Below are positions 1 through 64,000 of a stretch of DNA of 64,000 nucleotides, piece by piece. Under the pieces are notes generated by a model. It did no database searches, was not told the origin of the DNA, and saw only the letters and a list, made by a program, of their open reading frames with translations. The position numbers and the translations under genes are program-made. Numbering within the stretch: position 1 is the first letter of the stretch; each line of letters begins with the position of its first letter. This DNA comes from Conexibacter woesei Iso977N (GTDB lineage: Bacteria > Actinomycetota > Thermoleophilia > Solirubrobacterales > Solirubrobacteraceae), in the NCBI RefSeq assembly GCF_000424625.1, contig NZ_AUKG01000002.1, forward strand, positions 868,001 through 932,000. Reading direction: 5' to 3'.

Positions 1-1
1 G

Positions 2-529
2 GTGGAGCTGCGCGAGTTCTACGGGTCGCTCGGCCAGCGCGTGTTCCACTCGACGCAATATGTACGCCATCCCAGCGAGCCCCTGTACACGCCCGAGCCC
101 GACGTCATCCACGAGGTCATCGGGCACGGCAACATGCTGGCCTCGCCGCGCTTCGCGGGGCTCAAGGAGGCGGCGGGCAAGGCGGCGCTGCGGGTGGAGA
201 CGCCTGAGGCGCTGCAGGCCATCGCCGACGTCTTCTGGTTCACGCTCGAGTTCGGCGTGCTCTGGGAGGGCAGCGAGTTGAAGGCCTACGGCGCGGGCAT
301 CTTGTCGTCCTACGGCGAGATCGAGGAGTTCCGCGGGATGGAGATCCGGCCGCTGGACTTCGCCGAGATGGCGTCGATCGAGTACGACATCACCAAGTAC
401 CAGCCGGTGCTCTACGCGGCGGCGTCGATGGACGAGCTGGAGAGCCGCGTGGGGGAGTTCTTCGCCACCGCGGACGACGACACGCCGGCGCGCCTGGGCG
501 CGGGCGGCGGCGTCGCGGCAGGGAGCTGA
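2..529 (+). CDS. Aromatic amino acid hydroxylase (phenylalanine 4-monooxygenase type), 3' part
   Basis: This is the C-terminal part of a biopterin-dependent aromatic amino acid hydroxylase; the gene begins upstream of the window. The metal site is visible as DVIHEVIGHGNML, in which the two histidines of HExxGH bind the catalytic iron, and the third ligand is probably the glutamate in FTLEFGVLWEG. The SSYGEIE stretch and the long tail are also typical of bacterial phenylalanine hydroxylases. The enzyme converts phenylalanine to tyrosine with oxygen and a pterin cofactor in the cytoplasm. The GTG at position 2 is probably internal, because the catalytic core normally has about 100 more residues before the metal site. 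Choosing phenylalanine over tyrosine or tryptophan as substrate rests on bacterial precedent. Confidence 0.88.
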   Translation: MELREFYGSLGQRVFHSTQYVRHPSEPLYTPEPDVIHEVIGHGNMLASPRFAGLKEAAGKAALRVETPEALQAIADVFWFTLEFGVLWEGSELKAYGAGILSSYGEIEEFRGMEIRPLDFAEMASIEYDITKYQPVLYAAASMDELESRVGEFFATADDDTPARLGAGGGVAAGS

Positions 530-544
530 CACTCGGGGCGCTCA

Positions 545-1951
545 ATGACGGCGCGCGGGCGGTCGATGTCCAAGGTGATGCCGCCTGTCTCGACCGTCCC
601 CGTCGATCGCGCCCGCCCGTTCGCGATCGACGAGCTGTTCTTCTCCACCACCGACGCCAAGGGCGTGATCCGTTCCGGCAACGACGTGTTCGCACGCGTG
701 TCCGGGCTCGAGTTGGAGGACTTGGTCGGCAAGGCCCATAACGTGGTCCGCCACCCGGACATGCCGCGCGCGGTGTTCCGGACGTTCTGGGACGCGCTGG
801 GCGCGGGCCGGGGCGTGGCCGCGTACGTCAAGAACCTCGCGGCCGACGGCGCGTACTACTGGGTGATGGCGTTCGCGGTCCCGGCCGCCGACGGGTTCGT
901 GTCGGTGCGGCTGAAGCCGTCGAGCCCGCTGTTCGAGGTCGCGCAGCGCGTGTACCGCGAAGTGTTGGCGGTCGAGCGCGTGGTCGAAGGCGACGACGTG
1001 CGCAGGCGCAAGCCGGCGATCGAGGCGGGCGTGGCCAAGTTGGAGGAGCTCCTCGCTGCCGAGGGGTTCGGGTCGTATCGCGAGTTCATGTACGCCGCGC
1101 TGACCGCCGAGGTGGCGGCGCGCGCGGCGGCGGTGTCGGTGGTCGAGGGCGGGCGCGGGCCGGCGGACGACGCCGCGGCCGACGAGGACCCCGCGCTGCT
1201 CGCGTGCCGCGGCGCCGAGCACGCGCTGGAGCGACTTGTAGGAGATCTCGAGCGCTACGCCGAGCTGGCCGTGTCGCTCGGCGAGAAGTCGGAGTTCGTG
1301 CTCGGGCTGGCCGAGGAGATCCGGCTGTTCGCGCTGAACGCGGTGCTGTCGAGCGCGCGGCTGGGCGAGGAGGGGCACGCGCTGGGCGCGGTCGCCGAGA
1401 TCCTCGGGCGGCGCAGCGACGAGGCCGAGCCCGCGATCCGGGCGCTGACCGAGGACATCCACGAGGCGATCACGCTGCTCGGCGCGATGGGCTTCCGGAT
1501 CAGCGCCAGCAAGGTGATGACCGAGATGGTGTCGGTGTTCCTGGCGGATCTGCGCGAGTCGGAGTCGTCTCCCGCCTCGCTGGCGACCGAGCTGACCGCG
1601 CTGGCCGCGGCGCTGGCCGACTCCGGCGAGCGGCTGGCGGCGTCGATCACGGCGTTCGCGGACCGCGTGCGGGCGATCGAGTCCGGAGTCCGGAAGGTCG
1701 ACGGCGAGCTGAAGGTCGTCCGGGCGCTGGAGGTCAACGGCCGCGTCGAGGGCGCGCGCCTGAACGACGACGCGATCTCGTCGCTGTTCTCGACGATCGC
1801 CCACCAGGTCACCGACGCGCGCGAGCAGCTGCAGACGTTCACGACGCTGCGCAGCGCGACCCGCGCCGACGAGGCACCGCGCGAGGCCGCGGCGGTTCAG
1901 GGCGCGATCCGCTCCGCGGCCGACGCGGTGCAGGCGCTGGCCGCGGCGTAG
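545..1951 (+). CDS. Soluble PAS-domain protein with MCP-like signalling helix
   Basis: A 468-residue protein without membrane segments. Residues about 20-125 form a PAS domain of the aerotaxis-receptor type, with the NVVRHPDMPRAVF and YYWVMAF stretches typical of Aer-like PAS domains. The rest is predicted helical. The segment EEIRLFALNAVLSSARLGEEG resembles the tip of a methyl-accepting chemotaxis protein (LNAAIEAARAGEAG) but is divergent, so binding to CheA/CheW is uncertain. Start is either ATG 545 or ATG 569; neither has a strong ribosome site. It sits 15 bases after the hydroxylase gene. Likely role: soluble redox or ligand sensor. No chemotaxis genes lie nearby. Confidence 0.72.
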   Translation: MTARGRSMSKVMPPVSTVPVDRARPFAIDELFFSTTDAKGVIRSGNDVFARVSGLELEDLVGKAHNVVRHPDMPRAVFRTFWDALGAGRGVAAYVKNLAADGAYYWVMAFAVPAADGFVSVRLKPSSPLFEVAQRVYREVLAVERVVEGDDVRRRKPAIEAGVAKLEELLAAEGFGSYREFMYAALTAEVAARAAAVSVVEGGRGPADDAAADEDPALLACRGAEHALERLVGDLERYAELAVSLGEKSEFVLGLAEEIRLFALNAVLSSARLGEEGHALGAVAEILGRRSDEAEPAIRALTEDIHEAITLLGAMGFRISASKVMTEMVSVFLADLRESESSPASLATELTALAAALADSGERLAASITAFADRVRAIESGVRKVDGELKVVRALEVNGRVEGARLNDDAISSLFSTIAHQVTDAREQLQTFTTLRSATRADEAPREAAAVQGAIRSAADAVQALAAA

Positions 1952-2103
1952 GCCGAGGGCATAGCACGACGGCCCTGGACGCTCGTTGGATGCAGCTGCA
2001 ACGGCGGCCAGTTCCATTGGCGCGAGGGCGCCGTTTGGTGATGACGCGGCGCATGAGAGCAACCGGACTCGCGACCGTCCTCTAGACCGCTGCCCTTAGG
2101 CGT

Positions 2104-3603
2104 TTAGTCGTCGTCTTCGGTGGCGCGCCTGACGACCTCGTCGAGGGCGCGCTCGGCCCGAGCACTGTCATCATCATCCACTTCGAGGACCAAGTTGAGC
2201 TCGATGACGACCGGATTGGACTCGGTAGCGCTTTCGAGTAGCGCCGGGAGTTCACCGAATTGCGTAGCGACATCGACGATGAAGTCGCGGGTTCGGCGAA
2301 CAGGGAGGTTCACCATTGATGCTGACGCATCGATCGCGTCGCTCCATATGCGCGGCACGGAGGTGTTTCGAAGCTCAGCAGACCAGTCGAGCAGAGCCTC
2401 ATACACGCCCAAGATGCTGTTTGCGAGGTGCGTGATCCGAACCGGATCGCCGGGCTGTCCAGGCGCGCCAAAGGCCTGCTCCTGGGTCTCTGCGCTGAGT
2501 AGCCGGTCCAGCGCCGTCAGCTGACGGGTCACTACGCCCATCTGACGACTCACGAAGTCGGCGACCTCGTCGTCGGGAACATCACGGCGTCGTCCGCGTG
2601 CAAGCTGCAACTCCTGGTCGTGCCATTTTGGTTCCAGCCGGAGCCGACCTTGCTCAAGGACACCGGCGAACAACATGTACTCCCAGGCTCGTGGTCTCTC
2701 CGAAGCCATCCGATGCTGTTCAGCCTCGCTCGTCGGGAGTGTTGACTCCGTCGCGTCGACCACAGGCTGCACGACCGATTCACGCTTCAGGCCGGCTTGG
2801 GCACCGCGCTCTGCCCTCCGGAGTGCCGCGTCCAACTTGCGGGCGACATCTGCGATGCCTTCGCTCGTTGGTGCTCCAAGGCGGTCTGCAAGGATCGGCA
2901 TATGTTCAACGAGGAACGCACGGTCGACCTCGTGCCATACGGGCAGGATCACCTTGCTTCGTGATTCGACTTCCCGCGCTGCCAGTCCGGCCAGCTCGCT
3001 GATTGCCCATTGTTTTTGGAAGAAGCGCGGGCTGAGGACGACGACGCCAAAGCGACTCTTCGCGAGTGCCCCGTTGATGGTGTTGTGGAGGCTGTCGCCA
3101 ACGGTCAATTCGAGTTCATCGAGCCAGACGTCCCAACCGAGGTCATCGAGCGCTGCTGCCAAGGGGCGAGCCACGGCTGCCTTGTCCTCACTCGCGTGCG
3201 AGATGAACACGTCGCTTACCTCGTGGCTGACCGCAGCATCGTCCATGGGCGCGGTATTGCTTTTGCGGAGCTTTTCCGACTCTGCGCGAAAGAGCGCTGC
3301 GTCCTGGCGTCCTGCGGCTGTCAATCGCCAGCCATGAACTGACTGAAGCCAGAAGCCATCCCAGAGAGCCGGCTCGGCAACCCCCAGGTTCGCCGGACCG
3401 TGAGCAACAAGGCCTTCTGCGTCAAGCTTCTGCAGACTCTGCGCCACCCAGTCGATGCCGTCTCTATCGACGGCGCCTGCGGCGACGCAGATCTCGAATA
3501 CGCCGTAGCCAGTCTGCAATTTCAGCCGCAAGTTCTCATCGTGCTCAGCGCGATCCAGAGCGTCGAGGATCTCCGACGATGAGGGGAATCGGCCGGACGC
3601 CAT
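2104..3603 (-). CDS. TIR-domain protein with N-terminal winged-helix-like region
   Basis: A 499-residue protein. Residues about 15-105 look like a winged helix (LQKLDAEGLVA followed by WRLTAAGR). Residues about 130-260 are a TIR domain: DVFISHASED opens it, then WDVWLDELELTVGDSL, VVVLSPRF and QWAISELAGL. Glu203 in the last motif occupies the position of the catalytic glutamate of NAD-cleaving TIR proteins. Residues about 285-499 are unassigned. The ATG at 3603 starts the protein just where convincing coding sequence begins. Base composition is clearly less GC-rich than the flanks and the gene lies next to a tRNA-Leu, which suggests acquisition by transfer. TIR NADases act in abortive antiphage defence; that role here is inference. 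Confidence 0.85.
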   Translation of the reverse strand: MASGRFPSSSEILDALDRAEHDENLRLKLQTGYGVFEICVAAGAVDRDGIDWVAQSLQKLDAEGLVAHGPANLGVAEPALWDGFWLQSVHGWRLTAAGRQDAALFRAESEKLRKSNTAPMDDAAVSHEVSDVFISHASEDKAAVARPLAAALDDLGWDVWLDELELTVGDSLHNTINGALAKSRFGVVVLSPRFFQKQWAISELAGLAAREVESRSKVILPVWHEVDRAFLVEHMPILADRLGAPTSEGIADVARKLDAALRRAERGAQAGLKRESVVQPVVDATESTLPTSEAEQHRMASERPRAWEYMLFAGVLEQGRLRLEPKWHDQELQLARGRRRDVPDDEVADFVSRQMGVVTRQLTALDRLLSAETQEQAFGAPGQPGDPVRITHLANSILGVYEALLDWSAELRNTSVPRIWSDAIDASASMVNLPVRRTRDFIVDVATQFGELPALLESATESNPVVIELNLVLEVDDDDSARAERALDEVVRRATEDDD

Positions 3604-3702
3604 GGTCAGACGATCTCGAGCGTTGCGAACACGCTCGAAGTATCGGTCACCCGACGGATGTGACGAACGCGGTGCCGATCCGGCGGCGCCGCGGCGCCGC
3701 AG

Positions 3703-3785
3703 TACCCGGGGTGGGATTCGAACCCACACGCCCTTGCGGGCAGAGGATTTTGAGTCCTCCGTGTCTACCGTTCCACCACCCGGGC
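3703..3785 (-). tRNA. tRNA-Leu (anticodon CAA)
   Basis: Read on the minus strand, the acceptor GCCCGGG pairs with CCCGGGT, the anticodon loop is CTCAAAA inside an AGGA/TCCT stem, a long variable arm (TGCCCGCAAGGGCG) marks a class II tRNA, and GTGGGTTCGAATCCCAC forms the T arm. Anticodon CAA gives leucine. The CCA end is not encoded. The 3' end lies 99 bases from the start of the TIR gene. Confidence 0.95.
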
Positions 3786-3803
3786 AGGGAGGCGGTGGGG
3801 AGT

Positions 3804-4253
3804 TTAGGCGGCTGAGGCCGCCGGTGTGCGCTCGACTTCGACGTTCCAGGCCTGGCCGAAGGCGCGCATCGCGAAGGCGATGAGCAGGACCTGGACCGGG
3901 ATGATCAGCGCGGTGATCAGGCCGAGGACCCCGGCGTTGATCGACGGCTGGGCGAACCCGTCGTGGTCGCGGTCGTACCAGCCGGGCACGGCGACGGCGG
4001 CGAAGATCAGCAGCAGGATCGCCAGCGCGGCGGCCACCGGCAGGACGCCGCGGTTCCACCTCGCCACGTAGAAGGCGATGATCAGGTACAGCAAGATGTA
4101 GGCGATCTGGACCGGCTTCGCGCCCTCGAGCGCGTCCCAGCCACCGATCGTCACGACCAGCATCAGCCCGACGCTGACCAGCAGCAGGATCAGCACGACC
4201 GACTTCGTCGCCTTCGACGCCGCTTTCTCGCGGTTCGGGTGCTCGATGACCAC
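3804..4253 (-). CDS. Four-helix integral membrane protein of unknown function
   Basis: A short charged N-terminus is followed by about four hydrophobic segments ([59 protein letters not shown]). The GTG at 4253 is preferred because GGAGGAG sits six bases before it. A longer version starting with ATG 4268 or TTG 4286 is possible but would place this ribosome site inside the gene. Length is about 149 residues. No family is recognised. It lies alone between two tRNA-Leu genes, on the opposite strand from the second. Confidence 0.7.
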
Positions 4254-4332
4254 GTCGTTCTCCTCCATCCCGCGCCGACCATACAATCCCCGGCGGTTGC
4301 GCGCGACGGTCCCGGCCCTCGACGCACCACAT

Positions 4333-4415
4333 GCGGGCGTGGCGAAACTGGCAGACGCGCGAGGTTTAGGTCCTCGTGGCCCTTGGCCGTGGGGGTTCGA
4401 GTCCCTCCGCCCGCA
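4333..4415 (+). tRNA. tRNA-Leu (anticodon TAG)
   Basis: Acceptor GCGGGCG pairs with CGCCCGC, followed by discriminator A. The anticodon stem-loop GAGGTTTAGGTCCTC carries TAG. A long variable arm (TGGCCCTTGGCCG) and a T arm GGGGGTTCGAGTCCCTC are present. This is the second leucine tRNA within about 630 bases, on the other strand from the first. Confidence 0.95.
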
Positions 4416-4541
4416 TGGATCCGGTCAAGATGTAGAAGTTGCTCTCGCGCGGTGCGTGCGGGAGTAGACTGGGGGCTCGGGCTTCCAACGAAAGGGTCTC
4501 TCCGATGACCCGCTCCTCCCGCTCCTCTGGCGCTGGCCGGC

Positions 4542-4733
4542 ATGGCCGATAGCCACATCTCGCTCCTCGAGGCGATCGCGCGGCATCAGCAGCGCAGGGT
4601 CGACCGCCTCGACGCCGGCCCCGGGCCGGACCACTCCACCGGGCGGCGCGCCCAGCTCACCAGGGTCGCCGGCCGCGCGCGTGCGCAGGTGACGGCCGCC
4701 GCCGCGCGGCGGCGCCTGCCGCCGGATCGCTGA
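4542..4733 (+). CDS. Small basic hypothetical protein
   Basis: A 63-residue reading frame starting MADSHISLLEAIARHQ and rich in arginine and alanine, probably helical. It ends five bases before the next small gene in the same direction, so the two may be co-transcribed. No family is recognised and no strong ribosome site is seen. It could be non-coding. Confidence 0.35.
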   Translation: MADSHISLLEAIARHQQRRVDRLDAGPGPDHSTGRRAQLTRVAGRARAQVTAAAARRRLPPDR

Positions 4734-4738
4734 TCGCG

Positions 4739-4954
4739 ATGGCCACGGACCGCAGAGCAGCCGACCTCGCCGCCGAGGCACGGCATGCCGCCGAGAGGGT
4801 CGCGCTCTACCAGCAGCGCATCTACTCCGGACGCGCGGACGGGCGGCGGCTGCCCGAGCTGCAGCGCGCCGCGGCCGGCGCCGCCGACCGCGCGGCGCGC
4901 GCCCGCCGGGAGGCCGAGGACGACGCCACGGAGCCGGAGCCCGCGGCGGGCTGA
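4739..4954 (+). CDS. Small helical hypothetical protein
   Basis: A 71-residue reading frame of alternating charged and alanine residues, predicted as one long helix or helical hairpin (LAAEARHAAERVALYQQRIYSG). The pattern of heptad-like alanines and arginines looks like real protein. It ends five bases before the convergent SHOCT gene. Function unknown. Confidence 0.5.
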   Translation: MATDRRAADLAAEARHAAERVALYQQRIYSGRADGRRLPELQRAAAGAADRAARARREAEDDATEPEPAAG

Positions 4955-4959
4955 CGGCG

Positions 4960-5292
4960 TCAGCGGCCCGCGAGGATCGCGGCCTTCTGCTGGGCGAACT
5001 CGTCGTCGGTGAGGACGCCCTGGGAGTGCAGCGACGCGAGGTCCTTGAGCTGCTCGATGCGGCGGTCGGCGGCGTCGCCGGACGTCGGCGCAGGCGCCGC
5101 CGGCGCGGCCGCCTGCTGCTCGTAGGCCTGGGCCTCCGCCTGCTGCTCGGCGTTCGCGTACTGCCTGCGCCGCACCGCGCCGCCGACGGCGGCACCGGTC
5201 CCGGCGACGACCGCGGTCCGGGCCGCGAGGCCGAGCAGGCCGGGGCGGCCGATCCGTGGGCCCATGAGACCCGGGCGCATGAACAACGGCAT
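4960..5292 (-). CDS. SHOCT-domain protein
   Basis: A 110-residue protein. The first 45 residues are glycine- and hydrophobic-rich (GLMGPRIGRPGLLGLAAR), then an Ala/Gln/Pro linker, and residues about 78-108 form a SHOCT domain (RIEQLKDLASLHSQGVLTDD, then EFAQQKAAIL). SHOCT is a short helical oligomerisation motif usually at the end of small membrane-associated proteins. The ATG at 5292 follows GGAGGAGC by about six bases, which fixes the start. It is 16 bases downstream of the DUF6325 gene and likely in one operon with it. Confidence 0.85.
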   Translation of the reverse strand: MPLFMRPGLMGPRIGRPGLLGLAARTAVVAGTGAAVGGAVRRRQYANAEQQAEAQAYEQQAAAPAAPAPTSGDAADRRIEQLKDLASLHSQGVLTDDEFAQQKAAILAGR

Positions 5293-5308
5293 GGGGTCGC
5301 TCCTCCGC

Positions 5309-5731
5309 TCAGGAGACCGACGACAGCGCGCTCGCTGCCTCGGCCCCGTCGACATGATGGCGAACGGCGATCCGCCCGTTCCCGGCGTCGATCGCCGCAG
5401 CGACCGGTCGCGCCCACAGGTGCTCGTAGACGACCAGCACCGCGGACCGCCCGGGCGTGACGGCCTCCGCGATCGCCGCGACGTCCTCGTCGTTGACGAG
5501 CCCGTGGACGTCGCCGTCCAGCGCGGTCCAGACCGCCGCGGCCTCCGCGTCGAGGTCGGTGATCTCGACGCTCTCGACCGCCCCGTCCTCGTCCCGGCTG
5601 ACGACGAGCATGTCGATGATGTGGATCGTGCCGGCCGCGACCGCCTCGCCCAGCGCGGCGGCGACCGCGCTGTCGTCTCCGCGGTCGATCTCGATCGCGA
5701 GGACGTCGACCGGACCTGTCGTTTCGCTCAT
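5309..5731 (-). CDS. DUF6325 family protein
   Basis: A 140-residue acidic protein that looks like two copies of a small alpha/beta unit: VDVLAIEIDR, then IHIIDMLVVSRDEDGAVES in the first half and AVLVVYEHLWA near the end. These features match the actinobacterial DUF6325 family, whose function is unknown and which is often found next to a SHOCT protein, as here. Start chosen at ATG 5731 (MSETTGPVDV) with a GAGG about ten bases upstream. Confidence 0.8.
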   Translation of the reverse strand: MSETTGPVDVLAIEIDRGDDSAVAAALGEAVAAGTIHIIDMLVVSRDEDGAVESVEITDLDAEAAAVWTALDGDVHGLVNDEDVAAIAEAVTPGRSAVLVVYEHLWARPVAAAIDAGNGRIAVRHHVDGAEAASALSSVS

Positions 5732-5802
5732 GCTCGGCATCCTCGGAGGCCGCGAGGTGAGCCCGCGCCACCCGCGGCGGGTGAGCCGCACCGCTCAGGA
5801 CG

Positions 5803-6300
5803 TCAGAGCGTCTTGAGCATCACGTGCAACCCGACGTAGCCCGCGCTCGGGCTCCGGAACGCCTCCGGCACGGTCCCGATGATGGCGAAGCCGAGCGCCT
5901 GCCACAGCCTCACGGCCCCGACGTTGGACTCGACCACCGCGTTGAACTGGATCGCCCGGAACCCGGCGGCGCGCGACCAGGCGATCATGTCCTCGCCGAG
6001 CGCGCGGCCGACGCCCTGGCCGCGGGCGTCCGGCGACACCATGAACGACGCGGTCCCCACGTGTGCGCCGTTCCCGCTGCGGTTGGCGGACATCTTGCTC
6101 GTGCCGAGGATCGCGCCGTCGTCGCCGACCGCGACCGCCACGCGCGCCGGCGGCCGCTCCATCCACAGCGCGCGGCCCTCGTCGTAGCCGGTCTCCAAGT
6201 CATAGGCGTAGGTCTCGCCCGCCCGGACGATCGCCTCGAAGATGGGCCAGATCTCGGGCCAGTCGGCGGCGGTCGCGTCGCGGATCTCCATGGCCGACAT
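5803..6300 (-). CDS. GNAT family N-acetyltransferase
   Basis: A 165-residue acetyltransferase. Acetyl-CoA binding is shown by SPDARGQGVGRALGEDM, the Q/RxxGxG/A loop of GNAT enzymes. The N-terminus IRDATAADWPEIWPIF, the central strand with TASFMV, and the C-terminal GFAIIGTVPEAF and YVGLHVMLK are those of the phosphinothricin-acetyltransferase-like subgroup. The substrate cannot be read from the sequence. Start is ATG 6300 or ATG 6291. Confidence 0.9.
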   Translation of the reverse strand: MSAMEIRDATAADWPEIWPIFEAIVRAGETYAYDLETGYDEGRALWMERPPARVAVAVGDDGAILGTSKMSANRSGNGAHVGTASFMVSPDARGQGVGRALGEDMIAWSRAAGFRAIQFNAVVESNVGAVRLWQALGFAIIGTVPEAFRSPSAGYVGLHVMLKTL

Positions 6301-6332
6301 GCTGACCGGTCCGGCGGCTAGCGTGCCGCGCC

Positions 6333-6737
6333 GTGAAGCTCGTCGCCGCCCTCATCGCCCTCCTGCTCGCGGTGCTCGCGGCCCCGAGCGCCGGTGCGTC
6401 GAGGATCCAGACGTTCCGGACGCCCTCCGGCCACATCGGCTGCGCCTACGACACCACCATGTTGCGTTGCGATGTTGATGATGTCGCTCACGCGCCCGCG
6501 CGCCCGAGGTCCTGCAAGCTCGACTACGGCTCGGCGTTCGTCCTCAACAAGACCGGCCGCGCCAGGCGCCTCTGCGCCGGCGACACCGCGCTGGACCCGG
6601 ACGCCAGGGTCCTGGTCTACGGCAAGACCAAGCACTACGGCCCGTTCACCTGCACCTCGAAGACGACCGGCCTGCGCTGCACGACCGCCGCCGGCCACGG
6701 CTTCGCGCTCTCCCGCGCGACGCAGCGCCTGTTCTAG
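6333..6737 (+). CDS. Secreted cysteine-containing protein (DUF6636-like)
   Basis: A 134-residue protein with a Sec signal peptide of about 22 residues (KLVAALIALLLAVLAAPSAGA). The mature part begins FRTPSGHIGCAY and has six cysteines (GCAY, LRCDV, SCKL, LCAGD, FTCTS, LRCTT), suggesting three disulfides and an extracytoplasmic location. The pattern matches small actinobacterial secreted proteins annotated DUF6636. GTG start. Its end overlaps the convergent histidine kinase gene by four bases. Confidence 0.75.
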   Translation: MKLVAALIALLLAVLAAPSAGASRIQTFRTPSGHIGCAYDTTMLRCDVDDVAHAPARPRSCKLDYGSAFVLNKTGRARRLCAGDTALDPDARVLVYGKTKHYGPFTCTSKTTGLRCTTAAGHGFALSRATQRLF

Positions 6738-7432
6738 GCGGGCGCGAGCGTGAACCAGAACGTCGCGCCGCCGTCCGGCGCCGCGCGGCCCCACAGCCGC
6801 CCGCCGTGGCGCCCGCAGATCCGGACCGCCAGCGCCAGCCCGGCGCCGGTCCCCGGATGCTCGTCGCGCCCGACCAGCCGCCCGAAGATCTCCAGCGCCT
6901 GCGCGGGCAGCGCGCCGCCGTCCCTCCAGCCGGCGCCGTCGTCGGCGACGAACCACGCGCCGGCATCGGCGTCCCAGCCGACCTCGACGCGCGTCGCGCC
7001 GAACTTCACCGCGTTGTCGAGCAGCTCCAGCAGCAGCCGCCGGACCAGCACCTGATCGCCGACCGCGCCCGGCATCCCGTCGGCGATCACCCACTCGACG
7101 TCACGCCCCACCGGCACGCTCGGCCCCAGCACCGCGGCGATCAGCTCGCGCGCCAGCACGCCGACATCCAGCTCCCGCGCGGCGAGCGGCACCCGCGTCA
7201 CGCGCGCGACGTCCACGACGTCGTCGAGCAGCTCCGCCAGCTCGGTCCCCGCGTCGCGTACCAGCTCCAGGAAGCGCCGCGTCTCGTCGGGCAGGACGCC
7301 CACGCGCTCCTCGCTGAGCAGGATCCGCGAGAACCCGTCGATCGCGCGCAGGGGTGCGCGGAGGTCGTGGGAGAGGGCGGAGGCCAACGCATCCAGCTCC
7401 GCCCCGAGGTCAAGTCCGTCCGATCCGCTCAT
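6734..7432 (-). CDS. Soluble histidine kinase without sensor domain
   Basis: A 232-residue kinase consisting only of a HisKA domain (ALSHDLRAPLRAIDGF, His22 as phospho-acceptor) and a HATPase domain (LLLELLDNAVKFGA, VADDGAGW, GTGAGLALAV). It has no membrane segment and no input domain, so it must receive its signal from a partner or a very short N-terminus. It is divergent, with about 29 bases between starts, from a response regulator gene that is its obvious candidate partner. Confidence 0.9.
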   Translation of the reverse strand: MSGSDGLDLGAELDALASALSHDLRAPLRAIDGFSRILLSEERVGVLPDETRRFLELVRDAGTELAELLDDVVDVARVTRVPLAARELDVGVLARELIAAVLGPSVPVGRDVEWVIADGMPGAVGDQVLVRRLLLELLDNAVKFGATRVEVGWDADAGAWFVADDGAGWRDGGALPAQALEIFGRLVGRDEHPGTGAGLALAVRICGRHGGRLWGRAAPDGGATFWFTLAPA

Positions 7433-7461
7433 CGTCGTCTGCTGAGCTACCTTTGATCGAC

Positions 7462-8103
7462 GTGCCGGAAACGCAGCGATCGATCGTGGTGGTGGAGGAC
7501 CACCCGACCGTGCGTGAGGGTCTCTGCCTCGTGCTCGAGCGAGAGGGCTTCGCCGTGGTCGGACGCGCAGGGACCGCCGAGGCGGGCCACGCGGCGATCG
7601 TCGCCACCGGGCCGGACGTCGCGCTGGTCGACGTCGACCTGCCCGACGGCTCCGGCGTCGAGCTGACCCGCCGGCTGCTGCGCCGCGACGCGCGCCTCGG
7701 CGTCCTGCTCTACACCGGCGTCGAGGACCCGGCGATCCTGGAGGACGCGCTCGCGTCCGGCGCGCGCGGCTTCACGCTGAAGACCTCCGAGCCCGCGACG
7801 GTCCTCAACGCGGCGCGCGCGGTCGCGGCCGGCGGCAGCTTCGTGGATCCCGCGGCGCGCTCGCTGATCGCGGCCGCCCAGCCGGATGGCATGGGCCCGC
7901 GCGTCCGTATCCTGACCGTTCGGGAACGCGAGGTGCTGGAGCGGCTCGCGGACGGGCTGTCGGTCGAGGAGATCGCCGCCGATCTCGTGCTGTCGACGGA
8001 GACGATCCGGACCCACGTGCGCAACGCGATGGGCAAGCTGCAGACGCGCACGCGCGCGCATGCGATCGTCGTGGCGCTGCGCCGCGGCGAGCTGGCGCTC
8101 TGA
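7462..8103 (+). CDS. LuxR/NarL-type response regulator
   Basis: A 213-residue two-domain regulator. The receiver domain has the acidic pair in VVVEDHPTV, the probable phospho-acceptor Asp57 in LVDVDLPDGSG and the lysine in FTLKTSE. The C-terminal domain from about residue 150 is a LuxR-type helix-turn-helix (LTVREREVLERLADGLSVEE, then STETIRTHV). GTG 7462 is taken as the start; TTG 7453 adds three residues. It is divergent from the soluble histidine kinase gene. Confidence 0.9.
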   Translation: MPETQRSIVVVEDHPTVREGLCLVLEREGFAVVGRAGTAEAGHAAIVATGPDVALVDVDLPDGSGVELTRRLLRRDARLGVLLYTGVEDPAILEDALASGARGFTLKTSEPATVLNAARAVAAGGSFVDPAARSLIAAAQPDGMGPRVRILTVREREVLERLADGLSVEEIAADLVLSTETIRTHVRNAMGKLQTRTRAHAIVVALRRGELAL

Positions 8104-8144
8104 AGACCCGAGCGGGCGGCGGTCGCCTACAATGCGCCCCTGCT

Positions 8145-8215
8145 GGGGGACTGGTGTAGTGGTAACACGACGGTCTCCAAAACCGTAACTCGAGGTTCGA
8201 TTCCTCGGTCCCCCG
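8145..8215 (+). tRNA. tRNA-Trp (anticodon CCA)
   Basis: Acceptor GGGGGAC pairs with GTCCCCC. The anticodon stem-loop ACGGTCTCCAAAACCGT carries CCA. The T arm CGAGGTTCGATTCCTCG is complete and the D loop (GGTGTAGTGGTAACAC) is short. About 83 bases without a gene separate it from the patatin gene. Confidence 0.95.
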
Positions 8216-8298
8216 CTGCCCCGGGAACGCGCCAGTTCCCTGAAGCTGTCCGGGAACCGCGGTTTCTCCAGGCGTTTCGCCGGGGAAAGACCACCAAC

Positions 8299-9399
8299 AT
8301 GAGGGTTGGACTGGTACTCGGTGCGGGTGGCGTGGTCGGCGCGGCGTGGCTCATCGGCGCGCTGGAGGCGCTGGCGGCCGAGACCGGATGGGATCCCACG
8401 TCGGCCGAGCAGATCGTGGGCACGTCGGCCGGATCGGTGGTCGGCGCCCTGGTCGCCGGCGGGATCGCGCCGGAGTACCTGGCGGCCTACTCGTCGGGGC
8501 GCACGCTCGACGAGGTCGAGGACGTCGACGGCCGCGTCGCTGCGATGGCGGCGAGGATGGGCGGGCGCGAGAAGCTCGACGAGGTCGCCGAGCGGCTGTC
8601 GGGCGACCAGCTGAAGCTGAAGCTCGCGCTGCCGCCGATTGGGCCCGGCTCCTGGCGGATGGCGCTGAGCACGCTGCGCCACCCGCGGTCGCATCCGGCC
8701 TCGGCGATGCTTGCGGGTTGGCTGCCGCGCGGGTTCGTCTCGACGCAGCCGATCAGCGACCTCGTGACGACCTTCGTGGACGGCGACTGGCCGGACCATC
8801 CGGGCTTCTGGGCGGTCTCCGCCGACTACCGCGACGGCTCGCGGACGGTCTTCGGCCGTGAGGACGCGCCCGCGCGCGCCACGGTCGGCGAGGCGGTCGC
8901 CGCGTCGTGCGCGATCCCAGGCTTCTACCACCCGGTCTGCATCGGCGGGCGGCGCTACGTGGACGGCGGGGTCTGCTCGCTGTCGAACCTGGACCTGCTC
9001 GCAGGCCGCGGCCTGGACCTCGTGATCTGCCTGAACCCGACGTCGTCGCTGGCCGAGGCGATGGGCGGGACGCCCGCCGAGCGCGTCGGCGGCGTGATGC
9101 GCGCGATGAGCGGGCGGCGGCTGGGCCACGAGGCGCGCAGGCTGCGCGCGGAAGGCACCGAGCTGCTGCTGCTCCAGCCGACGCGCGAGGACGTCGCGGG
9201 GATGGGGCTGAACCTGATGGCGCGCGGGCGGCGCGTCGAGGTGATGGAGCGTGCGCGGAGGACCACGGCGCTCGCGCTGCGCGACCTGCGCGGCGGCGAC
9301 CAGCTGATGCCGGCGCGCAACAGGAAGCGCCGGCGGCGCGCGGCGGCCGCGACTGCGGCTAGGGCTGCGGCGGCGAAGCGGTCGTTGCAGGCGGCCTGA
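8299..9399 (+). CDS. Patatin-like phospholipase
   Basis: A 366-residue patatin-domain protein. The oxyanion loop is GLVLGAGGVVGAAW, the nucleophile is Ser43 in GTSAGS, and the catalytic aspartate is Asp222 in YVDGGV, so the Ser-Asp dyad is complete. There is no signal peptide, so it is probably cytosolic or peripheral on the inner membrane face. Patatins release fatty acids from phospholipids or neutral lipids; the substrate is unknown. The C-terminal 30 residues are very basic and could favour membrane contact. Monocistronic as far as visible. Confidence 0.9.
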   Translation: MRVGLVLGAGGVVGAAWLIGALEALAAETGWDPTSAEQIVGTSAGSVVGALVAGGIAPEYLAAYSSGRTLDEVEDVDGRVAAMAARMGGREKLDEVAERLSGDQLKLKLALPPIGPGSWRMALSTLRHPRSHPASAMLAGWLPRGFVSTQPISDLVTTFVDGDWPDHPGFWAVSADYRDGSRTVFGREDAPARATVGEAVAASCAIPGFYHPVCIGGRRYVDGGVCSLSNLDLLAGRGLDLVICLNPTSSLAEAMGGTPAERVGGVMRAMSGRRLGHEARRLRAEGTELLLLQPTREDVAGMGLNLMARGRRVEVMERARRTTALALRDLRGGDQLMPARNRKRRRRAAAATAARAAAAKRSLQAA

Positions 9400-9528
9400 A
9401 CGAACGTCGAGGGCGTGGCGACGCTCCGGTTGCCAGCGCGTCGCTGAGGGAATACCGTTCCACGTACCTGCGCGGTGCCTGGAGGAGGGGTCGCGCGTCC
9501 TCGAACGGATTCGATTGGTGTGCTGCTG

Positions 9529-10044
9529 ATGAAGCGCCTGCTGTCCCGCCACATGGTCGTGGCTCTGCTGGTCCTGACGACGTCGGTCCTCGGCGGTCTC
9601 AGCCTGGCGGTCGTCGCCTTCGGCCAGGGCACGTCGACCGATCCGGACGCGACGGTGCCGGTCGGCGACTACACGGGCACGACCCCGTCGACGTCCACCA
9701 CGACGTCGACCGCGCCGCTGTCGGGCTACACGACCACGACGCCGACGACGACCACCACGACCACGACGTCGACGTCGACGACCGAGACGACGTCGCCGAC
9801 GAGCACCACCGAGGGCACCACCACGACCGGCGGGACCAAGGGCGCGACCGCGCACGGCAGGAGGGACGTGACGATCCCCAGCGGCGGCGGCACGCAGCCG
9901 TCGAAGGCGACCGGCAGGGCGCCGACGAAGCTGGCGTTCACGGGCGGCGAGCCGATCCTGATCGGCGCCTTCGGGGCCGCGCTGATGCTGACCGGCGTGG
10001 CGCTGCACGAGCGCCGGCGGCGGCGCGCGTCGGGCGAGTTGTAG
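9529..10044 (+). CDS. Thr-rich cell-wall protein with LAFTG sorting signal
   Basis: A 171-residue exported protein: signal peptide of about 34 residues (MVVALLVLTTSVLGGLSLAV core), then a roughly 60-residue linker almost only of Thr, Ser and Pro, and a sorting signal at the end: LAFTG (residues 135-139), a hydrophobic helix (ILIGAFGAALMLTGVAL) and an RRRRR tail. LAxTG-type signals are used by class E sortases. A class E sortase lies immediately downstream on the opposite strand, ends nine bases apart, so the pair probably works together. ATG 9529 starts the signal peptide correctly; upstream in-frame codons look non-coding. There is no recognisable globular domain. Confidence 0.85.
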   Translation: MKRLLSRHMVVALLVLTTSVLGGLSLAVVAFGQGTSTDPDATVPVGDYTGTTPSTSTTTSTAPLSGYTTTTPTTTTTTTTSTSTTETTSPTSTTEGTTTTGGTKGATAHGRRDVTIPSGGGTQPSKATGRAPTKLAFTGGEPILIGAFGAALMLTGVALHERRRRRASGEL

Positions 10045-10052
10045 TTGTAGGA

Positions 10053-11243
10053 CTACGCGGTCGTTCCGGGGGCGGCCGCGCCGCGCGGCGTGGCGCTGAC
10101 GAGGCGCGCGACCGCGACGATCCGCTGCGCCGCGCTGTAGAGCGGGTGGCACGCGGTCAGGACCAGGCGGGGCGTCGTCGTGGTGGCCGACTGCAGGACG
10201 GCGGCGTCCGACGGCTTGACGATCTTCAGGCCCTCGACGCGGTAGACGAAGCGGCCATAGGGCATCGTGACGGTGATCGCGTCGCCGCGGCGCAGGGCGT
10301 CGATGTGGCGGAACGGCGCGCCGTAGGTGGTGCGGTGGCCGGCGATGCCGGTCGTCCCGGGCTGGCCGGGCAGGGCCGTCCCGGAGTAGTGGCCGGGACC
10401 CTTGGCGAGGCTGCTGGCGCGCGTGCCCTGGACCATCACGTACGTCGCGTGGATGCGCTTGATCGTGAGCTTGCCGAGCGGCTTGCCGGCGCGGGTCGTG
10501 CCCTCGAGCCGCGCCGCGAGCGCGCGCATACGCTGGGCGGGTGAGGTGACGGTCTCGGCGTTGGCGCCGGCCGCGTCGGCGGCTTGGGGTGTGGCGTAGG
10601 TCGCGTCGAGCTTGTCGAGGTCGCCGTTGAGCGCGGCCTGCTCGTGGCTGGCCCAGAGGGCGGAGACCGGCTCCTGCCAGACGACCGTGGCGACGGCGTC
10701 GCCGACGGCGAGCGCGCCGGCGGCCATCAGGACGGCGGGCAGGCCGGGCCGCAACGCGCGGAGCCGCGCGGCGCGGGGGACGGGGGTGGCCCGCGCGCTG
10801 GGCGCGTCCGGCTCCGCGGCGAGCGCCGCGTCGCCTTCCGGATCCGGGACCGGCGCGAGCGGCGGCACGGAGGCCGCGGCTTCGCCCGCGTCGACGCGGG
10901 CGCGCAGCGCGGCGATCTCGTCGCCGAGCGCGGCGATCCGGGCGGCGAGGCTCGCGACGCGCGGGTCCGGACCGACCGTCGCGCCCGGCTCCAGGAACCA
11001 CTGGCCGTCGCCGACCGCCAGGTGCAGTGGCACCTCGAAGTCGACGCCGAACGCGGCGCCGTCGCCGCGCACGACCGGCGTTCCGGGCACCGCCGCGAGC
11101 CGGACCCAGCGGCCGCCGTCGGCGGCCAGCAGCGTCGGTGGGGCGGTCGCGGGCGCGCCGGCGCGGGCACGGCCCAGCAGGCGGACGAGCGCATGGCCCG
11201 GTCCTCCGCCCGCGTACTGCGCCTGTGCGACGTCCAACGTCAT
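10053..11243 (-). CDS. Class E sortase
   Basis: A 396-residue protein with a long cytoplasmic N-terminus (about 190 residues, Ala/Pro rich with a helical stretch VASLAARIAALGDEIAALRA), one membrane segment (AVLMAAGALAVGDAVATVVW) and an external sortase domain. His303 in GIAGHRTTYGAPF and Cys365 in VLTACHPL are the catalytic pair, with an arginine in SAAQRIVA. The sequence matches class E sortases of actinobacteria, which join LAxTG proteins to peptidoglycan. The long N-terminus is unusual; a later start is possible, but good coding sequence runs from ATG 11243. It faces its probable substrate gene. Confidence 0.9.
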   Translation of the reverse strand: MTLDVAQAQYAGGGPGHALVRLLGRARAGAPATAPPTLLAADGGRWVRLAAVPGTPVVRGDGAAFGVDFEVPLHLAVGDGQWFLEPGATVGPDPRVASLAARIAALGDEIAALRARVDAGEAAASVPPLAPVPDPEGDAALAAEPDAPSARATPVPRAARLRALRPGLPAVLMAAGALAVGDAVATVVWQEPVSALWASHEQAALNGDLDKLDATYATPQAADAAGANAETVTSPAQRMRALAARLEGTTRAGKPLGKLTIKRIHATYVMVQGTRASSLAKGPGHYSGTALPGQPGTTGIAGHRTTYGAPFRHIDALRRGDAITVTMPYGRFVYRVEGLKIVKPSDAAVLQSATTTTPRLVLTACHPLYSAAQRIVAVARLVSATPRGAAAPGTTA

Positions 11244-11323
11244 CAGATCCCTGGTCCGGCCCTCCTGGCCGCAACCGTGGGAGCGAGTGTACGGGCCCGA
11301 ACGGTCGCCGGAAAGAGGTGCAG

Positions 11324-13423
11324 CTACGCGTGCTTGGCGATCAGGTACTCGGCCACGCGCTGCGACGCGGTGCGCAGGCGGCGGAAGTACGTCGCGCGCG
11401 AGACGTGCAGCTCGTCGGCCGCCAGCTCGTGGCTGCCGGAGGGGTCGAGGTAGCCACGCTGGACGATCCTGCGCAGCAGCTGCTCGTCGGGCGAGTCGCC
11501 GAAGGCGTTGGCGACCGCGTCCTCGACCTCGGCGCGGACCGACGCCGCGCGCTCCTCGGTCGTCGTGCCGCTCGCGAGCGGCGAGGCGGCGAGCTCCAGC
11601 GGCTGGTGCATCGTGCGCAGCGCGTCGCGGACCGCCTCGAGCGTGACCGGCTCGCGCGCCTCGGCGGCCGCGACGATCCCGAACGCGGTCGCGTCGTCGT
11701 CGTCGACCTCGACCTCGGCGAGCGGGACCACGTCGGCGCCGATCCGGATCGGCCCGGGCTCCAGCCCCAGCTCGCCGTAGACCGCGGCGCGCATCGAGCC
11801 GAGGATCCCGTCCGTCGCGTGGTCGATCACATGGCATTGCGTGATCTTCCCGCCGAGCACGAGGTCCAGCTCCGAGATGTGCTGGGTGTTGACCGCCTGC
11901 GCGAACGCGACCGCCGCTTCGTTCGCCGGATCGATCGGGATGTACGACCACCGCGGGTTCTTGAGCCCGGACCGCAGGATCGCCGCCGTGTTCAAGATGG
12001 ACAGGATCGGCGACGCGAGGTCCCCGTGCTGGACGAAGTCCAGCGAGTCGCGCCAGATCAGGACCTCCTCGCCGGGGAACGTCGCGCGCGCGTGCGTCAG
12101 CCACGGACCAAGGACGACATCTTGCTCGCAGACCGGCGGCGCGTTGTCGGGTGTGACGGCGATCGCCATGCCGCACAGGGCGTCGCGCGCGTCGCGGACC
12201 GTGACGACGCGCTCCGGCGCCTGCTCCAGGATCGCCTTCGAGACGTCCCACCAGTCCTCGCCGCCGGGCATGTCCATGAAGCGCTCGCGCGCGACCGGCG
12301 CGTCGTCGGGGCGGTAGAGGTCCGCGCGGTGGGTGGTCGAGCCGTCGGCGCCGAAGCCCCAGCGGACGGCCGGGTTGTCGAGCAGCTCGGCCATGTCGAC
12401 GATCGTGCGCGTGCCCGCGGTCAGGCCGCGGACGAAGAGGTGGTCGGCGACGCGGCGGCGCAGCTCCTGGTCGCGCGTGGCGTCGCGGGCGCGGAGGTCG
12501 GAGCGCATCGCCTGGCGGACGATCTCGTGCAGCGCGACGCCGCCGGAGACCGGTTCAGAGAACGTTCGTTCTTGCAGCCAGGCGTAGGCGGCTTCCGGGT
12601 CGACGTCGGGGAGGACGTCCCGGAGCATGTCGGCGCTGCACGCGCGCGCGATCGCGGCGACGGCGACGACGTCGAGGTTGCCGCCGTCCAGCTCGGTCCG
12701 GGCGACGCGGTGCAGGATCGCCTGGACGAGGTTGGGGTGCTGGTGGACGCGCTCCGGGGCCCAGGCACCGCCGTCGCGGTGGGCGGCGTCGGCGGCGAGC
12801 GCGAGCGCCAGCGGCGAGCCGTCGGCCCAGGCGATCAGCTGCTGGGCCAGCGCGCCGTCGGCGAGGCCGTGGGCCTGGACGAGCGACAGTGCCGCGTCGG
12901 CGGGCATGGGGTCGAGCTTCAGCTCGACGCTCAGCCGCTCCCAGCCGTTCTCGAACCAGCCGGGCTCGGGCGCGGCGCGTCCGGAGAGGACGACGATCGA
13001 GTGCGCGGGGAGGCTCGGGAGGAGCCGTGCGCGGAGCCACCCGGAGGCGGCGGTCATGCGCTCGTAGGTGTCGAAGAGGATCAGCGGGTGGTCGGACTGC
13101 GTGACGTCGCCGAGCGCCGACTCGATCTCGCCCGGGACGGGCGCGAGGTCGCGGCCCTCGATCAGGCGCGGGGTCCAGCCCTTGCGCGAGGCGCGGCGGG
13201 CGACCTCCCGGAGCAGGGTCGACTTGCCGATGCCGCCGGGACCGTGGACCAGGACCACCTGGGCCGGCGGGTCGTCGGCGAACAGCGAGTCGAAGAAGGC
13301 GAGCTCGGGCTCACGGCCCACGAAGCGCTGCTCGTCCCGGGCGGCAAGTCGTTCGGCGAGGGTGCTGGACACAGAGGGTTCGCGGTTAAGCGTGTCATGC
13401 CTGTCCACTTCTTTGGGCGCCAT
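11324..13423 (-). CDS. STAND-like AAA ATPase with C-terminal helix-turn-helix
   Basis: A 699-residue protein. After FVGREPELAFFDSLF comes a P-loop GPGGIGKST (residues about 59-67) and a Walker B-like LILFDTYE, as in AAA_16/STAND ATPases. The middle has winged-helix and alpha-helical content. Residues about 480-560 look like a small GNAT-like or sensory alpha/beta region. The C-terminus ends in a helix-turn-helix (ELAADELHVSRATYFRRL). It is probably a signal-responsive transcription regulator. Start ATG 13423 lies 20 bases from the start of the divergent SDR gene, a possible target; GTG 13372 is an alternative. Confidence 0.75.
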   Translation of the reverse strand: MAPKEVDRHDTLNREPSVSSTLAERLAARDEQRFVGREPELAFFDSLFADDPPAQVVLVHGPGGIGKSTLLREVARRASRKGWTPRLIEGRDLAPVPGEIESALGDVTQSDHPLILFDTYERMTAASGWLRARLLPSLPAHSIVVLSGRAAPEPGWFENGWERLSVELKLDPMPADAALSLVQAHGLADGALAQQLIAWADGSPLALALAADAAHRDGGAWAPERVHQHPNLVQAILHRVARTELDGGNLDVVAVAAIARACSADMLRDVLPDVDPEAAYAWLQERTFSEPVSGGVALHEIVRQAMRSDLRARDATRDQELRRRVADHLFVRGLTAGTRTIVDMAELLDNPAVRWGFGADGSTTHRADLYRPDDAPVARERFMDMPGGEDWWDVSKAILEQAPERVVTVRDARDALCGMAIAVTPDNAPPVCEQDVVLGPWLTHARATFPGEEVLIWRDSLDFVQHGDLASPILSILNTAAILRSGLKNPRWSYIPIDPANEAAVAFAQAVNTQHISELDLVLGGKITQCHVIDHATDGILGSMRAAVYGELGLEPGPIRIGADVVPLAEVEVDDDDATAFGIVAAAEAREPVTLEAVRDALRTMHQPLELAASPLASGTTTEERAASVRAEVEDAVANAFGDSPDEQLLRRIVQRGYLDPSGSHELAADELHVSRATYFRRLRTASQRVAEYLIAKHA

Positions 13424-13442
13424 CCATAGACTTCCCGGCCGT

Positions 13443-14276
13443 ATGGGTGGGGTTTCCGAGGTGTTCCGCGCCGGCTTGCTGGCCGGCCAGACAGCGATCG
13501 TGACGGGTGGCGGGACGAACCTCGGGCGGCAGGCCGCCGGGGAGCTGCTGGCGTGCGGGGCCGACGTGGTGATCGCGGGGCGGCGCGAGGAGGTGCTGGC
13601 GGATGCCTGCTCGGTGTTGGCGTCTGACCGCGTCTCCTGGGTGAGCGGGGACATCCGGGAGCCGGCCGACGCCGCCCGGATCGTGGAGGCGGCGATTGAG
13701 CGCCACGGCCGGCTGGACCTGCTCGTCAACAACGCCGGCGGGCAGTACTTCGTGCCGGCCGAGTCGATCGCCGCGAAGGGCTGGCGCGCGGTGATGCGGC
13801 TGAACGTCGAGGGGACGATGACGATGTGCGGGGCCGCGCGCGACGCGCTGGCGGGCGGGGGCGGGGGCGCTGTGGTGAACGTGACCGTGAGCCCCCACCA
13901 CGGGATGCCGGCGATGGCGCACACGGGCGCGGCGCGCGCGGCGGTCGAGGCGCTGACGTCGGAGCTCGCAGCTTCGTGGGGTCCCGACGGGATCTCCGTC
14001 ATCGCGGCGGCAATCGGCCGCTTCGACACGGAGTCCTTGCGCAAGTACCCCGAGGTGGTGTGGCGCGGGGCGGCGCGGAGCGTGCCCCTCCAACGCCTCG
14101 GCACCATGCAGGAGTTCGCCTGGCTCGTCGGGATGCTGGCATCTCCTCTCGGCCGGACGTTGAGCGGCACGACCGTCACCCTCGACGGAGCCGCCGACAA
14201 CTGGTGGGGCGCCTGGCCACCCGCCGCGATCACCGACGCCGGCTCGGTCCCCACCGAGGCCCGTCGCCCAACCTGA
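13443..14276 (+). CDS. SDR oxidoreductase, peroxisomal enoyl-CoA reductase type
   Basis: A 277-residue short-chain dehydrogenase. NADP(H) binding is shown by TGGGTNLG and IAGRREE. The stretch NNAGGQYFVPAESIAAKGW and the helix AMAHTGAARAAVEALT closely follow the PECR/2,4-dienoyl-CoA reductase branch, in which the usual catalytic Tyr-x-x-x-Lys is replaced by His-x-G-A-A-R-A. Likely substrate is an enoyl- or dienoyl-CoA. ATG 13443 lies 20 bases from the divergent ATPase-regulator gene. Confidence 0.85.
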   Translation: MGGVSEVFRAGLLAGQTAIVTGGGTNLGRQAAGELLACGADVVIAGRREEVLADACSVLASDRVSWVSGDIREPADAARIVEAAIERHGRLDLLVNNAGGQYFVPAESIAAKGWRAVMRLNVEGTMTMCGAARDALAGGGGGAVVNVTVSPHHGMPAMAHTGAARAAVEALTSELAASWGPDGISVIAAAIGRFDTESLRKYPEVVWRGAARSVPLQRLGTMQEFAWLVGMLASPLGRTLSGTTVTLDGAADNWWGAWPPAAITDAGSVPTEARRPT

Positions 14277-14296
14277 GTAGACTGCGGAGCTAGCCC

Positions 14297-14368
14297 GCGG
14301 GCGAGGTGTCAACGGCTGCACGGGAGCCTTCCAAGCTCTAGGAGCGGGTTCGAGTCCCGTCGCCCGCT
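14297..14368 (+). tRNA. tRNA-Gly (anticodon TCC)
   Basis: Acceptor GCGGGCG pairs with CGCCCGC. Anticodon stem-loop GAGCCTTCCAAGCTC carries TCC. T arm GCGGGTTCGAGTCCCGT. Followed 17 bases later by tRNA-Pro, probably in the same transcript. Confidence 0.95.
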
Positions 14369-14385
14369 TTCACCTCACATAGCCA

Positions 14386-14459
14386 CGGGGAGTGGCGCAG
14401 TCTGGTAGCGCACCCGGCTGGGGGCCGGGCGGTCGCAGGTTCAAATCCTGTCTCCCCGA
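14386..14459 (+). tRNA. tRNA-Pro (anticodon GGG)
   Basis: Acceptor CGGGGAG pairs with CTCCCCG and discriminator A. Anticodon stem-loop CCCGGCTGGGGGCCGGG carries GGG. T arm GCAGGTTCAAATCCTGT. It is the last core gene before the less GC-rich island, so its 3' end is a plausible old integration site, although no second copy of that end was found to the right. Confidence 0.95.
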
Positions 14460-14464
14460 CTACA

Positions 14465-14492
14465 CGAAAGGCCCGCATTCGCGGGCCTTTCG
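14465..14492 (+). terminator. Intrinsic terminator after the tRNA pair
   Basis: A perfect 12-base stem (CGAAAGGCCCGC with GCGGGCCTTTCG) and ATTC loop, six bases after tRNA-Pro, followed by CGTTTTCG. It ends the tRNA-Gly/tRNA-Pro transcript. Confidence 0.9.
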
Positions 14493-14667
14493 CGTTTTCG
14501 AAGGCGCTAGTAGAACCCTCACAACAGCGAGCACGACTTTCGATCGGAGCGATTCGGGATCGTCTGCTTGTCGCGCCGCGAGCAGTGACGACCGCTTCTT
14601 GCGCCCATACGCCCAACGCCGTCCACCGAGTCGCGATCATCCCGCGCACGCTCGCGCTTGCCGATTG

Positions 14668-14684
14668 ACCCCTAAAAGGATTAG
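14668..14684. promoter_or_regulatory. Inverted repeat upstream of the conflict operon
   Basis: CCCTAA-AAGGA-TTAGGG is a perfect 6-base inverted repeat 43 bases before the ATG of the metallo-beta-lactamase protein gene. TTGTCA at 14695-14700 could be a -35 element, though a matching -10 element is not clear. The repeat is a candidate operator. The 175 bases to its left, back to the tRNA terminator, hold no gene I can support. Confidence 0.35.
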
Positions 14685-14726
14685 GGTGGCCCGGTCTTGT
14701 CAAGTAAGGCTGAGCAATAGGCAAGG

Positions 14727-17700
14727 ATGAGCGTAGAACAGGATTTCCTGCGGCAGTTCCTGGACGCTGAGCTCGGGCACTCGCTTGGCGCTTATCCAGT
14801 CGCCAACGAAGCGCTGACCGATCTCGGGCGAAGCCTCCGTTCGTCGGACAACGGTGGCTCTGCCCCGGAGTTGGGCTGGCTCGATGGGCTGTCCAAGCTG
14901 ATGGCCGCCTACAACCGAAAGCTTCATCAGGAAGTGCACGCTGCGTCGGCCGAGCGGCGACATCCGGCGCCGCTCTTTTTCCCTTGGTCGAACGGGGGCC
15001 TGTTCGACCCAAGGGGCAGCGGCAATGCCGCGGCGGTCGCGCCTTCTGAGGACTGGGTCGCGGGGTACTACCACGCTGCAGTCGACGCCCTCGCCGGCGA
15101 AGGCGACGTCATGCTCGCCAGATGGCTGCTGATGTCGCGCGACGGAAGCGCCCCGGTCGATGGTGGGCCGCTGGCGCCGGCCGAGCGACCTCGTCCGGGG
15201 AAGCTCGAGCGCTACCGTCGCCGGCTCTCGGTGGCCGAGCAGATCGAGCCGCGCATCGTGCCGGACGACCCGGCGGGGCGGATCGTGAAGGCCGACCTCA
15301 GCAGCGACCCGGCTCTCATCGGCTACGTCGTGTCGGCGCTGGTGGAGGGTCATCTGCTGACACACGGAGTCGAGTGGGCGCAGGCAGGTGATCTCGGCCA
15401 TCAGCTCGAACGCGACCGGGCGAACGTGAGGGACCAGCTCGACCGTGCCGAGGCGTTGCTCACGTTCGTGTACTCGATCTCCCGGACGTGCCCGTGGCTG
15501 TTCGCGGCGCGGGAGGAAGAGCGACAGTGGGTGCAGGCCAACGCGCCCATGTGCTGGCACCAGATGGTGCCGACGGTCTCCCTCTGGCTCGCCACGCAGG
15601 TGCCGCTGCTCGCGCTGCACCGTCGTGCGTACTGCCACGCGCTCCGGGGCGAAGCAGAGGAGGCGTACAAGGACTATTACAAGCTCCAGCAGCAGATCCG
15701 GCACACCGAGCGCCGCCTGCGCGCAGCGCCCTCGGTCGTGGTGGGCGCGACCGACTTCCTCGCGGCCCTCGACGCGATGGCCGACCACCACATCGGGGAG
15801 CTTTATCGCGCGAAGCAGGCACACACGACCGCACTGACCCATCTGACGCGCGCGGACGCGCGCTTGGAACGGCTGCGCACCGCGGGAACCGATAGCCGCG
15901 CATTGCCCGACGAAGCCCTCACGAGCGCACGCTGGCGTATCGAGCTTCTACTGAGCAACGGTAAGGCGCATTACGAGATGGGGCGCCACAAGCAGAGCCT
16001 GGCGTGGTACCTGCGCGCCTGGAAGTGGGTCTTGGAGATCCAGGCCGGCGACGCGGGGACCGAAGTGAACTCGGAGCCGATCGACGAAGCCGTGAGCTGG
16101 CTGGCGGCGGTTGACCATGAGCCGGTCATCTACAAGGACGATCTCAACCGCTTCATCCGCCCAATCGCAGCGCAGCTTGACGGCATCATGATCAACCGGC
16201 GGCTGGAGGCGCTGGCGGCCGACGTGCTCACTCGGCTCGGTCATTTGTTGTACGTCTTGCGGATCGAACCCGAGGACTCCTGGGAACCGGATGCGAACGG
16301 CCGAATCGAGGTGCCGACGCTCAAGTTCCTGAAGAAGGCTCTCCAGTGCGACAGCGCGAGCACCATGTTGCGTACCGACATCCTCAAGCTCGCGTACCGC
16401 CTGCTCGAAAACGGCCAGCGCAGCTGGGAAGAGCTCGAGGAGAGCGTCATCGACATGGACGAGATCGGGATCCAACACCAGTGGCAGGGTGGTGAGGACG
16501 ACTTCGCGCGAGTCTCCCGCGCGACCGAGTACGTGCTGCTTCGCGAGCTGCTTGCGACCACCGAGGCCGTGAAGGAGCCGATCGGGAGGCGGGGGACGAT
16601 CATCGACGTCCATGAGGCACAGACGCAAGAGATCGCCCGCCGGCTGCTCGCCGGGGTGTTCATCCACACCGACAGCATCAACGTCCGTCGCGCCCAGGTT
16701 CACGAACGGCTCACCGGTGATCACAAGCCGTTTGCCGGGGCCTCCCCGGCGGATGGTCCTGCCATCGAGCTGGTCAGCATGCGGCGTTTCAGCTCAGCGT
16801 TCGCCCTGCTACCGCGACCCGCGGCGTTCCGGTCGTTATCAGGCGGCTACTTCGTGCGCATTCGCTCGACGCCGAGGGCTGCGCCGCTCGGGATCGTGAT
16901 TGATCCGGGGACGGACTTCGTCGAGACGCTGTACCGGACCGGCTTCTCCGTCGCCGACGTGCAGATGATCATCGTGACGCACGACCACGTTGATCACATG
17001 GCCGCCCTTGAGCCGCTGCTGTCGCTGCTCTACGAGCGGCGCCAGATCAAGGGCAAAGAGGCTGACCCGGCGTTGCGCGACGGTGAGCTTCCGCTGCTGG
17101 GCAACCGTGGAGTGCTCGCGCGACTCCGTGAGACGGCGCAGTACAAGCAGCTGAAGTTGTATGAGTTCGCGCCCCAAGGACCGGCGCGAAACGCGGAAAG
17201 GTGCGATTCGGCGACTGTGGAAGGTGGCGACTCGCCGGCCGAGAAGTTGCCGGAGTCGATCGACGCCCTCAACGCTTGGCTCAAGAGGCAGCTCGGTGAC
17301 ATGGAGGTAAGGATCACGCCGGTGTCGAGCGAGGTGATGCGCGAAGGCGGCCACCAGGACAACTCGCTGCAGGCGTCCTTCGGGTTCGCGCTCCAGGTCG
17401 GCGGTCTCGATGGTCCGTCGATCGGGTTCACGAGCGACATGCCGCGCTCGGAGGCGGACTGCGGACCACTGCTGGAGCCTTTGACGAGCTGTGACGTCCT
17501 CATCGCCCATCTCAGCTCGTTGCCCGTGTCGGAGTTGCGGACGGCCGCCGGCCTCGGCACGCGAGGCCATCTGAAGACCTCGGAAGCAGAGGATCGCACC
17601 TGGTTGCTGAACGTGTTTAAAAGCGCCGAGACCGAGCCAGACCATTACGAGCCCGATCTGGCGTCGCGGCTGAGCTACGCGTACTGGTTGGGCAACGGTG

Positions 17701-18194
17701 CCGCGGCGATCGATCTCGTTGGCGGGGCACGACTGGAGAGCGGAAGCAAGATGCCTGCACACCTGTACCTCCGTGGGCTGATCGACGTGGCGCGCGCGCA
17801 TCGGGAAGCCGGGCGGGAAGGGCGCCTGTTCCTCGTGGGTGAGCTGAGCGAGGAACTTGGTTCACTGCGCGGGAAAGTCGCTCACTGGGTTACGAAGTCG
17901 TTGCGCAACGGCGGCTCGTGGACGGCACTGACCGCCGACATCGGGCTCGACCTCATCGTCGGGCCTCGCGCCGCGGATGGCAGCGCGCGCGTCAAGCTCC
18001 GGTGCGACACGTGCGATCTCGACAACGACCTCGCCTACGACGAGCGGTATCACCACCCCCGTGAGATGTCGGAGGTCTGCATCAAGGGCGAGAACGAAGG
18101 GATTTTCTACAACTGCTCGGATCACGATCCAGGGGCGCAGCAGTCCCCCATGTTCCTAGAGCGGCTTGAGCGTTACGACATGTTCGGACGCTGA
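14727..18194 (+). CDS. TPR-like/metallo-beta-lactamase protein of a conflict operon
   Basis: A 1155-residue cytosolic protein. Residues about 200-500 are helical and TPR-like. Residues about 690-960 are a metallo-beta-lactamase fold: THDHVDH at 751-757 is the HxHxDH zinc motif, and FTSDM and LIAHLSS supply later metal-site elements. The C-terminus carries a possible zinc cluster (RCDTCD, EVCIKG, YNCSDHD). The family is not one I can name; MBL folds act as hydrolases or nucleases on many substrates. It is first of three genes; nine bases separate it from the hydrolase gene. The DNA is less GC-rich than the core genome. Likely a sensor or effector enzyme. Confidence 0.75.
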   Translation: MSVEQDFLRQFLDAELGHSLGAYPVANEALTDLGRSLRSSDNGGSAPELGWLDGLSKLMAAYNRKLHQEVHAASAERRHPAPLFFPWSNGGLFDPRGSGNAAAVAPSEDWVAGYYHAAVDALAGEGDVMLARWLLMSRDGSAPVDGGPLAPAERPRPGKLERYRRRLSVAEQIEPRIVPDDPAGRIVKADLSSDPALIGYVVSALVEGHLLTHGVEWAQAGDLGHQLERDRANVRDQLDRAEALLTFVYSISRTCPWLFAAREEERQWVQANAPMCWHQMVPTVSLWLATQVPLLALHRRAYCHALRGEAEEAYKDYYKLQQQIRHTERRLRAAPSVVVGATDFLAALDAMADHHIGELYRAKQAHTTALTHLTRADARLERLRTAGTDSRALPDEALTSARWRIELLLSNGKAHYEMGRHKQSLAWYLRAWKWVLEIQAGDAGTEVNSEPIDEAVSWLAAVDHEPVIYKDDLNRFIRPIAAQLDGIMINRRLEALAADVLTRLGHLLYVLRIEPEDSWEPDANGRIEVPTLKFLKKALQCDSASTMLRTDILKLAYRLLENGQRSWEELEESVIDMDEIGIQHQWQGGEDDFARVSRATEYVLLRELLATTEAVKEPIGRRGTIIDVHEAQTQEIARRLLAGVFIHTDSINVRRAQVHERLTGDHKPFAGASPADGPAIELVSMRRFSSAFALLPRPAAFRSLSGGYFVRIRSTPRAAPLGIVIDPGTDFVETLYRTGFSVADVQMIIVTHDHVDHMAALEPLLSLLYERRQIKGKEADPALRDGELPLLGNRGVLARLRETAQYKQLKLYEFAPQGPARNAERCDSATVEGGDSPAEKLPESIDALNAWLKRQLGDMEVRITPVSSEVMREGGHQDNSLQASFGFALQVGGLDGPSIGFTSDMPRSEADCGPLLEPLTSCDVLIAHLSSLPVSELRTAAGLGTRGHLKTSEAEDRTWLLNVFKSAETEPDHYEPDLASRLSYAYWLGNGAAAIDLVGGARLESGSKMPAHLYLRGLIDVARAHREAGREGRLFLVGELSEELGSLRGKVAHWVTKSLRNGGSWTALTADIGLDLIVGPRAADGSARVKLRCDTCDLDNDLAYDERYHHPREMSEVCIKGENEGIFYNCSDHDPGAQQSPMFLERLERYDMFGR

Positions 18195-18203
18195 GAGACG
18201 CTC

Positions 18204-19625
18204 ATGACCCAAGCCCGACCTGATGTCAGCTATGACGCCGTCGTCTTCGTTCCGGGGATCTTAGGCAGCTCGCTCCGTCTTACCGAGACCGGTGAGGAGC
18301 TCTGGGGCTTCGCCAGCGCGGTGAAGTACTCCAGGATCTGGCGATCCAACAGGCTGGCAAGCAAGCTCGCGGTCACCGCCGACGAGCTCGCTGGCGTCAC
18401 CGGACGAGTCGTCGCCGATGGATTGCTCCAGGCGCCGGCTGCGGCACCGATCCTCCAGGGCCTCGAGCCGTACACGGATCTCGTCGAGGGGCTCCGGAAG
18501 GTCATGGCCAACCGGGCGGCCGTGGTCGAGTTCCCTTACGACTGGCGGCTTTCGGTCCGGTACAACGCTGCTGAGCTGGCACGCACCGCGGCAGCTCACC
18601 TCGAAACTTGGCGCCGCCACCCCGCGGTGACCGGCGCACCGACGGCGCAGAGCCCGCGGCTCGTCATCGTCGCTCACTCCATGGGTGGACTGCTGGCGCG
18701 CGCGTTGCCGACGGTGGAGGGCCGGGATGGGGTCCCGGCCGTCACGGAGAGGCTGCGGTCGGTGATCACGCTCGGGACGCCGTTCCTCGGGGCGGTGAAG
18801 GCCGCGGTCCTGCTGAACAGCGGTCATGGCGTTCGGCTCGGCCATCGCCGGCGGATCCAGCGGGTCGCTGCGACGTTCCCCGGCGTCCACGACCTGCTGC
18901 CGACGTACCGCTGCCTCCGAAGCGGCGAGGATCTGCTGCGACTCACGGCAGACGACATCGCGGCGCTCGGCGGCGATCGCACGCTCGCGCAAGAGGCGAT
19001 CGACTTCGCTCGCGCGATTCAGGAGAACGAGCTGTCTCACCACATGATCTACGGAACCCATCAGACGACGTTGCAGAGCATGCGGTTGGAGAACGGGGCC
19101 GTGATCGCATCACCCCATCACTTCGAGTGGGCAGGAGACGAGCCCGCCCTGGATTCCAGGGATGCGCTCATTCCACGGAAGGTCAGCGGGGACGGCACGG
19201 TGGGTGGCGACTGGGCGACGCACGGCCATCCCGGGGTCCCGTTCCCGCTGCCGCAGCAACACGGCGCGCTCGCAAAATCCCCGGAAGCCGTCATATCTGT
19301 CGCTGCGGCAGTCCAGCGGCGGCCGCTCGGCAAGGTCCAGGGCGGTGGGGAGATCGGGTTGTCGGTGCCGGACGTCGTGGCCCCCAACGCGGTGTGGAGG
19401 ATCACGCTCACTGGTGCTTCCGGGCCGTCCGCGGTCACGGCCGGTGTGACTGACGCTGAGACCGGAAGGGAAGTGCATGACGTGCACTTCGTGCGTGCGG
19501 GCAACGAGCTCGTGGGGTCCCTCGCGCTCCGGCGTCCGGGGATGTACCGCGTCGAGGTCGCCCACGGCGGATGGTCACCGACCTCGCAGCTGGTGCTCTG
19601 CGTCGAACCGGGGGACGAGGAATGA
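18204..19625 (+). CDS. LCAT-like alpha/beta hydrolase
   Basis: A 473-residue alpha/beta hydrolase resembling lecithin:cholesterol acyltransferase-like lipases: it opens with VVFVPGILGSSL and has EFPYDWRLS. The nucleophile is Ser159 in AHSMGG, the acid Asp330 in SGDGTV, and the base His353 in QQHGAL, so the triad is complete. From about residue 390 a beta-sandwich-like tail follows. No signal peptide is seen, so it acts inside the cell. It overlaps the next gene by ATGA, showing translational coupling. In a defence setting such lipases can attack membranes; that role is inference. Confidence 0.85.
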   Translation: MTQARPDVSYDAVVFVPGILGSSLRLTETGEELWGFASAVKYSRIWRSNRLASKLAVTADELAGVTGRVVADGLLQAPAAAPILQGLEPYTDLVEGLRKVMANRAAVVEFPYDWRLSVRYNAAELARTAAAHLETWRRHPAVTGAPTAQSPRLVIVAHSMGGLLARALPTVEGRDGVPAVTERLRSVITLGTPFLGAVKAAVLLNSGHGVRLGHRRRIQRVAATFPGVHDLLPTYRCLRSGEDLLRLTADDIAALGGDRTLAQEAIDFARAIQENELSHHMIYGTHQTTLQSMRLENGAVIASPHHFEWAGDEPALDSRDALIPRKVSGDGTVGGDWATHGHPGVPFPLPQQHGALAKSPEAVISVAAAVQRRPLGKVQGGGEIGLSVPDVVAPNAVWRITLTGASGPSAVTAGVTDAETGREVHDVHFVRAGNELVGSLALRRPGMYRVEVAHGGWSPTSQLVLCVEPGDEE

Positions 19626-22600
19626 ACGGATCGCCTCTGGACCCCGCCGCACTGACGTTCGTCCCGATGGCCTTCGGCGAGTTCGAGCACCAAGACTTCG
19701 GCGAGCAGAGGCTCGAGGTGGACGAGCAGGTCGAGAAACTGCTGAAGCTCCTAGAGCCCTTCGGCGCGGACTTCGTCGAGTGGGACCTTTCGATGAAGGA
19801 ACGCACTCTGAGCATGGCGCAACGCCGGCTGGTGCTCTGGAAGACGAGCGTCGCCCCGAACGCCCCCACGATCCTCTACTGGGCGGGCCACGGCTTCAGG
19901 TCAGGGCGGGGCTACGCACTTGCCTGCTACGAGAGCAGGGACGATGTCCCCGGAAGCGGGCTGGCGGCCGAACACCTGGCGTCGTTCATCCAGGACCGCC
20001 AGGCTCGGAGCCAGGACCCTCCATGGTGCATCGTCATCGTCGACGCGTGCTGCGGTCATGACGTGGCCATCGAGCTGTGCACGAGGCTCGTCACGGCAAA
20101 CGTCAGGAACGTGCTGCTGATCGGTGCGGCGGAACCTGGCGCGACGAGATTGGGCGAGATCACCCGCGCGTTGACTCTGGTGCTGGAAGAGGCCGACTTC
20201 CGGCGCAACTTGGAGATCAGCCTGATCAACCTGAAGGCGTCGCTCCGTGACGAGTCGGTGCGCCAGCATCTGTCCGTCCACGACGTGGAGCTGCTGCCCT
20301 CGGCGAGGCTCGAAAGCAGAGCGCGTCTACGGTTCGCGGTCTCTTTGGATCTGCAGGCCGGATTCGAGTCGGCGTTGTCGGCGCTTTCCCAGGACGAGCG
20401 CGAGGCATTGGTGCAGCGCATCGATCTGGACGAGACGACCTGGCAGTTCGTCGGACGCAAACCGGAGCACAGGCGCATCGTCGAGTGGGCGGCGTCAACC
20501 GAGCCCTTGCTCATCGTGTCTGGGCCGCCCGGTGCCGGCAAGTCGGCACTGCTGGGCGCGACGTTCGTCCGGTCGTGGCCGGGGCTTCGCGAAAAGCTGG
20601 AGAGGCAAGGGGTCCTGATGGAGCTCGAGCCCGACGAGGCGCCGCCGGCCGACGCGTTCCGTGCGGTGATCCGGCTCTCCGGGCATACCACGATGTCGGC
20701 GATGCGCCTGATCGGAGACGCGCTCGATTGGTGTTGTCACACGACAGCGTCTCCGACGGAGCAGATGCAGGCGCTGCGTGAGGCCGCCGCCGCGACGGGG
20801 GCGCTCTTGATCGCCGATGGCGTCGACGAGGCGCGCCAGCCGCTGGGCGTCGCGCGCTTGCTTCGGGTGATCGCCGACGCGGGGGCGCGGGTCCTGGTCG
20901 GGACGCGCCCGTCGACCAAGGACGTCGCCGGCGCGGAGGCCTCGCCCCACCAAGACATCCTCGAAGTCCTCACCGACAGGATCGAGGCCGAGGTCATCGA
21001 TCTCGGGTACCGCCACGAGGACCTGACGGAGTTCGTGATCAGCGAGCTCGATGCGAAGCGCTACGGGCGATTCGACGCGCCATACCGGCGCGCTAAGCGC
21101 GTCCACATCGTGAGGATCCTCGCCGATGAGCAGAGGGCGGACTTCCTGCTCGCCAGCCTCGTGCTCCGCGAGCTCGCCGCCGACACGGAGCTTCTCGAAA
21201 GCGGCCGTGAGGAGGATCTCGACCGTCTGTTGCGCAAGGACCTGCGCGCGATCTTCGACCAACTCGTCGCGCGTCTCGCCGCGAAGTCGGCGTCCAATCG
21301 CGCGATCCTCCAAGCGCTGGCGCTGGCTCAGGGACGCGGGATGCCCGTCGCGGGTGATGTGCTCGCGGCTACGGCCGCAGCGTTGAGTGAGGACACGTCC
21401 GCCCCGGTCACAAGGTCGGACATCGCGGAGCTCTTCAGGGACGCCCGTGCCTACATCGTCTCCGATCTCGAGGACGGGCAGACCGTCTACCGCTTCGCCC
21501 ACAAGCTGTTCAGCGACCTGCTGGGGGGCGACGATGCGGCGAAGCACGACGTCGTCGCGCGCGCCCTGATCGCCCAGGCCGGCGACGGCACCGAACCCCC
21601 GAGCCCTTATGTCGTCCGTTGGCTCTCGCGTCATGTGGCGAACGGTGGTCCGGCCGCGTGGGCTGCCCTTGGGAATGAGCCTGCGCTGATCGACGCGCTC
21701 GATGTGGCAGCACTGACCTCTGATGCCCAGAGAGCGGGGCTCAGCACGCTGCCCCGTGACGTCGTCGCCACGATCTCGGTTCAGAACCTCATCGCCGAGA
21801 GCGCGCTGGACACCACGATCTGGGGTGCCGAGGTCGCTGGTCGGGGACGCTCCCGGTCGGGGCTGCGCCAGCTCGGTGCCGCACGCCTGCGGCCGACCGG
21901 GGGCGCAGCCCAGTCACCGCCGGGCGTGACCGGATGGTCGCTGCGCTGGAGCGAGCTGCGCCGGACGCCGCCGCACATCCTCGCGATCCGTGCCGACGCG
22001 CCCGTGATCGCCCTGGTCTGTGCCGAAAACCGGCCGGTCGGCGAGGACGCCAGGCCGGTGATCGCAGCGCTGTTCGAGGACGGCGCGATCCGACTCTGGG
22101 ACACGACGAGCGGCTCGGCGCTGGGTCCGCCGATCGTGCCGTCGGGCGCTGGAGGCAAGGTCGCCAATGGAGCGCTTGCGCTCGTCGAAGCGGAGGGGCA
22201 GGCGCCGTTCCTCGTCGCCGGGATCGACAGCGAAGTGACCGTCTGGGACCTGTTGACGGGTGTCCGCATCACGTCGATGGCGCCTCACCGGCCCGTCACC
22301 GCACTGACCGCCGAATCCAAGAACGAGGCCAGCGGCGACCCTGCCGACCTGCGGATCTTCGTCGGCAGCAGAGACGGCACGGTCACCTCGCTTAACGCGG
22401 CGGGCGTCATCTCGACGACGCACAAGACCGCCCCTCCAGGCCGCGCGTTGCGTTCCCTCGTCATGAGCCCACCAGGGATGGCCGTGCGGCTGCTTGCGGG
22501 CGGGGACGACGAGCTGGTGCGCAGCTACTTCGTGACGGAAAACGGGGAGCTTCGTCCCGCAGGGGCCGATCCGAGCTGTCACGCGCTCGACGAGTGGGTG

Positions 22601-23872
22601 TGCGATCTCGCCGCCTATGACGAGAACAAGCAGCTCCACGTCGCCGTGGTGGGCGATGAGGCGATGCTGGCGGTCTGGGACGTCGACACGTCCGAGCGCA
22701 GGACGGCCCCGATCCCTGAGCCGAGCACCAGCGTGATCACCTTCGTCCAAGGTGACGAGCGGAAGTTCGTCGCCGGTGGGAAGAGCGGAGGCCTGCACGT
22801 CGTGCGGGCCTCCGAGTTGATCAGCAGGCCGACGGTGCCACGCAGAGAGGCTGCAGACCCGGGCGCGGTCGTCGACGCCCATCAGGACACGGTCGCGGCG
22901 CTCGCCAGCTACACCCTCGGTGAGATCGTTCGTGTGGTCAGCGGGTCGGCTGACGGCACCGTGAAGATCTGGGAACCCGATCTCAGGACGGACGACGGCG
23001 CCGTGAGGCCCGGATCGGGCGCGGCCTGCGTCGCCTCCGTCACCGCACCGGACGGTACAGCCCTGATCGCCGTGGGCACCGCCGACGGCGTGGTGCAGTT
23101 CTACGACGCCGCGGGCATTGCGGTGTATGCCTCAACATTAAGAGTGGCAGGTCGCAACGTGGTTGTCGGTATCCGCGAGCTGCCAGACGGACGTGCGGCC
23201 ATCGCCGTCAAGGACGAGAACGTCGTGCTCTGGGATCTCGCGTCGAGGACGTCCACCGAGCTCAAGCACGACGCGCCCGTGACGGCGATGACCGTGGCGG
23301 AGATTGACGGCACTGTGATACTCCTGACCGCGACAACCCGGGGACGTGTGACCGCCTGGGACGTGGCGGCGCGGGAAGAGCTGACCTCACTGCGTCACGA
23401 CGTGCAAGGCTCGGTGTCCGCGTTCATCCAGCTCGGTGACGTCGTCGCGGCTTTCGGGTCCGGTCGTGGAGCGATCGTGATTCCATTGAAGGCCGGCGCA
23501 TCCGGGGCGGTCGCGGACCGGAAGGCCGTCGCAAGAGTGACTGCCGCATGTCGTGTCGGCGCCGCGCTGGTGGTGGGCGACACCGAGGGGCTTGTGTATG
23601 TTTGGCCGCTCGACGGGACCGGTCAGGCGCGGGAGCTGACCGGCCACCGTCAGGCCGTCACGAGCCTCGCGCCGATCGAAGGCGGCGCGCTGGTCCTCAG
23701 CGGCAGCCGCGACGGGACCGTCCGGATCTGGGACGTGGGAAGCGGCGACGAGGTGGACGTCATACGCTTCGGCATCGGGGTGAACGACCTGCACGTCCTG
23801 CCGGACGGTGCGGTGGCCATCGCCACCGACGAGGGTGTCCTCGTGGTCGAGCTCAACGCGCCGCACCGCTGA
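19622..23872 (+). CDS. Caspase-like protease fused to STAND ATPase and WD40 repeats
   Basis: A 1416-residue protein in three parts. Residues about 10-200 are a caspase-like (C14) peptidase: His90 in YWAGHG and Cys143 in VDACCG form the dyad. Residues about 285-600 are a STAND/NACHT-type ATPase: FVGRKPEH, P-loop GPPGAGKSA (301-309) and a Walker B-like LLIADGVDEA. From about 770 to the end are WD40 repeats, clearest in SGSADGTVKIWE and SGSRDGTVRIWDV. The plan is that of an inflammasome-like sensor: WD40 senses, the ATPase oligomerises, the protease is released. It is the last gene of the triad and ends four bases from the convergent operon. Confidence 0.88.
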   Translation: MNGSPLDPAALTFVPMAFGEFEHQDFGEQRLEVDEQVEKLLKLLEPFGADFVEWDLSMKERTLSMAQRRLVLWKTSVAPNAPTILYWAGHGFRSGRGYALACYESRDDVPGSGLAAEHLASFIQDRQARSQDPPWCIVIVDACCGHDVAIELCTRLVTANVRNVLLIGAAEPGATRLGEITRALTLVLEEADFRRNLEISLINLKASLRDESVRQHLSVHDVELLPSARLESRARLRFAVSLDLQAGFESALSALSQDEREALVQRIDLDETTWQFVGRKPEHRRIVEWAASTEPLLIVSGPPGAGKSALLGATFVRSWPGLREKLERQGVLMELEPDEAPPADAFRAVIRLSGHTTMSAMRLIGDALDWCCHTTASPTEQMQALREAAAATGALLIADGVDEARQPLGVARLLRVIADAGARVLVGTRPSTKDVAGAEASPHQDILEVLTDRIEAEVIDLGYRHEDLTEFVISELDAKRYGRFDAPYRRAKRVHIVRILADEQRADFLLASLVLRELAADTELLESGREEDLDRLLRKDLRAIFDQLVARLAAKSASNRAILQALALAQGRGMPVAGDVLAATAAALSEDTSAPVTRSDIAELFRDARAYIVSDLEDGQTVYRFAHKLFSDLLGGDDAAKHDVVARALIAQAGDGTEPPSPYVVRWLSRHVANGGPAAWAALGNEPALIDALDVAALTSDAQRAGLSTLPRDVVATISVQNLIAESALDTTIWGAEVAGRGRSRSGLRQLGAARLRPTGGAAQSPPGVTGWSLRWSELRRTPPHILAIRADAPVIALVCAENRPVGEDARPVIAALFEDGAIRLWDTTSGSALGPPIVPSGAGGKVANGALALVEAEGQAPFLVAGIDSEVTVWDLLTGVRITSMAPHRPVTALTAESKNEASGDPADLRIFVGSRDGTVTSLNAAGVISTTHKTAPPGRALRSLVMSPPGMAVRLLAGGDDELVRSYFVTENGELRPAGADPSCHALDEWVCDLAAYDENKQLHVAVVGDEAMLAVWDVDTSERRTAPIPEPSTSVITFVQGDERKFVAGGKSGGLHVVRASELISRPTVPRREAADPGAVVDAHQDTVAALASYTLGEIVRVVSGSADGTVKIWEPDLRTDDGAVRPGSGAACVASVTAPDGTALIAVGTADGVVQFYDAAGIAVYASTLRVAGRNVVVGIRELPDGRAAIAVKDENVVLWDLASRTSTELKHDAPVTAMTVAEIDGTVILLTATTRGRVTAWDVAAREELTSLRHDVQGSVSAFIQLGDVVAAFGSGRGAIVIPLKAGASGAVADRKAVARVTAACRVGAALVVGDTEGLVYVWPLDGTGQARELTGHRQAVTSLAPIEGGALVLSGSRDGTVRIWDVGSGDEVDVIRFGIGVNDLHVLPDGAVAIATDEGVLVVELNAPHR

Positions 23873-23876
23873 GCGC

Positions 23877-26624
23877 TCACGCCATCCGGCCGCCTTGGCC
23901 TCCGAGGCGGCCGAACCCGGATTCGAGGTCGCGATAGTAGCGCCGGTACCGGCCCGACTCGGGAGTCTTCCTGACCTCGTCCCAGTTCGCGCCGGCATCC
24001 TGCCGGGGCACCGCGCGCGTCACGTACTTGCCGGACTGCGGGGGAGTGACGGACAGGGGCCTCGCCGCCGTGAGGTCCCATTCGAGGGCGCCAAAGGGCA
24101 GCGCGTAATACGGGGCGCTCGGCTGGCTGTCGACCAGGATCGCGGGCACCACCGCTCGCCGCCGCCACACGCGCTCGACGACCCGATGAGTGCCGTCGCA
24201 GACGACGAACTCGCGGACGGTGCGGTCTTCGTCTCCGTCGTAGAGCGCCTCGCCGAGGTCATCGGCGTGCAACTGCTCGAGGATCGGTGGCGTGACGCTG
24301 ACCGGGATGCCGACGCCGCCCTTGCGGACTCGCGCGAAGCCCCACGGGTTGCCCTCCGCGGCCAACTGCTCGAAGACCGGCAACAGCTCGTCGACGCGGG
24401 CCAGCCCTTTGCTCAGGACGTACCGCTGCACGGGGCGCAGCCGTCCGAGCGCGTGCTCGGGCTTCAAGTCCTCGAGCCCGATCTCGTCTGCCCTCGCGGC
24501 GGCGAACACGAGGATCGCGTCGCGCTCCTGTCGCCACTTGCCCACGCTCATGCGCCTCAGGTAGACCTGCCGGAACTGCTCGGCCGGGTAAGCGGCGCCT
24601 TCGAGATCCGAGATCTTCGCGAAGGTGACCTTGCTCAGGGCATCGACCGTCGAGAGCCCTGGAACATCCGGGTCTGGCTCGGCGTCGTCGGACCAGCTGA
24701 ACGTTCGCACGATCTCGTACCCGCGCTCGGTCTCGACAGCGCCGCCCAACATGAGCTCCGGGCGCAGCTCGCCGGACTCGAGCTCGGACGCCAGCACCCT
24801 GTCGAGCTGGGACATCACGTCGGCGTTGCGCGCCTTGATCGACGGCACCCCGCGCCACGGTGCCTCCGTCCCGGGCGCGCCGATCGGGAACCACACGGCA
24901 CCTGGTGGCGCCATCTCCGCCTGTGCCCGTGCCGCCTTGTCGGGGTTGGCGACGAGCTCGGCCGTAGGGTCGAAGCGGACGGCGCTTCCGCCGTCGCTCA
25001 AGGCCGTCATGGCGAGCCCTCGTGCCGGCCCGGCGGAGGTCTCGCCATCGCTCGCGCTGTCCAGGTCATGGAACCATGCGATGAGCCTCTTGACATCCCG
25101 CGCTCGCTGATCGTCGTGGTCGGATGACCGCTCGACGAGCGGGAGCAAGGTGACGAAGTGGTAGTCGAACTCCGTGACCACTCCGCTCGTCGGCGAGAAC
25201 TTACGCGTGGTGAAGTTCGCGATCTCGCGGATCTCGTCGGCCCAGACGTCCTCGTCCAACTCGCTGCTGTCGAGGATCCGCTCGAGGGCGTCCTCGAACC
25301 CGACGGCGTGCTCGGCGCGCTCGAGATCCTCGGCGCGTTCGGTGGCCTGGCGGATGACGTCGTCGCGCAAATGGCCGAGCAGGGTGGCCGGGTACTGGAA
25401 GGCAGGGAGTAGCAAGGTGTTCCACTCACCCAGCGGAGAGGCCTGCAGCGGGGAGTGGTTGCTGAGGAGCAGCTCGTACCCACCGCCTTCTCGCGGTCGG
25501 ATGACCACGAGCAACATGTATGACATCGCTTTGACGGCCGGCATGCCGGCGAGCTTCAGATCCTCGGTGCAGAGCTGGACGTAGCCGCTGCCGTCCCAGG
25601 TGTCCTTGATCGCGGCGAGCAGCGCGTCCAGCTCGTCCCTTGCCTCCTGCTTCGTCTCAGGCAATGCCCGCACGGCCGCGATGCGGCTGGTCACATGGCT
25701 GTACAGGCGACGCTCCCCGACGTCGACCCGCGACGCGGATTCGAGCGAGCGGACGATCTGGACGGGCTGCGCCGGCACGTTGTATCCGAGGTCATGGTTG
25801 AACGCGATCTGCGCCTGGCCCTTGACGACGTCAATGCGCACGCGCGCGACGCCTTGCTGGGCGGCACCCGGGTCGAATGGCGGACAGGGCACGATCGATA
25901 CCCCCATGGTCCGCTGCCTGGCGTCCACCGGCGTTCGGCTGACGGTCGCGATCCCGTCGTCAGCGCCGGAACCAGCCAGCAGGACGACCGACGCACGCAG
26001 CCGCTCCCAGCGCTCGGTGTCCGTGGACCCGTCCGTGGCGATACCGATCACGTAGAGCGGCGCGGTGCTGCTCGTCTCCATGGCGAGCTTGCGCACCATC
26101 GCTTGAGCCGCGTCGACGTCGCTTTGAGCTCCCAGCGCGATGAGCGCGACGTACGCGTAGGCGTGACCCGCCATGTCGTCGGGTGCCGGGTCGTTCGGAT
26201 GGGTGATGCCGAAGGCCGCGGTGACGATCGACCCCTGCCCGTCGTTGCGTGTGAACGCCTGCAGCAGCTTCGACGGGCGGGAGGTCGGCGCGCACACGAT
26301 CGGCGTGTCTTGGCTATCGGGGATGCGACGTAGCGTCTCCGTCCACAGGCCGTCCGGATCGATGGCATCGTCACTGGCCTCGACTGCAGGGTCGCCGAGC
26401 ACGAGGAGGATCTGCGACATCTGCGCCCGTAGCGGTTCGAGCAGCTTGCGGGCGCGATCGGTCGTCCGCTGGCCGAGACCCTCCCTGCTTTCTCCTTGCC
26501 GGGCAACGGCAAGAGGCTCAACGATGACCTCCACGTCGACGACGGGCCCGGTGAACGTCGGCACGTGCGCGGTGATGTCGAAGTCCGTTGCCTGGTTGGT
26601 GGCGTAGGCGATCAGGGGGTCCAC
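23877..26624 (-). CDS. Large protein with C-terminal ParB-like domain, last gene of the seven-gene operon
   Basis: A 915-residue protein of unknown family. The N-terminal half is alpha/beta (ILLVLGDPAV, LYVIGIATDG) and the middle has YMLLVVIRPREGG and YELLLSNHS. Residues about 686-915 repeat the domain of the 213-residue protein encoded three genes upstream in the operon: VQRYVLS, CDGTHRV (Asp810-Gly-Thr-His-Arg814), PYYALPFG, and a tail YRRYYRDLESGF. DGxHR recalls the ParB/sulfiredoxin fold. GTG 26624 is chosen because GAGGAGC lies about ten bases before it; GTG 26744 would overlap the HAD gene and adds non-coding-looking sequence. Confidence 0.6.
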   Translation of the reverse strand: MDPLIAYATNQATDFDITAHVPTFTGPVVDVEVIVEPLAVARQGESREGLGQRTTDRARKLLEPLRAQMSQILLVLGDPAVEASDDAIDPDGLWTETLRRIPDSQDTPIVCAPTSRPSKLLQAFTRNDGQGSIVTAAFGITHPNDPAPDDMAGHAYAYVALIALGAQSDVDAAQAMVRKLAMETSSTAPLYVIGIATDGSTDTERWERLRASVVLLAGSGADDGIATVSRTPVDARQRTMGVSIVPCPPFDPGAAQQGVARVRIDVVKGQAQIAFNHDLGYNVPAQPVQIVRSLESASRVDVGERRLYSHVTSRIAAVRALPETKQEARDELDALLAAIKDTWDGSGYVQLCTEDLKLAGMPAVKAMSYMLLVVIRPREGGGYELLLSNHSPLQASPLGEWNTLLLPAFQYPATLLGHLRDDVIRQATERAEDLERAEHAVGFEDALERILDSSELDEDVWADEIREIANFTTRKFSPTSGVVTEFDYHFVTLLPLVERSSDHDDQRARDVKRLIAWFHDLDSASDGETSAGPARGLAMTALSDGGSAVRFDPTAELVANPDKAARAQAEMAPPGAVWFPIGAPGTEAPWRGVPSIKARNADVMSQLDRVLASELESGELRPELMLGGAVETERGYEIVRTFSWSDDAEPDPDVPGLSTVDALSKVTFAKISDLEGAAYPAEQFRQVYLRRMSVGKWRQERDAILVFAAARADEIGLEDLKPEHALGRLRPVQRYVLSKGLARVDELLPVFEQLAAEGNPWGFARVRKGGVGIPVSVTPPILEQLHADDLGEALYDGDEDRTVREFVVCDGTHRVVERVWRRRAVVPAILVDSQPSAPYYALPFGALEWDLTAARPLSVTPPQSGKYVTRAVPRQDAGANWDEVRKTPESGRYRRYYRDLESGFGRLGGQGGRMA

Positions 26625-26736
26625 GTGCTCGGTGCTCCTCGAGGTGCGCGCGTTGGCGGTGTCAGAGATGCTCAGCGATCGGCAGGAATGCGCGATGCGC
26701 GCGACCCTACCGGTCTGCGACGCTTGCGACCACAGT

Positions 26737-27411
26737 TCAGACACCGAGTGCTGAGGCCAGCTCCGACAGATCAGCGACGACCAGCACGCCGGGAGGCTCA
26801 GTGCCCTCCGGATCTCGCCTCACCCAGGCTGCCTGCATCCCCGCGGCGAGCGCTCCGTGGACGTCCTTGGCAAGGTCGTTACCCGCGTGGAGCACCGACG
26901 ACGGCGGGAGGTCCAGAGCCGTGCACGCGGCGCGGAAGATCCGCGGGTCCGGCTTTGAGACGCCGACGTCTCGGCTGGTGATCACCCCGTCGAACCAGCC
27001 CGCGACGCCGATGCGCTCCACGTCAGAGGCCCCTTCGGTCAGCGCGAGGATCCGGTAACGCTCACCGATGCGGCCCAGAGCGGATTCGGCCTCCGGGAAC
27101 GGCACGACGTGCTGCCGCGCGTCGTCTGTCGCCTGGAGTGCCGGGCCGGCGAGGTCAGGGTCGTGGCCACAGGCCGCGAGCTCCGCCCGGAGGCCGTCGG
27201 GGGTGAGCCACCGCTGGACATCGGAGGACGCCTGTCGCGTCTCCCGCGGCGCGGTCAGCGCAGCGGAAAGGGCCGTTGGGTCGAAGGCCTCGGCCGCGCG
27301 GGGTCCGGCTTCCGCGAGGAACGCCTTCAGTGTCTCGGCGATGTGCATCGCGATCGGTGCGTAGGGCCAGATCGTGTCGTCGAGATCGACGGTGACGGCT
27401 TGGACGTCCAT
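26737..27411 (-). CDS. HAD-superfamily hydrolase with canonical motif
   Basis: A 224-residue haloacid dehalogenase-like phosphatase. Motif I is VDLDDT with nucleophile Asp9 and acid Asp11, motif II lies in ILALTEG, Lys in VSKPDPRIF, and motif IV in HAGNDLAKD. A helical cap lies between motifs I and II. Such enzymes dephosphorylate nucleotides or sugars. The start overlaps the stop of the preceding HAD gene (TGATG); GTG 27414 is the alternative start. Confidence 0.85.
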   Translation of the reverse strand: MDVQAVTVDLDDTIWPYAPIAMHIAETLKAFLAEAGPRAAEAFDPTALSAALTAPRETRQASSDVQRWLTPDGLRAELAACGHDPDLAGPALQATDDARQHVVPFPEAESALGRIGERYRILALTEGASDVERIGVAGWFDGVITSRDVGVSKPDPRIFRAACTALDLPPSSVLHAGNDLAKDVHGALAAGMQAAWVRRDPEGTEPPGVLVVADLSELASALGV

Positions 27412-28106
27412 CACATGCTGAAGATCGCTTCGACGTCGACCTCGGCGATTGACCGGGACGCCGCCGTGGGCCGAGGCAGGCTCCCGTTGAGAACACGGAC
27501 GAGGTCCGAGGCCTCGCGTTGCGGTCGATGGAGGAGCCAGAGTGTCCGCACACCTTGTGCGATCGCGGGCGCGATGTCCTCCGCGTAAGAGTCCCCGACC
27601 ATGAGCGTGGCGTCGGCAGTCATGCCCGATCGTCGCAGGATCGTTGCGACGGGCACCGTCGATGGCTTGGCGACGCCCTCGCGGAACGAGAAGAACTGCA
27701 ACTCGGCAGGGATCTCGCGATCGAAGAATTCGCCGAACAGCGAGCGGACCGACTCGAGGTACGGCGCCCAGATGTTCGAGATCAGCGCCAGCACCACCCC
27801 GTCCTCCCGGAGCCTGTTCAGGGTGGCCAGCGCGCCGTCGAGGGCTTGCGCCTCCTTCGTCTGCGCGGTCCAGACCTCCGTGACGACGTTCGCCGCATCC
27901 GCCCGGTCTGCTCCAGCTGCGGCGAGGAACTCGGTCACTTCGGCCGGCGTCTCGAAACGACTGGTCATGAGGACATCGCGCAGGGCCTGTCGCGTCTCAC
28001 GCGTGAGGGCAAGGCGATCGGCGATCCGCGACCACGGTCCCCGCGACGGCCCAGTTACGAGCGTCGCGCCGATGTCGAAGATCACGAGCCGGTCGAGATG
28101 GGGCAT
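27411..28106 (-). CDS. HAD-superfamily hydrolase with DxG motif
   Basis: A 231-residue HAD-like protein. Motif I reads FDIGATL, so nucleophile Asp11 is present but the usual second aspartate is Gly13, as in DxG-type HAD proteins. The lysine in VAKPSTVPV and motif IV MVGDSYAEDI are present. It may still be a phosphatase with altered proton donation, or use another chemistry. Starts ten bases after the stop of the ParB-like gene and is followed by the second HAD gene with stop-start overlap. Confidence 0.8.
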   Translation of the reverse strand: MPHLDRLVIFDIGATLVTGPSRGPWSRIADRLALTRETRQALRDVLMTSRFETPAEVTEFLAAAGADRADAANVVTEVWTAQTKEAQALDGALATLNRLREDGVVLALISNIWAPYLESVRSLFGEFFDREIPAELQFFSFREGVAKPSTVPVATILRRSGMTADATLMVGDSYAEDIAPAIAQGVRTLWLLHRPQREASDLVRVLNGSLPRPTAASRSIAEVDVEAIFSM

Positions 28107-28116
28107 CCCGGCGGTG

Positions 28117-28758
28117 TCAGGCGCTGAGATGGCTGGGGTTCGAGCGCTTGCGCTGTGCCTGCACGCCGGGGAACAGGGCGTTGAAGTCGCGGAACAGAGC
28201 CTTGTAGTTGTCAGGGTTCCGGTAGGTCTTCTTCTCGAACCCGTCCGGCAGCTCATCGAGCGGCGTGACATCGGCCCATCCGTTGGGAAGGGCGAGGGCG
28301 TAGTACGGGTACTCGACCGGGACATCGAGCACGCGCACGATCGAGATCGGGCTCCCAACAGACCGGGCGGCCCAGATGCGGTGCATGCCGTCATTGGCGA
28401 GCAGGCATGTTCGGCCGTCGGGCTCGTGCGACTCCTCGGCGATCGGAGGCAGCAGCGGGATCACGACGTCCGGGTCGTCGGACGTCCGGATGAGCAGGGC
28501 GCCGTCCAGGGCGAACAGGTCGATGCTTAGCTCGACCAGGGCCGACCGGATCTCCAAGATCTTGTCGACCGTGTCGTTGAGCACGTAGCGTTGCGCCGGC
28601 ACGACCGCTTCGGGATCAAAACCCGGAACCAGCTCGATCCGGGACCTGGCGTACACCTCGGGCTCGCCGAGGCCGCGTAGGCGCGTCCGGCGCAGTTTCG
28701 CCAGCAGGGTCGCCTCGTCGATGGTGTCCACGGACAGGATGCTCAGCGGGTCGCTCAT
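28117..28758 (-). CDS. ParB-like domain protein
   Basis: A 213-residue single-domain protein. Residues 123-127 are DGMHR inside LLANDGMHRIWAARSVG, the pattern of the ParB/sulfiredoxin fold (DGxHR, then a small helix and a VxV strand). Other landmarks are AQRYVL (55-60), PYYALALPNGW (151-161) and NYKALFRDFNALFPG (184-198). The same landmarks, with identical spacing from DGxHR to PYY, recur in the C-terminus of the 915-residue protein encoded at the end of the operon. ParB-like domains bind or hydrolyse nucleotides or cut DNA; which applies here is unknown. It overlaps the thymidylate synthase-like gene by ATGA. Confidence 0.7.
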   Translation of the reverse strand: MSDPLSILSVDTIDEATLLAKLRRTRLRGLGEPEVYARSRIELVPGFDPEAVVPAQRYVLNDTVDKILEIRSALVELSIDLFALDGALLIRTSDDPDVVIPLLPPIAEESHEPDGRTCLLANDGMHRIWAARSVGSPISIVRVLDVPVEYPYYALALPNGWADVTPLDELPDGFEKKTYRNPDNYKALFRDFNALFPGVQAQRKRSNPSHLSA

Positions 28759-30314
28759 CGCCCCTCCTCGCGACCGTCGGTCACCGTTCGGAGCTCTTGT
28801 TCTGCCAGCGTCAGCTCACGTGCGATCCATAGGGCATGCGAGACCTGGCTGATGGCCATATCGCCGCTGATCTTCTGCTGGATCTTCAAGCCGCTTCTCT
28901 CTTCGTAGCGTTTGATGAGGTTGCCTGCGTAATAATGCTCAGCAATCACGACCCCACGCAGGGTGTCGGCGGTGACGACGAAGTGCCCGTTCGGATCCTC
29001 TCGGATCGAGGACTTGCGGTTGTCGTGGTCGACGTCGTCGTCACGTTGCCAGGATCGCTCGAGCTCCATGGCCGGGCCGTAACGGCTGCTGCTCGGATCG
29101 ATCCCGAGCAACTGGCTGATGACGGTCATCGGTCCGGGTGCGAGGTCCGTGTTGACGGCGACATGATCGAGGATCGCCATGAGCCCGTACACGTTCTGGA
29201 GCCACGCGGTGAGGAGGTTGTGCACTCTATAGGTGGCCGTGAGCGCAAGCCGATCACCGGTCTCACGGAACTGCAGGCTCACGAGGCACGGAGTTGCTGC
29301 ACCGGGGGGCGCGCCAACTCCTGCCAGGTCGCGTGTGTTGTCCCACAAGGACAGATACGCACCACGCGTCCGCGGCTGCTTCCGCAGCTTCTCGATGATG
29401 GTGTGAAGCATGTCGGCCCCCGCGCCCTGGTCGAAATGCGCTCGCAGCCGGTTTCCGTAGTTGTATGAGATGTCGACCGGAAGCTCGGGGTCGAGGATCG
29501 CCTCTTGGTACCTCTGGAACTGCTCGAGGTCGAAGCCGTACCGCGCGAGGGCTTCGCGCGAGTGCTCCCGCGGATCTGTGATCACCGTTTTGACGTTGTG
29601 CAGTTCCAGACGCGTGCTCTCGTCGGCAAGGGTCGCCACACGACCGAAGCGCATCGTCCGGACGACGAGCTCTTCCCACGCCGCGAGGGGCGTGGCGCGG
29701 ATGACCTGATGTCCCGCGATCTCGGAAGGGCGTTGCTCGCGGGGGTCCGGGTCGGGGATGTCCACCAGCACGCGTTCTCCGAGATCGTCCGGATCCGCTC
29801 GGGGCAACGTGTCGAGAAGCCCGACCACACGTTCCATCGCGCCGTCATCCGACGGCTTCCCGGCGTATGTGAAGGTGAGACGTTCCTGCAGCGGCGTCAC
29901 GTCGAGACCATTGCCGCGCCGGAAGTAGCGCGATGTTCCTGGGATGCGCAGCATCGGCGCCCCGAGGAGCGTCGTCTCTTCCAAGCCGTGTGCAAGGAGC
30001 GCCTCGATCTCGGCGCAGCTGTCTTGCCCGAGCTTCCGTCCGAAGGCGATCAAGTGACGCACCTGGGGGTTGTACAGCAGGTTGGACAGCATCCCGTGTA
30101 GGCCGTCGCCGTACAGGTTGGCCACCGTGGCGACGCGGCTGCGTGCCGGGTCCAGAACCGCAGGTGCCTCGCGAGCAAGCTTCTTGCGAACGTGCTCGTA
30201 GGGCGACCAAAGCAGGATCAGGCCGACATCGCCCATGGGGTTGACGTCGTGCAAACGATCAGCGTAGTAGCGCGCTTCCCATGTGGGCGCGGCGGTGGTG
30301 ATGGCCTTTCTCAT
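28755..30314 (-). CDS. Thymidylate synthase-fold protein with MtrA/DUF4346-like N-terminal domain
   Basis: A 519-residue protein. Residues about 25-150 resemble the MtrA/DUF4346 domain (ATVANLYG, YNPQVRHLIAFGRKLGQDS, then ALLAHGLEE, LRIPG), without the cobamide-binding histidine of MtrA. Residues about 280-405 follow the thymidylate synthase core: YGNRLRAHF, QPRTRGAYLSLWD, nucleophile Cys343 in TPCLVSLQF, Arg363 in TYRVHN and Asn374 in WLQN. The usual RSxD reads RVHN. A related base-methylating or hydroxymethylating activity on a pyrimidine nucleotide is likely. ATG 30314 overlaps the previous stop by ATGA. Confidence 0.72.
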   Translation of the reverse strand: MRKAITTAAPTWEARYYADRLHDVNPMGDVGLILLWSPYEHVRKKLAREAPAVLDPARSRVATVANLYGDGLHGMLSNLLYNPQVRHLIAFGRKLGQDSCAEIEALLAHGLEETTLLGAPMLRIPGTSRYFRRGNGLDVTPLQERLTFTYAGKPSDDGAMERVVGLLDTLPRADPDDLGERVLVDIPDPDPREQRPSEIAGHQVIRATPLAAWEELVVRTMRFGRVATLADESTRLELHNVKTVITDPREHSREALARYGFDLEQFQRYQEAILDPELPVDISYNYGNRLRAHFDQGAGADMLHTIIEKLRKQPRTRGAYLSLWDNTRDLAGVGAPPGAATPCLVSLQFRETGDRLALTATYRVHNLLTAWLQNVYGLMAILDHVAVNTDLAPGPMTVISQLLGIDPSSSRYGPAMELERSWQRDDDVDHDNRKSSIREDPNGHFVVTADTLRGVVIAEHYYAGNLIKRYEERSGLKIQQKISGDMAISQVSHALWIARELTLAEQELRTVTDGREEGR

Positions 30315-30895
30315 GCGGTCGTCCAAGGCATGACATGGCGCAGGGCCAGGAGCGCCTCGCGAGGGCCGAGGAGCCAGAACCCGCCGCCTGCCTGTCCGAC
30401 GAGATCGACGAAGTCGTCCACGCGCATGCGGGACGGGAGCGCAACTTGCCCGACGGGGTCTCGAAGAAGGACTGCGCGATCCTCGAGGCCATCCACGGAG
30501 ACCACGTGGCGTAGCACGTCCGAGCGAGAGGAGAAGCGTGAGACGTCCATGCCGGCCCCGATGTCGACACCGGCGTCCATGGCCTCCGCGAGGAAGGCCG
30601 CATGGCTGTCCATCGCGACCACGTCGACCGGTGCGTACCGGAAGGCGAGGTCGGGATCACGTGCTTGGAGGTAGGCGGGGAGGAGGCGCTCGGCGTCGCG
30701 GGGGCGCACTCCGACATGACTCGCCGCCGTGCTGACCGCAAGCCCCCAGGGGTTTGGTGTCGCGCGATCAGGCAGGTGCGTCTCCAGGTGGCGGGCCAGC
30801 GCGCTCGGATCGCCACCTGAGAGACCGCGCCGTTCCATGGCGGTCCAGACCCATGCGGTCACGCACGTCTCGCTCGGCCAGTCCACGACGACCAT
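30311..30895 (-). CDS. C39-like papain-fold protein
   Basis: A 194-residue protein with no clear family name. Spacing of Cys11 (SETCVTAW), His130 (LRHVVSVDG) and Asp146 (LRDPVG), plus a C-terminal MRVDDFVDLV and GGGFWLLG, fits a C39-peptidase or BtrH-like papain fold: an N-terminal Cys helix, then H-V-V-S-V-D and a D-P turn. A peptidase or acyltransferase role is inference. The start is at ATG 30895, one base after the TAG of the methyltransferase gene (TAGCATG), and the end overlaps the thymidylate synthase-like gene. Confidence 0.5.
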   Translation of the reverse strand: MVVVDWPSETCVTAWVWTAMERRGLSGGDPSALARHLETHLPDRATPNPWGLAVSTAASHVGVRPRDAERLLPAYLQARDPDLAFRYAPVDVVAMDSHAAFLAEAMDAGVDIGAGMDVSRFSSRSDVLRHVVSVDGLEDRAVLLRDPVGQVALPSRMRVDDFVDLVGQAGGGFWLLGPREALLALRHVMPWTTA

Positions 30896-30896
30896 G

Positions 30897-31595
30897 CTAT
30901 TGCGCTGCTCGGCGCCGCCAGATCGTGGCCATGGTGCGCCGAACGGCCGGCGCTCCGTGCATCTCGCCGGGGCGTTCCTTGCGCCAGACCATCTCGAGTT
31001 GGAGGCAGTCAGCGACATCTTCCATGAGCTCTCGCGCCGAGAAGAGAACACTCCCGACGTCGAGCGCCGGATCGATCACCGCGTGTGGACCCGCCGTGTC
31101 TGAGGGGTGAGACGGGCAAGCTCCGTAGTAGTCGTCGTCCGGTTCCGCAACGGATATGAGGACCCGTCCGGTCGCCTTGAGGACTCGCGACATCTCCGCG
31201 CGGTAGGCGCGTCGCGTCGACGGCTCCACCTGGTGCTTGTACACGAAGGTGTCAACGATGAAGTCGATGCTGCCTGACGCGACCGGCAAGCCGTCGGTCA
31301 GATCGTGGAGGAGGAGCTCAGGCTGCTCGGGTCGACCGGCGAACCGTTGGCGCGCTCTCTCGATCGCGACCTCGGAGCTATCGAAGGCCGTCATCTCGAA
31401 GCCCCGCGAGACGAGGTGAGCCGTGTTACGTCCCGTGCCGCATCCGACATCAAGACCGCGGGCACCAATGGCCGGCGCTCTGTCGAGACGTGACCAGTTG
31501 TCGAGCGCCCAGACGAGCGCGCCCGATGGGCTCTCACGTACGCTCGACGGGACGCCGCCTCGCTGGTACTCGGGGTCCCACAGGCTCGTCTTCAT
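30897..31595 (-). CDS. Class I SAM-dependent methyltransferase
   Basis: A 232-residue Rossmann methyltransferase. SAM binding is shown by LDVGCGTGRNT (residues about 48-58), the acidic end of strand 2 in AFDSS and DFIVDTFV further on. It lacks the NPPY or DPPY motif of DNA adenine methyltransferases, so a small molecule or modified nucleotide is the likelier substrate. It is the first gene of the operon. ATG 31595 has GAGG six bases before it; ATG 31607 is an alternative. Confidence 0.85.
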   Translation of the reverse strand: MKTSLWDPEYQRGGVPSSVRESPSGALVWALDNWSRLDRAPAIGARGLDVGCGTGRNTAHLVSRGFEMTAFDSSEVAIERARQRFAGRPEQPELLLHDLTDGLPVASGSIDFIVDTFVYKHQVEPSTRRAYRAEMSRVLKATGRVLISVAEPDDDYYGACPSHPSDTAGPHAVIDPALDVGSVLFSARELMEDVADCLQLEMVWRKERPGEMHGAPAVRRTMATIWRRRAAQ

Positions 31596-31986
31596 CGATC
31601 GCCTCATCGTCGGAACGGACCCTGGCCGCCGAGTCCAAGGTGTGCCGAAGAGGATCCCGCGTGAGGCAGTCATGGACAAGGGCGCTCGCTGCACGGCCAC
31701 CGTCCCACCCCGCTATTTCGGCGTTGTGACTGCTGCGCGGTCGACCGCCGCGGAGGGCGAGCGTGGTGGCGAGCGGAACGCGCTTCTATGTCGTGACGGG
31801 GCTACACGCCGCTGGTGGTCCGCGACGGCCGGCTCCGGAACCGGTCAGCGGACCGCGGCAGAGTGGTTCTCACGTCTTCCTCGTAGGATCGCGGCGAGTG
31901 GGCACGCCACTCGTGGTGGAGTGCCCTGTTGTGGGCGCCAGGAGGTGCTCACCAGCACTCCGATCGAGCATCCCAGGGACGGCCTC
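31596..31986. promoter_or_regulatory. Divergent intergenic region between the methyltransferase and hsdM
   Basis: This 391-base stretch has no gene I can support; frames running through it are proline- and arginine-rich without family features. It must hold promoters for the minus-strand operon and for hsdMSR. An imperfect inverted repeat (GGGCACGCCACTC ... GAGTGCCC, about 31898-31926) could be a hairpin or operator. Confidence 0.4.
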
Positions 31987-33567
31987 ATGACGAACAACAG
32001 CACCGGCGAGAACCCCAACGGCGCGGCTCTCTTCGAGGCGGCCAACAAGCTGCGCGGCAGCGTCGAGTCCGCCGAGTACAAGCACCTGGTTCTCGGCCTG
32101 ATCTTCCTGAAGTACATCTCCGACACGTTCACACTCCGTCGCGAACAGCTCCAGGCTGAGCTGGCCGACCCCGACAGCGAGCTCTACACCGAGGACGTCG
32201 CCGAGCGCAAGGAGGTCTTGGAAGACCGCGACGAGTACGTCGCCGAGAACGTCTTCTGGGTCCCTGAGGATGCCCGCTGGGAGAAGCTCCTCGCCGCCGC
32301 CCAGCAGCCTGACATCGCCCGACGCATCGACGACGCGCTGGAGGCGATCGAGAACAAGAACCCGCGCCTGCGGAACGTGCTGCCACGTATCTACACGCGC
32401 GCGCCCCTCTCGGCCGAGCTCATGGGCTCTCTCCTCCAGACGATCGCCAAGATCGGCTTCGGCAAGGGCGCGAAGGAGGCGCGGGACATCCTCGGCCGTA
32501 CCTACGAGTACTTCATCAAGGAGTTCGCCCGCTCCGAGGGTCACCGTGGCGGTGAGTTCTTCACGCCCGGTCCGGTGGCGCGTCTGCTCGTTGAGATGCT
32601 CCAGCCGTTCCAGGGACGTGTCCTCGACCCCGCCTGTGGTTCTTGCGGCCTGTTCGTGCAGTCGGGCCGCTTCATCGAGGCTCACGGCGGCAACCCCGAC
32701 ATGATCTCCATCTACGGTCAGGAGCGGAACCAGGCCACCTGGCGCATCGGGCTCATGAACCTCGCCATCCATGGCCTCGCCGGCGAAGTCCGGTACACCG
32801 AGGCCGGCTCGCTGCTCGACGATGCCTTCCCATCGCTGAAGGCGGACTACGTCATGGCGAACCCGCCGTTCAACCAGAGGGAGTGGTCCACGCCTGCGAT
32901 CGTGGACGACGTGCGTTGGGCTCACGGCATGCCACCGGCTGGGAACGCCAACTACGCGTGGATCCAGCACTTCGTCTCTCACCTCGCTCCGGATGGGCGC
33001 GCGGGCTTCGTCATGGCGAACGGTTCGCTGACCAGCGCCGTCGGCGGGGAGAGCGCCATTCGAACTTCGCTGCTCCGCTCGGATCTTGTGGACTGCGTGG
33101 TGGCCTTGCCAGCGCAGCTCTTCTACACCACGGGGATCCCTGTGTGTCTTTGGTTCATCGACCGTGACAAGACGTCTGCGGGCGAGCGAGACCGACGTGG
33201 CGAGATGCTGTTCGTCGACGCTCGTCAGATGGGCAGCAAGATCAGCCGGACGCAGATCGAGCTCACGACGGACGAGCTCGACCGGGTGGTGTCCGTCTAC
33301 CACGCATGGCGGGGACAGCCCGGTGCGGCTCCCTACGTCGACGAAGCCGGGTTCTGCCGAGCTGTGTCACTCGATGACGTAGAAGCCGCAGGCTTCGCAC
33401 TCACGCCGGGCCGTTACGTTGGTGCACCTGAGGCCGAAGAGGAGGCAATTGCGTTCGAGGAGCGCATGGCGACGCTGGTAGATCAGCTCGCTGATGACCT
33501 CGCCGTCAACGACCGGTTGGCCACCGCTGTCCGAGAAGCGCTTGCGAAGGTCGGGCATGACGTCTGA
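31987..33567 (+). CDS. hsdM: Type I restriction-modification methyltransferase subunit HsdM
   Basis: A 526-residue N6-adenine methyltransferase subunit. The N-terminal helical domain has VLGLIFLKYISD; the catalytic domain has SAM motif LDPACGSCG and the adenine-site motif NPPF in ADYVMANPPFNQ. Motif I has Cys where most HsdM have Gly. With HsdS it methylates the recognition site; with HsdR it forms the restriction enzyme. ATG 31987 is the start of the conserved N-terminus. Its end overlaps hsdS by 11 bases. Confidence 0.95.
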   Translation: MTNNSTGENPNGAALFEAANKLRGSVESAEYKHLVLGLIFLKYISDTFTLRREQLQAELADPDSELYTEDVAERKEVLEDRDEYVAENVFWVPEDARWEKLLAAAQQPDIARRIDDALEAIENKNPRLRNVLPRIYTRAPLSAELMGSLLQTIAKIGFGKGAKEARDILGRTYEYFIKEFARSEGHRGGEFFTPGPVARLLVEMLQPFQGRVLDPACGSCGLFVQSGRFIEAHGGNPDMISIYGQERNQATWRIGLMNLAIHGLAGEVRYTEAGSLLDDAFPSLKADYVMANPPFNQREWSTPAIVDDVRWAHGMPPAGNANYAWIQHFVSHLAPDGRAGFVMANGSLTSAVGGESAIRTSLLRSDLVDCVVALPAQLFYTTGIPVCLWFIDRDKTSAGERDRRGEMLFVDARQMGSKISRTQIELTTDELDRVVSVYHAWRGQPGAAPYVDEAGFCRAVSLDDVEAAGFALTPGRYVGAPEAEEEAIAFEERMATLVDQLADDLAVNDRLATAVREALAKVGHDV

Positions 33568-34804
33568 TCAATCGCCGCCGCCGGGTTGGAGGCTTCATCG
33601 TCTGGGAGACGTCGCGGAGATCTTCGATGGGCCTCACGCGACACCGAAGAAGACCTCGGCCGGCCCTGTGTTCCTAGGCATCTCCTCGCTGACCAACGGT
33701 CGTCTCGACCTGGCGGACCTGGAGCACCTGTCGGAAGAGGACTTCATTCGATGGACGCGGCGAATCACACCGCGCGAGGGGGACGTCGTCTTCTCCTACG
33801 AGACGCGCCTCGGAGAGGCGGCCGCGATCCCCTCAGGGCTCCGATGCTGCCTTGGACGCCGTATGGGACTTCTTCGGCCTCGAGACCAGATCGTTCGACC
33901 CCGCTTTCTGCTGTACGCCTACCTGGGGCCCCAGTTTCAAGAGACCATCCGCGAGCGCACGATCCACGGGAGCACCGTCGATCGCATCCCGCTCAAGGAG
34001 ATGGGGACGTTTCCCATCGCCTTGCCGCCACTTGACGAGCAAGAACGGATCGAGTCGATCCTCGCCGCGCTGGATGCGCGCTACGAGCACAACCACGCGC
34101 TCGGTGCGAGAGAGCTTCATGTTGCTCACCACATCTTCCGCAGCATGTTCGGAGGACGGATCGAAGGCGACGACCAGCTCGGCAACCACGTCACTGTGAC
34201 GAGAGGGCGGTCCTACAAGTCGTCCGAGCTGACCGGCGATGATCGCGCCCTCGTGACGCTCAAGAGCGTTCGCGCCGGGGGCGGCTACAACCCGGACGGA
34301 CTCAAGCCGTATTTAGGTGACTACAGGCCCCCGCAGGTGGTTCAGCCCGGAGAGCTCGTGGTGGCGCATACGGACCTGACCCAGGCGGCAGCGGTCATCG
34401 GAAAGCCTGCCATCGTTCCGGATACGGGATCGTTCAGCGAGCTGGTCGCATCGCTTGATCTGGCGATCGTCCGTCCCAGCGGGCTCTCGGTGAGCATCCC
34501 TTTCCTCTACTTCTTGTTCCTAGAGCCGTCATTTCAGCAACACGCATACGGATACGCGAACGGCAGCACCGTCCTGCACCTTGCCAAGGAAGCCGTCGGT
34601 TCTTTCCCCTTCGTGGCGCCAGATCGGGAACGGCACAGCATGTTCGGCGCACTTGCGACGCCGTTGTTGAACCACAGGGACGCGCTCATCCGAGAAGCGC
34701 GGGGCCTCGCGAAGATACGCGACGTGTTGCTGCCGGCGCTCATGCTGGGGCAGCTCGGCGATGACCGGTCGGCAGCGCTCCTCTACACCACGGCTGCCGG
34801 ATGA
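33557..34804 (+). CDS. hsdS: Type I restriction-modification specificity subunit HsdS
   Basis: A 415-residue specificity subunit with two target-recognition half-domains. Repeated elements are WRLHRLGDVAEIFDGPHAT and LGNHVTVTRGRSYKS at the starts of the two halves, and FPIALPPLDEQERIESIL and SFPFVAPDRERHSMFG at the ends of the halves, followed by the spacer helices. The two halves read different parts of a split DNA site, which cannot be deduced. It overlaps both neighbours (HsdR by ATGA). Confidence 0.92.
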   Translation: MTSDQSPPPGWRLHRLGDVAEIFDGPHATPKKTSAGPVFLGISSLTNGRLDLADLEHLSEEDFIRWTRRITPREGDVVFSYETRLGEAAAIPSGLRCCLGRRMGLLRPRDQIVRPRFLLYAYLGPQFQETIRERTIHGSTVDRIPLKEMGTFPIALPPLDEQERIESILAALDARYEHNHALGARELHVAHHIFRSMFGGRIEGDDQLGNHVTVTRGRSYKSSELTGDDRALVTLKSVRAGGGYNPDGLKPYLGDYRPPQVVQPGELVVAHTDLTQAAAVIGKPAIVPDTGSFSELVASLDLAIVRPSGLSVSIPFLYFLFLEPSFQQHAYGYANGSTVLHLAKEAVGSFPFVAPDRERHSMFGALATPLLNHRDALIREARGLAKIRDVLLPALMLGQLGDDRSAALLYTTAAG

Positions 34805-37800
34805 CGGTCTCCGACCCGTTCATCGTGGACTCTGGTCCTGAGGGGCAGCTCGTCGAGCTGCCGGCCCTGCAGCGCCTCTGTGGGGATGGCGGGGCTCATC
34901 CGGGCGTGGGCTGGACCTACATCCATGGGCCGAGGCTGGCTCCGGACGCCGGCAGCGGTGAGCGGCGCCGGTGGTCGGATGTCGTCCTAGAGGGTCACCT
35001 GCGGCGCGCGATCCAGCGACTCAACCCCGACCTCCCGACACCGGCGGTGCAGCGCGTCATCGAGGAGGTCAAGACGACTGCGTCACCCTCGGTCATCGAG
35101 GACCACCGCGGCTTTCACAGGCTGCTGCTCTCCGGCGTGCCGGTGTCGTACCGCGACGCTGCCGGCGCCGAGCGGCACGCGCACGCGTGGATCGTCGACT
35201 TCGAGGACGTCTCCAAGAACGAGTTCGTCGCGGTCAACCAGCTCACGATCATCGTCGGCGATCACAACCGCCGGCCGGACCTCATCCTGTACGTCAACGG
35301 GCTGCCACTCGGGGAGATCGAGGCGAAGGCCCCGGGGCTCGAAAAACCCTCGGAGGAGGCGGTCAACCAGATCGCCCACTACAGGCACACGATCCCGCCG
35401 CTGTACCGGTTCATCGAGATCGTTGGCGTGACCGATCTCATGAAAGCGGTGGTAGGCACGATCTCCACGCCGGCCGAGCACTTCGCCGAGTGGAAGACGA
35501 TGAGCGAAGACCCGGCCCAGCAGGCGCGACCGCAGCTCGACCTCATGATCGAAGGTGTCTTCCAGACTGGGCGGTTCCTGGAGCTCATACGCGACTTCGT
35601 GCTGTTCGAGACCGACGGCGCCAAGACCTGGAAGGTGATGGCCAAGTACCACCAGGTCCACGCGGTCAACGCGGCAATCGAGTCCGCCGCCGGCGCGATG
35701 ACCTCAGACCACCGCGGTGGGCTGATCTGGCACACGCAAGGCGCCGGCAAGAGCTACACGATGGTCTTCTTCGTCAACAAGCTGCGTCGTGACGAACGCT
35801 TCGACAACCCCACCGTCGTTGCGGTTACCGACCGCACCGATCTCGACAACCAGCTGGCCGACACCTTCACCGCGACGCATCTGGCGCCACAGTGCCAGCA
35901 GGCCGACGAGATCCGCCGCACGCCCAACACGCCGGTCGATGCCAAGACGCTCTACGAGTTGCTGCGCGTGCCGGCCGGCGGGATCGTCTTCACGACGATC
36001 CAGAAGTTCCGGGCACCCAGGGGTGAGGACATGCCGGTTCTTTCGGAGCGATCCAATGTGATCGTCATGGCCGACGAGGCTCACCGGTCCCAGTACGACA
36101 CGTTCGCCGAGAACATCACCCTTGCCCTGCCCAACGCAACACGGATCGGGTTCACCGGCACGCCGATCGAGAAGGGTGATCGCTCGACCCGGATCGTCTT
36201 CGGCGACTACGTCTCCGTCTACCGGATGCGCCAGGCCCAAGAGGACCAGGCCACCGTCCCGATCTTCTACGAGTCGCGCCAGATCGGCCTCACCATCGCC
36301 GACGAGAAAGCCCTCGAGCTCGTCGAGGACGTCCTCGAAGACGAAGAGCAAGCGGCTGCCCAGCAGCTCGTCACGTCTTGGGCCAAGCTCGAGAAGGTCG
36401 TCGGCGCGCCGGATCGTCTGGCCAAGCTCGCCGACGACCTGGCTGCGCACTACCACGCACGTTGCGAGGTCTTGAAGGGCAAGGCCCTGGTCGTCGCCTA
36501 CTCGCGGCGCGTCGCCGCGCAGCTCACCGAGCTTCTGCGGGAGCGGCTCGGGAGCGGGACTGTCGACTGCGTGATCTCTGCGCAGGCAACCGACGATCCC
36601 GAGATCTCGCGCTTCCGGCGCTCCAAGCCGCAGCTCCGCGAGCTGGCCAAGCGTTTTCGAAATCCCGACGATCACCTGCGCGTGGTCGTGGTGAAGGACA
36701 TGTGGCTGACCGGCTTCGATGCCCCGGTGCTGCACACCCTTTACATCGACAAGCCGATGCGCGATCACGGCCTTCTCCAGGCCATCGCGCGCGTCAACCG
36801 GGTGTTCGAGAACAAACCCGGTGGCATGGTCGTCGACTACATCGGCATTGGCGAAGACCTGCGGGCCTCACTGCGCGCGTACGACGATGCCGACCTCGAC
36901 GATCCCGTCGTCCCCGCCGCCAAAGCCGTCGCGCGGCTGTGGGAGAAGTACGAAGTCATCTGCGACCTGCTTCATCCGATGGGCTACCGGCAGGGCGAGC
37001 TCTACCTCGTCTCCGACAAGGGAAAGCTCTTCGTGGATGCCTACAACTACATCTTGGATACCGACGAACGAGCGCAGAGCTTCCTGGACGCCCAGCTCGC
37101 GCTCAACACATGGCACGCGCTCGGTCGCACGCAGCCTGCGGCGCTCGAATTGCGTGACGAGGTCGGGTTCTTCGGCCGTCTCGCCGCAGAGGTCCGCAAG
37201 ATCACGACGCCTGCGGTCCAAGCCAGCAAGGAGGCCGAGCAAGTTGTGCGGCAGTTCATGTCCGACGGCCTTGCAGCCGGCGACGTCGTCGACGTGTTCG
37301 CCTTGGCGGACAAGGATCGACCAGAGATCTCGGTGCTGTCCGACGAGTTCCTGGACTCCATTGCCGTCAAGGCCGGACAGGAGAACATCCAGCGGCGACT
37401 CCTCCAGAAGCTGCTCGATGACGAGCTCAGGGCCCGCCGCCGTGTCAACAACCTCCAGGCCAAGCGGTTCAGCGACGAGGTCGAGGCCGTGCTCCGCCGT
37501 TACGAACAGCGCCAGCTCACAAGCGCCGAGGTCGTCGAGCGGCTCATCGAAATCGCGAAGCGTCTTCGCGATTCTGCTCACCGTCATGGAGAACTTGGGC
37601 TCACCGAAGAAGAAGCTGCCTTCTACGATGCGCTCGCCGGTGGCGTCGAGCACGTCAAAGCCGATCCCGCCCTCCGAGACCTTGCCCATGAGCTCGTCGA
37701 GAGCATCCGCAAGGACCTCTCCGTCGACTGGATGGATCGTGAGGCCACCGAGGCCAAGGTCCGCACCAAGATCAAACGGCTGCTACGACGCAACCGGGAC

Positions 37801-37962
37801 AAGCTTCCCGAGCTCCTGGAGACCGGCAGTAGTTCCACCGGTGGTGACCCCACGGGCCGCGACCGGAGCGTCAGCCACTTCACTCAGCTGGTGCTCGACC
37901 AGGCCAAGGCGATGTATCGGTACTGGCCCGAGGTCGGCGACCGGCTGTTCGACGAGACTTAG
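34801..37962 (+). CDS. hsdR: Type I restriction endonuclease subunit HsdR
   Basis: A 1053-residue motor-nuclease subunit. The PD-(D/E)xK nuclease is RRPDLILYV with GEIEAKAPG. The SF2 helicase motor has HTQGAGKSYT (about residue 312), DEAHRSQYD and TGTPIEKGD, then a second motor domain with MWLTGFDAP and IARVNRVF. A long helical C-terminus contacts HsdM/HsdS. With the other subunits it translocates DNA and cuts far from the site. The full set appears intact, so the system is probably functional. Confidence 0.95.
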   Translation: MTVSDPFIVDSGPEGQLVELPALQRLCGDGGAHPGVGWTYIHGPRLAPDAGSGERRRWSDVVLEGHLRRAIQRLNPDLPTPAVQRVIEEVKTTASPSVIEDHRGFHRLLLSGVPVSYRDAAGAERHAHAWIVDFEDVSKNEFVAVNQLTIIVGDHNRRPDLILYVNGLPLGEIEAKAPGLEKPSEEAVNQIAHYRHTIPPLYRFIEIVGVTDLMKAVVGTISTPAEHFAEWKTMSEDPAQQARPQLDLMIEGVFQTGRFLELIRDFVLFETDGAKTWKVMAKYHQVHAVNAAIESAAGAMTSDHRGGLIWHTQGAGKSYTMVFFVNKLRRDERFDNPTVVAVTDRTDLDNQLADTFTATHLAPQCQQADEIRRTPNTPVDAKTLYELLRVPAGGIVFTTIQKFRAPRGEDMPVLSERSNVIVMADEAHRSQYDTFAENITLALPNATRIGFTGTPIEKGDRSTRIVFGDYVSVYRMRQAQEDQATVPIFYESRQIGLTIADEKALELVEDVLEDEEQAAAQQLVTSWAKLEKVVGAPDRLAKLADDLAAHYHARCEVLKGKALVVAYSRRVAAQLTELLRERLGSGTVDCVISAQATDDPEISRFRRSKPQLRELAKRFRNPDDHLRVVVVKDMWLTGFDAPVLHTLYIDKPMRDHGLLQAIARVNRVFENKPGGMVVDYIGIGEDLRASLRAYDDADLDDPVVPAAKAVARLWEKYEVICDLLHPMGYRQGELYLVSDKGKLFVDAYNYILDTDERAQSFLDAQLALNTWHALGRTQPAALELRDEVGFFGRLAAEVRKITTPAVQASKEAEQVVRQFMSDGLAAGDVVDVFALADKDRPEISVLSDEFLDSIAVKAGQENIQRRLLQKLLDDELRARRRVNNLQAKRFSDEVEAVLRRYEQRQLTSAEVVERLIEIAKRLRDSAHRHGELGLTEEEAAFYDALAGGVEHVKADPALRDLAHELVESIRKDLSVDWMDREATEAKVRTKIKRLLRRNRDKLPELLETGSSSTGGDPTGRDRSVSHFTQLVLDQAKAMYRYWPEVGDRLFDET

Positions 37963-38138
37963 GCCTGCTGCCTGGCGTCGCCTTCGTCGATGGCCTTCAG
38001 GGCCGACGCGACGTTCGTGACCATCGCCGTGGTCTCTCGAGAGCCCCGTGCCGATTGTCTTAGGAAGCGCTTGCACAGCGCTCTCAGCGCGGCCGCTTCG
38101 CGCTCCGTCAGCGACACGATGGTGGGCGGCGGCTGCAT
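37959..38138 (-). CDS. Small charged hypothetical protein
   Basis: A 59-residue frame (MQPPPTIVSLTEREAAALRA..) of plausible helical sequence, convergent with hsdR and overlapping its stop by two bases. The LTEREAAALRALCKRF stretch looks protein-like. No family is recognised. The same frame stays open upstream into the next membrane-protein gene, across a terminator hairpin. Confidence 0.4.
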   Translation of the reverse strand: MQPPPTIVSLTEREAAALRALCKRFLRQSARGSRETTAMVTNVASALKAIDEGDARQQA

Positions 38139-38186
38139 AGTTGTCTTAGGGGAACAGCGAGCGTTGTTCGCCCCCCTCCTGAACGT

Positions 38187-38219
38187 CAGAGGCCGGCCCC
38201 TCTTCGGGGCCGGCCTCTG
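38187..38219. terminator. Strong hairpin, probable terminator
   Basis: CAGAGGCCGGCCCC and GGGGCCGGCCTCTG form a perfect 14-base stem with loop TCTTC. No T tract follows on either strand, which is common in GC-rich actinobacteria. It lies downstream of the 38257-38555 gene and probably ends its transcript. Confidence 0.7.
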
Positions 38220-38256
38220 CGCAACGCGCCGCGGAACCGCGGTGTCTACGCGAGTG

Positions 38257-38555
38257 CTACTTGTTGAACGACAGCGCGCCGCCGCCGGCGACGAGATGCT
38301 GGCGCGGATGGTCTCCGGCAGCTGGGCGTAGTCGTTGGTGATGGCGATGGTGGCGCCGGACAGCGAGGGGGCGTAGACGAGGTAGTCGCGGACCGTGCAC
38401 TGGGCGGCCTCGATCGGACGGGGGGTCGTCGGAGGCAGCGGGCCGCCGAAGGCGTCGTAGGCGTCCGCGCGGGCGCTGGTCGGGACGATCCGTCCGGTGC
38501 GATATGCAGCCAGGCCAGCGGCCGACACGACTGCCATGAGCAAGAACAAGAACAT
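38257..38555 (-). CDS. Small single-pass membrane or exported protein with uncertain 3' end
   Basis: The ATG at 38555 has an excellent ribosome site (GGGAGG, six bases upstream). It starts FLFLLMAVVSAAGLAAY, a membrane helix or signal anchor, then a region with RPIEAAQCTVRDYLVY. In this frame there is no stop until 37959, passing through the terminator hairpin. Another frame ends at TAG 38257 with LVAGGGALSFNK, just before the hairpin. A one- or two-base frameshift near 38300 would give a compact protein of about 99 residues; this is inference. Family unknown. Confidence 0.4.
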
Positions 38556-38633
38556 GAAGATCCTCCCTTGGTTGACGAAGAGCATCGTCTCGGGCTGATG
38601 GGCGTGCTGCTTCGTCTCCACCGGTGACCACGC

Positions 38634-39060
38634 TCACCGGGCACGCACTACGTGGTCGTATCGGATCTCCAGGCCCTTAGCGCTATAGATGCTGGACAAG
38701 CACCAGAACGAACTCCTGGTCCTCGTACGAGTAGCTGACAAACGCGGATGCCAGCGGGCAGAGCAGGTAAAGCGTCGGTCGGGAGCGCCGCGGAGTCTCC
38801 GCGTAGCTAAGAGGACTCAGCAAGCGCGGCGCGGACGAGGATGCCAAAGCCAATGTAGACGTGAGCGGTCGCGGGGGCTGCCGTGATAAGGCGAGCCAGC
38901 GTTCAGCATCGACGAACTCGTCCTCCGCGAAGGCGACGAGCTTCTCTCGCTTGGTGTCCCAGTGCACGAGGTCGCCGTAGTTGTAGTAGCTGAGCAGCTG
39001 GGTTGGCGAGTGCTCCTCGGTGTAGTTGAGGATGATCATGCCTTCCTCGGCGACGAGCAT
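38634..39060 (-). pseudogene. Decayed TIR-domain gene remnant
   Basis: Starting at ATG 39060, MLVAEEGMIILNYTEEHSP and QLLSYYNYGDLVHWD look protein-coding, then the sequence becomes proline- and serine-rich and non-coding-like. At 38748-38683 it reads AFVSYSYEDQEFVLVLVQHL and stops. The same TIR beginning continues one base out of frame as YSAKGLEIRYDHVVRAR and stops at 38634. AFVSYSxEDxEFV and GLEIRYD are the first two conserved parts of a TIR domain, so this is a frameshifted, truncated TIR gene. No catalytic part remains. Confidence 0.55.
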
Positions 39061-39166
39061 CTCGCGCAGAAAGCTGGTTGAGCGAGCGGGCGTGAGCACG
39101 GCCTTTCTGCCACAACTGGACTTTCCGCCAGCTCGGCGCCGGCTCGTTCCGCGAGAATTCGGCGCT

Positions 39167-39550
39167 ATGTCTCTGAGTGAGCCGCCTCGGCCGCAGCGTG
39201 GTGCCACGATGGCTGAGCGGGGGTCGGATGCCAGTGAGCCGGAGAAGGAGCTCGCCGAGGCTGGGAGTTGGGCTGGGAAGCTTGGTGCTGCGATCAACCC
39301 CAAGTTCTTGCTCTCGCAGGCTGATGGCTACCCGGCTGGGATCAAGCAGTTCTTGCAGTTCTGCTTGATCTTGATCTACCCGGCGTGGTTGTTCATGGTC
39401 TTGCTTGCGTGGCCGGTGTGGCTGGTCGGCAAGCTCCTGGAAGCGATCTTGATGGTGTTGTTCTGGCCGGTCCGCGCACGCCACAAGCGCAAGAACCCGG
39501 AGGAGTACGCCGCCTTCCAGGAGGAGCTGAAGGCCCGGAAGGGTCGATGA
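39167..39550 (+). CDS. Small two-helix membrane protein
   Basis: A 127-residue protein with a polar N-terminus, then a strongly hydrophobic pair of segments (FCLILIYPAWLFMVLLAWPV, LVGKLLEAILMVLFWP) and a basic C-terminus. ATG 39167 (MSLSEPP) or ATG 39209. It overlaps the next gene by ATGA, so both are translated from one mRNA. Function unknown; it may anchor or regulate the arrestin-like protein. Confidence 0.7.
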   Translation: MSLSEPPRPQRGATMAERGSDASEPEKELAEAGSWAGKLGAAINPKFLLSQADGYPAGIKQFLQFCLILIYPAWLFMVLLAWPVWLVGKLLEAILMVLFWPVRARHKRKNPEEYAAFQEELKARKGR

Positions 39551-40482
39551 GGCTCTCGCGCCTGATCCCGGGCAGGGCGGCCGCCGCCGCGACGGTGGGG
39601 GTCACGCCGCAGACGGTCACCGCCACCGACGAGGTCCGGGTCGTCGTCACCCTCCCGGAGCCGATCGACAAGGTCGATTCGGCGGTCGTCGAGCTCGGCT
39701 ACGGCAACACCTACCGCTACCGCTGGGCCGGGCGCCACGACGCCGCGGCGAAGTTCGACGACATGTCGCTCGTCACGATGGACCAGGTCGGCACCGACTA
39801 CGGCTCCGACCGCAGCACCTCGGACTGGGTCGCCGCGCTGAACCAGCCGCTGCCCGTCGCCGGCGGCACCCTCCGCGCCGGTGAGCACGAGGTCCGGCTG
39901 CGCGTCCCGTCGTGGGCGCCGGGGACGTCGCGCAGCACCGTCACGTGGGAGGCCCGGCTGCGCGTCGCACGGCCCGGGCGCGATGTCGAAGCCGCCCAAC
40001 CGTTCGAGGTGCTCATCGCCGCGCCCGACCCGCCGCCCGCCGCCATGCCGCTGATCCAGGGCACCAGGGTCATGCACAACTCGATCGAGTGGGACATCAC
40101 GACCGAGCGCACGTGCTACCGGCCCGGCGACGTCATCGCCGGCACGATCGCGCTGACCCCGCGCGAGCCCATCTCCCGCACCGGCGAGCTGGCCGTGTAC
40201 TTCATGACCGTCTTCACCTCGCACCCGCTCGAGCGGACGCCGGCCCTCGACACGGAAACGCAGACACGCCCACCGATCAAGATCGCCGAGGACCTGCAGC
40301 TGCGCGAGGGCGAGACCACGACGCTGCCGTTCTCGGTGACACTCCCGGACGAGGTCGACCCGACGACCGAGGCCGTCCACTCCTCGGTCGACGTCTTCCT
40401 CTTGGCCCGGATCATGTTCTCCGGCCTGACCGGCGGCGTCGAGAGCGCCCGCCGCGGCATCGTGGTGTTCACCGCCGCCTAG
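39547..40482 (+). CDS. Arrestin-like/Spo0M-like beta-sandwich protein
   Basis: A 311-residue protein without signal peptide. Two beta-rich halves are visible. The second half, [21 protein letters not shown], matches the opening of an arrestin-like C domain (YxPGDxxxG), and the first half has [14 protein letters not shown]. Such folds occur in Spo0M-like scaffold proteins. Binding partner unknown. Translationally coupled to the small membrane protein gene. Confidence 0.6.
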
Positions 40483-40523
40483 ACTGGTCCCGGACAGGCG
40501 AGCTGCGAAGCAAGGAGATGGCG

Positions 40524-41042
40524 ATGGCCGAGAACACAGAGACGGCGATCCTCGCGGGTGGGTGCTTCTGGGGCGTGCAGGAGCTGCTGCGCGCGCGGGA
40601 CGGCATCATCGCGACGCGCGTCGGCTACACCGGCGGCAGCAACGACAACCCGACCTACCGCAACCACCCGGGCCACGCGGAGGCGGTCGAGATCGTCTTC
40701 GACCCCGAACGGATCTCCTACCGCGACATCCTGGAGTTCTTCTTCCAGATCCACGACCCGTCGACCAAGGACCGCCAGGGCAACGACGTCGGGTCGAGCT
40801 ACCGGTCCGAGATCTTCTACACCAACGACGAGCAGCGGCAGGTCGCGCTGGACACGATCGCCGACGTCGACGCCTCCGGCCTGTGGCCGGGCAGGGTCGT
40901 CACCGAGGTCAGCGAGGCCGTGCCGTTCTGGGAGGCCGAGCCCGAGCACCAGGACTACCTCCAGCGGATCCCCAACGGCTACACCTGCCACTTCCCGCGC
41001 CCCGGCTGGAAGCTGCCCCACCGCGAGACCGCCGCCTCCTGA
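40524..41042 (+). CDS. msrA: Peptide methionine-(S)-S-oxide reductase
   Basis: A 172-residue MsrA. The nucleophile is Cys14 in GGCFWG, followed by [18 protein letters not shown] and SSYRSEIF as in all MsrA. It reduces methionine-S-sulfoxide in oxidised proteins with thioredoxin. ATG 40524 is preferred over ATG 40518, since AAGGAG lies seven bases before it. Confidence 0.96.
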
Positions 41043-41053
41043 GCACCGCGCGC

Positions 41054-42067
41054 ATGCGCGCGGTGCTGTTCGAGGAGTTCGGGGGCCCGCTGCGGGTCGA
41101 CGACGTCGCCGACCCGCAGCCGCCGCGGCACGGCGTCGTCGTCGCGGTCGAGGCGGCGGGGCTGTGCCGCAGCGACTGGCACGGGTGGATCGGGCACGAC
41201 CCGGACATCCCGTCGCTGCCGCACGTCCCGGGGCACGAGCTGGCCGGGACGGTCGTCGCGGCCGGCGCCGACGTCAGGCGCTGGCGCGCGGGCGACCGCG
41301 TCACGGTGCCGTTCGTCAACGCCTGCGGGACGTGCCCGACGTGCGCGCAGGGCGACCACCAGATCTGCGACGACCAGCGCCAGCCGGGGTTCACGCACTG
41401 GGGCGCGTTCGCCGAGCTGGTCGCGCTGGACTGGGCCGATGTCAACCTGGTGGCCTTGCCCGACGGCCTCGACGCCGCGGCCGCCGCGTCGCTCGGCTGC
41501 CGGTTCGCGACGGCCTGGCGCGCGGTCCTGCAGGTCGGGCGCGTCCAGGCGGGGGAGTGGGTCGCCGTGCACGGCTGCGGCGGGGTCGGCCTGTCGGCGA
41601 TCATGATCGCCGTGGCCGCCGGAGCGCGGGTCGTCGCGGTCGACGTCGCGCCGAGCGCCCTGGAGCTGGCCCGCGCGGTCGGCGCCGAGGTGGCCGTCCC
41701 GGCCGGGACCGACGTCCGCGACGTCACCGGCGGCGGCGCCCATCTCAGCCTCGACGCGATCGGCCACCCGGACGCCGTCGTCGCTTCGATCTCCGGGCTG
41801 CGCAAGCGCGGCCGGCACGTCCAGGTCGGCCTGATGCCGGAGCCCGCCGCGGTCCCGCTCGACCTCGTGATCGGCCGCGAGCTGGAGCTCCTCGGCTCCC
41901 ACGGCCTCGCCGCCCACGCCTACCCGGCGATGCTCGACCTCGTCACCACCGGCCGCCTCGACCCGGCCCGCCTGATCACGCGACGGATCGGCCTCGACGA
42001 CGTCCCGGACACGCTCCCGGCGATGAGCACCGCGTCGCCCGCGGGCGTGACGATCATCACCCCGTAG
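41054..42067 (+). CDS. Zinc-dependent alcohol dehydrogenase
   Basis: A 337-residue medium-chain dehydrogenase. The catalytic zinc site is Cys38 (GLCRSDWH) and His61-Glu62 (VPGHE). The structural zinc site is Cys91, 94, 97 and 105 (ACGTCPTCAQGDHQIC). The Rossmann motif is HGCGGVGLSAI. It oxidises alcohols with NAD(P); the substrate is unknown. It starts 11 bases after msrA, so they may share a transcript. Confidence 0.92.
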   Translation: MRAVLFEEFGGPLRVDDVADPQPPRHGVVVAVEAAGLCRSDWHGWIGHDPDIPSLPHVPGHELAGTVVAAGADVRRWRAGDRVTVPFVNACGTCPTCAQGDHQICDDQRQPGFTHWGAFAELVALDWADVNLVALPDGLDAAAAASLGCRFATAWRAVLQVGRVQAGEWVAVHGCGGVGLSAIMIAVAAGARVVAVDVAPSALELARAVGAEVAVPAGTDVRDVTGGGAHLSLDAIGHPDAVVASISGLRKRGRHVQVGLMPEPAAVPLDLVIGRELELLGSHGLAAHAYPAMLDLVTTGRLDPARLITRRIGLDDVPDTLPAMSTASPAGVTIITP

Positions 42068-42458
42068 CGGAGCTCGCGCTGAGGGAGCCGGCGGTGACGG
42101 TGCCGTCGGCGGCGGTGGTGCCCTGGACGGTGACGGAGTCGCCGGGGTGGACCTCGGAGGCGCTGGTCCTGGCGTTGCGGGTGACCGTGGCGTTCTTGGT
42201 GGTCTTGACCTTGACGGTCGTGCCGTCGGAGGTCTTCAGGGAGATCGTGCCGTCGTCGGCGATCGACGTGACCGTGCCGGTCGTCGCGGTGCCGGCGCTG
42301 CTCGGCACGCCGCCGGAGGGTGGACCGGCGCCGCCGACCGCGGCGCGCGCGGAGCCGCCGCTGCTCGTCTGGTGCTTCTGCACCTCGACGCCGCCGTAGA
42401 AGCCGGCGGCCGCGAGCGCGACGGCGGCGAGGGTGGTGATGGCAGGGATCTTGTTCAT
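42057..42458 (-). CDS. DUF5666-like exported protein
   Basis: A 133-residue protein with an N-terminal anchor or signal (ITTLAAVALAAAGFYGG), then a Gly/Ser/Ala linker and a small beta domain with ISLKTSDGTTVKVKTTKN and VHPGDSVTVQGTTA, the pattern of DUF5666. It probably lies outside the membrane. Overlaps the adaptor gene by ATGA, so the two are co-translated. Confidence 0.75.
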   Translation of the reverse strand: MNKIPAITTLAAVALAAAGFYGGVEVQKHQTSSGGSARAAVGGAGPPSGGVPSSAGTATTGTVTSIADDGTISLKTSDGTTVKVKTTKNATVTRNARTSASEVHPGDSVTVQGTTAADGTVTAGSLSASSATG

Positions 42459-43615
42459 GGTGTTGCTCCCGCGGGCGGGCCGCCGGTTCCGCCTCCGCCT
42501 CCGCCGAGCGCGCCGGTCAAGCCCGAGCTGCTCTGCTGCTGGCCTCCGGATCCGGACGACGACGAGGTCGTCGACGCCCCGGCGCCCGCCGCCGCGCTGG
42601 CGCTGGTCACGACGACCTGCTCGCCCGCGGTCAGGCCCGACGTGACCTGCGTGACGCTGTCGCCCGCGACGCCGGTCTGCACCGACCGCGCCGCCTTCAC
42701 GCCGTTCCTGACGACCGTCACCGTGCCGCCGCTGATCGCCGCGGTCGGCACGACGAGCCCGGAGCTCTGCGCGGTCACGATCTCCGCCGTCGCGCTCATG
42801 CCCGACTTCAGCTTCGAGGACGACTGCGTCAGCTCCAGCGTCACCGAGTAGCTGACCGCGCTCGCCGACGAGTCGCTCGACGACGACGACGACGAAGAAG
42901 ACGACGACGACGAAGACGACGCCGACAGCAGGTCCACCGACAGGACCCTCGCGGCGAGCTCCTCGGAGTCCGCCGCGCTGACCGTGACCGTCGCGGCCTG
43001 GCCGGCCCTCACGGCGTTGACGTCGGACTCGCCGAGCGCGACCGTCATCTTGTAGCGCTTGACGTCGACCAGTTCGATCGCGGTGCCGGACGACGTGCTC
43101 ACCGCGTCGCCCACGCTCACGCCCACATCCGCGATCGTCCCGCCGACCGGTGCGTACAACGTGGTCCCCGCCAGCGCCTCCTCGGCGTCCCTGACCGTCA
43201 GCTCGTCCGCATCGACCTTGGCCTGCGCCGCCGCCGTGCCATCGGCGTCCGCGCTGTCGAGCGCGTCCTCGGCGTCCTGCAGGTCCGCCCTGGCCTGCGC
43301 CAGCGTCGCCGCCGCGCTGCTCGGGTCGATCTTCGCGAGCAGCGCGCCCGCCCTGACCGTGTCGCCCGCCGCGACGTACACCGCCGTCACCCTGCCGCTC
43401 GCGCCGAACGACAGGTCGTGCGTCGACCGCGGCTCCAGGCTGCCGCTCCCGGACACCGTCGACTGCACGACGCCCTTGCCGACCGTCACCGTGCGCTCGG
43501 TCGCGGTCGCCGCGGGCGTGTCGCTGCCCAGCGCGCAGACCGAGAACGCCACGGCGGCCACCGCGACCGCGCCGAGCAGGAGTGCGAGCGGGTTGGCCCG
43601 CAGCCGTCTGAACAT
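42455..43615 (-). CDS. RND/HlyD-type membrane fusion (adaptor) protein
   Basis: A 386-residue periplasmic-adaptor protein with an N-terminal membrane segment (LALLLGAVAVAAVAFSV), a lipoyl/barrel-sandwich domain split by a helical hairpin (DLSFGASGRVTAVYVAAGD, ADLQDAEDALDSADA, LYAPVGGTIADVG), and beta-barrel strands. A run of about 16 serines interrupts the middle. Such proteins link an ABC or RND transporter, but none lies next to it. ATG 43615 has GGGAGG nine bases before it. Confidence 0.85.
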   Translation of the reverse strand: MFRRLRANPLALLLGAVAVAAVAFSVCALGSDTPAATATERTVTVGKGVVQSTVSGSGSLEPRSTHDLSFGASGRVTAVYVAAGDTVRAGALLAKIDPSSAAATLAQARADLQDAEDALDSADADGTAAAQAKVDADELTVRDAEEALAGTTLYAPVGGTIADVGVSVGDAVSTSSGTAIELVDVKRYKMTVALGESDVNAVRAGQAATVTVSAADSEELAARVLSVDLLSASSSSSSSSSSSSSSSDSSASAVSYSVTLELTQSSSKLKSGMSATAEIVTAQSSGLVVPTAAISGGTVTVVRNGVKAARSVQTGVAGDSVTQVTSGLTAGEQVVVTSASAAAGAGASTTSSSSGSGGQQQSSSGLTGALGGGGGGTGGPPAGATP

Positions 43616-43700
43616 GACCGTCACCCTCCCGCGCCATCCCGGGCAGACGTCGAGGGGACCCTGAGCGAACGCCGAGGATCGCGCGGTTCTTCGGCCCGGC

Positions 43701-46466
43701 TTACTTCTTCCTGGCCGCGGCCTTCCCCGGCTTGAGCGTCACCGAGCCGTGGTGCCTGACGGTCCTGTGCCCCTTGGCGGCGACCGTGACCGACACGGTG
43801 ACCTTGAGCTTCCTGTGCGCCCTGTTCGCCGCGCGCAGCAGCTTCTTGCCCGCCGCGGTCAGCTTGACCCTGGCCGTGTAGGTCCCGAGCCTGGTGTAGG
43901 TGTGCCGGAACGTGAACAGCGTGACCGGCCTGCGCCTGGCCGCCGCGGACGCGACCGCCGAGTCATAGCCCGGAGGCGCTCCGCCGCCGACGCCCTGGCC
44001 GTCGTAGCCCGGGATCCCGGACGGCGACGCCGTGCCCTGCCCGCTGTAGGTCCCGGGGTAGGCCGGGTAGGTCAGCGGGATCTGGACCGAGAACCCGCCG
44101 TTGGCCAGCAGCCGCGCCATGTCGTCGCCGCTGAGCCCGCCGAGCAGGTGCTGCTCGAGCGCCGCGTAGCCCTCCTGACCGGGCAGCGTCCTGATCGTGA
44201 TCTGCTGGCCCGAGGACGTCGTCAGCGTCTCAACCAGGCCGGGCGCCGTCACCGGCGTCACGGTCGTGACCGTGGTCGTGGTGCCGTCCCCGTTGGTCAC
44301 GGTCGTCGTGGTGGTCTGCCCGCCACCGCCGCCGCCCAGGCCACCGCCGCCGCCGGCGACCGGCGCGCCGATCTCGGCGACGAAGCCGCCCGCGCCCGCG
44401 GTCGTGTTGGCTGCGCCGTTGGTCACCGGGAACGGCCCGCCCGCGCCGCCCCCGAACAGCACGTTGCCGTTGGGCGCCATCGCCGCGCCGTAGCCGCTGT
44501 CCTGGCCGCTGCCGCCGAGGTAGGTCGAGTAGACCAACGACTTGCCGTCGGTCGCCAGCTCGGTCAGGTACGCGTCGCTGAAGCTGCCGCCGAAGCCCGG
44601 CTGCGCGGCGTCGGAGGTGACCGGGAAGCCCGCGCTCGCTGCGCCGGTGACGTAGGCGTGGCCGTCGCCGTCGACCGCGATCCCCTCGCCGCGGTCGGTG
44701 GCGGTGCCGCCAAGCAGCGTGGCGTAGAGCACGCTCGTGGCCGCCGGGTTGAGCTTCAGCGCGAACGCGTCGTTGCCGCCCGGCGACGCCGTCTGGACCG
44801 CGCCGCTCGTCGTCGGGAAGCCTGCGGCGGTGCTGACGCCCGTCACGTAGGCGTTGCCGCTCGCGTCGACCGCGATCGCCGCGGCGCTGTCGCTGGCCGT
44901 CGCGCCGCCGCCCAGGAACGTGCTGTAGACGACGGCGCCGGACGCGTCGTACTTCTGGGCGAACGCGTTGTTGGCGTACATGTCCTTGCCGGAGAACGCG
45001 GTCTGCGCGGCGCCCGGCGTCGCGGTGATCGAGCCGAACGACGCGGACTGCGTCAGGCCCGCCACGTACGTGCTGTCGCTCGGGCCGACCGCAACCCCGT
45101 ACGGCACCCCGCCGCTCACGCAGGTGTAGAACGACAGCGCGCTGCCCGCGGCGTTCAGCCGCCCGACCGCGCCGCCCCTGCTGTCGCAGCCGTGGTAGCT
45201 GGGGAAGTTCCCGCCGAACGAGACCGAGCCGTCGGCGTGCAGCGCGACGTTGCGCATGCTGTCCTGCCCGGCGCCGCCGATCAGCGTGGAGTAGACGAGG
45301 TGGGCGCCGGTCGGGTCGAGCTTGGTGATGTAGCCGTCGGCGTAGCTGCCGCCATAGGTGGTCTGCAGCGCGCCGCTCGTCGTCGGGAAGCCGGTCGTCG
45401 CGTTGGTCGTTCCCGAGATGTAGGCGTTGCCCGCCGCGTCGACCGCCAGGCCGACGTCGTAGTCGAACCCGCTCGTCCCGAGGTAGGTCGCGTAGAGGAC
45501 GGCGGTGCCGCTGGGGTTGAGCTTCTCGACCACGACGTCGGAGTTGCCGTCGCTCGCGCTGCCCGCGTGGGCCGGCTGGTAGGCGCCGGGCGTCGTCGCG
45601 AGGTCGTTGCCGCCGGGGGTGTGGCCGGCGACGTAGACGTCGGACTGCGCGTCGGCGCCGACGCCGACGATCACCGACGACCTGCCGCCGACGAAGCTGG
45701 AGAGCGCGACCGACGGGTCGATGGTCAACGGTCGCGAACGATCGTAGGTGCCGAGCGCGAAGCCGACGTGACGGTGGCGAACGACGAGGTGGCTGGCGAT
45801 CACGGTGCGCCGGCCGTCCGCGCCGTCCTGGTAGGCGACCGGCGGGGCCATCCGCAGCGCGGGGCGGCCGGCGAGCGTCGCGGTCACGCCGCCGTCGCGC
45901 GTCGCCCGGACGCGCTCGGCGCCGGGCAGCGCGAGCGCGATGCGCCGCGGGTCGGCGCCGGGCGCGACCTGCGCGTCGTACTCCAGCGCGCCCTGCGTGC
46001 CGCGGAACAGCAGGTCGATCCCGGGCCAGACCGAGCGGTAGCGGACCTGCCCGTAGGTCGGGACGTCCCGGAGCCAGCGCGCCCGGTCGGCGCCGACGAG
46101 GTAGTTGACGCGCCCGGACTGCGGCGCGGCGGCCAGCGGCTCGCCGAGGCGGCCGCCGACGGCGGTCATCCGGAGCTGGCCGTCGCGCGCCGCGATCCGG
46201 ACGTCGCCGCGCGCGAAGCCCAGCGTGGCGCCGGACGCGTGCGCGACGAACCGGACCTCCGCGGGCGCCTGCCCGCGGTTGGCCTCGAAGACCAGCGGCA
46301 GCGCCGCGGGCGTCACCGCCCGGTGCGCGGCGACGTGCTCCGCGCCGCCGAGCAGCGCGGCGGCCAGGCCGCCCGCACCCGCCGCCGCCAGCACGACACC
46401 GGCCATCGTCCGCCGTCCCACCGACGGCCCACTCCAAGCGATCGCGCCCATGATGCGCGCGAGCAT
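43701..46466 (-). CDS. SBBP-repeat beta-propeller surface protein
   Basis: A 921-residue exported protein. After a signal/anchor (AGVVLAAAGAGGLAAALL) comes an N-terminal DUF7948-like domain (FEANRGQAPAEVRFVAHA), then about nine SBBP-like repeats (for example GLAVDAAGNAYISGTT and AIAVDASGNAYVTGVS), each with FPTTSGA-like turns and VYSTxLGG strands. A Gly-rich linker leads to a C-terminal half with Thr-rich linker and beta-sandwich-like sequence ending in basic residues. Role: extracellular, probably carbohydrate- or surface-binding; not certain. ATG 46466 chosen as start. Confidence 0.82.
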   Translation of the reverse strand: MLARIMGAIAWSGPSVGRRTMAGVVLAAAGAGGLAAALLGGAEHVAAHRAVTPAALPLVFEANRGQAPAEVRFVAHASGATLGFARGDVRIAARDGQLRMTAVGGRLGEPLAAAPQSGRVNYLVGADRARWLRDVPTYGQVRYRSVWPGIDLLFRGTQGALEYDAQVAPGADPRRIALALPGAERVRATRDGGVTATLAGRPALRMAPPVAYQDGADGRRTVIASHLVVRHRHVGFALGTYDRSRPLTIDPSVALSSFVGGRSSVIVGVGADAQSDVYVAGHTPGGNDLATTPGAYQPAHAGSASDGNSDVVVEKLNPSGTAVLYATYLGTSGFDYDVGLAVDAAGNAYISGTTNATTGFPTTSGALQTTYGGSYADGYITKLDPTGAHLVYSTLIGGAGQDSMRNVALHADGSVSFGGNFPSYHGCDSRGGAVGRLNAAGSALSFYTCVSGGVPYGVAVGPSDSTYVAGLTQSASFGSITATPGAAQTAFSGKDMYANNAFAQKYDASGAVVYSTFLGGGATASDSAAAIAVDASGNAYVTGVSTAAGFPTTSGAVQTASPGGNDAFALKLNPAATSVLYATLLGGTATDRGEGIAVDGDGHAYVTGAASAGFPVTSDAAQPGFGGSFSDAYLTELATDGKSLVYSTYLGGSGQDSGYGAAMAPNGNVLFGGGAGGPFPVTNGAANTTAGAGGFVAEIGAPVAGGGGGLGGGGGGQTTTTTVTNGDGTTTTVTTVTPVTAPGLVETLTTSSGQQITIRTLPGQEGYAALEQHLLGGLSGDDMARLLANGGFSVQIPLTYPAYPGTYSGQGTASPSGIPGYDGQGVGGGAPPGYDSAVASAAARRRPVTLFTFRHTYTRLGTYTARVKLTAAGKKLLRAANRAHRKLKVTVSVTVAAKGHRTVRHHGSVTLKPGKAAARKK

Positions 46467-46545
46467 AGGTCCGCGCCGGCCGCCGACCTCAGCCGTTCGA
46501 CCAGGTCCACCACCCACGTACGTGCAATGACGTACGCCGGTGGCA

Positions 46546-46567
46546 CGGCGCCGCTCGCGCGGCGCCG
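46546..46567 (-). terminator. Terminator hairpin after the secreted repeat protein
   Basis: CGGCGCCGC and GCGGCGCCG form a 9-base perfect stem with loop TCGC, 16 bases beyond the stop of the 46584-47741 gene on the minus strand. No T tract. Confidence 0.6.
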
Positions 46568-46583
46568 CGTCCTGCTCAGCCGC

Positions 46584-47741
46584 TCAGATGTAGGTCTCGA
46601 TCAACCCGGTCGGGGTCCCGCTGAACAGGCTCCAGCCCGCGGCCTCGCAGTGGTTGGTCGCGGGGCAGGAGACGCCGCGCAGCGTGGCGCCGGTCGCCCC
46701 CGGCGCCGCGGTCGCGGTCTGGCTGGCCCACCTCGTCCCGTCCCACTTGGCGGCCCACGGCTGCGGGCCGGGCGTGTTGCCCTCGCCGACCGCGTAGCAC
46801 TCGGTGGTGGAGACGCAGGAGATCCCGTAGCCGACCGACTGGGTCGTCCCGGACGGCTTGGTCGGCAGGACGGGGCTCGTCCAGGTGCTGCCGTTCCAGA
46901 TCTGGACGATCGCGTTGTGCGTGCCGCCGCCGTTGAGGTCGCCGGTGATCGCGCACCACCTCTCCGACCGGCAGCTGACGCCGTAGACCGGGTAGGACGT
47001 GGTCCCGACCGCCGGAGCGGCCAGTGTGCTCCAGGTGCCGGCGTCGTAGACCTCGACCAGCGCGGCCGAGCCCGACGACCCGACCGCCATGCACCAGTGG
47101 CCGCCGGTCGCCTTCTCGACGCAGGAGACGCCGTTGAGGACGGTGCCCGCGGGCGCGGACGCGTTGGTCCACGTCGAGAAGCTCGGCCCGCTGGCGGTCA
47201 TCGCCAGCGTCGAGCTGGTGTTCTGGAAGCCGACGGCCATGCACCAGGCGCCGGCCGTGGGGTTCGTGCACGAGACCGCGTTGAAGCGGAACCTGCCGCC
47301 GGCGCTCGGGGTCTGCAGCGACCAGGTCGGCGTCGCGGGCTCCTGGGCCATCGCCTGCTGGCCGCCGCTGCTGGTGCCCCACTGGCCGACGGCCACGCAC
47401 GTCGTCGTGGTCGTGACGCACGACGCGCCGAGGAACGCGCCGTTCTTCGGGCCGGGGTTGCGGACGACGGTGGATTGCGCCGTCCAGCCCGAGCCCGCGC
47501 CGATCTCGGCGTGCGCGCCGCCGACGCCGTTGAAGTCTTGGCCGACGGCCAGGCACGACGACGCCCCGGTCGCGCAGGAGATCCCGTTCAGGTTCTCGTT
47601 GGTGATGCCCGGCGGGAAGACGAGCGAGTGCGGCAGCCAGCCGACGGCCTGCGCCTGCATGGGCAGCGCGGCGAGGACGATCAGGGTCAGCGAGGTGAGG
47701 GCGAGGCGCAGGACCGTGCGTGCTGAGACGAGCATGGCCAC
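46584..47741 (-). CDS. Secreted cysteine-repeat protein
   Basis: A 385-residue exported protein with a signal peptide (LALTSLTLIVLAALPMQAQA). It has seven repeats of roughly 45 residues, each opening with L-x-G-x-SC and followed by C-x-AVG (GISCATGASSCLAVG, GVSCVEKATGGHWCMAVG), so the two cysteines probably form a disulfide in each blade. The pattern fits a seven-bladed propeller-like fold seen in actinobacterial exoproteins of unknown function. GTG 47741 has AAGG five bases before it; ATG 47735 is an alternative. Confidence 0.8.
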   Translation of the reverse strand: MAMLVSARTVLRLALTSLTLIVLAALPMQAQAVGWLPHSLVFPPGITNENLNGISCATGASSCLAVGQDFNGVGGAHAEIGAGSGWTAQSTVVRNPGPKNGAFLGASCVTTTTTCVAVGQWGTSSGGQQAMAQEPATPTWSLQTPSAGGRFRFNAVSCTNPTAGAWCMAVGFQNTSSTLAMTASGPSFSTWTNASAPAGTVLNGVSCVEKATGGHWCMAVGSSGSAALVEVYDAGTWSTLAAPAVGTTSYPVYGVSCRSERWCAITGDLNGGGTHNAIVQIWNGSTWTSPVLPTKPSGTTQSVGYGISCVSTTECYAVGEGNTPGPQPWAAKWDGTRWASQTATAAPGATGATLRGVSCPATNHCEAAGWSLFSGTPTGLIETYI

Positions 47742-47822
47742 GTATACCTTCGGCCGGTTGGAGAAGCAATGCTGATCGCTCCAAGTTGGCGGAAGTTGTG
47801 CGTTGCTCTGTTGACGGTTGGC

Positions 47823-48692
47823 CTAGAGGATCGTCGCGAAGGTGGAGGCGGCGGGTGGGAGGTGGCGTTCGCGGCGGTGGGCGAGGTGGATGGTGTGGGT
47901 GAGGTGCGCTGCTCGGAGGGGGAGGGCGATGATGGGTGGGCCGGGGCGGGCGGCGTCGGTGGTGGGGAGGAGGGTGATGCCGAGGCCGTGGGACACGAGC
48001 GCCCGGATGCGCGCTGTGTCGTTGGACTCGAGCGCGATCGACGGCGTGAAGCCTGCGGAGGCGGCCGCTTGCTCGAAGGTCTCGCGGATCGTGGCTCCGG
48101 GTGGGAAGGCGATGAAGGGCTCGGGCGCCAGGTCGCGGAGGCGGAGCCAGGAGCGGGAGGCGAGGCGGTGGTGGGGCGGGAGCACGACCTGGAGGGGCTC
48201 GCTGCTGAGGGGACGGAGCTCCAGGCCTGCGCGGGCGCGGTCCGGGATGCCGGAGATGATCGCCAGGTCCAGCTCGTCGCGACGGAGGCGATCGGCGAGG
48301 TCGACGCTCAGCGCCTCCTTCAACGACAACTCGACTGCTGCATGTTGCTCGTGGAACGCCGCCAGCGCCGCGGCGACGTCGAACGGCCCGGGCGTCAGCG
48401 TCACGCCGAGGGTGAGCCGGCCGCGCAGCAGCGCCGTCACGCCCTGGACGGCCGTGCGCGTCGCGTCGACCTCGTCGAGGATCCGGCGCGCATGCTGGAC
48501 GACCTCGGCGCCGGTCGGCGTCAGCGACACGCGCCGCGACGTCCGGTCCACGAGCGGGACGCCGAGCTCGTCCTCCAGCTTCTGGATCTGCCGCGACAGC
48601 GCGGGCTGCGCGACGTTCCCGCGCGCCGCCGCGCGCGTGAAGCTCAGCTCTTCCGACAACAACACGAGGTACCGCAGCTGGTGAAGCTCCAT
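47823..48692 (-). CDS. LysR-type transcriptional regulator
   Basis: A 289-residue regulator. The N-terminal winged helix-turn-helix is LHQLRYLVLLSEELSFTRAA, then QPALSRQIQKLEDELG; the C-terminal substrate-binding domain follows from about residue 90. It is divergent from the acetoacetyl-CoA synthetase gene with 70 bases between starts, the usual layout for a LysR regulator and its target. ATG 48692 is the conserved start (MELHQL). Confidence 0.93.
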   Translation of the reverse strand: MELHQLRYLVLLSEELSFTRAAARGNVAQPALSRQIQKLEDELGVPLVDRTSRRVSLTPTGAEVVQHARRILDEVDATRTAVQGVTALLRGRLTLGVTLTPGPFDVAAALAAFHEQHAAVELSLKEALSVDLADRLRRDELDLAIISGIPDRARAGLELRPLSSEPLQVVLPPHHRLASRSWLRLRDLAPEPFIAFPPGATIRETFEQAAASAGFTPSIALESNDTARIRALVSHGLGITLLPTTDAARPGPPIIALPLRAAHLTHTIHLAHRRERHLPPAASTFATIL

Positions 48693-48762
48693 TCCGACTC
48701 GGCATTGAATCAAGCCCAGCTATGTCTTGGACAGCAGCCGCGCCATGCGGGAGGGTGGCGCG

Positions 48763-50739
48763 ATGGAGAGCCTGCTGTGGACCCCCAGCGCGGCGCGGGT
48801 CGCGGACGCCCAGATCACCGCGTTCGCCCGCTGGGTCCAGGAGACGCGGCAGGTCAAGGTGACCGAGTCCTACGACCAGCTCTGGGACTGGTCGGTCGGC
48901 GACATCGCCTCGTTCTGGGACGCGATCTGGGACTACTACGACGTCCAGAGCGACGGCCCGCGCACCCCCGTGCTGGCCGACGCGGCGATGCCCGGCGCCC
49001 GCTGGTACCCGGGCACGCGCCTCAACCACGCCGAGCACGTGTTCCGCGATCGCGACCCGGACGCGCTCGCCATCCAGTTCGCCTCCGAGCGCGCGGACGG
49101 CGTCCAGTCCTGGACGTGGGGCCGGCTGCACGACGAGACCGCGCGGATCGCCGGCGCGCTACGCGCCCTCGGCGTCCGGCGCGGCGACCGCGTCGCCGCC
49201 TACCTCCCGAACGCGCCCGAGACCGTGGCGGCGTTCCTGGCGACCGCGTCGCTGGGCGCGATCTGGTCGTCGGCCGCGCCCGAGTTCGGCGCCCGCGCGG
49301 TCGCCGACCGCTTCGCGCAGATCGAGCCGAAGGTGCTGCTCGCGGTCGACGGCTACCGCTACGGCGGCAGGGACTTCGACCGCCGCGACACGGTCGCGCA
49401 GCTGCGCGCCGGGATCCCGTCGATCGACCACACCATCATGGTCTCCCACCTCGGCCTCGACCTCCCGGACGGCGCGCTGGCGTGGGACGGCCTCGGCGCC
49501 GAGGGCGACGCGCCGCGCGACCTCGGCTTCACCCGCGTCCCCTTCGACCACCCGCTCTGGATCCTCTACTCCTCCGGCACCACCGGCCTGCCGAAGCCGA
49601 TCGTCCACGGCCACGGCGGCGTCCTGCTCGAGCAGCTCAAGGTCATGCACCTGCACCTCGACGCCCGCCCCGGCGACCGCGTCTTCTGGTTCACGACGAC
49701 CGGCTGGATGATGTGGAACTTCCTCGTCGGCGTGCTCCTCACCGAGGCGTCGATCGTCCTCTTCGACGGCAACCCCGGGACGCCGTCGCTCGACCGCCTC
49801 TGGGACCTCGCCGCCGAGGCCGGCGTCACGACCTTCGGGACCAGCGCGTCCTACCTTGGCGCCTGCATGAAGGCCGGCGTCGAGCCCCAGCAGGACGGCC
49901 GCGACCTCAGCAGGCTGCACGCCATCGGCTCGACCGGCTCGCCGCTCTCGCCCGACGGCTTCGCCTGGGTCTACGAGCAGCTCGGCGCCGACACCTGGCT
50001 GTTCTCCACCTCCGGCGGGACCGACGTCGTCAGCGCGTTCGTCGGCGGCGTCCCGACGCTGCCCGTCCACCGTGGCGAGCTGCAGGCGCGCGCGCTCGGC
50101 GCCGACCTCCAGGCGTGGTCGGAGGACGGCGAGCAACTCATAGGCGAAGTCGGCGAGCTCGTCCTGACCCAGCCGCTGCCCTCGATGCCCGTCGGCTTCT
50201 GGGGCGACGACGACGGCTCCCGCTACCGCGACGCGTACTTCCAGCACTACCCCGGCGTCTGGCGCCACGGCGACTGGATCGAGATCACGCCGCGCGGCAC
50301 CGCGGTCATCCACGGGCGCAGCGACTCCACCATCAACCGCGGCGGCATCCGGATGGGGACGAGCGAGATCTACCGCGCGGTCCTCGCCGAGCCCGACGTG
50401 GTCGACGCCCTCGTCGTCGACGTCCCCGGCCGCGCCGGCTTCGACGACGGCTGGATGCCGTTGTTCCTGGTGTTGCGCGACGGCGTCACGCTCGACGACG
50501 ACCTCCGCATCACCATCAAGCGCCGCATCCGCGCGGACTGCTCCCCGCGCCACGTCCCCAACGCGATCACCCAGGTCGCCGCGCTGCCGCGCACGCTCTC
50601 CGGCAAGACCCTCGAGGTCCCGGTCAAGCGCATCCTCATGGGCGAGCCGCCGGACCGCGTCGCCGCCCGCGACGCGCTCGCCAACCCGGAGGCGCTCGAC
50701 GCCTTCGCCGCGCTGGCGGCGGCGCCGGCCTCCGCCTAG
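48763..50739 (+). CDS. Acetoacetyl-CoA synthetase
   Basis: A 658-residue adenylate-forming enzyme of the acetoacetate-CoA ligase type, closer in length and N-terminus (SYDQLWDWSVGDIASFW, WYPGTRLNHAEHVF) to AcsA/AACS than to acetyl-CoA synthetase. The AMP-binding motif is YSSGTTGLPKP (about 269-279), with HGDWIEI and GRSDSTINRGGIRMG for the C-terminal hinge and a catalytic lysine in LSGKTLEVPVK. It activates acetoacetate with ATP and CoA, for ketone-body or PHB use. GGAGGG lies seven bases before ATG 48763. Likely regulated by the divergent LysR. Confidence 0.92.
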   Translation: MESLLWTPSAARVADAQITAFARWVQETRQVKVTESYDQLWDWSVGDIASFWDAIWDYYDVQSDGPRTPVLADAAMPGARWYPGTRLNHAEHVFRDRDPDALAIQFASERADGVQSWTWGRLHDETARIAGALRALGVRRGDRVAAYLPNAPETVAAFLATASLGAIWSSAAPEFGARAVADRFAQIEPKVLLAVDGYRYGGRDFDRRDTVAQLRAGIPSIDHTIMVSHLGLDLPDGALAWDGLGAEGDAPRDLGFTRVPFDHPLWILYSSGTTGLPKPIVHGHGGVLLEQLKVMHLHLDARPGDRVFWFTTTGWMMWNFLVGVLLTEASIVLFDGNPGTPSLDRLWDLAAEAGVTTFGTSASYLGACMKAGVEPQQDGRDLSRLHAIGSTGSPLSPDGFAWVYEQLGADTWLFSTSGGTDVVSAFVGGVPTLPVHRGELQARALGADLQAWSEDGEQLIGEVGELVLTQPLPSMPVGFWGDDDGSRYRDAYFQHYPGVWRHGDWIEITPRGTAVIHGRSDSTINRGGIRMGTSEIYRAVLAEPDVVDALVVDVPGRAGFDDGWMPLFLVLRDGVTLDDDLRITIKRRIRADCSPRHVPNAITQVAALPRTLSGKTLEVPVKRILMGEPPDRVAARDALANPEALDAFAALAAAPASA

Positions 50740-51869
50740 CGCCGCGCCGGCGCCTGCTCGCGCGGGTGGATCGGCCCGGACGCCTCGGCCAGCCGCCCGC
50801 CCGCGCGGCCCGCGCGCAGCGCGAGGATCTCGCCGAGCACGGCGACCGCCGTCTCCTCCGGCGTGCGCGCGCCGACGTCCAGCCCGCACGGCGCGCTGAT
50901 CCGCGCCAGCTCGGCGTCGGTCACGCCCAGGTCGCGCAGGCGCTGCGCGCGCGCGGCGGCGGTGCGGCGCGAGCCGAGCGCGCCGATGTACCCGGCGCCC
51001 GTCTGCAAGGACGACAACAACGCCGGCTCGTCGAACTTCGGGTCGTGGGTCAGGACGAGCACCGCGTCGCGCGGCCCCAGCCGCGTGCGCGGGAGGTGCT
51101 CGCCCGGCCACGCGACGACGACCTCGGCGTGCTGCGTGAACCGCGGGCCGGCCGCGAACGCCGAGCGCGCGTCGACGATCGTCACGCGGTAGCCGATCAG
51201 CCCGGCGGCACGCGCCAGCGCGGCCGCGTAGTCGGTCGCGCCGAACAGGACCATCGACGGCGGCGTCGCGTGGCTGTGGATCGCCACCCGCAGCGCGCTG
51301 CCGAGCGTCTCGCCCGCGGCGCCGTAGCCGCGCAGCCCGGACCGGCCCTCGTCCAGGAACCCGCGCGCGTCGCGCGCGACGCCGTGGTCCAGCAGCGCGG
51401 TCACGCCGAACCCACCGACCACATCATCCTGCCCGACAACCGCCAGCCGCGCGCCCGCCTGTGGCCCGTCGAGCAGCAGCGCCAGCGCGGCCGGGACGCC
51501 GTCCTCCAGCGCGTCGGCGACCGCCTCCAACGGCGCCGCCTCGTCCAGCTCGCCGACCAGGACCCGGACCGTCCCACCGCACGCCAGGCCAACGCCTACA
51601 GCTTGCTCGTCGCTGATCCCGTACGTGACGACCCGCGCCCGCGCGCCGTCGCCGTCGCCGCCGTCCAGCACCGCGCGCGCCTCCTCGACCAGCGCCCCCT
51701 CGACGCACCCGCCGGTGACCGACCCCTCGATCGCGCCGCCCTCGGCGACCAGCAGCGTCGCGCCGAGCTCGAACGGCGCGCTGCCGACGACCTCGACCAG
51801 CGTCGCGGCAGCGACCCGCCGCCCCTCGGCCAGCCACGCCACCGCCGTCCGCACCGCGCGCGCGTCCAT
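50736..51869 (-). CDS. XdhC/CoxI family protein
   Basis: A 377-residue protein with N-terminal XdhC_CoxI domain (VEVVGSAPFELGATLLV, TGGCVEGAL, CGGTVRVLV) and C-terminal Rossmann domain (YRVTIVDARSAFA, YIGALGSRRT). XdhC proteins help load the sulfurated molybdenum cofactor into xanthine dehydrogenase-family enzymes; no such enzyme lies in the window. It converges on the synthetase gene with a four-base overlap. Confidence 0.88.
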   Translation of the reverse strand: MDARAVRTAVAWLAEGRRVAAATLVEVVGSAPFELGATLLVAEGGAIEGSVTGGCVEGALVEEARAVLDGGDGDGARARVVTYGISDEQAVGVGLACGGTVRVLVGELDEAAPLEAVADALEDGVPAALALLLDGPQAGARLAVVGQDDVVGGFGVTALLDHGVARDARGFLDEGRSGLRGYGAAGETLGSALRVAIHSHATPPSMVLFGATDYAAALARAAGLIGYRVTIVDARSAFAAGPRFTQHAEVVVAWPGEHLPRTRLGPRDAVLVLTHDPKFDEPALLSSLQTGAGYIGALGSRRTAAARAQRLRDLGVTDAELARISAPCGLDVGARTPEETAVAVLGEILALRAGRAGGRLAEASGPIHPREQAPARR

Positions 51870-51874
51870 GCCGG

Positions 51875-52189
51875 CTACTTGCGGCCCGGGTCCGAGCCCG
51901 CCGGCTCCAGCGGCGTGTAGGAGTAGGCGATCCACTCCGCCAACGGCAGGTCGTCCAGCAGCGCCTCCAGCTCCGCGTTGTCCGCGGCCACGTAGAGCCC
52001 GATGACGTGCAGCGGCGGGTCGTCGCCGGCCGCGGCGTCCGCCGCCTCGAGCGGGCGCCAGACCCGCAGCGCGTGCCCGCGCTCGGCCAGCTCGGCGACC
52101 GCGTCGGCCTCCGCCGTCAGCAGCTCGGTCCGCCGCTCGGCGGGCATGTCGGCCGGGAACGTGATCAGGAAGTCGATGAGGTACTCCAT
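51875..52189 (-). CDS. Muconolactone isomerase/YCII-like small protein
   Basis: A 104-residue ferredoxin-like alpha-beta barrel protein (EYLIDFLITFPADMP at the start, LHVIGLYVAADNAELEALL in the middle) of the muconolactone delta-isomerase family, used in aromatic degradation. No aromatic-degradation genes surround it, so the true substrate may differ. ATG 52189 fits a nearby AGGA; ATG 52201 is an alternative. It is divergent from the MarR gene and shares its operator region. Confidence 0.75.
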   Translation of the reverse strand: MEYLIDFLITFPADMPAERRTELLTAEADAVAELAERGHALRVWRPLEAADAAAGDDPPLHVIGLYVAADNAELEALLDDLPLAEWIAYSYTPLEPAGSDPGRK

Positions 52190-52240
52190 GGCGTCCTGCA
52201 TCTTCCCGGTGTTGGCGTGCGGACGCGAAAGTCTTCAGTC

Positions 52241-52254
52241 CAACTGTACAGTTG
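52241..52254. promoter_or_regulatory. Palindromic MarR operator
   Basis: CAACTGTACAGTTG is a perfect 14-base palindrome, 15 bases before the MarR start codon and 52 bases before the isomerase start. It is the natural site for MarR dimer binding and autoregulation of marR-MFS-hydrolase, and possibly of the divergent isomerase gene. Confidence 0.75.
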
Positions 52255-52268
52255 CTACTGTAGATGTC

Positions 52269-52688
52269 ATGGACGCAGCACACATCGCGCGGGAGCTTCG
52301 GATCGGCCTCAGCCGGCTGCGCCGCAAGCTGCGCGAGGTCTCGAGCCTCGACGAGCTGACGCCGTCGCAGACGAGCGTGCTCTCGCGGCTGATGGACGGG
52401 CCGAAGGGCACGAGCGACCTCGCGGTGCTGGAGGGCGTCCGGCCGCAGTCGATGGCCGCGACCGTCGCCGCGCTCGAGGAGCGCGGGTACGTCACACGCA
52501 GCCAGGACCCGGAGGACGGGCGGCGCCAGCTGCTCGCGCTGACCGACGAGGCGCACGCCTACGTCGCCGACAACCGCTCGGTGCGGGAGTCGTGGCTGGC
52601 GGCCGCGCTGAAGGAGCGCTACACCGCCGAGGAGCGCGCGAAGATCGCCGAGGCGCTGAAGCTCTTGGAGCGGTTGACCGACCGATGA
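52269..52688 (+). CDS. MarR family transcriptional regulator
   Basis: A 139-residue MarR protein: helix-turn-helix LTPSQTSVLSRLMDGPKGTS and wing RSQDPEDGRRQLLALT. The ligand is probably a phenolic or antibiotic, released for export by the adjacent MFS. Starts at ATG 52269, and its stop overlaps the MFS start by ATGA. A 14-base palindrome precedes it. Confidence 0.93.
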   Translation: MDAAHIARELRIGLSRLRRKLREVSSLDELTPSQTSVLSRLMDGPKGTSDLAVLEGVRPQSMAATVAALEERGYVTRSQDPEDGRRQLLALTDEAHAYVADNRSVRESWLAAALKERYTAEERAKIAEALKLLERLTDR

Positions 52689-54103
52689 GCGCCGCCGCGC
52701 CACCCGCACCGGCGACGACGCCGAAGGCCGCGTTCGACCGCAGGCTGATCGTCCCGATGATCGTCGGCGCGATCTTCAACCCCATCAACTCGTCGATCAT
52801 CGCGGTGTCCCTGGTCCCGATCGGGCACGCGTTCGGCGCGCCGGTCAGCCAGACCGTGTGGCTCGTCTCCGCGCTCTACCTCGCGACCGCGATCGGCCAG
52901 CCGGTCGTCGGCCGCCTCGTCGACGCGTTCGGGCCGCGCCCGCTCTACCTCGGCGGCTCCGCGCTGATGGTCCTCGGCGGCCTGCTCGGGACGGTGGCGC
53001 CGTCGCTCGGCGTCCTGATCGCCGCCCGCGTCCTGCTCGGCTTCGGGACCTGCTCCGGCTACCCGGCCGCGATGTACCTGATCCGCTCCGAGGCGCGCCG
53101 CACCGGCCAGGACTCGCCCGCGGGCGTGCTGACGACGCTCTCGATCTCGACCCAGACGATCTCGGTGATCGGCCCGTCGCTCGGCGGCCTGCTGATCGCG
53201 ATCGGAGGGTGGCGGTCGACCATCGCCATCAACATCCCGCTCGGCCTGCTCGGCATCGCGCTCGGCCTGCTGCTGCTGCCCAGGCACACGCGCACGGTCG
53301 ACGCGGACGAGCAGCAACATGGCTTCGACGTCCCCGGCATCGCGCTGTTCGCCGCCGCGCTGACCGCGCTGCTGCTGTTCCTGATGAACATCGACCTCGA
53401 CCACACGTACCTGCTCGCGATCGCCGCGGCCCTCGGAGCCGCCTTCGCGGTCCGCGAGCTGCGCGTCACCCACACCGACCCGTTCATCGACCTGCGCGTC
53501 CTCTCCGGCAACGGCCCGCTGCTGGCCACCTACGCCCGGACGATCCTGACGATGATCATCTCCTACGCCTTCCTCTACGGCTTCACCCAGTGGCTGGAGG
53601 ACGGCCGCGGCCTCTCGGCCTCGGCGGCGGGCCTGATCCTGCTCCCGATGTTCGCCACCGGGATCGTCGTCGCCGCCCTCACCGGCCGCCGCCAGGCGGT
53701 CCGCGGCAAGCTCGTGGTCGGGAGCATCTGCCAGCTCATCGCGATCATCCTGCTCTTCGCCCTCGACGGGAACAGCCCGCTGTGGCTGCCGATCCTGATC
53801 GCGCTGATCCTCGGGATCCCGCAGGGCCTCAACAACCTCGCCAACCAGAACGCCCTCTACTTCCAGGCCGAGCCCGAGCGCATCGCCGCCTCCGCCGGCC
53901 TCAGCCGCACCTTCGGCTACCTCGGTGCGATCGCCGCCTCGGCGGCCACCGGCGCGTTCTTCGGCGCGACCGCCGACACGTCCGGCCTGCACCACCTCGC
54001 GCTCTTCCTCGTCGGCGTCGCCGTGCTCTTCCTGATCATCACGCTCGCCGACCGCTCGCTGTCGCTCCTCACCAAGACCAAGGACCAGAACTCATGCCCG
54101 TGA
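52685..54103 (+). CDS. MFS drug/solute exporter (DHA2 type)
   Basis: A 472-residue MFS protein with about 12-14 membrane segments. Motif A is GQPVVGRLVDAFGPRPLYLGG; motif C-like region is TQTISVIGPSLGGLLI. The length and motifs point to DHA2-type drug:proton antiporters. Overlaps marR (ATGA) and the next gene by ten bases, so they form one operon. Confidence 0.92.
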   Translation: MSAAAPPAPATTPKAAFDRRLIVPMIVGAIFNPINSSIIAVSLVPIGHAFGAPVSQTVWLVSALYLATAIGQPVVGRLVDAFGPRPLYLGGSALMVLGGLLGTVAPSLGVLIAARVLLGFGTCSGYPAAMYLIRSEARRTGQDSPAGVLTTLSISTQTISVIGPSLGGLLIAIGGWRSTIAINIPLGLLGIALGLLLLPRHTRTVDADEQQHGFDVPGIALFAAALTALLLFLMNIDLDHTYLLAIAAALGAAFAVRELRVTHTDPFIDLRVLSGNGPLLATYARTILTMIISYAFLYGFTQWLEDGRGLSASAAGLILLPMFATGIVVAALTGRRQAVRGKLVVGSICQLIAIILLFALDGNSPLWLPILIALILGIPQGLNNLANQNALYFQAEPERIAASAGLSRTFGYLGAIAASAATGAFFGATADTSGLHHLALFLVGVAVLFLIITLADRSLSLLTKTKDQNSCP

Positions 54104-54660
54104 CCCAGCTGGATCCCCAGACCGCCCTCGTCGTCATCGACCTGCAGACCGGCATCGTCGGGATGGATGGGCTCGCGCCGAACAGCGCCGCCGACGTCAT
54201 CGCCCGCTCCGCCGAGCTGATCGGCGCCTTCCGCGCCCGCGACCTCCCGGTCGTGCTCGTCAACGTCAACGCCCAGCCGCCCGGCCGCACCGAGATCCCG
54301 CCGCGCTTCCAGGGCGAGATCCCGGAGGAGTGGACGCGCCTGGTCGGCGAGCTCGACGTGCAGCCGTCCGACATCCTCGTCACCAAGCGCTCACGCGGCG
54401 CGTTCGCGACGACCGACCTCGAGCAGCAGCTGCGCGACCGCGGCGTCACGCAGATCGTGCTGACCGGCATCTCGACCAGCGCCGGCGTCGAGTCGACCGC
54501 GCGCGAGGCCCACGAGCGCGGCCTCAACGTCACGCTCGCGACCGACGCCACGACCGACAGCAGCGCCGACGCCTATGCCTACAGCCTGGCCAACACCTAC
54601 CCGAAGATCTCGGAGACCGGGACGACCGCCGAGATCCTCGCGCTGCTGCCGCCCGCCTAG
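54094..54660 (+). CDS. Isochorismatase-like hydrolase lacking the nucleophilic cysteine
   Basis: A 188-residue isochorismatase-fold protein: Asp16 in VVIDLQ and a lysine in LVTKRS are present, but the usual catalytic Cys of the TSxCVE motif is Gly131 (TSAGVESTA). This is a known branch of the family, which may hydrolyse isochorismate-like substrates without a Cys or have another role. Third gene of the MarR operon; it could degrade the compound sensed by MarR. Confidence 0.85.
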   Translation: MPVTQLDPQTALVVIDLQTGIVGMDGLAPNSAADVIARSAELIGAFRARDLPVVLVNVNAQPPGRTEIPPRFQGEIPEEWTRLVGELDVQPSDILVTKRSRGAFATTDLEQQLRDRGVTQIVLTGISTSAGVESTAREAHERGLNVTLATDATTDSSADAYAYSLANTYPKISETGTTAEILALLPPA

Positions 54661-57600
54661 CGGACGGTGAACGCCACGGTGACCGCCCTGCCGCCGGCCG
54701 GGGTGAGCGTCAGCTCGTACCTGCCCTTGGGCAACGACCCCAACTTGACGACGACCGACCTGGTGTCCTTGACGGTCGACCCGATGGCCTTGCCGTAGCC
54801 GGCGTAGCGCTTGCACGTCGCGCCGGAGCACCTGCTCCCGCGCGCGAGCCGGACGGTGACCCTCGCCGCCCGGGAGAGGGCGAAGGCGACCGTCGTCGCG
54901 CGCCGCCCGTGCGACCGCTTCCTGGCGATCGCGACCTTCGGGCGGGCCGCGAACGCCGGCGCGGCGAGGACGGGGCCGGCCGGCGGCGCGTTGACCGAGG
55001 GCGTCGTGAGCGGCGCCGCGGGCGGCGCCGGCGTCACGGTCGTGCTGGTCGTCGTCGAAGTTGTCGTTGTCGTCGTAGCGGTCGAGGTGGTGGTGCCGGT
55101 CGGCGTCGTGTCCGGTGGCGTGGTCCCGCCCGGCAGCGTGAACGTCCGGTCCTCGCCGGTCTCGGCGACGACGCCGCTCTCGCGGATCGCCTCGACGCGC
55201 GCGTGGTACGTGACGCCCGGCACGAGCCCGTCGGCCGCCTTCAGCGTCGCCGTCTCGCTCACCGGCGCGGTCCCGGACCCGACGTCCTGCGTCGCGGTCG
55301 CGTGCCCGTACGCGGTCGACGTGCCCCACACGAACCGCAGCCCGGTCGCGCGGCCCGCCGGGTTGACGCTGCCCGCCAGCTGCGCGCTGTCGGTGCCGAG
55401 CGCGCTCGCCGCGGTCGTCGTCGCCACCGGGACCTCCGCCGGCGAGCACGCGATGCCCGGCGCGTTCAGGCCCCAGGCCTCCAGCGTCCCGCTGTCCGGA
55501 ACGTTGCTGTCGGTGATCGACAGCGTCCACGAGCCCGCCAGCGGATGGCCGTCGAACGCCGACAGGGCGCCGACCGGCCGCACGCTCCCGGTGACCGGAC
55601 CGCTCCCGGTCTCCGACACCGGGCTCGCCGCCTCGTCGTCGAAGGTCAAGCCCTCCAGGTCGTGCGCCGACCAGTTGTAGTTGGAGGGGGCGAACAGCGT
55701 CACGTTCACGCCGTCGTGGATCAGCCTGATCGACAGGTCGCCGAGCCACGTGTGCAGCAGCTCGTCGATCCGGACGTTGACGTCGGTCACGTTGCCGGAC
55801 GCGCTCACGGAGATCCCGGACGTCACCGTCCGCATGTCCGGGATCGCGACGCGCGTCGCGGAGCCCGCGCCGGTCTCGACCCACACCGGCGTCGTCACGG
55901 TGCCGCCGTCGGCGCCCGGCGCGGTCGCCGTCAGGCTCGTCTTGACGCCCGCGCCGCACGTGCTCGGCAGCCTCACGCTCAAGGCGGAGGTGTTGCTCGC
56001 GCTGCGCGCCTGGCCCAGCGTCGGCCACGTCGCGCTGCCGTCCACGACCGTCCCGCCGCCGCTGACCGCGGTCAGCGTCCCGGTGATCCCGGTCTCGTCG
56101 GTCAGCGCCGCGCCGGTCAGCGGCTGGGCGATCCGGACGGTCTCGCCCGGCTCGACGATCCCGTCGTTGTCCCCGCCCGGGTACGGGTCGGACACGGTCG
56201 CGCTGCCCGGGACCCTCAGGCCTGCGGGCAGGTTGTAGGCCTCGTGCGGCGCGAGGTCGGCGGCGCCCGCGCTGCTCGTGGAGGCGCCGTAGCCCATCCC
56301 GCGCGCGGCGAACGCGCGCCAGACGTCGTCGTAGTAGTCGTCGGCCGCGCCCGGCGCGCTGCGGATCGCGACCGCCTCGCGCAGGATCGCGTCGCGCTCG
56401 TCCAACATGGAGGGGTTGGCGGGGGAGAGGCGCAGGCCGCCGGTCACCAGCGTCAGCGCGGCGTTCGAGCCGACCGCCGTGCGCAGGTCCCACAGCGTCT
56501 CGGCGAACACCTCGCTGCCGTTGTGCGGGCTGGAGTTGTTGGTGTGGGCGATGTCGCCGTAGGTGTAGCCGCCCAGGACCGGCTGGCCCGCGTAGCCGTT
56601 GCACGCGGCGGTCGCGCCGGCCGGGTCGACCGGGCAGTCGATCGGCTTGGCGCGAATGCCGCCCGCGCCGACGACGTAGTCGCCGAGCGTGACCTGGGCC
56701 GGCGCGGACGTGTCGGTGATCCGGCCGAGGCTGACGAGGTGGTCCAAGGCGTAGAAGTCGCTCCACGCCTCGCCCATCATCGTGGCCTGGCCGGAGTACA
56801 GCTCGCTGGCACCGGACGGCGTGACGACGAGGCGGTTGCTGAGGCCGTGGCCGTACTCGTGCCAGACGACGTCGGCGACGTCGGCGCCGTTGACGTCCCT
56901 CGTGTCCCACAGGTACATCTGCATCCGGCCCGGCGTGCCGTCGGGCGGCGTGGCGAAGTTCGCGTTGTTGCGCAGGTTGATGTCGTTGGTGGTGTTGCCG
57001 CCGTCGTCGACCTCGACCTGCACGTAGTCGTTGCCCACGCCGACGCCCGCGGGGTTGTCGCGCTGGAAGTTGCCCGACGCCGCGTCGAAGCCGATCGGGG
57101 CCGCGGCGAGGTGGTCGTGGTACTGGTTGACCAACACATGGGCGTTGGTCGCCGCCTGGTTCAGGTTGGTGGACTCGGTCGCCGTCCTGTCCGCGTCCGA
57201 GTTCCACGTGCAGCCGGACACCGGGCACGGGCCCGCGCCCGGGAACGTGTGCGAGGCGGTGTAGAGCCAGTCGTAGCCGCCGTCGCTCTGCCCGCTGGCC
57301 GGGATCTGCGTCGTGCCCGCCGACTCCAGGCCCGGCGCGGGGTTCGCCTCGTCACGGTCGCCGTAGGTGCGCGCGTTGGCGCCCCACAGCCGCGTGCCGC
57401 CGGCGTTGTCGTCGTACCACGAGGCCGGCATCGTGACGCCGACCGCCGCGCCGGCATCCGGGTCCTTGGGGTAGACGTTGGCCTGGCCGAGGTCGTCGGT
57501 GACCGACGTGCGCGTCAGGACCGCGCCGCTGCTCGCATCGACGAGCACGTTGTACATCGTGTCGCCCGCGCCGTCGGCGGTGACGCTCCAGGCCAGCCGC

Positions 57601-58214
57601 GGCCCGTCGGCGGCGGTGTCGGTCCACTGCAGCCGCGCGCTCTCGCCGGTCGTGAAGTCCGCGCTGTCGTGCGACGACGCGGTCAGCCCCGGCGCCAGGC
57701 CGGAGCCGTGCGCGGCCTGGCGCGCGGTGCCGAGCGAGGCGGTCGCGCCGATGGCGGCGCGCGTGGTGTCCAGCGCGGCGTCCGCCACCGCGTGGCCGGT
57801 GACCTCGATCAGCCGCCCGTCGCGCGTGACGTGCGCGTTGAGGCCCGAGTCGTAGGACTCGACCCCGTCGAGGACCTGGTCGTAGCGCAGGTGGGTGATG
57901 CCGTCCGGGCTGGTCGACCTCGCGACGAGCTGCAGCGTGTCGACGTCGTCGCCGTCGAGGCCGAAGCTCCCCGCGTGCGCGCGCACGTAGCCGAGCGCGA
58001 TCGACTCCGGCGACGCGTTCGACGGCCCGGTCAGCAGCCCGTCGGCGGGCGCGGCCTTCACGGCCTCGACGTCGCGCGCGACCTCCGCGCCGCGGCGGTC
58101 GAGGTGCGGCAGCGCGTCGTCGGCCGACGCGACCACCGGCGCCACCGCGCACGTCATCGCCACAGCCATCCCTGCCGTCACCGCGCCCAGGCGGCCCCAT
58201 CCGTGTCGCACCAC
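54657..58214 (-). CDS. Secreted M36 (fungalysin-type) metalloprotease
   Basis: A 1185-residue exported protease. After a signal peptide (AVAMTCAVAPVVASA) and an inhibitory propeptide of about 250 residues comes the M36 catalytic domain: HEYGH at His452, with EAWSDF supplying the third zinc ligand. A proprotein-convertase P-like domain (VRIDELLHTWLGDLSIRLI, SWTLSITDSNVP) follows, then a fibronectin-like stretch, a threonine linker and a beta-rich tail ending in GRAVTVAFTVR. It digests extracellular proteins. GTG 58214 gives a good signal sequence; GTG 58211 is an alternative. Confidence 0.85.
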   Translation of the reverse strand: MVRHGWGRLGAVTAGMAVAMTCAVAPVVASADDALPHLDRRGAEVARDVEAVKAAPADGLLTGPSNASPESIALGYVRAHAGSFGLDGDDVDTLQLVARSTSPDGITHLRYDQVLDGVESYDSGLNAHVTRDGRLIEVTGHAVADAALDTTRAAIGATASLGTARQAAHGSGLAPGLTASSHDSADFTTGESARLQWTDTAADGPRLAWSVTADGAGDTMYNVLVDASSGAVLTRTSVTDDLGQANVYPKDPDAGAAVGVTMPASWYDDNAGGTRLWGANARTYGDRDEANPAPGLESAGTTQIPASGQSDGGYDWLYTASHTFPGAGPCPVSGCTWNSDADRTATESTNLNQAATNAHVLVNQYHDHLAAAPIGFDAASGNFQRDNPAGVGVGNDYVQVEVDDGGNTTNDINLRNNANFATPPDGTPGRMQMYLWDTRDVNGADVADVVWHEYGHGLSNRLVVTPSGASELYSGQATMMGEAWSDFYALDHLVSLGRITDTSAPAQVTLGDYVVGAGGIRAKPIDCPVDPAGATAACNGYAGQPVLGGYTYGDIAHTNNSSPHNGSEVFAETLWDLRTAVGSNAALTLVTGGLRLSPANPSMLDERDAILREAVAIRSAPGAADDYYDDVWRAFAARGMGYGASTSSAGAADLAPHEAYNLPAGLRVPGSATVSDPYPGGDNDGIVEPGETVRIAQPLTGAALTDETGITGTLTAVSGGGTVVDGSATWPTLGQARSASNTSALSVRLPSTCGAGVKTSLTATAPGADGGTVTTPVWVETGAGSATRVAIPDMRTVTSGISVSASGNVTDVNVRIDELLHTWLGDLSIRLIHDGVNVTLFAPSNYNWSAHDLEGLTFDDEAASPVSETGSGPVTGSVRPVGALSAFDGHPLAGSWTLSITDSNVPDSGTLEAWGLNAPGIACSPAEVPVATTTAASALGTDSAQLAGSVNPAGRATGLRFVWGTSTAYGHATATQDVGSGTAPVSETATLKAADGLVPGVTYHARVEAIRESGVVAETGEDRTFTLPGGTTPPDTTPTGTTTSTATTTTTTSTTTSTTVTPAPPAAPLTTPSVNAPPAGPVLAAPAFAARPKVAIARKRSHGRRATTVAFALSRAARVTVRLARGSRCSGATCKRYAGYGKAIGSTVKDTRSVVVKLGSLPKGRYELTLTPAGGRAVTVAFTVR

Positions 58215-58357
58215 CGCGCGCGTTCCTCTCCGTCTCGATCGGTCGCGCAATGTATCGGTGCATCGGCGCTTTGGCGATAGCGCGCCTGTACGAGATCTGT
58301 ACATCTGGCGCGCTGGCCTGCACGGAGTACGTACGTCTGCGGACGCACGCTGTGTGC

Positions 58358-58438
58358 ATGGACATCATCGCCATCCTCCTGCTCGTCGCGACGTTCGCGT
58401 CGCTGGCGGGTCTGATCGAGCTTCTGGACCGCGTATGA
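58358..58438 (+). CDS. 26-residue hydrophobic peptide upstream of kdpF
   Basis: MDIIAILLLVATFASLAGLI and six more residues (ELLDRV): one membrane helix with an acidic tail. Its TGA overlaps the ATG of kdpF (ATGA), so it would be translated first in the operon. It resembles KdpF in size and topology but not clearly in sequence. It may be an extra small Kdp subunit or a leader peptide. The 143 bases upstream, back to the protease gene, must hold the kdp promoter. Confidence 0.55.
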   Translation: MDIIAILLLVATFASLAGLIELLDRV

Positions 58439-58524
58439 GGGGCTCGGACCTGTTCGGCCTGATCGTGTGCGTGCTCGTGCTCGCCTACCTCCTCTACGCG
58501 CTGCTGCGCGGGGAGCGGTTCTAG
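58435..58524 (+). CDS. kdpF: KdpF, small subunit of the Kdp potassium pump
   Basis: A 29-residue single-helix peptide (GLIVCVLVLAYLLYALLRGE) with the length, one membrane segment and R-x-E-x-F ending of KdpF, which stabilises the KdpABC complex. It lies two bases before kdpA, as in other genomes. Confidence 0.88.
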   Translation: MRGSDLFGLIVCVLVLAYLLYALLRGERF

Positions 58525-58526
58525 CG

Positions 58527-60257
58527 ATGGGCCAGGGAACGCTGCAGATCGTCGTCTTCTTCGCGGTCGTCGTCGCCGTCGCGCCGTTCTTCGGCGCCTA
58601 CATGGCGCGCGTCTTCTCCGACGAGCGCGTCTTCCTGACGCCCGTCGTCGCACCGGTCGAGCGCCTGCTCTACCGCCTCTTCCGGGTGGACCCCGAGCAG
58701 GAGCAGGACTGGAAGGCCTATGCCAAGTCCTTGGTCATCGTCTCGGTCCTCTTCGCGCTGCTGCTGTACGTCATCCTGCGCACGCAGGGGATCCACCCGT
58801 TCAACCCCGAGGGCTTCAGGTCCGGGACGTGGGACGTGTCGTTCAACACGGCCTCCTCGTTCCTGACCAACACCAACTGGCAGTTCTACGGCGGGGAGAC
58901 GACGATGTCGTACTTCTCGCAGATGGCCGGCCTGGCCGTCCAGAACTTCGTCTCGGCCGCAGTTGGCATCGCGGTGCTCGTCGCGCTGATCCGCGGTATC
59001 ACTGCCCGCCACGGCAACGGGTCGCTGGGCAACTTCTACAAGGACCTGACCCGGATCATCCTGTACATCCTGGTCCCGCTGTCGGTCGTCGCGACGATCG
59101 TCCTGGTCAGCCAGGGCGTCATCCAGACGCTCGGCGGGACGACCGGCGACATCGCCCGCGGGCCGGTGGCCTCGCAGGAGGCGATCAAGATGATCGGGAC
59201 CAACGGCGGCGGGTTCTTCAACGTGAACTCGGCCTATCCGTTCGAGAACCCGACGGCGTTCAGCAACTTCGTCGAGATGTTCCTCATCATGTTGATCCCG
59301 GCGTCGCTGCCGTTCGCCTTCGGCCGGATGGTGGGCAACCGCCGCCAGGGCTGGGTGATCTTCGGCGCGATGTCGTTCCTGTTCGTGATCAGCGTCGCGG
59401 TCGTCTACGCCGCCGAGCAGCACGGCACGCCCGCGCAGCACCTGGCGGGTCTGAACACCGGGCACATCGCGGGCTCGACCGGCGGCAACCTCGAGGGCAA
59501 GGAGCAGCGCTTCGGCGTCGCCTCGACCTCGCTGTTCACGGCGATCACGACCGTGATCTCCTGTGGCGCGGTCAACGGCGCGTTCCAATCGCTGACCGGC
59601 CTCGGCGGCCTGGTCCCGATGGTCAACCTGGGGTACTCGGAGTCCGTCTTCGGCGGCGTCGGGACCGGGTTGTACATGATGCTGCTGTTCGTCCTGCTGG
59701 CCGTGTTCATCGGCGGCCTGATGGTCGGGCGCACGCCGGAGTACCTGGGCAAGAAGATCGAGCCCAAGGACGTCAAGCTGGTGACGATCGGCGCGTTGTT
59801 CACCGCCTTGATCGTGCTGGTGCTCACGGCGCTGGCGGTGTCGACCAAGTACGGCGGCCCGTCGATCTACGCCTCCGGTCCGCAGGGCTTCAGCGAGACG
59901 TTCTACGCCTACCTGTCGCAGGCCAACAACAACGGCTCGGCCTTCGCCGGCTACACCGGCTACCTGCAGCCCAACGCGCCCGGCAACGTCGGCGCCCACG
60001 GCATCACGTTCGCCGACATCATGGGCGGCTTCGCGATGCTCTTCGGCCGCTTCGTGCCGATCCTCGCGGTGCTCGCCGTGGGCGGTGGGCTGGCCAAGAA
60101 GAAGGTCTCACCGGTCGGCCTCGGCACGCTGCGCACCGACACGCCGACGTTCGGCGTCCTGCTGGTCGGCGTCGTGGTGCTGATCGGCGCCCTGACGTTC
60201 CTGCCGGCCTTCCTGCTGGGCCCGATCGTCCAGTCCCTCACGACCAACCTCTTCTAG
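58527..60257 (+). CDS. kdpA: KdpA, potassium-binding channel subunit
   Basis: A 576-residue integral membrane protein, the ion channel subunit of the Kdp ATPase. The four selectivity-filter-like loops are seen around TASSFLTNTNWQ, IGTNGGGFFNVNSAYPFENPT, VISCGAVNGAF and YLSQANNNGSAFAG. It imports K+ at very low external concentration. ATG 58527 is the conserved N-terminus. Confidence 0.95.
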   Translation: MGQGTLQIVVFFAVVVAVAPFFGAYMARVFSDERVFLTPVVAPVERLLYRLFRVDPEQEQDWKAYAKSLVIVSVLFALLLYVILRTQGIHPFNPEGFRSGTWDVSFNTASSFLTNTNWQFYGGETTMSYFSQMAGLAVQNFVSAAVGIAVLVALIRGITARHGNGSLGNFYKDLTRIILYILVPLSVVATIVLVSQGVIQTLGGTTGDIARGPVASQEAIKMIGTNGGGFFNVNSAYPFENPTAFSNFVEMFLIMLIPASLPFAFGRMVGNRRQGWVIFGAMSFLFVISVAVVYAAEQHGTPAQHLAGLNTGHIAGSTGGNLEGKEQRFGVASTSLFTAITTVISCGAVNGAFQSLTGLGGLVPMVNLGYSESVFGGVGTGLYMMLLFVLLAVFIGGLMVGRTPEYLGKKIEPKDVKLVTIGALFTALIVLVLTALAVSTKYGGPSIYASGPQGFSETFYAYLSQANNNGSAFAGYTGYLQPNAPGNVGAHGITFADIMGGFAMLFGRFVPILAVLAVGGGLAKKKVSPVGLGTLRTDTPTFGVLLVGVVVLIGALTFLPAFLLGPIVQSLTTNLF

Positions 60258-60263
60258 AACATC

Positions 60264-60848
60264 ATGTTGACCAAGGACCTCATCCGCGGCTCGCTGGTGG
60301 TCGTCGTGCTCACCGTCCTGCTGGGTCTCGCATACCCGCTGGCCATGACCGGGATCGCGCAGGTCGCGTTCTCCGGCAAGGCCAACGGCTCGCTGATCAA
60401 GCAGGACGGCAAGGTCGTCGGCTCCACGCTGCTCGGCCAGGCCAGGAAGGGCAAGGGCTACTTCGTGCCCCGCCCGTCGGCCACCGACTACAGCGCGTCC
60501 GTCACCTACTTCGGCAACCACGGCCCGAACCAGAACAGCACCATGTACCTGACGCGTCAGAACCTCGACGCCTACATCAAGCGCGAGCAGCCCTATGACA
60601 ACGGGCTGACCGCCAAGCAGGTCCCGGTGGATGCCGCGACGTTCAGCGCGTCGGGCGTCGACCCGGACATCTCGAAGGCCAACGCCGCGATCCAGGCGCA
60701 TCGCGTCGCTGCGGTGCGCCACCTCCCGCTCGACCAAGTCCATGCCCTTGTCAAGAACTACACCGACGGCCGCGGCCTCGGCGTCTTCGGCGAGCCGGGC
60801 GTGAACGTGACCGAGCTCAACCGCGCCCTCGACCAGGTGACTCGATGA
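60264..60848 (+). CDS. kdpC: KdpC, accessory subunit of the Kdp ATPase
   Basis: A 194-residue KdpC with one N-terminal membrane helix ([19 protein letters not shown]) and an external domain with [12 protein letters not shown] and [15 protein letters not shown]. It is placed before kdpB, not after it. Its stop overlaps kdpB by ATGA. Confidence 0.95.
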
Positions 60849-62848
60849 CCCTCAGCCGTTCCGTCGTCCTCGACTCGTTCCGCAAGCTCGACCCGCGGAT
60901 CCAGGTCCGCAACCCGGTCATGTTCGTGGTCGAGATCGGGGCGGTCATCGCGACCGGCGCCGGCATCGCCGGCTCGTCGGACCCGCGCTGGTTCACGTTC
61001 ACGGTCGCGGTCTGGCTGTGGCTGACGGTCGTCTTCGCCAACCTCGCCGAGGCGCTGGCCGAGGGCCGCGGCAAGGCGCAGGCCGACGCGCTGCGCGCGA
61101 TGCGCAGCGACACGGTGGCGCGGATGCAGGACGGCTCCGAGCGACCGGCGGCCGAGCTGCACCGCGGCGACATGGTCGTCGTCGAGGCCGGCGAGGCGAT
61201 CCCCGGTGACGGCACCGTCACGGAGGGGATCGCCACGGTCGACGAGTCGGCGATCACGGGCGAGTCGGCGCCGGTCATCCGCGAGTCGGGCGGCGACCGC
61301 AGCGCGGTCACCGGCGGCACGCGCGTGCTGAGCGACCGCATCGTCGTGGAGATCACGGCCGAGCCCGGGCAGTCGTTCCTGGACCGGATGATCGCGCTGG
61401 TCGAGGGCGCCGAGCGGCGCAAGACGCCGAACGAGATCGCGCTGAACATCCTGCTCGCGGGGCTGACGATCGTCTTCCTGGTCGTCGTCGCGACGCTGCT
61501 GCCGTTCGCGCGCTTCGCCGGTGGCGACATCTCGCTGACCACCGAGATCGCGTTGTTGGTGGCGTTGATCCCGACGACGATCGGGGCGCTGCTGAGCGCG
61601 ATCGGCATCGCGGGCATGGACCGCCTCGTCCGGCGCAACGTCCTTGCCCTGAGCGGCCGCGCGGTCGAGGCGTCCGGCGACGTGGACGTCCTGCTGCTGG
61701 ACAAGACCGGCACGATCACGCTCGGCAACCGCCAGGCCGCGGAGTTCGTCCCGATGCCGGGCGTGACCGAGACCCAGCTCGCCGAGGCGGCGCAGTTGTC
61801 GTCCTTGGCCGACGAGACGCCCGAGGGCCGCTCGATCGTCGTGCTCGCCAAGTCGTTCGGGATCCGCGAGCGCACGCTCGCGCCGCACGAGGCCGAGTTC
61901 GTCCCGTTCACCGCGCAGACGCGCATGAGCGGCATCGACTACGACGGCACGCGACTGCGCAAGGGCGCGGCCGACTCGGTGATCGCGTTCGCCGAGGCCG
62001 AGGGCGGCAAGGTGCCGGACGAGCTGCGCGGCGTCGTCGAGCGGATCGCCCGCGAGGGCGGCACGCCGCTGGCCGTCGCCCGCGACTCGCAGGTGCTCGG
62101 CGTCGTGTACCTGAAGGACACCGTCAAGGAGGGCATGGCCGCTCGCTTCGAGCAGCTGCGGGCGATGGGCATCCGCACCGTCATGGTCACCGGCGACAAC
62201 CGGCTGACCGCGGCGAAGATCGCCGAGGAGGCGGGGGTCGACGACTTCCTGGCCGAGGCGACGCCGGAGCGCAAGATGGAGCTGATCAAGGCCGAGCAGG
62301 CCGAGGGCCGGCTGGTCGCGATGACCGGCGACGGCACCAACGACGCGCCCGCGCTGGCCCAGGCCGACGTCGGCGTGGCGATGAACACCGGCACCCAGGC
62401 GGCCCGCGAGGCGGGCAACATGGTGGACCTGGACAGCAACCCGACGAAGCTCATCGAGATCGTCGAGGTCGGCAAGCAGCTCCTGATCACGCGCGGAGCG
62501 CTGACCACGTTCTCGATCGCCAACGACGTCGCGAAGTACTTCGCGATCCTGCCGGCGATCTTCGTGGGGCTGTACGCCGCGCACGGCCAGTCGTCCGGCC
62601 CGCTCGACGCGTTGAACATCATGTCGCTCGGGTCGCCGCAGTCGGCGATCATCTCGGCGATCGTGTTCAACGCGGTGGTGATCCCGATGCTGGTGCCGAT
62701 CGCGCTGCGCGGCGTCGCCTACAAGGCGGTCGGCGCGACCGCGCTGCTGCGGCGCAACCTGCTGGTCTACGGCCTCGGCGGGCTGGTCGCTCCGTTCGTC
62801 GGGATCAAGTTGATCGACCTCGTCGTCCACAACATCCTGGGCGCGTGA
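60845..62848 (+). CDS. kdpB: KdpB, catalytic P-type ATPase subunit
   Basis: A 667-residue P-type ATPase. Asp286 in DKTGTIT is phosphorylated, [15 protein letters not shown] is the actuator loop, and [16 protein letters not shown] and KGAADSV mark the P and N domains. It drives K+ uptake through KdpA. Overlaps kdpC at its start and the kdpD gene by one base at its stop. Confidence 0.96.
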
Positions 62849-63951
62849 TGGACGACGCCCGCGGTCATCTCAAGGTGTTCCTGGGCATGGCCGCGGGCGT
62901 CGGCAAGACCGTCCGCATGCTCGACGAGGGCCGCGTCGAGCTGGAGGCGGGACGCGACGTCGTGATCGGGCTCCTGGAGACCCACGGCCGCGAGCTGACC
63001 GAGGCGCGCGCCGCGGGGCTGGAGCGGCTGCCGCGGCGGCGCGTCACCTACCGCGGCACGACGTTCAACGATCTGGACCTCCCGGCGGTCCTGGCGCGCA
63101 GGCCGGAGCTGTGCCTGATCGACGAGCTCGCGCACACCAATGCGCCGGGGCTGGACCACGGCAAGCGCTATGAGGACGTCGAGACGATCCTGGCGGCGGG
63201 CATCGACGTGCTGTCGACCATGAACATCCAGCACCTGGAGTCGCTGAACGACACGGTCGCCGAGCTGTCGGGCGTCCGGGTGCGCGAGACGGTCCCCGAC
63301 AGCGTGCTGCGGCGGGCCGACGAGATCGTGCTGGTCGACGTCACGCCCGAGGCGCTGCTGGACCGGCTGCGCGCGGGCAAGATCTACCCGACGGCGCGGA
63401 TCGACGCGGCGCTGAGCAACTTCTTCAAGATCGAGAACCTCAACGCGCTGCGCGAGACCGCGCTGCGCCAGGTCGCCGAGAACGTCGAGGCGCGGCGCGT
63501 CGAGCCGCTCGACCAGGACGTCGCCCAGGCGGTGGGGGAGCGGCTGCTGGCGCTGATCGAGCCCTACCCGGGCGCGCAGCGGCTGGTCCGGCGCGCGTGG
63601 CGGTCGGCCCAGCGGCTGGGCGCGCCGCTGGACCTGCTGTGGGTCGCGCCGCCCGGCGACGCGGGGCCCGAGGGCGAGGAGGGCGCGTCGCTGCACGCGC
63701 TGCGCCAGCTCGCGTCGGTGCTCGGCGCGGTGCTGCTGGTCGAGGAGGGCGACGACGTCGCCGCGACGACCGCGCGCGTCGCGGCCGAGCGCGGCATCAC
63801 CTACATCCTGCTCGGGGCCTCACGGCCGCCGCGGGGGCTGGCGCGCCTGCGCGAGCCGCTCCCGACGCGGCTCGTGCGGCTGGTGCCGGGCGTCGACGTC
63901 CGCATCGTGGCGGACCGGACCCGCATGCGCGGGCGGAAGGGAGCGAGATGA
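62848..63951 (+). CDS. Short KdpD-like protein without kinase domain
   Basis: A 367-residue protein with only the N-terminal KdpD domain (Walker A GMAAGVGKT, LIDELAHTNAPG, STMNIQHLESLN) and a universal-stress-like domain up to residue 360; the membrane segments, HisKA and ATPase domains of full KdpD are absent. Short KdpD proteins are known in other bacteria and act as regulators with a separate kinase or on the pump itself. Start at ATG 62848 overlaps the kdpB stop; the stop overlaps the next gene. Confidence 0.9.
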   Translation: MDDARGHLKVFLGMAAGVGKTVRMLDEGRVELEAGRDVVIGLLETHGRELTEARAAGLERLPRRRVTYRGTTFNDLDLPAVLARRPELCLIDELAHTNAPGLDHGKRYEDVETILAAGIDVLSTMNIQHLESLNDTVAELSGVRVRETVPDSVLRRADEIVLVDVTPEALLDRLRAGKIYPTARIDAALSNFFKIENLNALRETALRQVAENVEARRVEPLDQDVAQAVGERLLALIEPYPGAQRLVRRAWRSAQRLGAPLDLLWVAPPGDAGPEGEEGASLHALRQLASVLGAVLLVEEGDDVAATTARVAAERGITYILLGASRPPRGLARLREPLPTRLVRLVPGVDVRIVADRTRMRGRKGAR

Positions 63952-64000
63952 TGATCTTGGTGCTGGTCCTCGTGGCCGCGGCGGCCGGCCTCGTGCTGGG
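63948..64000 (+). CDS. Start of a membrane-protein gene, cut by the window end
   Basis: ATG 63948 follows GGAAGGGAG and overlaps the KdpD stop. The visible residues MMILVLVLVAAAAGLVLG are a membrane helix or signal. A Kdp-linked transporter or sensor gene would fit, but too little is visible to name it. Confidence 0.6.
   Translation, partial: MMILVLVLVAAAAGLVL

What the first reader, a model, noticed from the sequence alone, without database searches (positions are those of the whole stretch)
23877..31595. Seven-gene operon joining a thymidylate synthase-fold enzyme with ParB-like, HAD, papain-like and methyltransferase proteins
The seven same-strand genes overlap or nearly touch, except for a 112-base gap before the last one: SAM methyltransferase, C39-like protein, MtrA/TS-fold protein, ParB-like protein, two HAD enzymes, and a 915-residue protein ending in a second ParB-like domain. 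Seen: the frames, overlaps and motifs. Known: TS-fold enzymes such as MilA and BcmA modify pyrimidine nucleotides, and HAD enzymes often dephosphorylate nucleotides. Inferred: the operon makes, senses or destroys a modified pyrimidine nucleotide, as a defence, a signalling system or a small-molecule pathway. I cannot match the set to a named system.
Basis: partly seen in the sequence, partly recalled or inferred. Interest (0 to 1): 0.88.

Follow-up and report, generated by a model that had tools for sequence, protein, structure and literature searches.

The report
Thymidylate-synthase relative tied to peptidase-STAND locus
A soil actinobacterium carries a conserved gene pair, an unusual relative of the enzyme that makes the DNA letter T and a ParB-like partner, which in several bacteria sits with a caspase- or trypsin-armed sensor protein and is also carried by a giant phage, so it is probably a nucleotide-based bacteria-phage conflict system not described before.

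Summary
The operon is real and most of it recurs. The fixed core is two adjacent genes: an MtrA-like/thymidylate-synthase/DUF4346 protein (TS) and a ParB-CE protein. They are neighbours in 9 of 10 bacterial loci spanning several Solirubrobacterales genera, Actinokineospora and Abditibacteriota, and in a jumbo-phage contig that encodes HAD1, ParB-CE, a dCMP deaminase and TS in a row. HAD1 and the methyltransferase recur in part; the C39-like gene and HAD2 were found only here.

The 915-residue protein converges, 4 bp away, on a caspase-nSTAND-WD40 gene preceded by an alpha/beta-hydrolase. That pair recurs with the core in four loci, with caspase or trypsin; in Actinokineospora everything is one operon. 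In 146 family genomes the 915-residue protein occurs only where the TS does.

The TS keeps the catalytic Cys, phosphate Arg and uracil-type Asn. It has lost the His/Tyr sugar pair that TS, dCMP- and dUMP-hydroxymethylases, MilA and BcmA conserve. Viral relatives that keep the pair include one beside ribonucleotide reductase and TMP kinase.

Best reading: the core makes or handles a C5-modified uracil nucleotide, and the ParB-CE/peptidase-STAND pair senses it or guards the pathway. Defence is inferred, not shown.

The parts
28755..30326 (-). Core gene 1: MtrA-like N-terminal domain + thymidylate-synthase domain (catalytic C347, R367, N378 kept; D169-equivalent is Asn; His/Tyr sugar motif replaced) + PterinBD-DUF4346. 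Start codon (TTG 30326) uncertain.
28117..28758 (-). Core gene 2: Parb-CE protein (PF24392, 92.7 bits), invariant NDGxHR motif
   Evidence: adjacent to TS in 9 of 10 bacterial loci and in a jumbo-phage contig
27411..28106 (-). HAD1 (HAD hydrolase; motif I is D-[IL]-G, so the usual D+2 Asp is Gly); recurs in L018, L019, L021, L025 and phage contig L089
26737..27414 (-). HAD2 (HAD hydrolase with ordinary DxD motif); no orthologue in the other loci
30897..31595 (-). SAM-dependent methyltransferase (PF13649); orthologues in L018, L021 and near the thyA-folA cluster of S. soli (L032)
30311..30895 (-). Small protein, papain/C39-like by eye only; found only in the window
23877..26624 (-). 915-aa protein, unknown N-terminal ~720 residues, C-terminal Parb-CE domain (726-846) and conserved GFGxxGGQGG tail; orthologues in L021, L022, L025 (the last with an N-terminal calcineurin-like phosphoesterase)
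19571..23872 (+). Caspase-like (AGHG 130, DACCG 183) - nSTAND (GKS 365) - WD40 protein, tail-to-tail with the 915-aa gene (4 bp apart)
18204..19625 (+). Alpha/beta-hydrolase (LCAT/PGAP1-like), partner of the caspase gene; same pairing in Actinokineospora L025
   Evidence: pairing rule from PMC7159879
14727..18194 (+). Metallo-beta-lactamase-fold protein upstream of the alpha/beta-hydrolase; possible further member, not tested in other loci

Best explanation
A two-part, nucleotide-centred conflict (probably anti-phage) locus. Part 1 is the core: TS-fold enzyme, ParB-CE, often HAD1, in some lineages a dCMP deaminase, here also a methyltransferase. The TS domain adds a one-carbon unit from a reduced pterin to C5 of a uracil nucleotide, using its conserved Cys. 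Because the His/Tyr pair that holds the sugar in the characterised relatives is gone, the substrate is probably not plain dUMP but a nucleotide with a different, modified or absent sugar contact. ParB-CE binds or phosphorylates/hydrolyses that nucleotide, and HAD1 processes a phosphorylated intermediate. Part 2 is the 915-aa protein, which carries a second ParB-CE domain, and the convergent caspase-nSTAND-WD40 protein with its alpha/beta-hydrolase. The second ParB-CE reads the nucleotide, or the state of part 1, and gates the STAND ATPase and its peptidase. Shown here: gene identities, conservation, co-occurrence, residue pattern, peptidase swapping. Inferred: substrate, product, what ParB-CE does, the link between the parts, and the defence role.
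For: TS and ParB-CE are adjacent in 9 of 10 bacterial loci. A 286.7-kb contig with a phage RNA-polymerase beta subunit and baseplate gene has HAD1, ParB-CE, dCMP deaminase and TS in a row; Abditibacteriota has deaminase, ParB-CE, TS. The 915-aa protein plus peptidase-nSTAND-WD40 recurs with the core in window, L021, L022 and L025, tail-to-tail in three and one operon in L025. In 146 family genomes the 915-aa protein is full-length in 3, all among the 7 TS-positive (hypergeometric 7e-5). N-terminal peptidases are swapped: caspase with alpha/beta-hydrolase (window, L025) or trypsin, with Trypco1 found in L022, the pairings of the conflict systems in PMC7159879. L025's 915-aa homologue has a calcineurin phosphoesterase added. 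In Eremiobacterota the TS gene overlaps a KAP NTPase gene. Residues: Cys, Arg, uracil-type Asn kept; SAHIY replaced by SxSxxxD-type sequences and D169 by N, against PMC5175136. The TS domain matches MilA (Z 18.8, rmsd 2.6) and thymidylate synthases.
Against: The core occurs without the 915-aa/STAND pair in L018, L019, L020, L030 and the phage, so its own role does not need them. No activity, substrate or phage phenotype is known. No PADLOC protein model matches the TS, ParB-CE, HADs or 915-aa protein; the methyltransferase (mad2, a generic domain) and the STAND protein have only weak or partial hits. The core lies next to or near an ordinary thyA-folA cluster in four genomes and always co-occurs with it in the family, which also fits plain thymidylate metabolism. 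The model of the 915-aa protein failed (pLDDT 33), so its N-terminal part is unread. Numbers of genomes are small and related.
Confidence: 0.45

Rival explanations
1. Specialised pyrimidine metabolism. TS+ParB-CE (+HAD1, deaminase) is an accessory thymidylate or base-modification pathway, ParB-CE being a regulator or nucleotide kinase, and the 915-aa/STAND pair is a separate conflict module that happens to settle beside it.
For: Next to or near thyA-folA-HIT-nucleotidyltransferase-deaminase in L018, L020, L025 and L032; all 7 TS-positive family genomes have that ThyA type, 15 of 146 in all; dCMP deaminase beside it in L030 and the phage; viral relatives with the ordinary sugar motif, one between ribonucleotide reductase and TMP kinase; core present without STAND in five loci.
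Against: The window genome already has ThyX and an ordinary ThyA/FolA; the sugar motif is lost in the ParB-CE-linked group; the 915-aa protein, which carries a ParB-CE domain itself, is found only with the core; one operon in L025.
Confidence: 0.27
2. DNA-base modification. The core makes a modified deoxyuridine nucleotide for incorporation into DNA, as phages do to evade restriction; the bacterial copies came from phages or mark self DNA, and the STAND part attacks DNA lacking or carrying the mark.
For: Jumbo-phage operon with dCMP deaminase; TS-superfamily enzymes make modified DNA precursors in phages (PMC5175136, PMC12697855); a type I restriction system lies beside the operon in the window.
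Against: No nucleotide kinase or DNA-modifying glycosyl/amino transferase near the core; the deoxyribose-binding His/Tyr pair is missing, odd for a deoxynucleotide enzyme; the window's restriction genes were not seen in the other loci.
Confidence: 0.14
3. A small-molecule (nucleoside antibiotic-like) pathway, as for MilA and BcmA, with methyltransferase, HADs and C39-like protein as tailoring enzymes.
For: MilA is among the closest structures; methyltransferase and HAD genes recur.
Against: No transporter, resistance, peptide-bond or glycosyl genes recur; the uracil-type Asn rather than the MilA/BcmA Asp is present; phage and rumen-bacterium copies have only 3-4 genes.
Confidence: 0.09

Closest known systems
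Archaeal (methanogen)-type thymidylate synthase, TIGR03283, and PF14251 PterinBD-DUF4346 proteins
   Same: TS domain scores best against TIGR03283 (105-113 bits); C-terminal PF14251; catalytic Cys, Arg and Asn kept
   Different: Below the TIGR03283 cut-off (174.55); ParB-CE-linked group replaces the H-x-Y sugar motif and D169; about 500 residues with an MtrA-like N-terminal part; nearly always with ParB-CE
MilA (CMP hydroxymethylase, mildiomycin) and BcmA
   Same: TS fold (Z 18.8, rmsd 2.6 over 203 residues), nucleophile Cys; the Ser167 position is often Ala, as in MilA, in this group
   Different: His216/Tyr218 absent; Asn (uracil) instead of Asp186 (cytosine); no antibiotic cluster
Peptidase-coupled NTP-dependent conflict systems (Kaur et al. 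2020, PMC7159879)
   Same: Peptidase-nSTAND-WD40; caspase with alpha/beta-hydrolase, trypsin with Trypco1; exchangeable effector domains
   Different: Paired with a 915-aa protein ending in ParB-CE and with a TS/ParB-CE nucleotide module; ParB and thymidylate do not occur in that paper's text
ParB/Srx-superfamily conflict proteins (DndB, DpdB, Osa)
   Same: ParB-like fold by Pfam assignment, DGxHR-type motif, genes in conflict settings
   Different: No DNA-modification (Dnd/Dpd) partners; sequence does not reach any solved ParB structure
dU-DNA jumbo-phage enzymes (PBS1 dCTP deaminase, dTMP phosphatase; PMC12697855)
   Same: Phage deaminase plus a phosphatase-type gene for pyrimidine deoxynucleotides
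   Different: Here a TS-fold enzyme and ParB-CE are the core; the HAD lacks the D+2 Asp; dU-DNA not tested

Membership tests
Thymidylate synthase superfamily (PF00303) | Profile match and TS fold | tested here: met
   32-42 bits over the 24.3 cut-off; Z 16-20 to TS-fold structures over residues 203-426
Thymidylate synthase superfamily (PF00303) | Nucleophilic Cys of the P-C motif | tested here: met
   C347, in all 16 relatives
Thymidylate synthase superfamily (PF00303) | His/Tyr pair that binds the sugar hydroxyl (His207/Tyr209 in E. coli) | tested here: not met
   SAHIY replaced by SxSxxxD-type sequences in the ParB-CE group; kept in viral L086-L088; rule from PMC5175136
MilA/BcmA ribonucleotide hydroxymethylases | Asp186 for cytosine | tested here: not met
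   Asn (N378) in the window protein and its relatives
Methanogen-type TS TIGR03283 (equivalog) | Score above 174.55 bits | tested here: not met
   105 bits window, 113 L030, 107 L029
MtrA (corrinoid methyltransferase subunit A) | PF04208 domain match | tested here: inconclusive
   No Pfam match at E<=0.5; only a partial NCBIfam PRK00964 match over the DUF4346 part; the N-terminal domain was not folded alone
Parb-CE (PF24392) | Score above the curated cut-off | tested here: met
   92.7 bits for 28117-28758; 24.8 bits for the 915-aa C-terminus (cut-off 23); 132.8 bits in phage contig L089
Parb-CE (PF24392) | ParB/Srx enzymatic activity (NTPase, nuclease or kinase) | not testable with these tools
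   Needs biochemistry; no PDB sequence relative
Peptidase-coupled NTP-dependent conflict systems | Peptidase fused to an NTPase with alpha/beta-hydrolase (caspase) or Trypco (trypsin) partner | tested here: met
   Window and L025: caspase with hydrolase; L022: trypsin with Trypco1, 96.6 bits; partner of the L021 trypsin not identified
Known anti-phage defence systems (PADLOC 2.0) | Match of the core proteins to a PADLOC model | tested here: not met
   No match for TS, ParB-CE, HADs or the 915-aa protein

The most novel reading that the evidence does not exclude
A new kind of immune signalling: a diverged thymidylate-synthase enzyme makes a C5-modified uracil nucleotide with an unusual sugar, a ParB-fold domain is its receptor, and binding gates a caspase- or trypsin-armed STAND protein; giant phages carry the synthetic half, as counter-defence or for their own nucleotides.
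Probability: 0.2. Interest if true: 0.92.

Novelty: new variant of a known kind. Interest (0 to 1): 0.7.

Why it matters
If right, it adds a pyrimidine C5-modifying enzyme to the small set of nucleotide enzymes used in bacterial immunity, gives a function to the Parb-CE family, and joins nucleotide chemistry to caspase/trypsin-STAND machinery, whose triggers are largely unknown. Even without the defence role, a group within the thymidylate synthase superfamily that keeps the catalytic residues but lacks the sugar-binding pair is a directly testable case of new substrate specificity, and a jumbo-phage contig carries the same core.

Tried and rejected
I first took the Cys of the RSCD motif (E. 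coli Cys168) for the nucleophile and thought both TS types were dead; the nucleophile is the P-C-H Cys146, which both keep, so that idea was dropped (notebook). The rib-operon reading of the L018/L020/L025 neighbours was rejected: Pfam shows ThyA, DHFR, HIT, a nucleotidyltransferase and a deaminase. That cluster is not part of the window system: in the window genome it lies 330 kb away. Single-protein searches of genome contigs, viral contigs and plasmids for the TS or ParB-CE found no relatives, and phages gave only the general TS domain; only profile searches worked. AlphaFold of the 915-aa protein failed (pLDDT 33) and was not used. MtrA structures did not appear among the listed structural matches, which says little. 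An empty site in a congener and att repeats at the tRNAs were looked for and not found. No paper found describes the set; the source of the Pfam name Parb-CE was not traced. Known isolated phages (INPHARED) have no close relative of the phage TS or ParB-CE.
Full report
OBSERVATION. The seven minus-strand genes at 23877-31595 exist with the stated overlaps; the only sizeable gap is 112 bp before the 915-aa gene. Pfam and NCBIfam identify a SAM methyltransferase, a TS domain followed by PterinBD-DUF4346, Parb-CE, two HADs and a second Parb-CE at the end of the 915-aa protein. The C39-like and MtrA labels rest on inspection only.

SURROUNDINGS. The genome is 5.7 Mb in 9 contigs; the window is C2:868001-932000. 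The family members seen are Solirubrobacterales (Conexibacter, Solirubrobacter, Patulibacter). The stretch of roughly 14.7-39 kb has lower G+C (0.65-0.69) than its flanks (about 0.73), begins just after tRNA-Gly and tRNA-Pro (14297-14460), and holds an MBL-fold gene, an alpha/beta-hydrolase, a caspase-nSTAND-WD40 gene, the operon and a complete type I restriction system. It looks like a defence-type island; no attachment repeats or empty site were found.

RELATIVES. A TS profile found full-length orthologues in 7 of 146 family genomes, in six genera, but in none of the other six genomes of its own genus. A genome-wide scan added Actinokineospora spheciospongiae (another class, 51% identity), a Candidatus Eremiobacterota and an Abditibacteriota MAG (32-34%). 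In the Patulibacter MAG the TS is interrupted by an assembly gap. ParB-CE is adjacent to the TS in all of these but the Eremiobacterota, where the TS gene overlaps a KAP NTPase gene and a HAD and a methyltransferase lie 1.3-3 kb downstream. HAD1 lies between TS and ParB-CE in L018, L019, L021 and L025, and just after ParB-CE in the window. The methyltransferase is next to the TS in L018 and L021 and beside the thyA cluster in S. soli. HAD2 and the C39-like gene were found only in the window.

SECOND HALF. The 915-aa protein has orthologues only in L021, L022 and L025 (about 40% identity), always with a peptidase-nSTAND-WD40 gene. The two genes are tail-to-tail within 4 bp or overlapping in window, L021 and L022. 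In L025 the order is alpha/beta-hydrolase, caspase-STAND-WD40, TS, HAD1, ParB-CE, 915-aa homologue, then thyA, folA and HIT, all on one strand. The peptidase is a caspase in window and L025, each preceded by an alpha/beta-hydrolase, and trypsin-like in L021 and L022, with Trypco1 beside L022. These are the pairings reported for NTP-dependent conflict systems (PMC7159879). The L025 homologue of the 915-aa protein has an added N-terminal calcineurin-like phosphoesterase. Within the 146 family genomes the 915-aa protein is full-length in three, all TS-positive (p = 7e-5, not corrected for relatedness).

PHAGES. Six viral contigs encode relatives of the TS. On one 286.7-kb contig with a phage RNA-polymerase beta subunit, helicase and baseplate gene, HAD1 (8077-8760), ParB-CE (8760-9431, 132.8 bits), dCMP deaminase (9436-9993) and TS (9983-11485) are consecutive. 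The Abditibacteriota locus has deaminase, ParB-CE and TS consecutive. On L086 a relative lies by both ribonucleotide-reductase subunits and a thymidylate kinase.

RESIDUES. All 16 relatives keep the P-C nucleophile, the phosphate Arg and the Asn that selects uracil. Viral L086-L088 also keep D169 and the S-A-H-I-Y sugar motif. The ParB-CE-linked proteins, with L029 and L084, have R-x-H-N and S-x-S-x-x-x-D-type sequences instead. PMC5175136 describes the His/Tyr pair as extremely conserved among TS, dCMP and dUMP hydroxymethylases, MilA and BcmA, and Asp/Asn as the cytosine/uracil switch. So the enzyme is probably active on a uracil ring but holds the sugar differently. The predicted model (pLDDT 73.6; residues 203-426) matches phage dCMP hydroxylase AfhB (Z 20.6), MilA (Z 18.8) and TS (Z about 17). 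HAD1 has D-[IL]-G at motif I in all six copies, so ordinary phosphatase activity is uncertain.

THYMIDYLATE LINK. A thyA-folA-HIT-nucleotidyltransferase-deaminase cluster is conserved in 14 of 146 family genomes by its deaminase, and a thyA was also found in G749. All 7 TS-positive genomes have this thyA (p about 3e-8, or 4e-5 counted by genus for the deaminase; relatedness not corrected). Its ThyA keeps PCH and is ordinary. Several of these genomes lack ThyX, whereas the window genome has ThyX and the cluster, 330 kb away. One reading is that the system's TS produces dihydrofolate and so needs FolA; another is shared pyrimidine metabolism.

VERDICT. The best explanation, a nucleotide module coupled to a peptidase-STAND conflict module, explains the co-occurrence, the effector swapping and the phage copies, but substrate, product and defence role are untested. 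The main rival, specialised pyrimidine metabolism with an unrelated STAND neighbour, is not excluded.

Noticed in passing
L018:12733-16187, L025:16021-19330, L032:7959-11226, L047:9226-12574: Conserved thyA-folA-HIT-RfaE/HldE-like nucleotidyltransferase-deaminase cluster; the deaminase has an extra ~170-residue N-terminal domain of unknown function. In the window genome it lies about 330 kb from the window.
   Followed up: partly
L089:8077-11485: Jumbo-phage contig (286.7 kb, viral RNA polymerase beta subunit) with HAD1, ParB-CE, dCMP deaminase and TS in a row.
   Followed up: partly
L086:6233-14713: Viral contig with ribonucleotide reductase large and small subunits, an MtrA-like/TS/DUF4346 protein with ordinary sugar motif, and thymidylate kinase: a probable third type of phage thymidylate synthase.
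   Followed up: partly
L029:7558-11446: In a Candidatus Eremiobacterota MAG the TS gene overlaps a KAP P-loop NTPase gene; a HAD and a methyltransferase follow downstream.
   Followed up: partly
window 31945-37962: Complete type I restriction-modification system (HsdM, HsdS, HsdR), divergent from the operon; not seen at the other loci.
   Followed up: partly
window 14297-39000: Lower-G+C stretch starting right after tRNA-Gly and tRNA-Pro, probably a genomic island; no att repeats found.
   Followed up: partly
L025:12976-15999: Homologue of the 915-aa protein with an added N-terminal calcineurin-like phosphoesterase, suggesting an exchangeable effector domain.
   Followed up: partly
L005:11133-12880: The TS gene of the Patulibacter MAG is interrupted by a run of N and an inserted piece that reads like RlmN, apparently a misassembly.
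   Followed up: no

What the first reader, a model, noticed from the sequence alone, without database searches (positions are those of the whole stretch)
28755..30314. Thymidylate synthase fold fused to an MtrA/DUF4346-like domain, with altered active site
The C-terminal half keeps the TS core: YGNRLR, PRTRGAYLSLWD, the nucleophile in TPCLVSLQF and Asn374. The motif that binds the dUMP phosphate and base in TS (RSxD) reads RVHN here, so substrate choice has probably changed. The N-terminal domain resembles MtrA but lacks its cobamide-binding histidine. An enzyme other than plain dTMP synthesis is likely.
Basis: partly seen in the sequence, partly recalled or inferred. Interest (0 to 1): 0.65.

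Follow-up and report, generated by a model that had tools for sequence, protein, structure and literature searches.

The report
Unusual three-domain thymidylate synthase
A bacterial relative of the enzyme that makes the DNA letter T carries two extra domains resembling methane-pathway proteins, and in three other bacterial genomes it is the only detectable enzyme of its kind, so it may be an overlooked way of making thymidylate.

Summary
Architecture: MtrA-like N-domain without the cobamide histidine, short thymidylate-synthase (TS) core, pterin-binding domain (PF14251) at the C-terminus. Residues expected to hold dUMP and start catalysis are kept (R239, R321, C347, R367, N378; 14 of 14). The altered motif is R[ASTV]HN family-wide; the changed Asp is, by published structure, a pterin contact, so the cofactor side has changed, not the base site. 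Partners are conserved: a HAD phosphatase (11 of 14) and a ParB/sulfiredoxin-fold protein (13 of 14). Of 82 Azospirillales genomes, 78 have ThyX or canonical ThyA (never both); the three carrying this fusion have neither, and their operon starts with dCTP deaminase. Best reading: an alternative dTMP synthase, not an enzyme for another product. The window's genome also has ThyX and another ThyA, and its copy is the most deviant, so its present role there is uncertain. No activity is shown; cofactor, reductant and the roles of HAD and ParB are inferred.

The parts
28755..30314 (-). three-domain TS fusion protein (alternative TTG start at 30326)
   Evidence: ORF; PF00303, PF14251, TIGR03283; 13 relatives 39-54% identical
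29802..30242 (-). MtrA-like N-terminal domain (about residues 29-175), cobamide His absent
   Evidence: profile of 11 N-domains vs PDB MtrA 8q3v E=1.1e-5
29115..29684 (-). TS core (residues 215-404)
   Evidence: TIGR03283 105 bits; predicted fold aligns to MilA and ThyA
29286..29288 (-). catalytic Cys347 codon
   Evidence: invariant in 14 of 14 and in all 18 other TS aligned
29217..29228 (-). RVHN (residues 367-370): Arg kept, N370 where ThyA has the pterin-contacting Asp
   Evidence: N370 in 14 of 14 fusions, Asp in 18 of 18 other TS aligned
29193..29195 (-). Asn378 codon, equivalent of the uracil-selecting Asn of ThyA
   Evidence: invariant in all 32 rows
28785..29000 (-). C-terminal pterin-binding domain PF14251 (residues 443-514)
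   Evidence: 43.2 bits, cut-off 29.6; 11 of 11 members scanned
28117..28758 (-). ParB-CE / sulfiredoxin-fold partner
   Evidence: PF24392 92.7 bits; beside the fusion in 13 of 14 loci; model pLDDT 90.5 resembles sulfiredoxin and free serine kinase
27411..28130 (-). HAD phosphatase partner (true start probably near 28105)
   Evidence: PF13419/PF00702; homologue beside the fusion in 11 of 14 loci
26737..27414 (-). second HAD hydrolase of the run; no orthologue of its own seen in relatives
   Evidence: PF00702 56.9 bits; only weak hits
23877..26744 (-). 955-aa protein with C-terminal ParB-CE domain
   Evidence: PF24392 24.7 bits; homologues near the fusion in L053, L055, L077
19571..23872 (+). 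caspase-like / STAND NTPase / WD40 protein, convergent with the run
   Evidence: nSTAND1 and caspase-EACC1 sub-threshold, WD40; kin near the fusion in L053, L055, L077
30311..30898 (-). upstream gene overlapping the fusion start; no family hit, no relative seen
30897..31700 (-). SAM-dependent methyltransferase, upstream
   Evidence: PF13649 63.6 bits; homologue near the fusion in L055, L058, L073

Best explanation
It is an alternative thymidylate synthase: a short TS core that methylates dUMP to dTMP through a Cys347 adduct, flanked by an MtrA-derived N-domain and a pterin-binding C-domain that replace the folate-closing C-terminal part of classical ThyA. Shown by sequence or genome comparison: the architecture, the retained substrate and catalytic residues, the invariant Asp-to-Asn change at the pterin contact, the conserved HAD and ParB/sulfiredoxin-fold partners, and absence of any other recognisable TS in three Azospirillales carriers. 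Inferred: that the product is dTMP, that the C-domain binds the one-carbon pterin, and that HAD and ParB police or feed the pyrimidine nucleotide pool. In the window's genome the gene is one more TS beside ThyX and another ThyA-family TS, and may be under relaxed constraint.
For: R239, R321, C347, R367 and N378 line up with ThyA R21, R126, C146, R166 and N177 (E. coli numbering recalled) in 14 of 14. Azospirillales: 56 of 82 ThyX, 22 of 82 canonical ThyA, 0 both; 3 carriers with neither; 1 genome (G1060) with nothing (p=4.5e-5). In the window's own family, 1 of 7 carriers has ThyX against 126 of 139 non-carriers (p=1.4e-5). dCTP deaminase lies just upstream on the same strand in 4 of 4 alphaproteobacterial loci. 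Nine of 9 actinobacterial carriers hold a TS/DHFR/HIT/nucleotidyltransferase/deaminase cluster, in whole or in part. The Asp replaced by Asn contacts pterin N3 in human TS (PMC6479699 passage).
Against: No assay. The window's genome has ThyX and another ThyA-family TS, as has Actinokineospora. All 9 actinobacterial carriers have another ThyA-family TS, so the ThyX deficit there could be due to that gene; non-carriers G426 and G639 have that cluster without ThyX. The fusion does not sit at the thyX or thyA locus of 15 Azospirillales relatives. The ThyA E58/W80 segment is not recognisable in the fusion (by eye). Drafts may miss genes. The predicted fold scores a little closer to dCMP/CMP-acting TS-fold enzymes (AfhB Z 19.4, MilA 17.8) than to ThyA (16.8).
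Confidence: 0.6

Rival explanations
1. A pyrimidine-nucleotide modifying enzyme with another product (for example hydroxymethylation), serving a conflict or nucleotide-signalling operon with HAD, ParB-CE and the STAND/caspase and 955-aa proteins.
For: The 955-aa ParB-CE protein and a STAND-WD40 protein with caspase- or trypsin-like N-terminus lie near the fusion in 4 of 14 loci. The window genome already has two other TS enzymes. Fold comparison puts AfhB (dCMP hydroxylase) and MilA ahead of ThyA.
Against: The Asn whose change to Asp marks cytosine-acting TS-fold enzymes (recalled) is kept in 14 of 14. Three carriers would then have no TS at all. No PADLOC hit for the fusion or the small ParB. 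Ten of 14 loci show no STAND partner within the stretch held.
Confidence: 0.2
2. The family is a dTMP synthase, but the window's copy is drifting: kept in an operon, reduced or altered in activity, because ThyX and the other ThyA supply dTMP.
For: The window row breaks 11 columns that all other 13 rows share, the most of any row (others 0-9), including H405 to Q and S406 to L, with the longest end branch, 0.94. It is the only one of 7 carriers in its family with ThyX.
Against: The frame is open and the catalytic set intact. Eleven private changes may also be adaptation; L058, a lone lineage, has 9.
Confidence: 0.15

Closest known systems
Methanogen-type thymidylate synthase (TIGR03283)
   Same: short TS core; matches 11 of 11 scanned members, best E 4.3e-32
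   Different: 105 bits, cut-off 174.55; extra MtrA-like and pterin-binding domains; Asn for the pterin-contacting Asp
ThyA (PF00303)
   Same: catalytic Cys, Arg at the phosphate, Asn at the base; PF00303 above cut-off
   Different: Asp to Asn at the pterin contact; N-terminal ELLWFL-type and C-terminal folate-capping parts not recognisable; fused domains
MtrA (tetrahydromethanopterin S-methyltransferase subunit A) and the PF14251 domain
   Same: N-domain matches MtrA structures; C-domain matches the end of a long MtrA model in 11 of 11 and the DHPS-like TIGR00284 matches 5 of 11
   Different: cobamide-binding His missing; a TS core lies between the two
MilA CMP hydroxymethylase and phage AfhB dCMP hydroxylase
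   Same: TS fold; best structural matches (Z 17.8 and 19.4)
   Different: fusion keeps the Asn typical of uracil substrates; sequence match to MilA weak (E=5e-4)
ThyX
   Same: occupies the same functional niche by genome distribution
   Different: unrelated family; no PF02511 match to the fusion

Membership tests
ThyA / PF00303 | Pfam gathering score | tested here: met
   32.3 bits vs 24.3; 10 of 11 members match at E<=0.01
ThyA / PF00303 | catalytic Cys, phosphate Arg, base Asn | tested here: met
   C347, R367, N378 in 14 of 14
ThyA / PF00303 | Asp contacting pterin N3 (RSxD) | tested here: not met
   Asn in 14 of 14; Asp in 18 of 18 other TS aligned
ThyA / PF00303 | converts dUMP to dTMP with methylene-H4folate | not testable with these tools
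   no assay; genome distribution is indirect
TIGR03283 methanogen TS equivalog | curated score cut-off | tested here: not met
   105 vs 174.55 bits
PF14251 PterinBD-DUF4346 | Pfam gathering score | tested here: met
   43.2 vs 29.6; 11 of 11 members match
PF14251 PterinBD-DUF4346 | binds a pterin | not testable with these tools
   name only
MtrA | homologous N-domain | tested here: met
   8q3v E=1.1e-5
MtrA | cobamide-ligand His (role recalled) | tested here: not met
   no aligned His; L061 has SH one position off
CMP/dCMP hydroxymethylase (MilA type) | Asp in place of the base-selecting Asn (recalled) | tested here: not met
   N378 in 14 of 14
Known anti-phage system (PADLOC) | profile match of fusion or ParB partner | tested here: inconclusive
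   no hit at E<=0.1; absence does not exclude a new system
ParB/sulfiredoxin superfamily (partner) | family profile, fold and HR motif | tested here: met
   PF24392 92.7 bits; NDGxHR in 12 of 12 aligned; best structural Z 6.3, modest

The most novel reading that the evidence does not exclude
A third route to thymidylate. The fusion is a sole-sufficient dTMP synthase that takes its methyl group from a pterin handled by MtrA-descended domains rather than from folate held as in ThyA, with a reductant other than dihydrofolate-forming H4folate, and needs its HAD and ParB/sulfiredoxin-fold partners. In some lineages it is coupled to a STAND/caspase death module that could watch the thymidylate supply.
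Probability: 0.22. Interest if true: 0.9.

Novelty: new variant of a known kind. Interest (0 to 1): 0.68.

Why it matters
Bacteria are described as making dTMP with either ThyA or ThyX, usually one or the other (PMC10733785 passage). Carriers of this gene would look like thymine auxotrophs in automated annotation, yet include strain-labelled isolates (Azospirillum isscasi C340-1; Roseomonas genomospecies 6 ATCC 49961). If the fusion is their TS, it fills an annotation gap, shows a cofactor-side remodelling of a classic drug target, and ties methanogenesis-type pterin domains to bacterial DNA-precursor synthesis. One complementation test would go most of the way to settling it.

Tried and rejected
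Close-relative scans with the window protein alone found nothing: genome contigs, viral contigs, plasmids, 296 genomes of the phylum (only itself). The two-row alignment A1 opened the family.

Phage TS hits (13 records, 22-33% of the query) are TS-core matches only and were dropped.

In-situ replacement of thyX/thyA was tested in 15 Azospirillales relatives and not found: no shared flanking genes apart from one isolated hit in L149; the thyA loci L154 and L155 have DHFR beside thyA.

The ThyA-family cluster 'module B' (TS, DHFR, HIT, nucleotidyltransferase, deaminase) was considered as part of the system. It also occurs in all 5 non-carriers looked at for it (L135-L139), so it is an associate, not a core part.

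Literature: full text holds no paper with 'DUF4346' or 'PterinBD', none with thymidylate synthase + tetrahydromethanopterin + MtrA, none for the 5-hydroxycytosine/flavin query. 'Third thymidylate synthase' style phrases gave 32 papers, of which 20 were listed; I read passages of three and none of those passages names such an enzyme. The NTP-dependent conflict paper (PMC7159879, passages) holds neither 'ParB' nor 'thymidylate'. A paper on phosphorothioate systems (PMC10853773, passages) treats ParB-superfamily proteins as possible nucleotide-degrading effectors.

Full report
THE GENE. The ORF at 28755-30314 (minus) is intact. In the window it lies in a tight minus-strand run: methyltransferase 30897-31700, an unassigned gene from about 30898 to 30311, the fusion, ParB-CE 28117-28758, HAD 27411-28130, HAD 26737-27414, and a 955-aa protein 23877-26744; four of the neighbouring pairs overlap by a few bases as listed (domains). 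Pfam finds PF00303 at residues 285-402 (32.3 bits, cut-off 24.3) and PF14251 at 443-514 (43.2, cut-off 29.6). TIGR03283 covers 215-404 with 105 bits, below its equivalog cut-off of 174.55. The window protein alone matches solved structures only weakly, but family profiles match ThyA (E=1.8e-9) and MtrA (8q3v, E=1.1e-5).

THE FAMILY. The query alone found no relatives in genome contigs, viral contigs or plasmids. A methanogen-TS model searched over 399 genomes of the class exposed one orthologue, in G658. An alignment of the two (A1) brought 11 loci from named genomes, and a search of all 146 genomes held of the window's family gave seven full-length carriers (two further matches, G641 and G693, are weak TS-core hits and were left out). 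They come from Solirubrobacterales, Actinokineospora, Phycicoccus, Azospirillum and Roseomonas genomospecies 6, two uncultured Alphaproteobacteria and a Bryobacterales MAG, and are 39-54% identical to the window protein. An A3 search of 296 genomes of G709's phylum gave only G709 itself as a full-length member (four other matches were partial), so the family is sparse.

ACTIVE SITE. In a joint alignment of 14 fusions with 4 canonical ThyA, 6 'module B' ThyA and 8 methanogen-like TS (18 rows that I chose from the 44 that scored), the fusions keep R239, Y290, R321, C347, R367 and N378 in 14 of 14. By position these match E. coli R21, Y94, R126, C146, R166 and N177 (E. coli numbering and roles recalled). 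N370 stands where all 18 others have Asp. In human TS that Asp (218, two after Ser216) lies 2.81 A from the pteridine N3 (PMC6479699, passage), so the change is on the cofactor side. The residue before H369 varies (A in 8, S in 4, T and V in 1 each), so 'RVHN' is not a family signature. Near residue 405, fusions read SHS; the window reads SQL. MAFFT does not place this securely against the ThyA HLY motif.

DOMAINS. The N-domain profile of 11 members aligns to MtrA with its 'GQDLG' stretch over the MtrA stretch holding the cobamide His (that His as ligand is recalled), and no member aligns a His there; L061 has SH one position away. PF14251 matches 11 of 11 scanned members, a long MtrA model's C-terminal part 11 of 11, and a DHPS-like model 5 of 11, which fits a pterin-handling role. 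An AlphaFold model from 11 rows has mean pLDDT 73.7, pTM 0.50. VIA-align places residues 200-435 closest to phage AfhB dCMP hydroxylase (Z 19.4, 200 aligned, 2.9 A) and MilA (17.8, 201 aligned, 2.8 A), then ThyA (16.8, 200 aligned, 3.1 A). The other domains were barely tested there.

PARTNERS. By tblastn a HAD phosphatase homologue lies beside the fusion in 11 of 14 loci, the window included (not L052, L062, L077) and ParB-CE in 13 of 14 (split in two in L054; L061's contig ends after HAD). ParB-CE keeps NDGxHR in 12 of 12 aligned. Its model (pLDDT 90.5) resembles sulfiredoxin (Z 6.3, 96 aligned, 3.5 A) and free serine kinase (5.9, 84 aligned, 2.4 A), a modest match; the likely role is nucleotide or phosphate chemistry (inference). 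The methyltransferase is near the fusion in 4 of 14 loci, the 955-aa protein in 4 of 14, and the STAND-WD40 protein in the same 4 as the latter, with trypsin-like (L077) or caspase-like (window, sub-threshold) N-termini. dCTP deaminase sits just upstream on the same strand in 4 of 4 alphaproteobacterial loci.

GENOME LOGIC. In the order of G712 (82 genomes; the name Azospirillales is my inference from member G713, Azospirillum), PF02511 finds ThyX in 56 and PF00303 finds canonical ThyA (285-433 bits) in 22, with no genome in both lists. G712, G713 and G715, the fusion carriers, are in neither. G1060 has nothing. G713's extra 32-bit hit is a 222-aa TS-like protein beside a radical-SAM-type gene and lacks the usual base Asn (by eye). 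Some non-carriers could hold a fusion too weak for PF00303; that would not change the three. G714 (Bryobacterales) and G717 (UBA2562) also show no ThyX and no other PF00303 hit at E<=1e-5, but are MAGs. In the window's family ThyX is in 127 of 146 genomes and in 1 of 7 carriers. All 9 actinobacterial carriers have another ThyA-family TS at 185-204 bits, within a TS/DHFR/HIT/nucleotidyltransferase/deaminase cluster, found whole or in part beside that TS in all nine (L054 gave no DHFR hit; L134 is cut); the five non-carriers looked at for it have it too (L139 cut). So in Actinobacteria the ThyX deficit may owe to that TS; in the three Azospirillales carriers no such gene was found.

VERDICT. The family most likely makes dTMP with a remodelled cofactor site. 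The window's own copy is its most deviant member (11 private changes at otherwise invariant columns, next highest 9; longest end branch) in a genome with two other TS enzymes, so its present activity is open.

Noticed in passing
31423-37962: Type I restriction-modification genes (M, S, R) on the plus strand, head to head with the run described.
   Followed up: no
L038 6768-8960 (G000:C2 near 1156150): A 730-aa protein in the same genome with a metallophosphoesterase-like N-terminus (by eye) and a divergent TS-like C-terminal stretch (TIGR03283 42 bits; sequence).
   Followed up: partly
L009, L011, L012, L014, L015, L018, L022: Short TS homologues in the same class read AHS[IL]D, with His where TS has the phosphate Arg; perhaps another substrate.
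   Followed up: partly
L017 178-2139 (= L049 7550-9511); L013 511-2133: TS-like domains at the end of 653- and 540-aa frames, apparently other fusions.
   Followed up: no
L056 8379-9284 (-), L057, L059: A conserved protein with no Pfam hit, divergent from the dCTP deaminase, whose GDNPG and HFS stretches recall uracil-DNA glycosylases (recalled motif).
   Followed up: partly
L087 1495-2163 (-): 222-aa TS-like protein next to a radical-SAM-type gene in Azospirillum isscasi; Asp at the base-Asn position by eye.
   Followed up: no
L039 8180-8366 (= L062): Scaffold artefact: an RlmN-like stretch and ten N inside the Patulibacter ortholog.
   Followed up: yes
L130, L135-L138 and others: A strongly conserved five-gene cluster (divergent ThyA, DHFR, HIT, cytidylyltransferase-like, deaminase) in Solirubrobacterales and two other actinobacteria.
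   Followed up: partly
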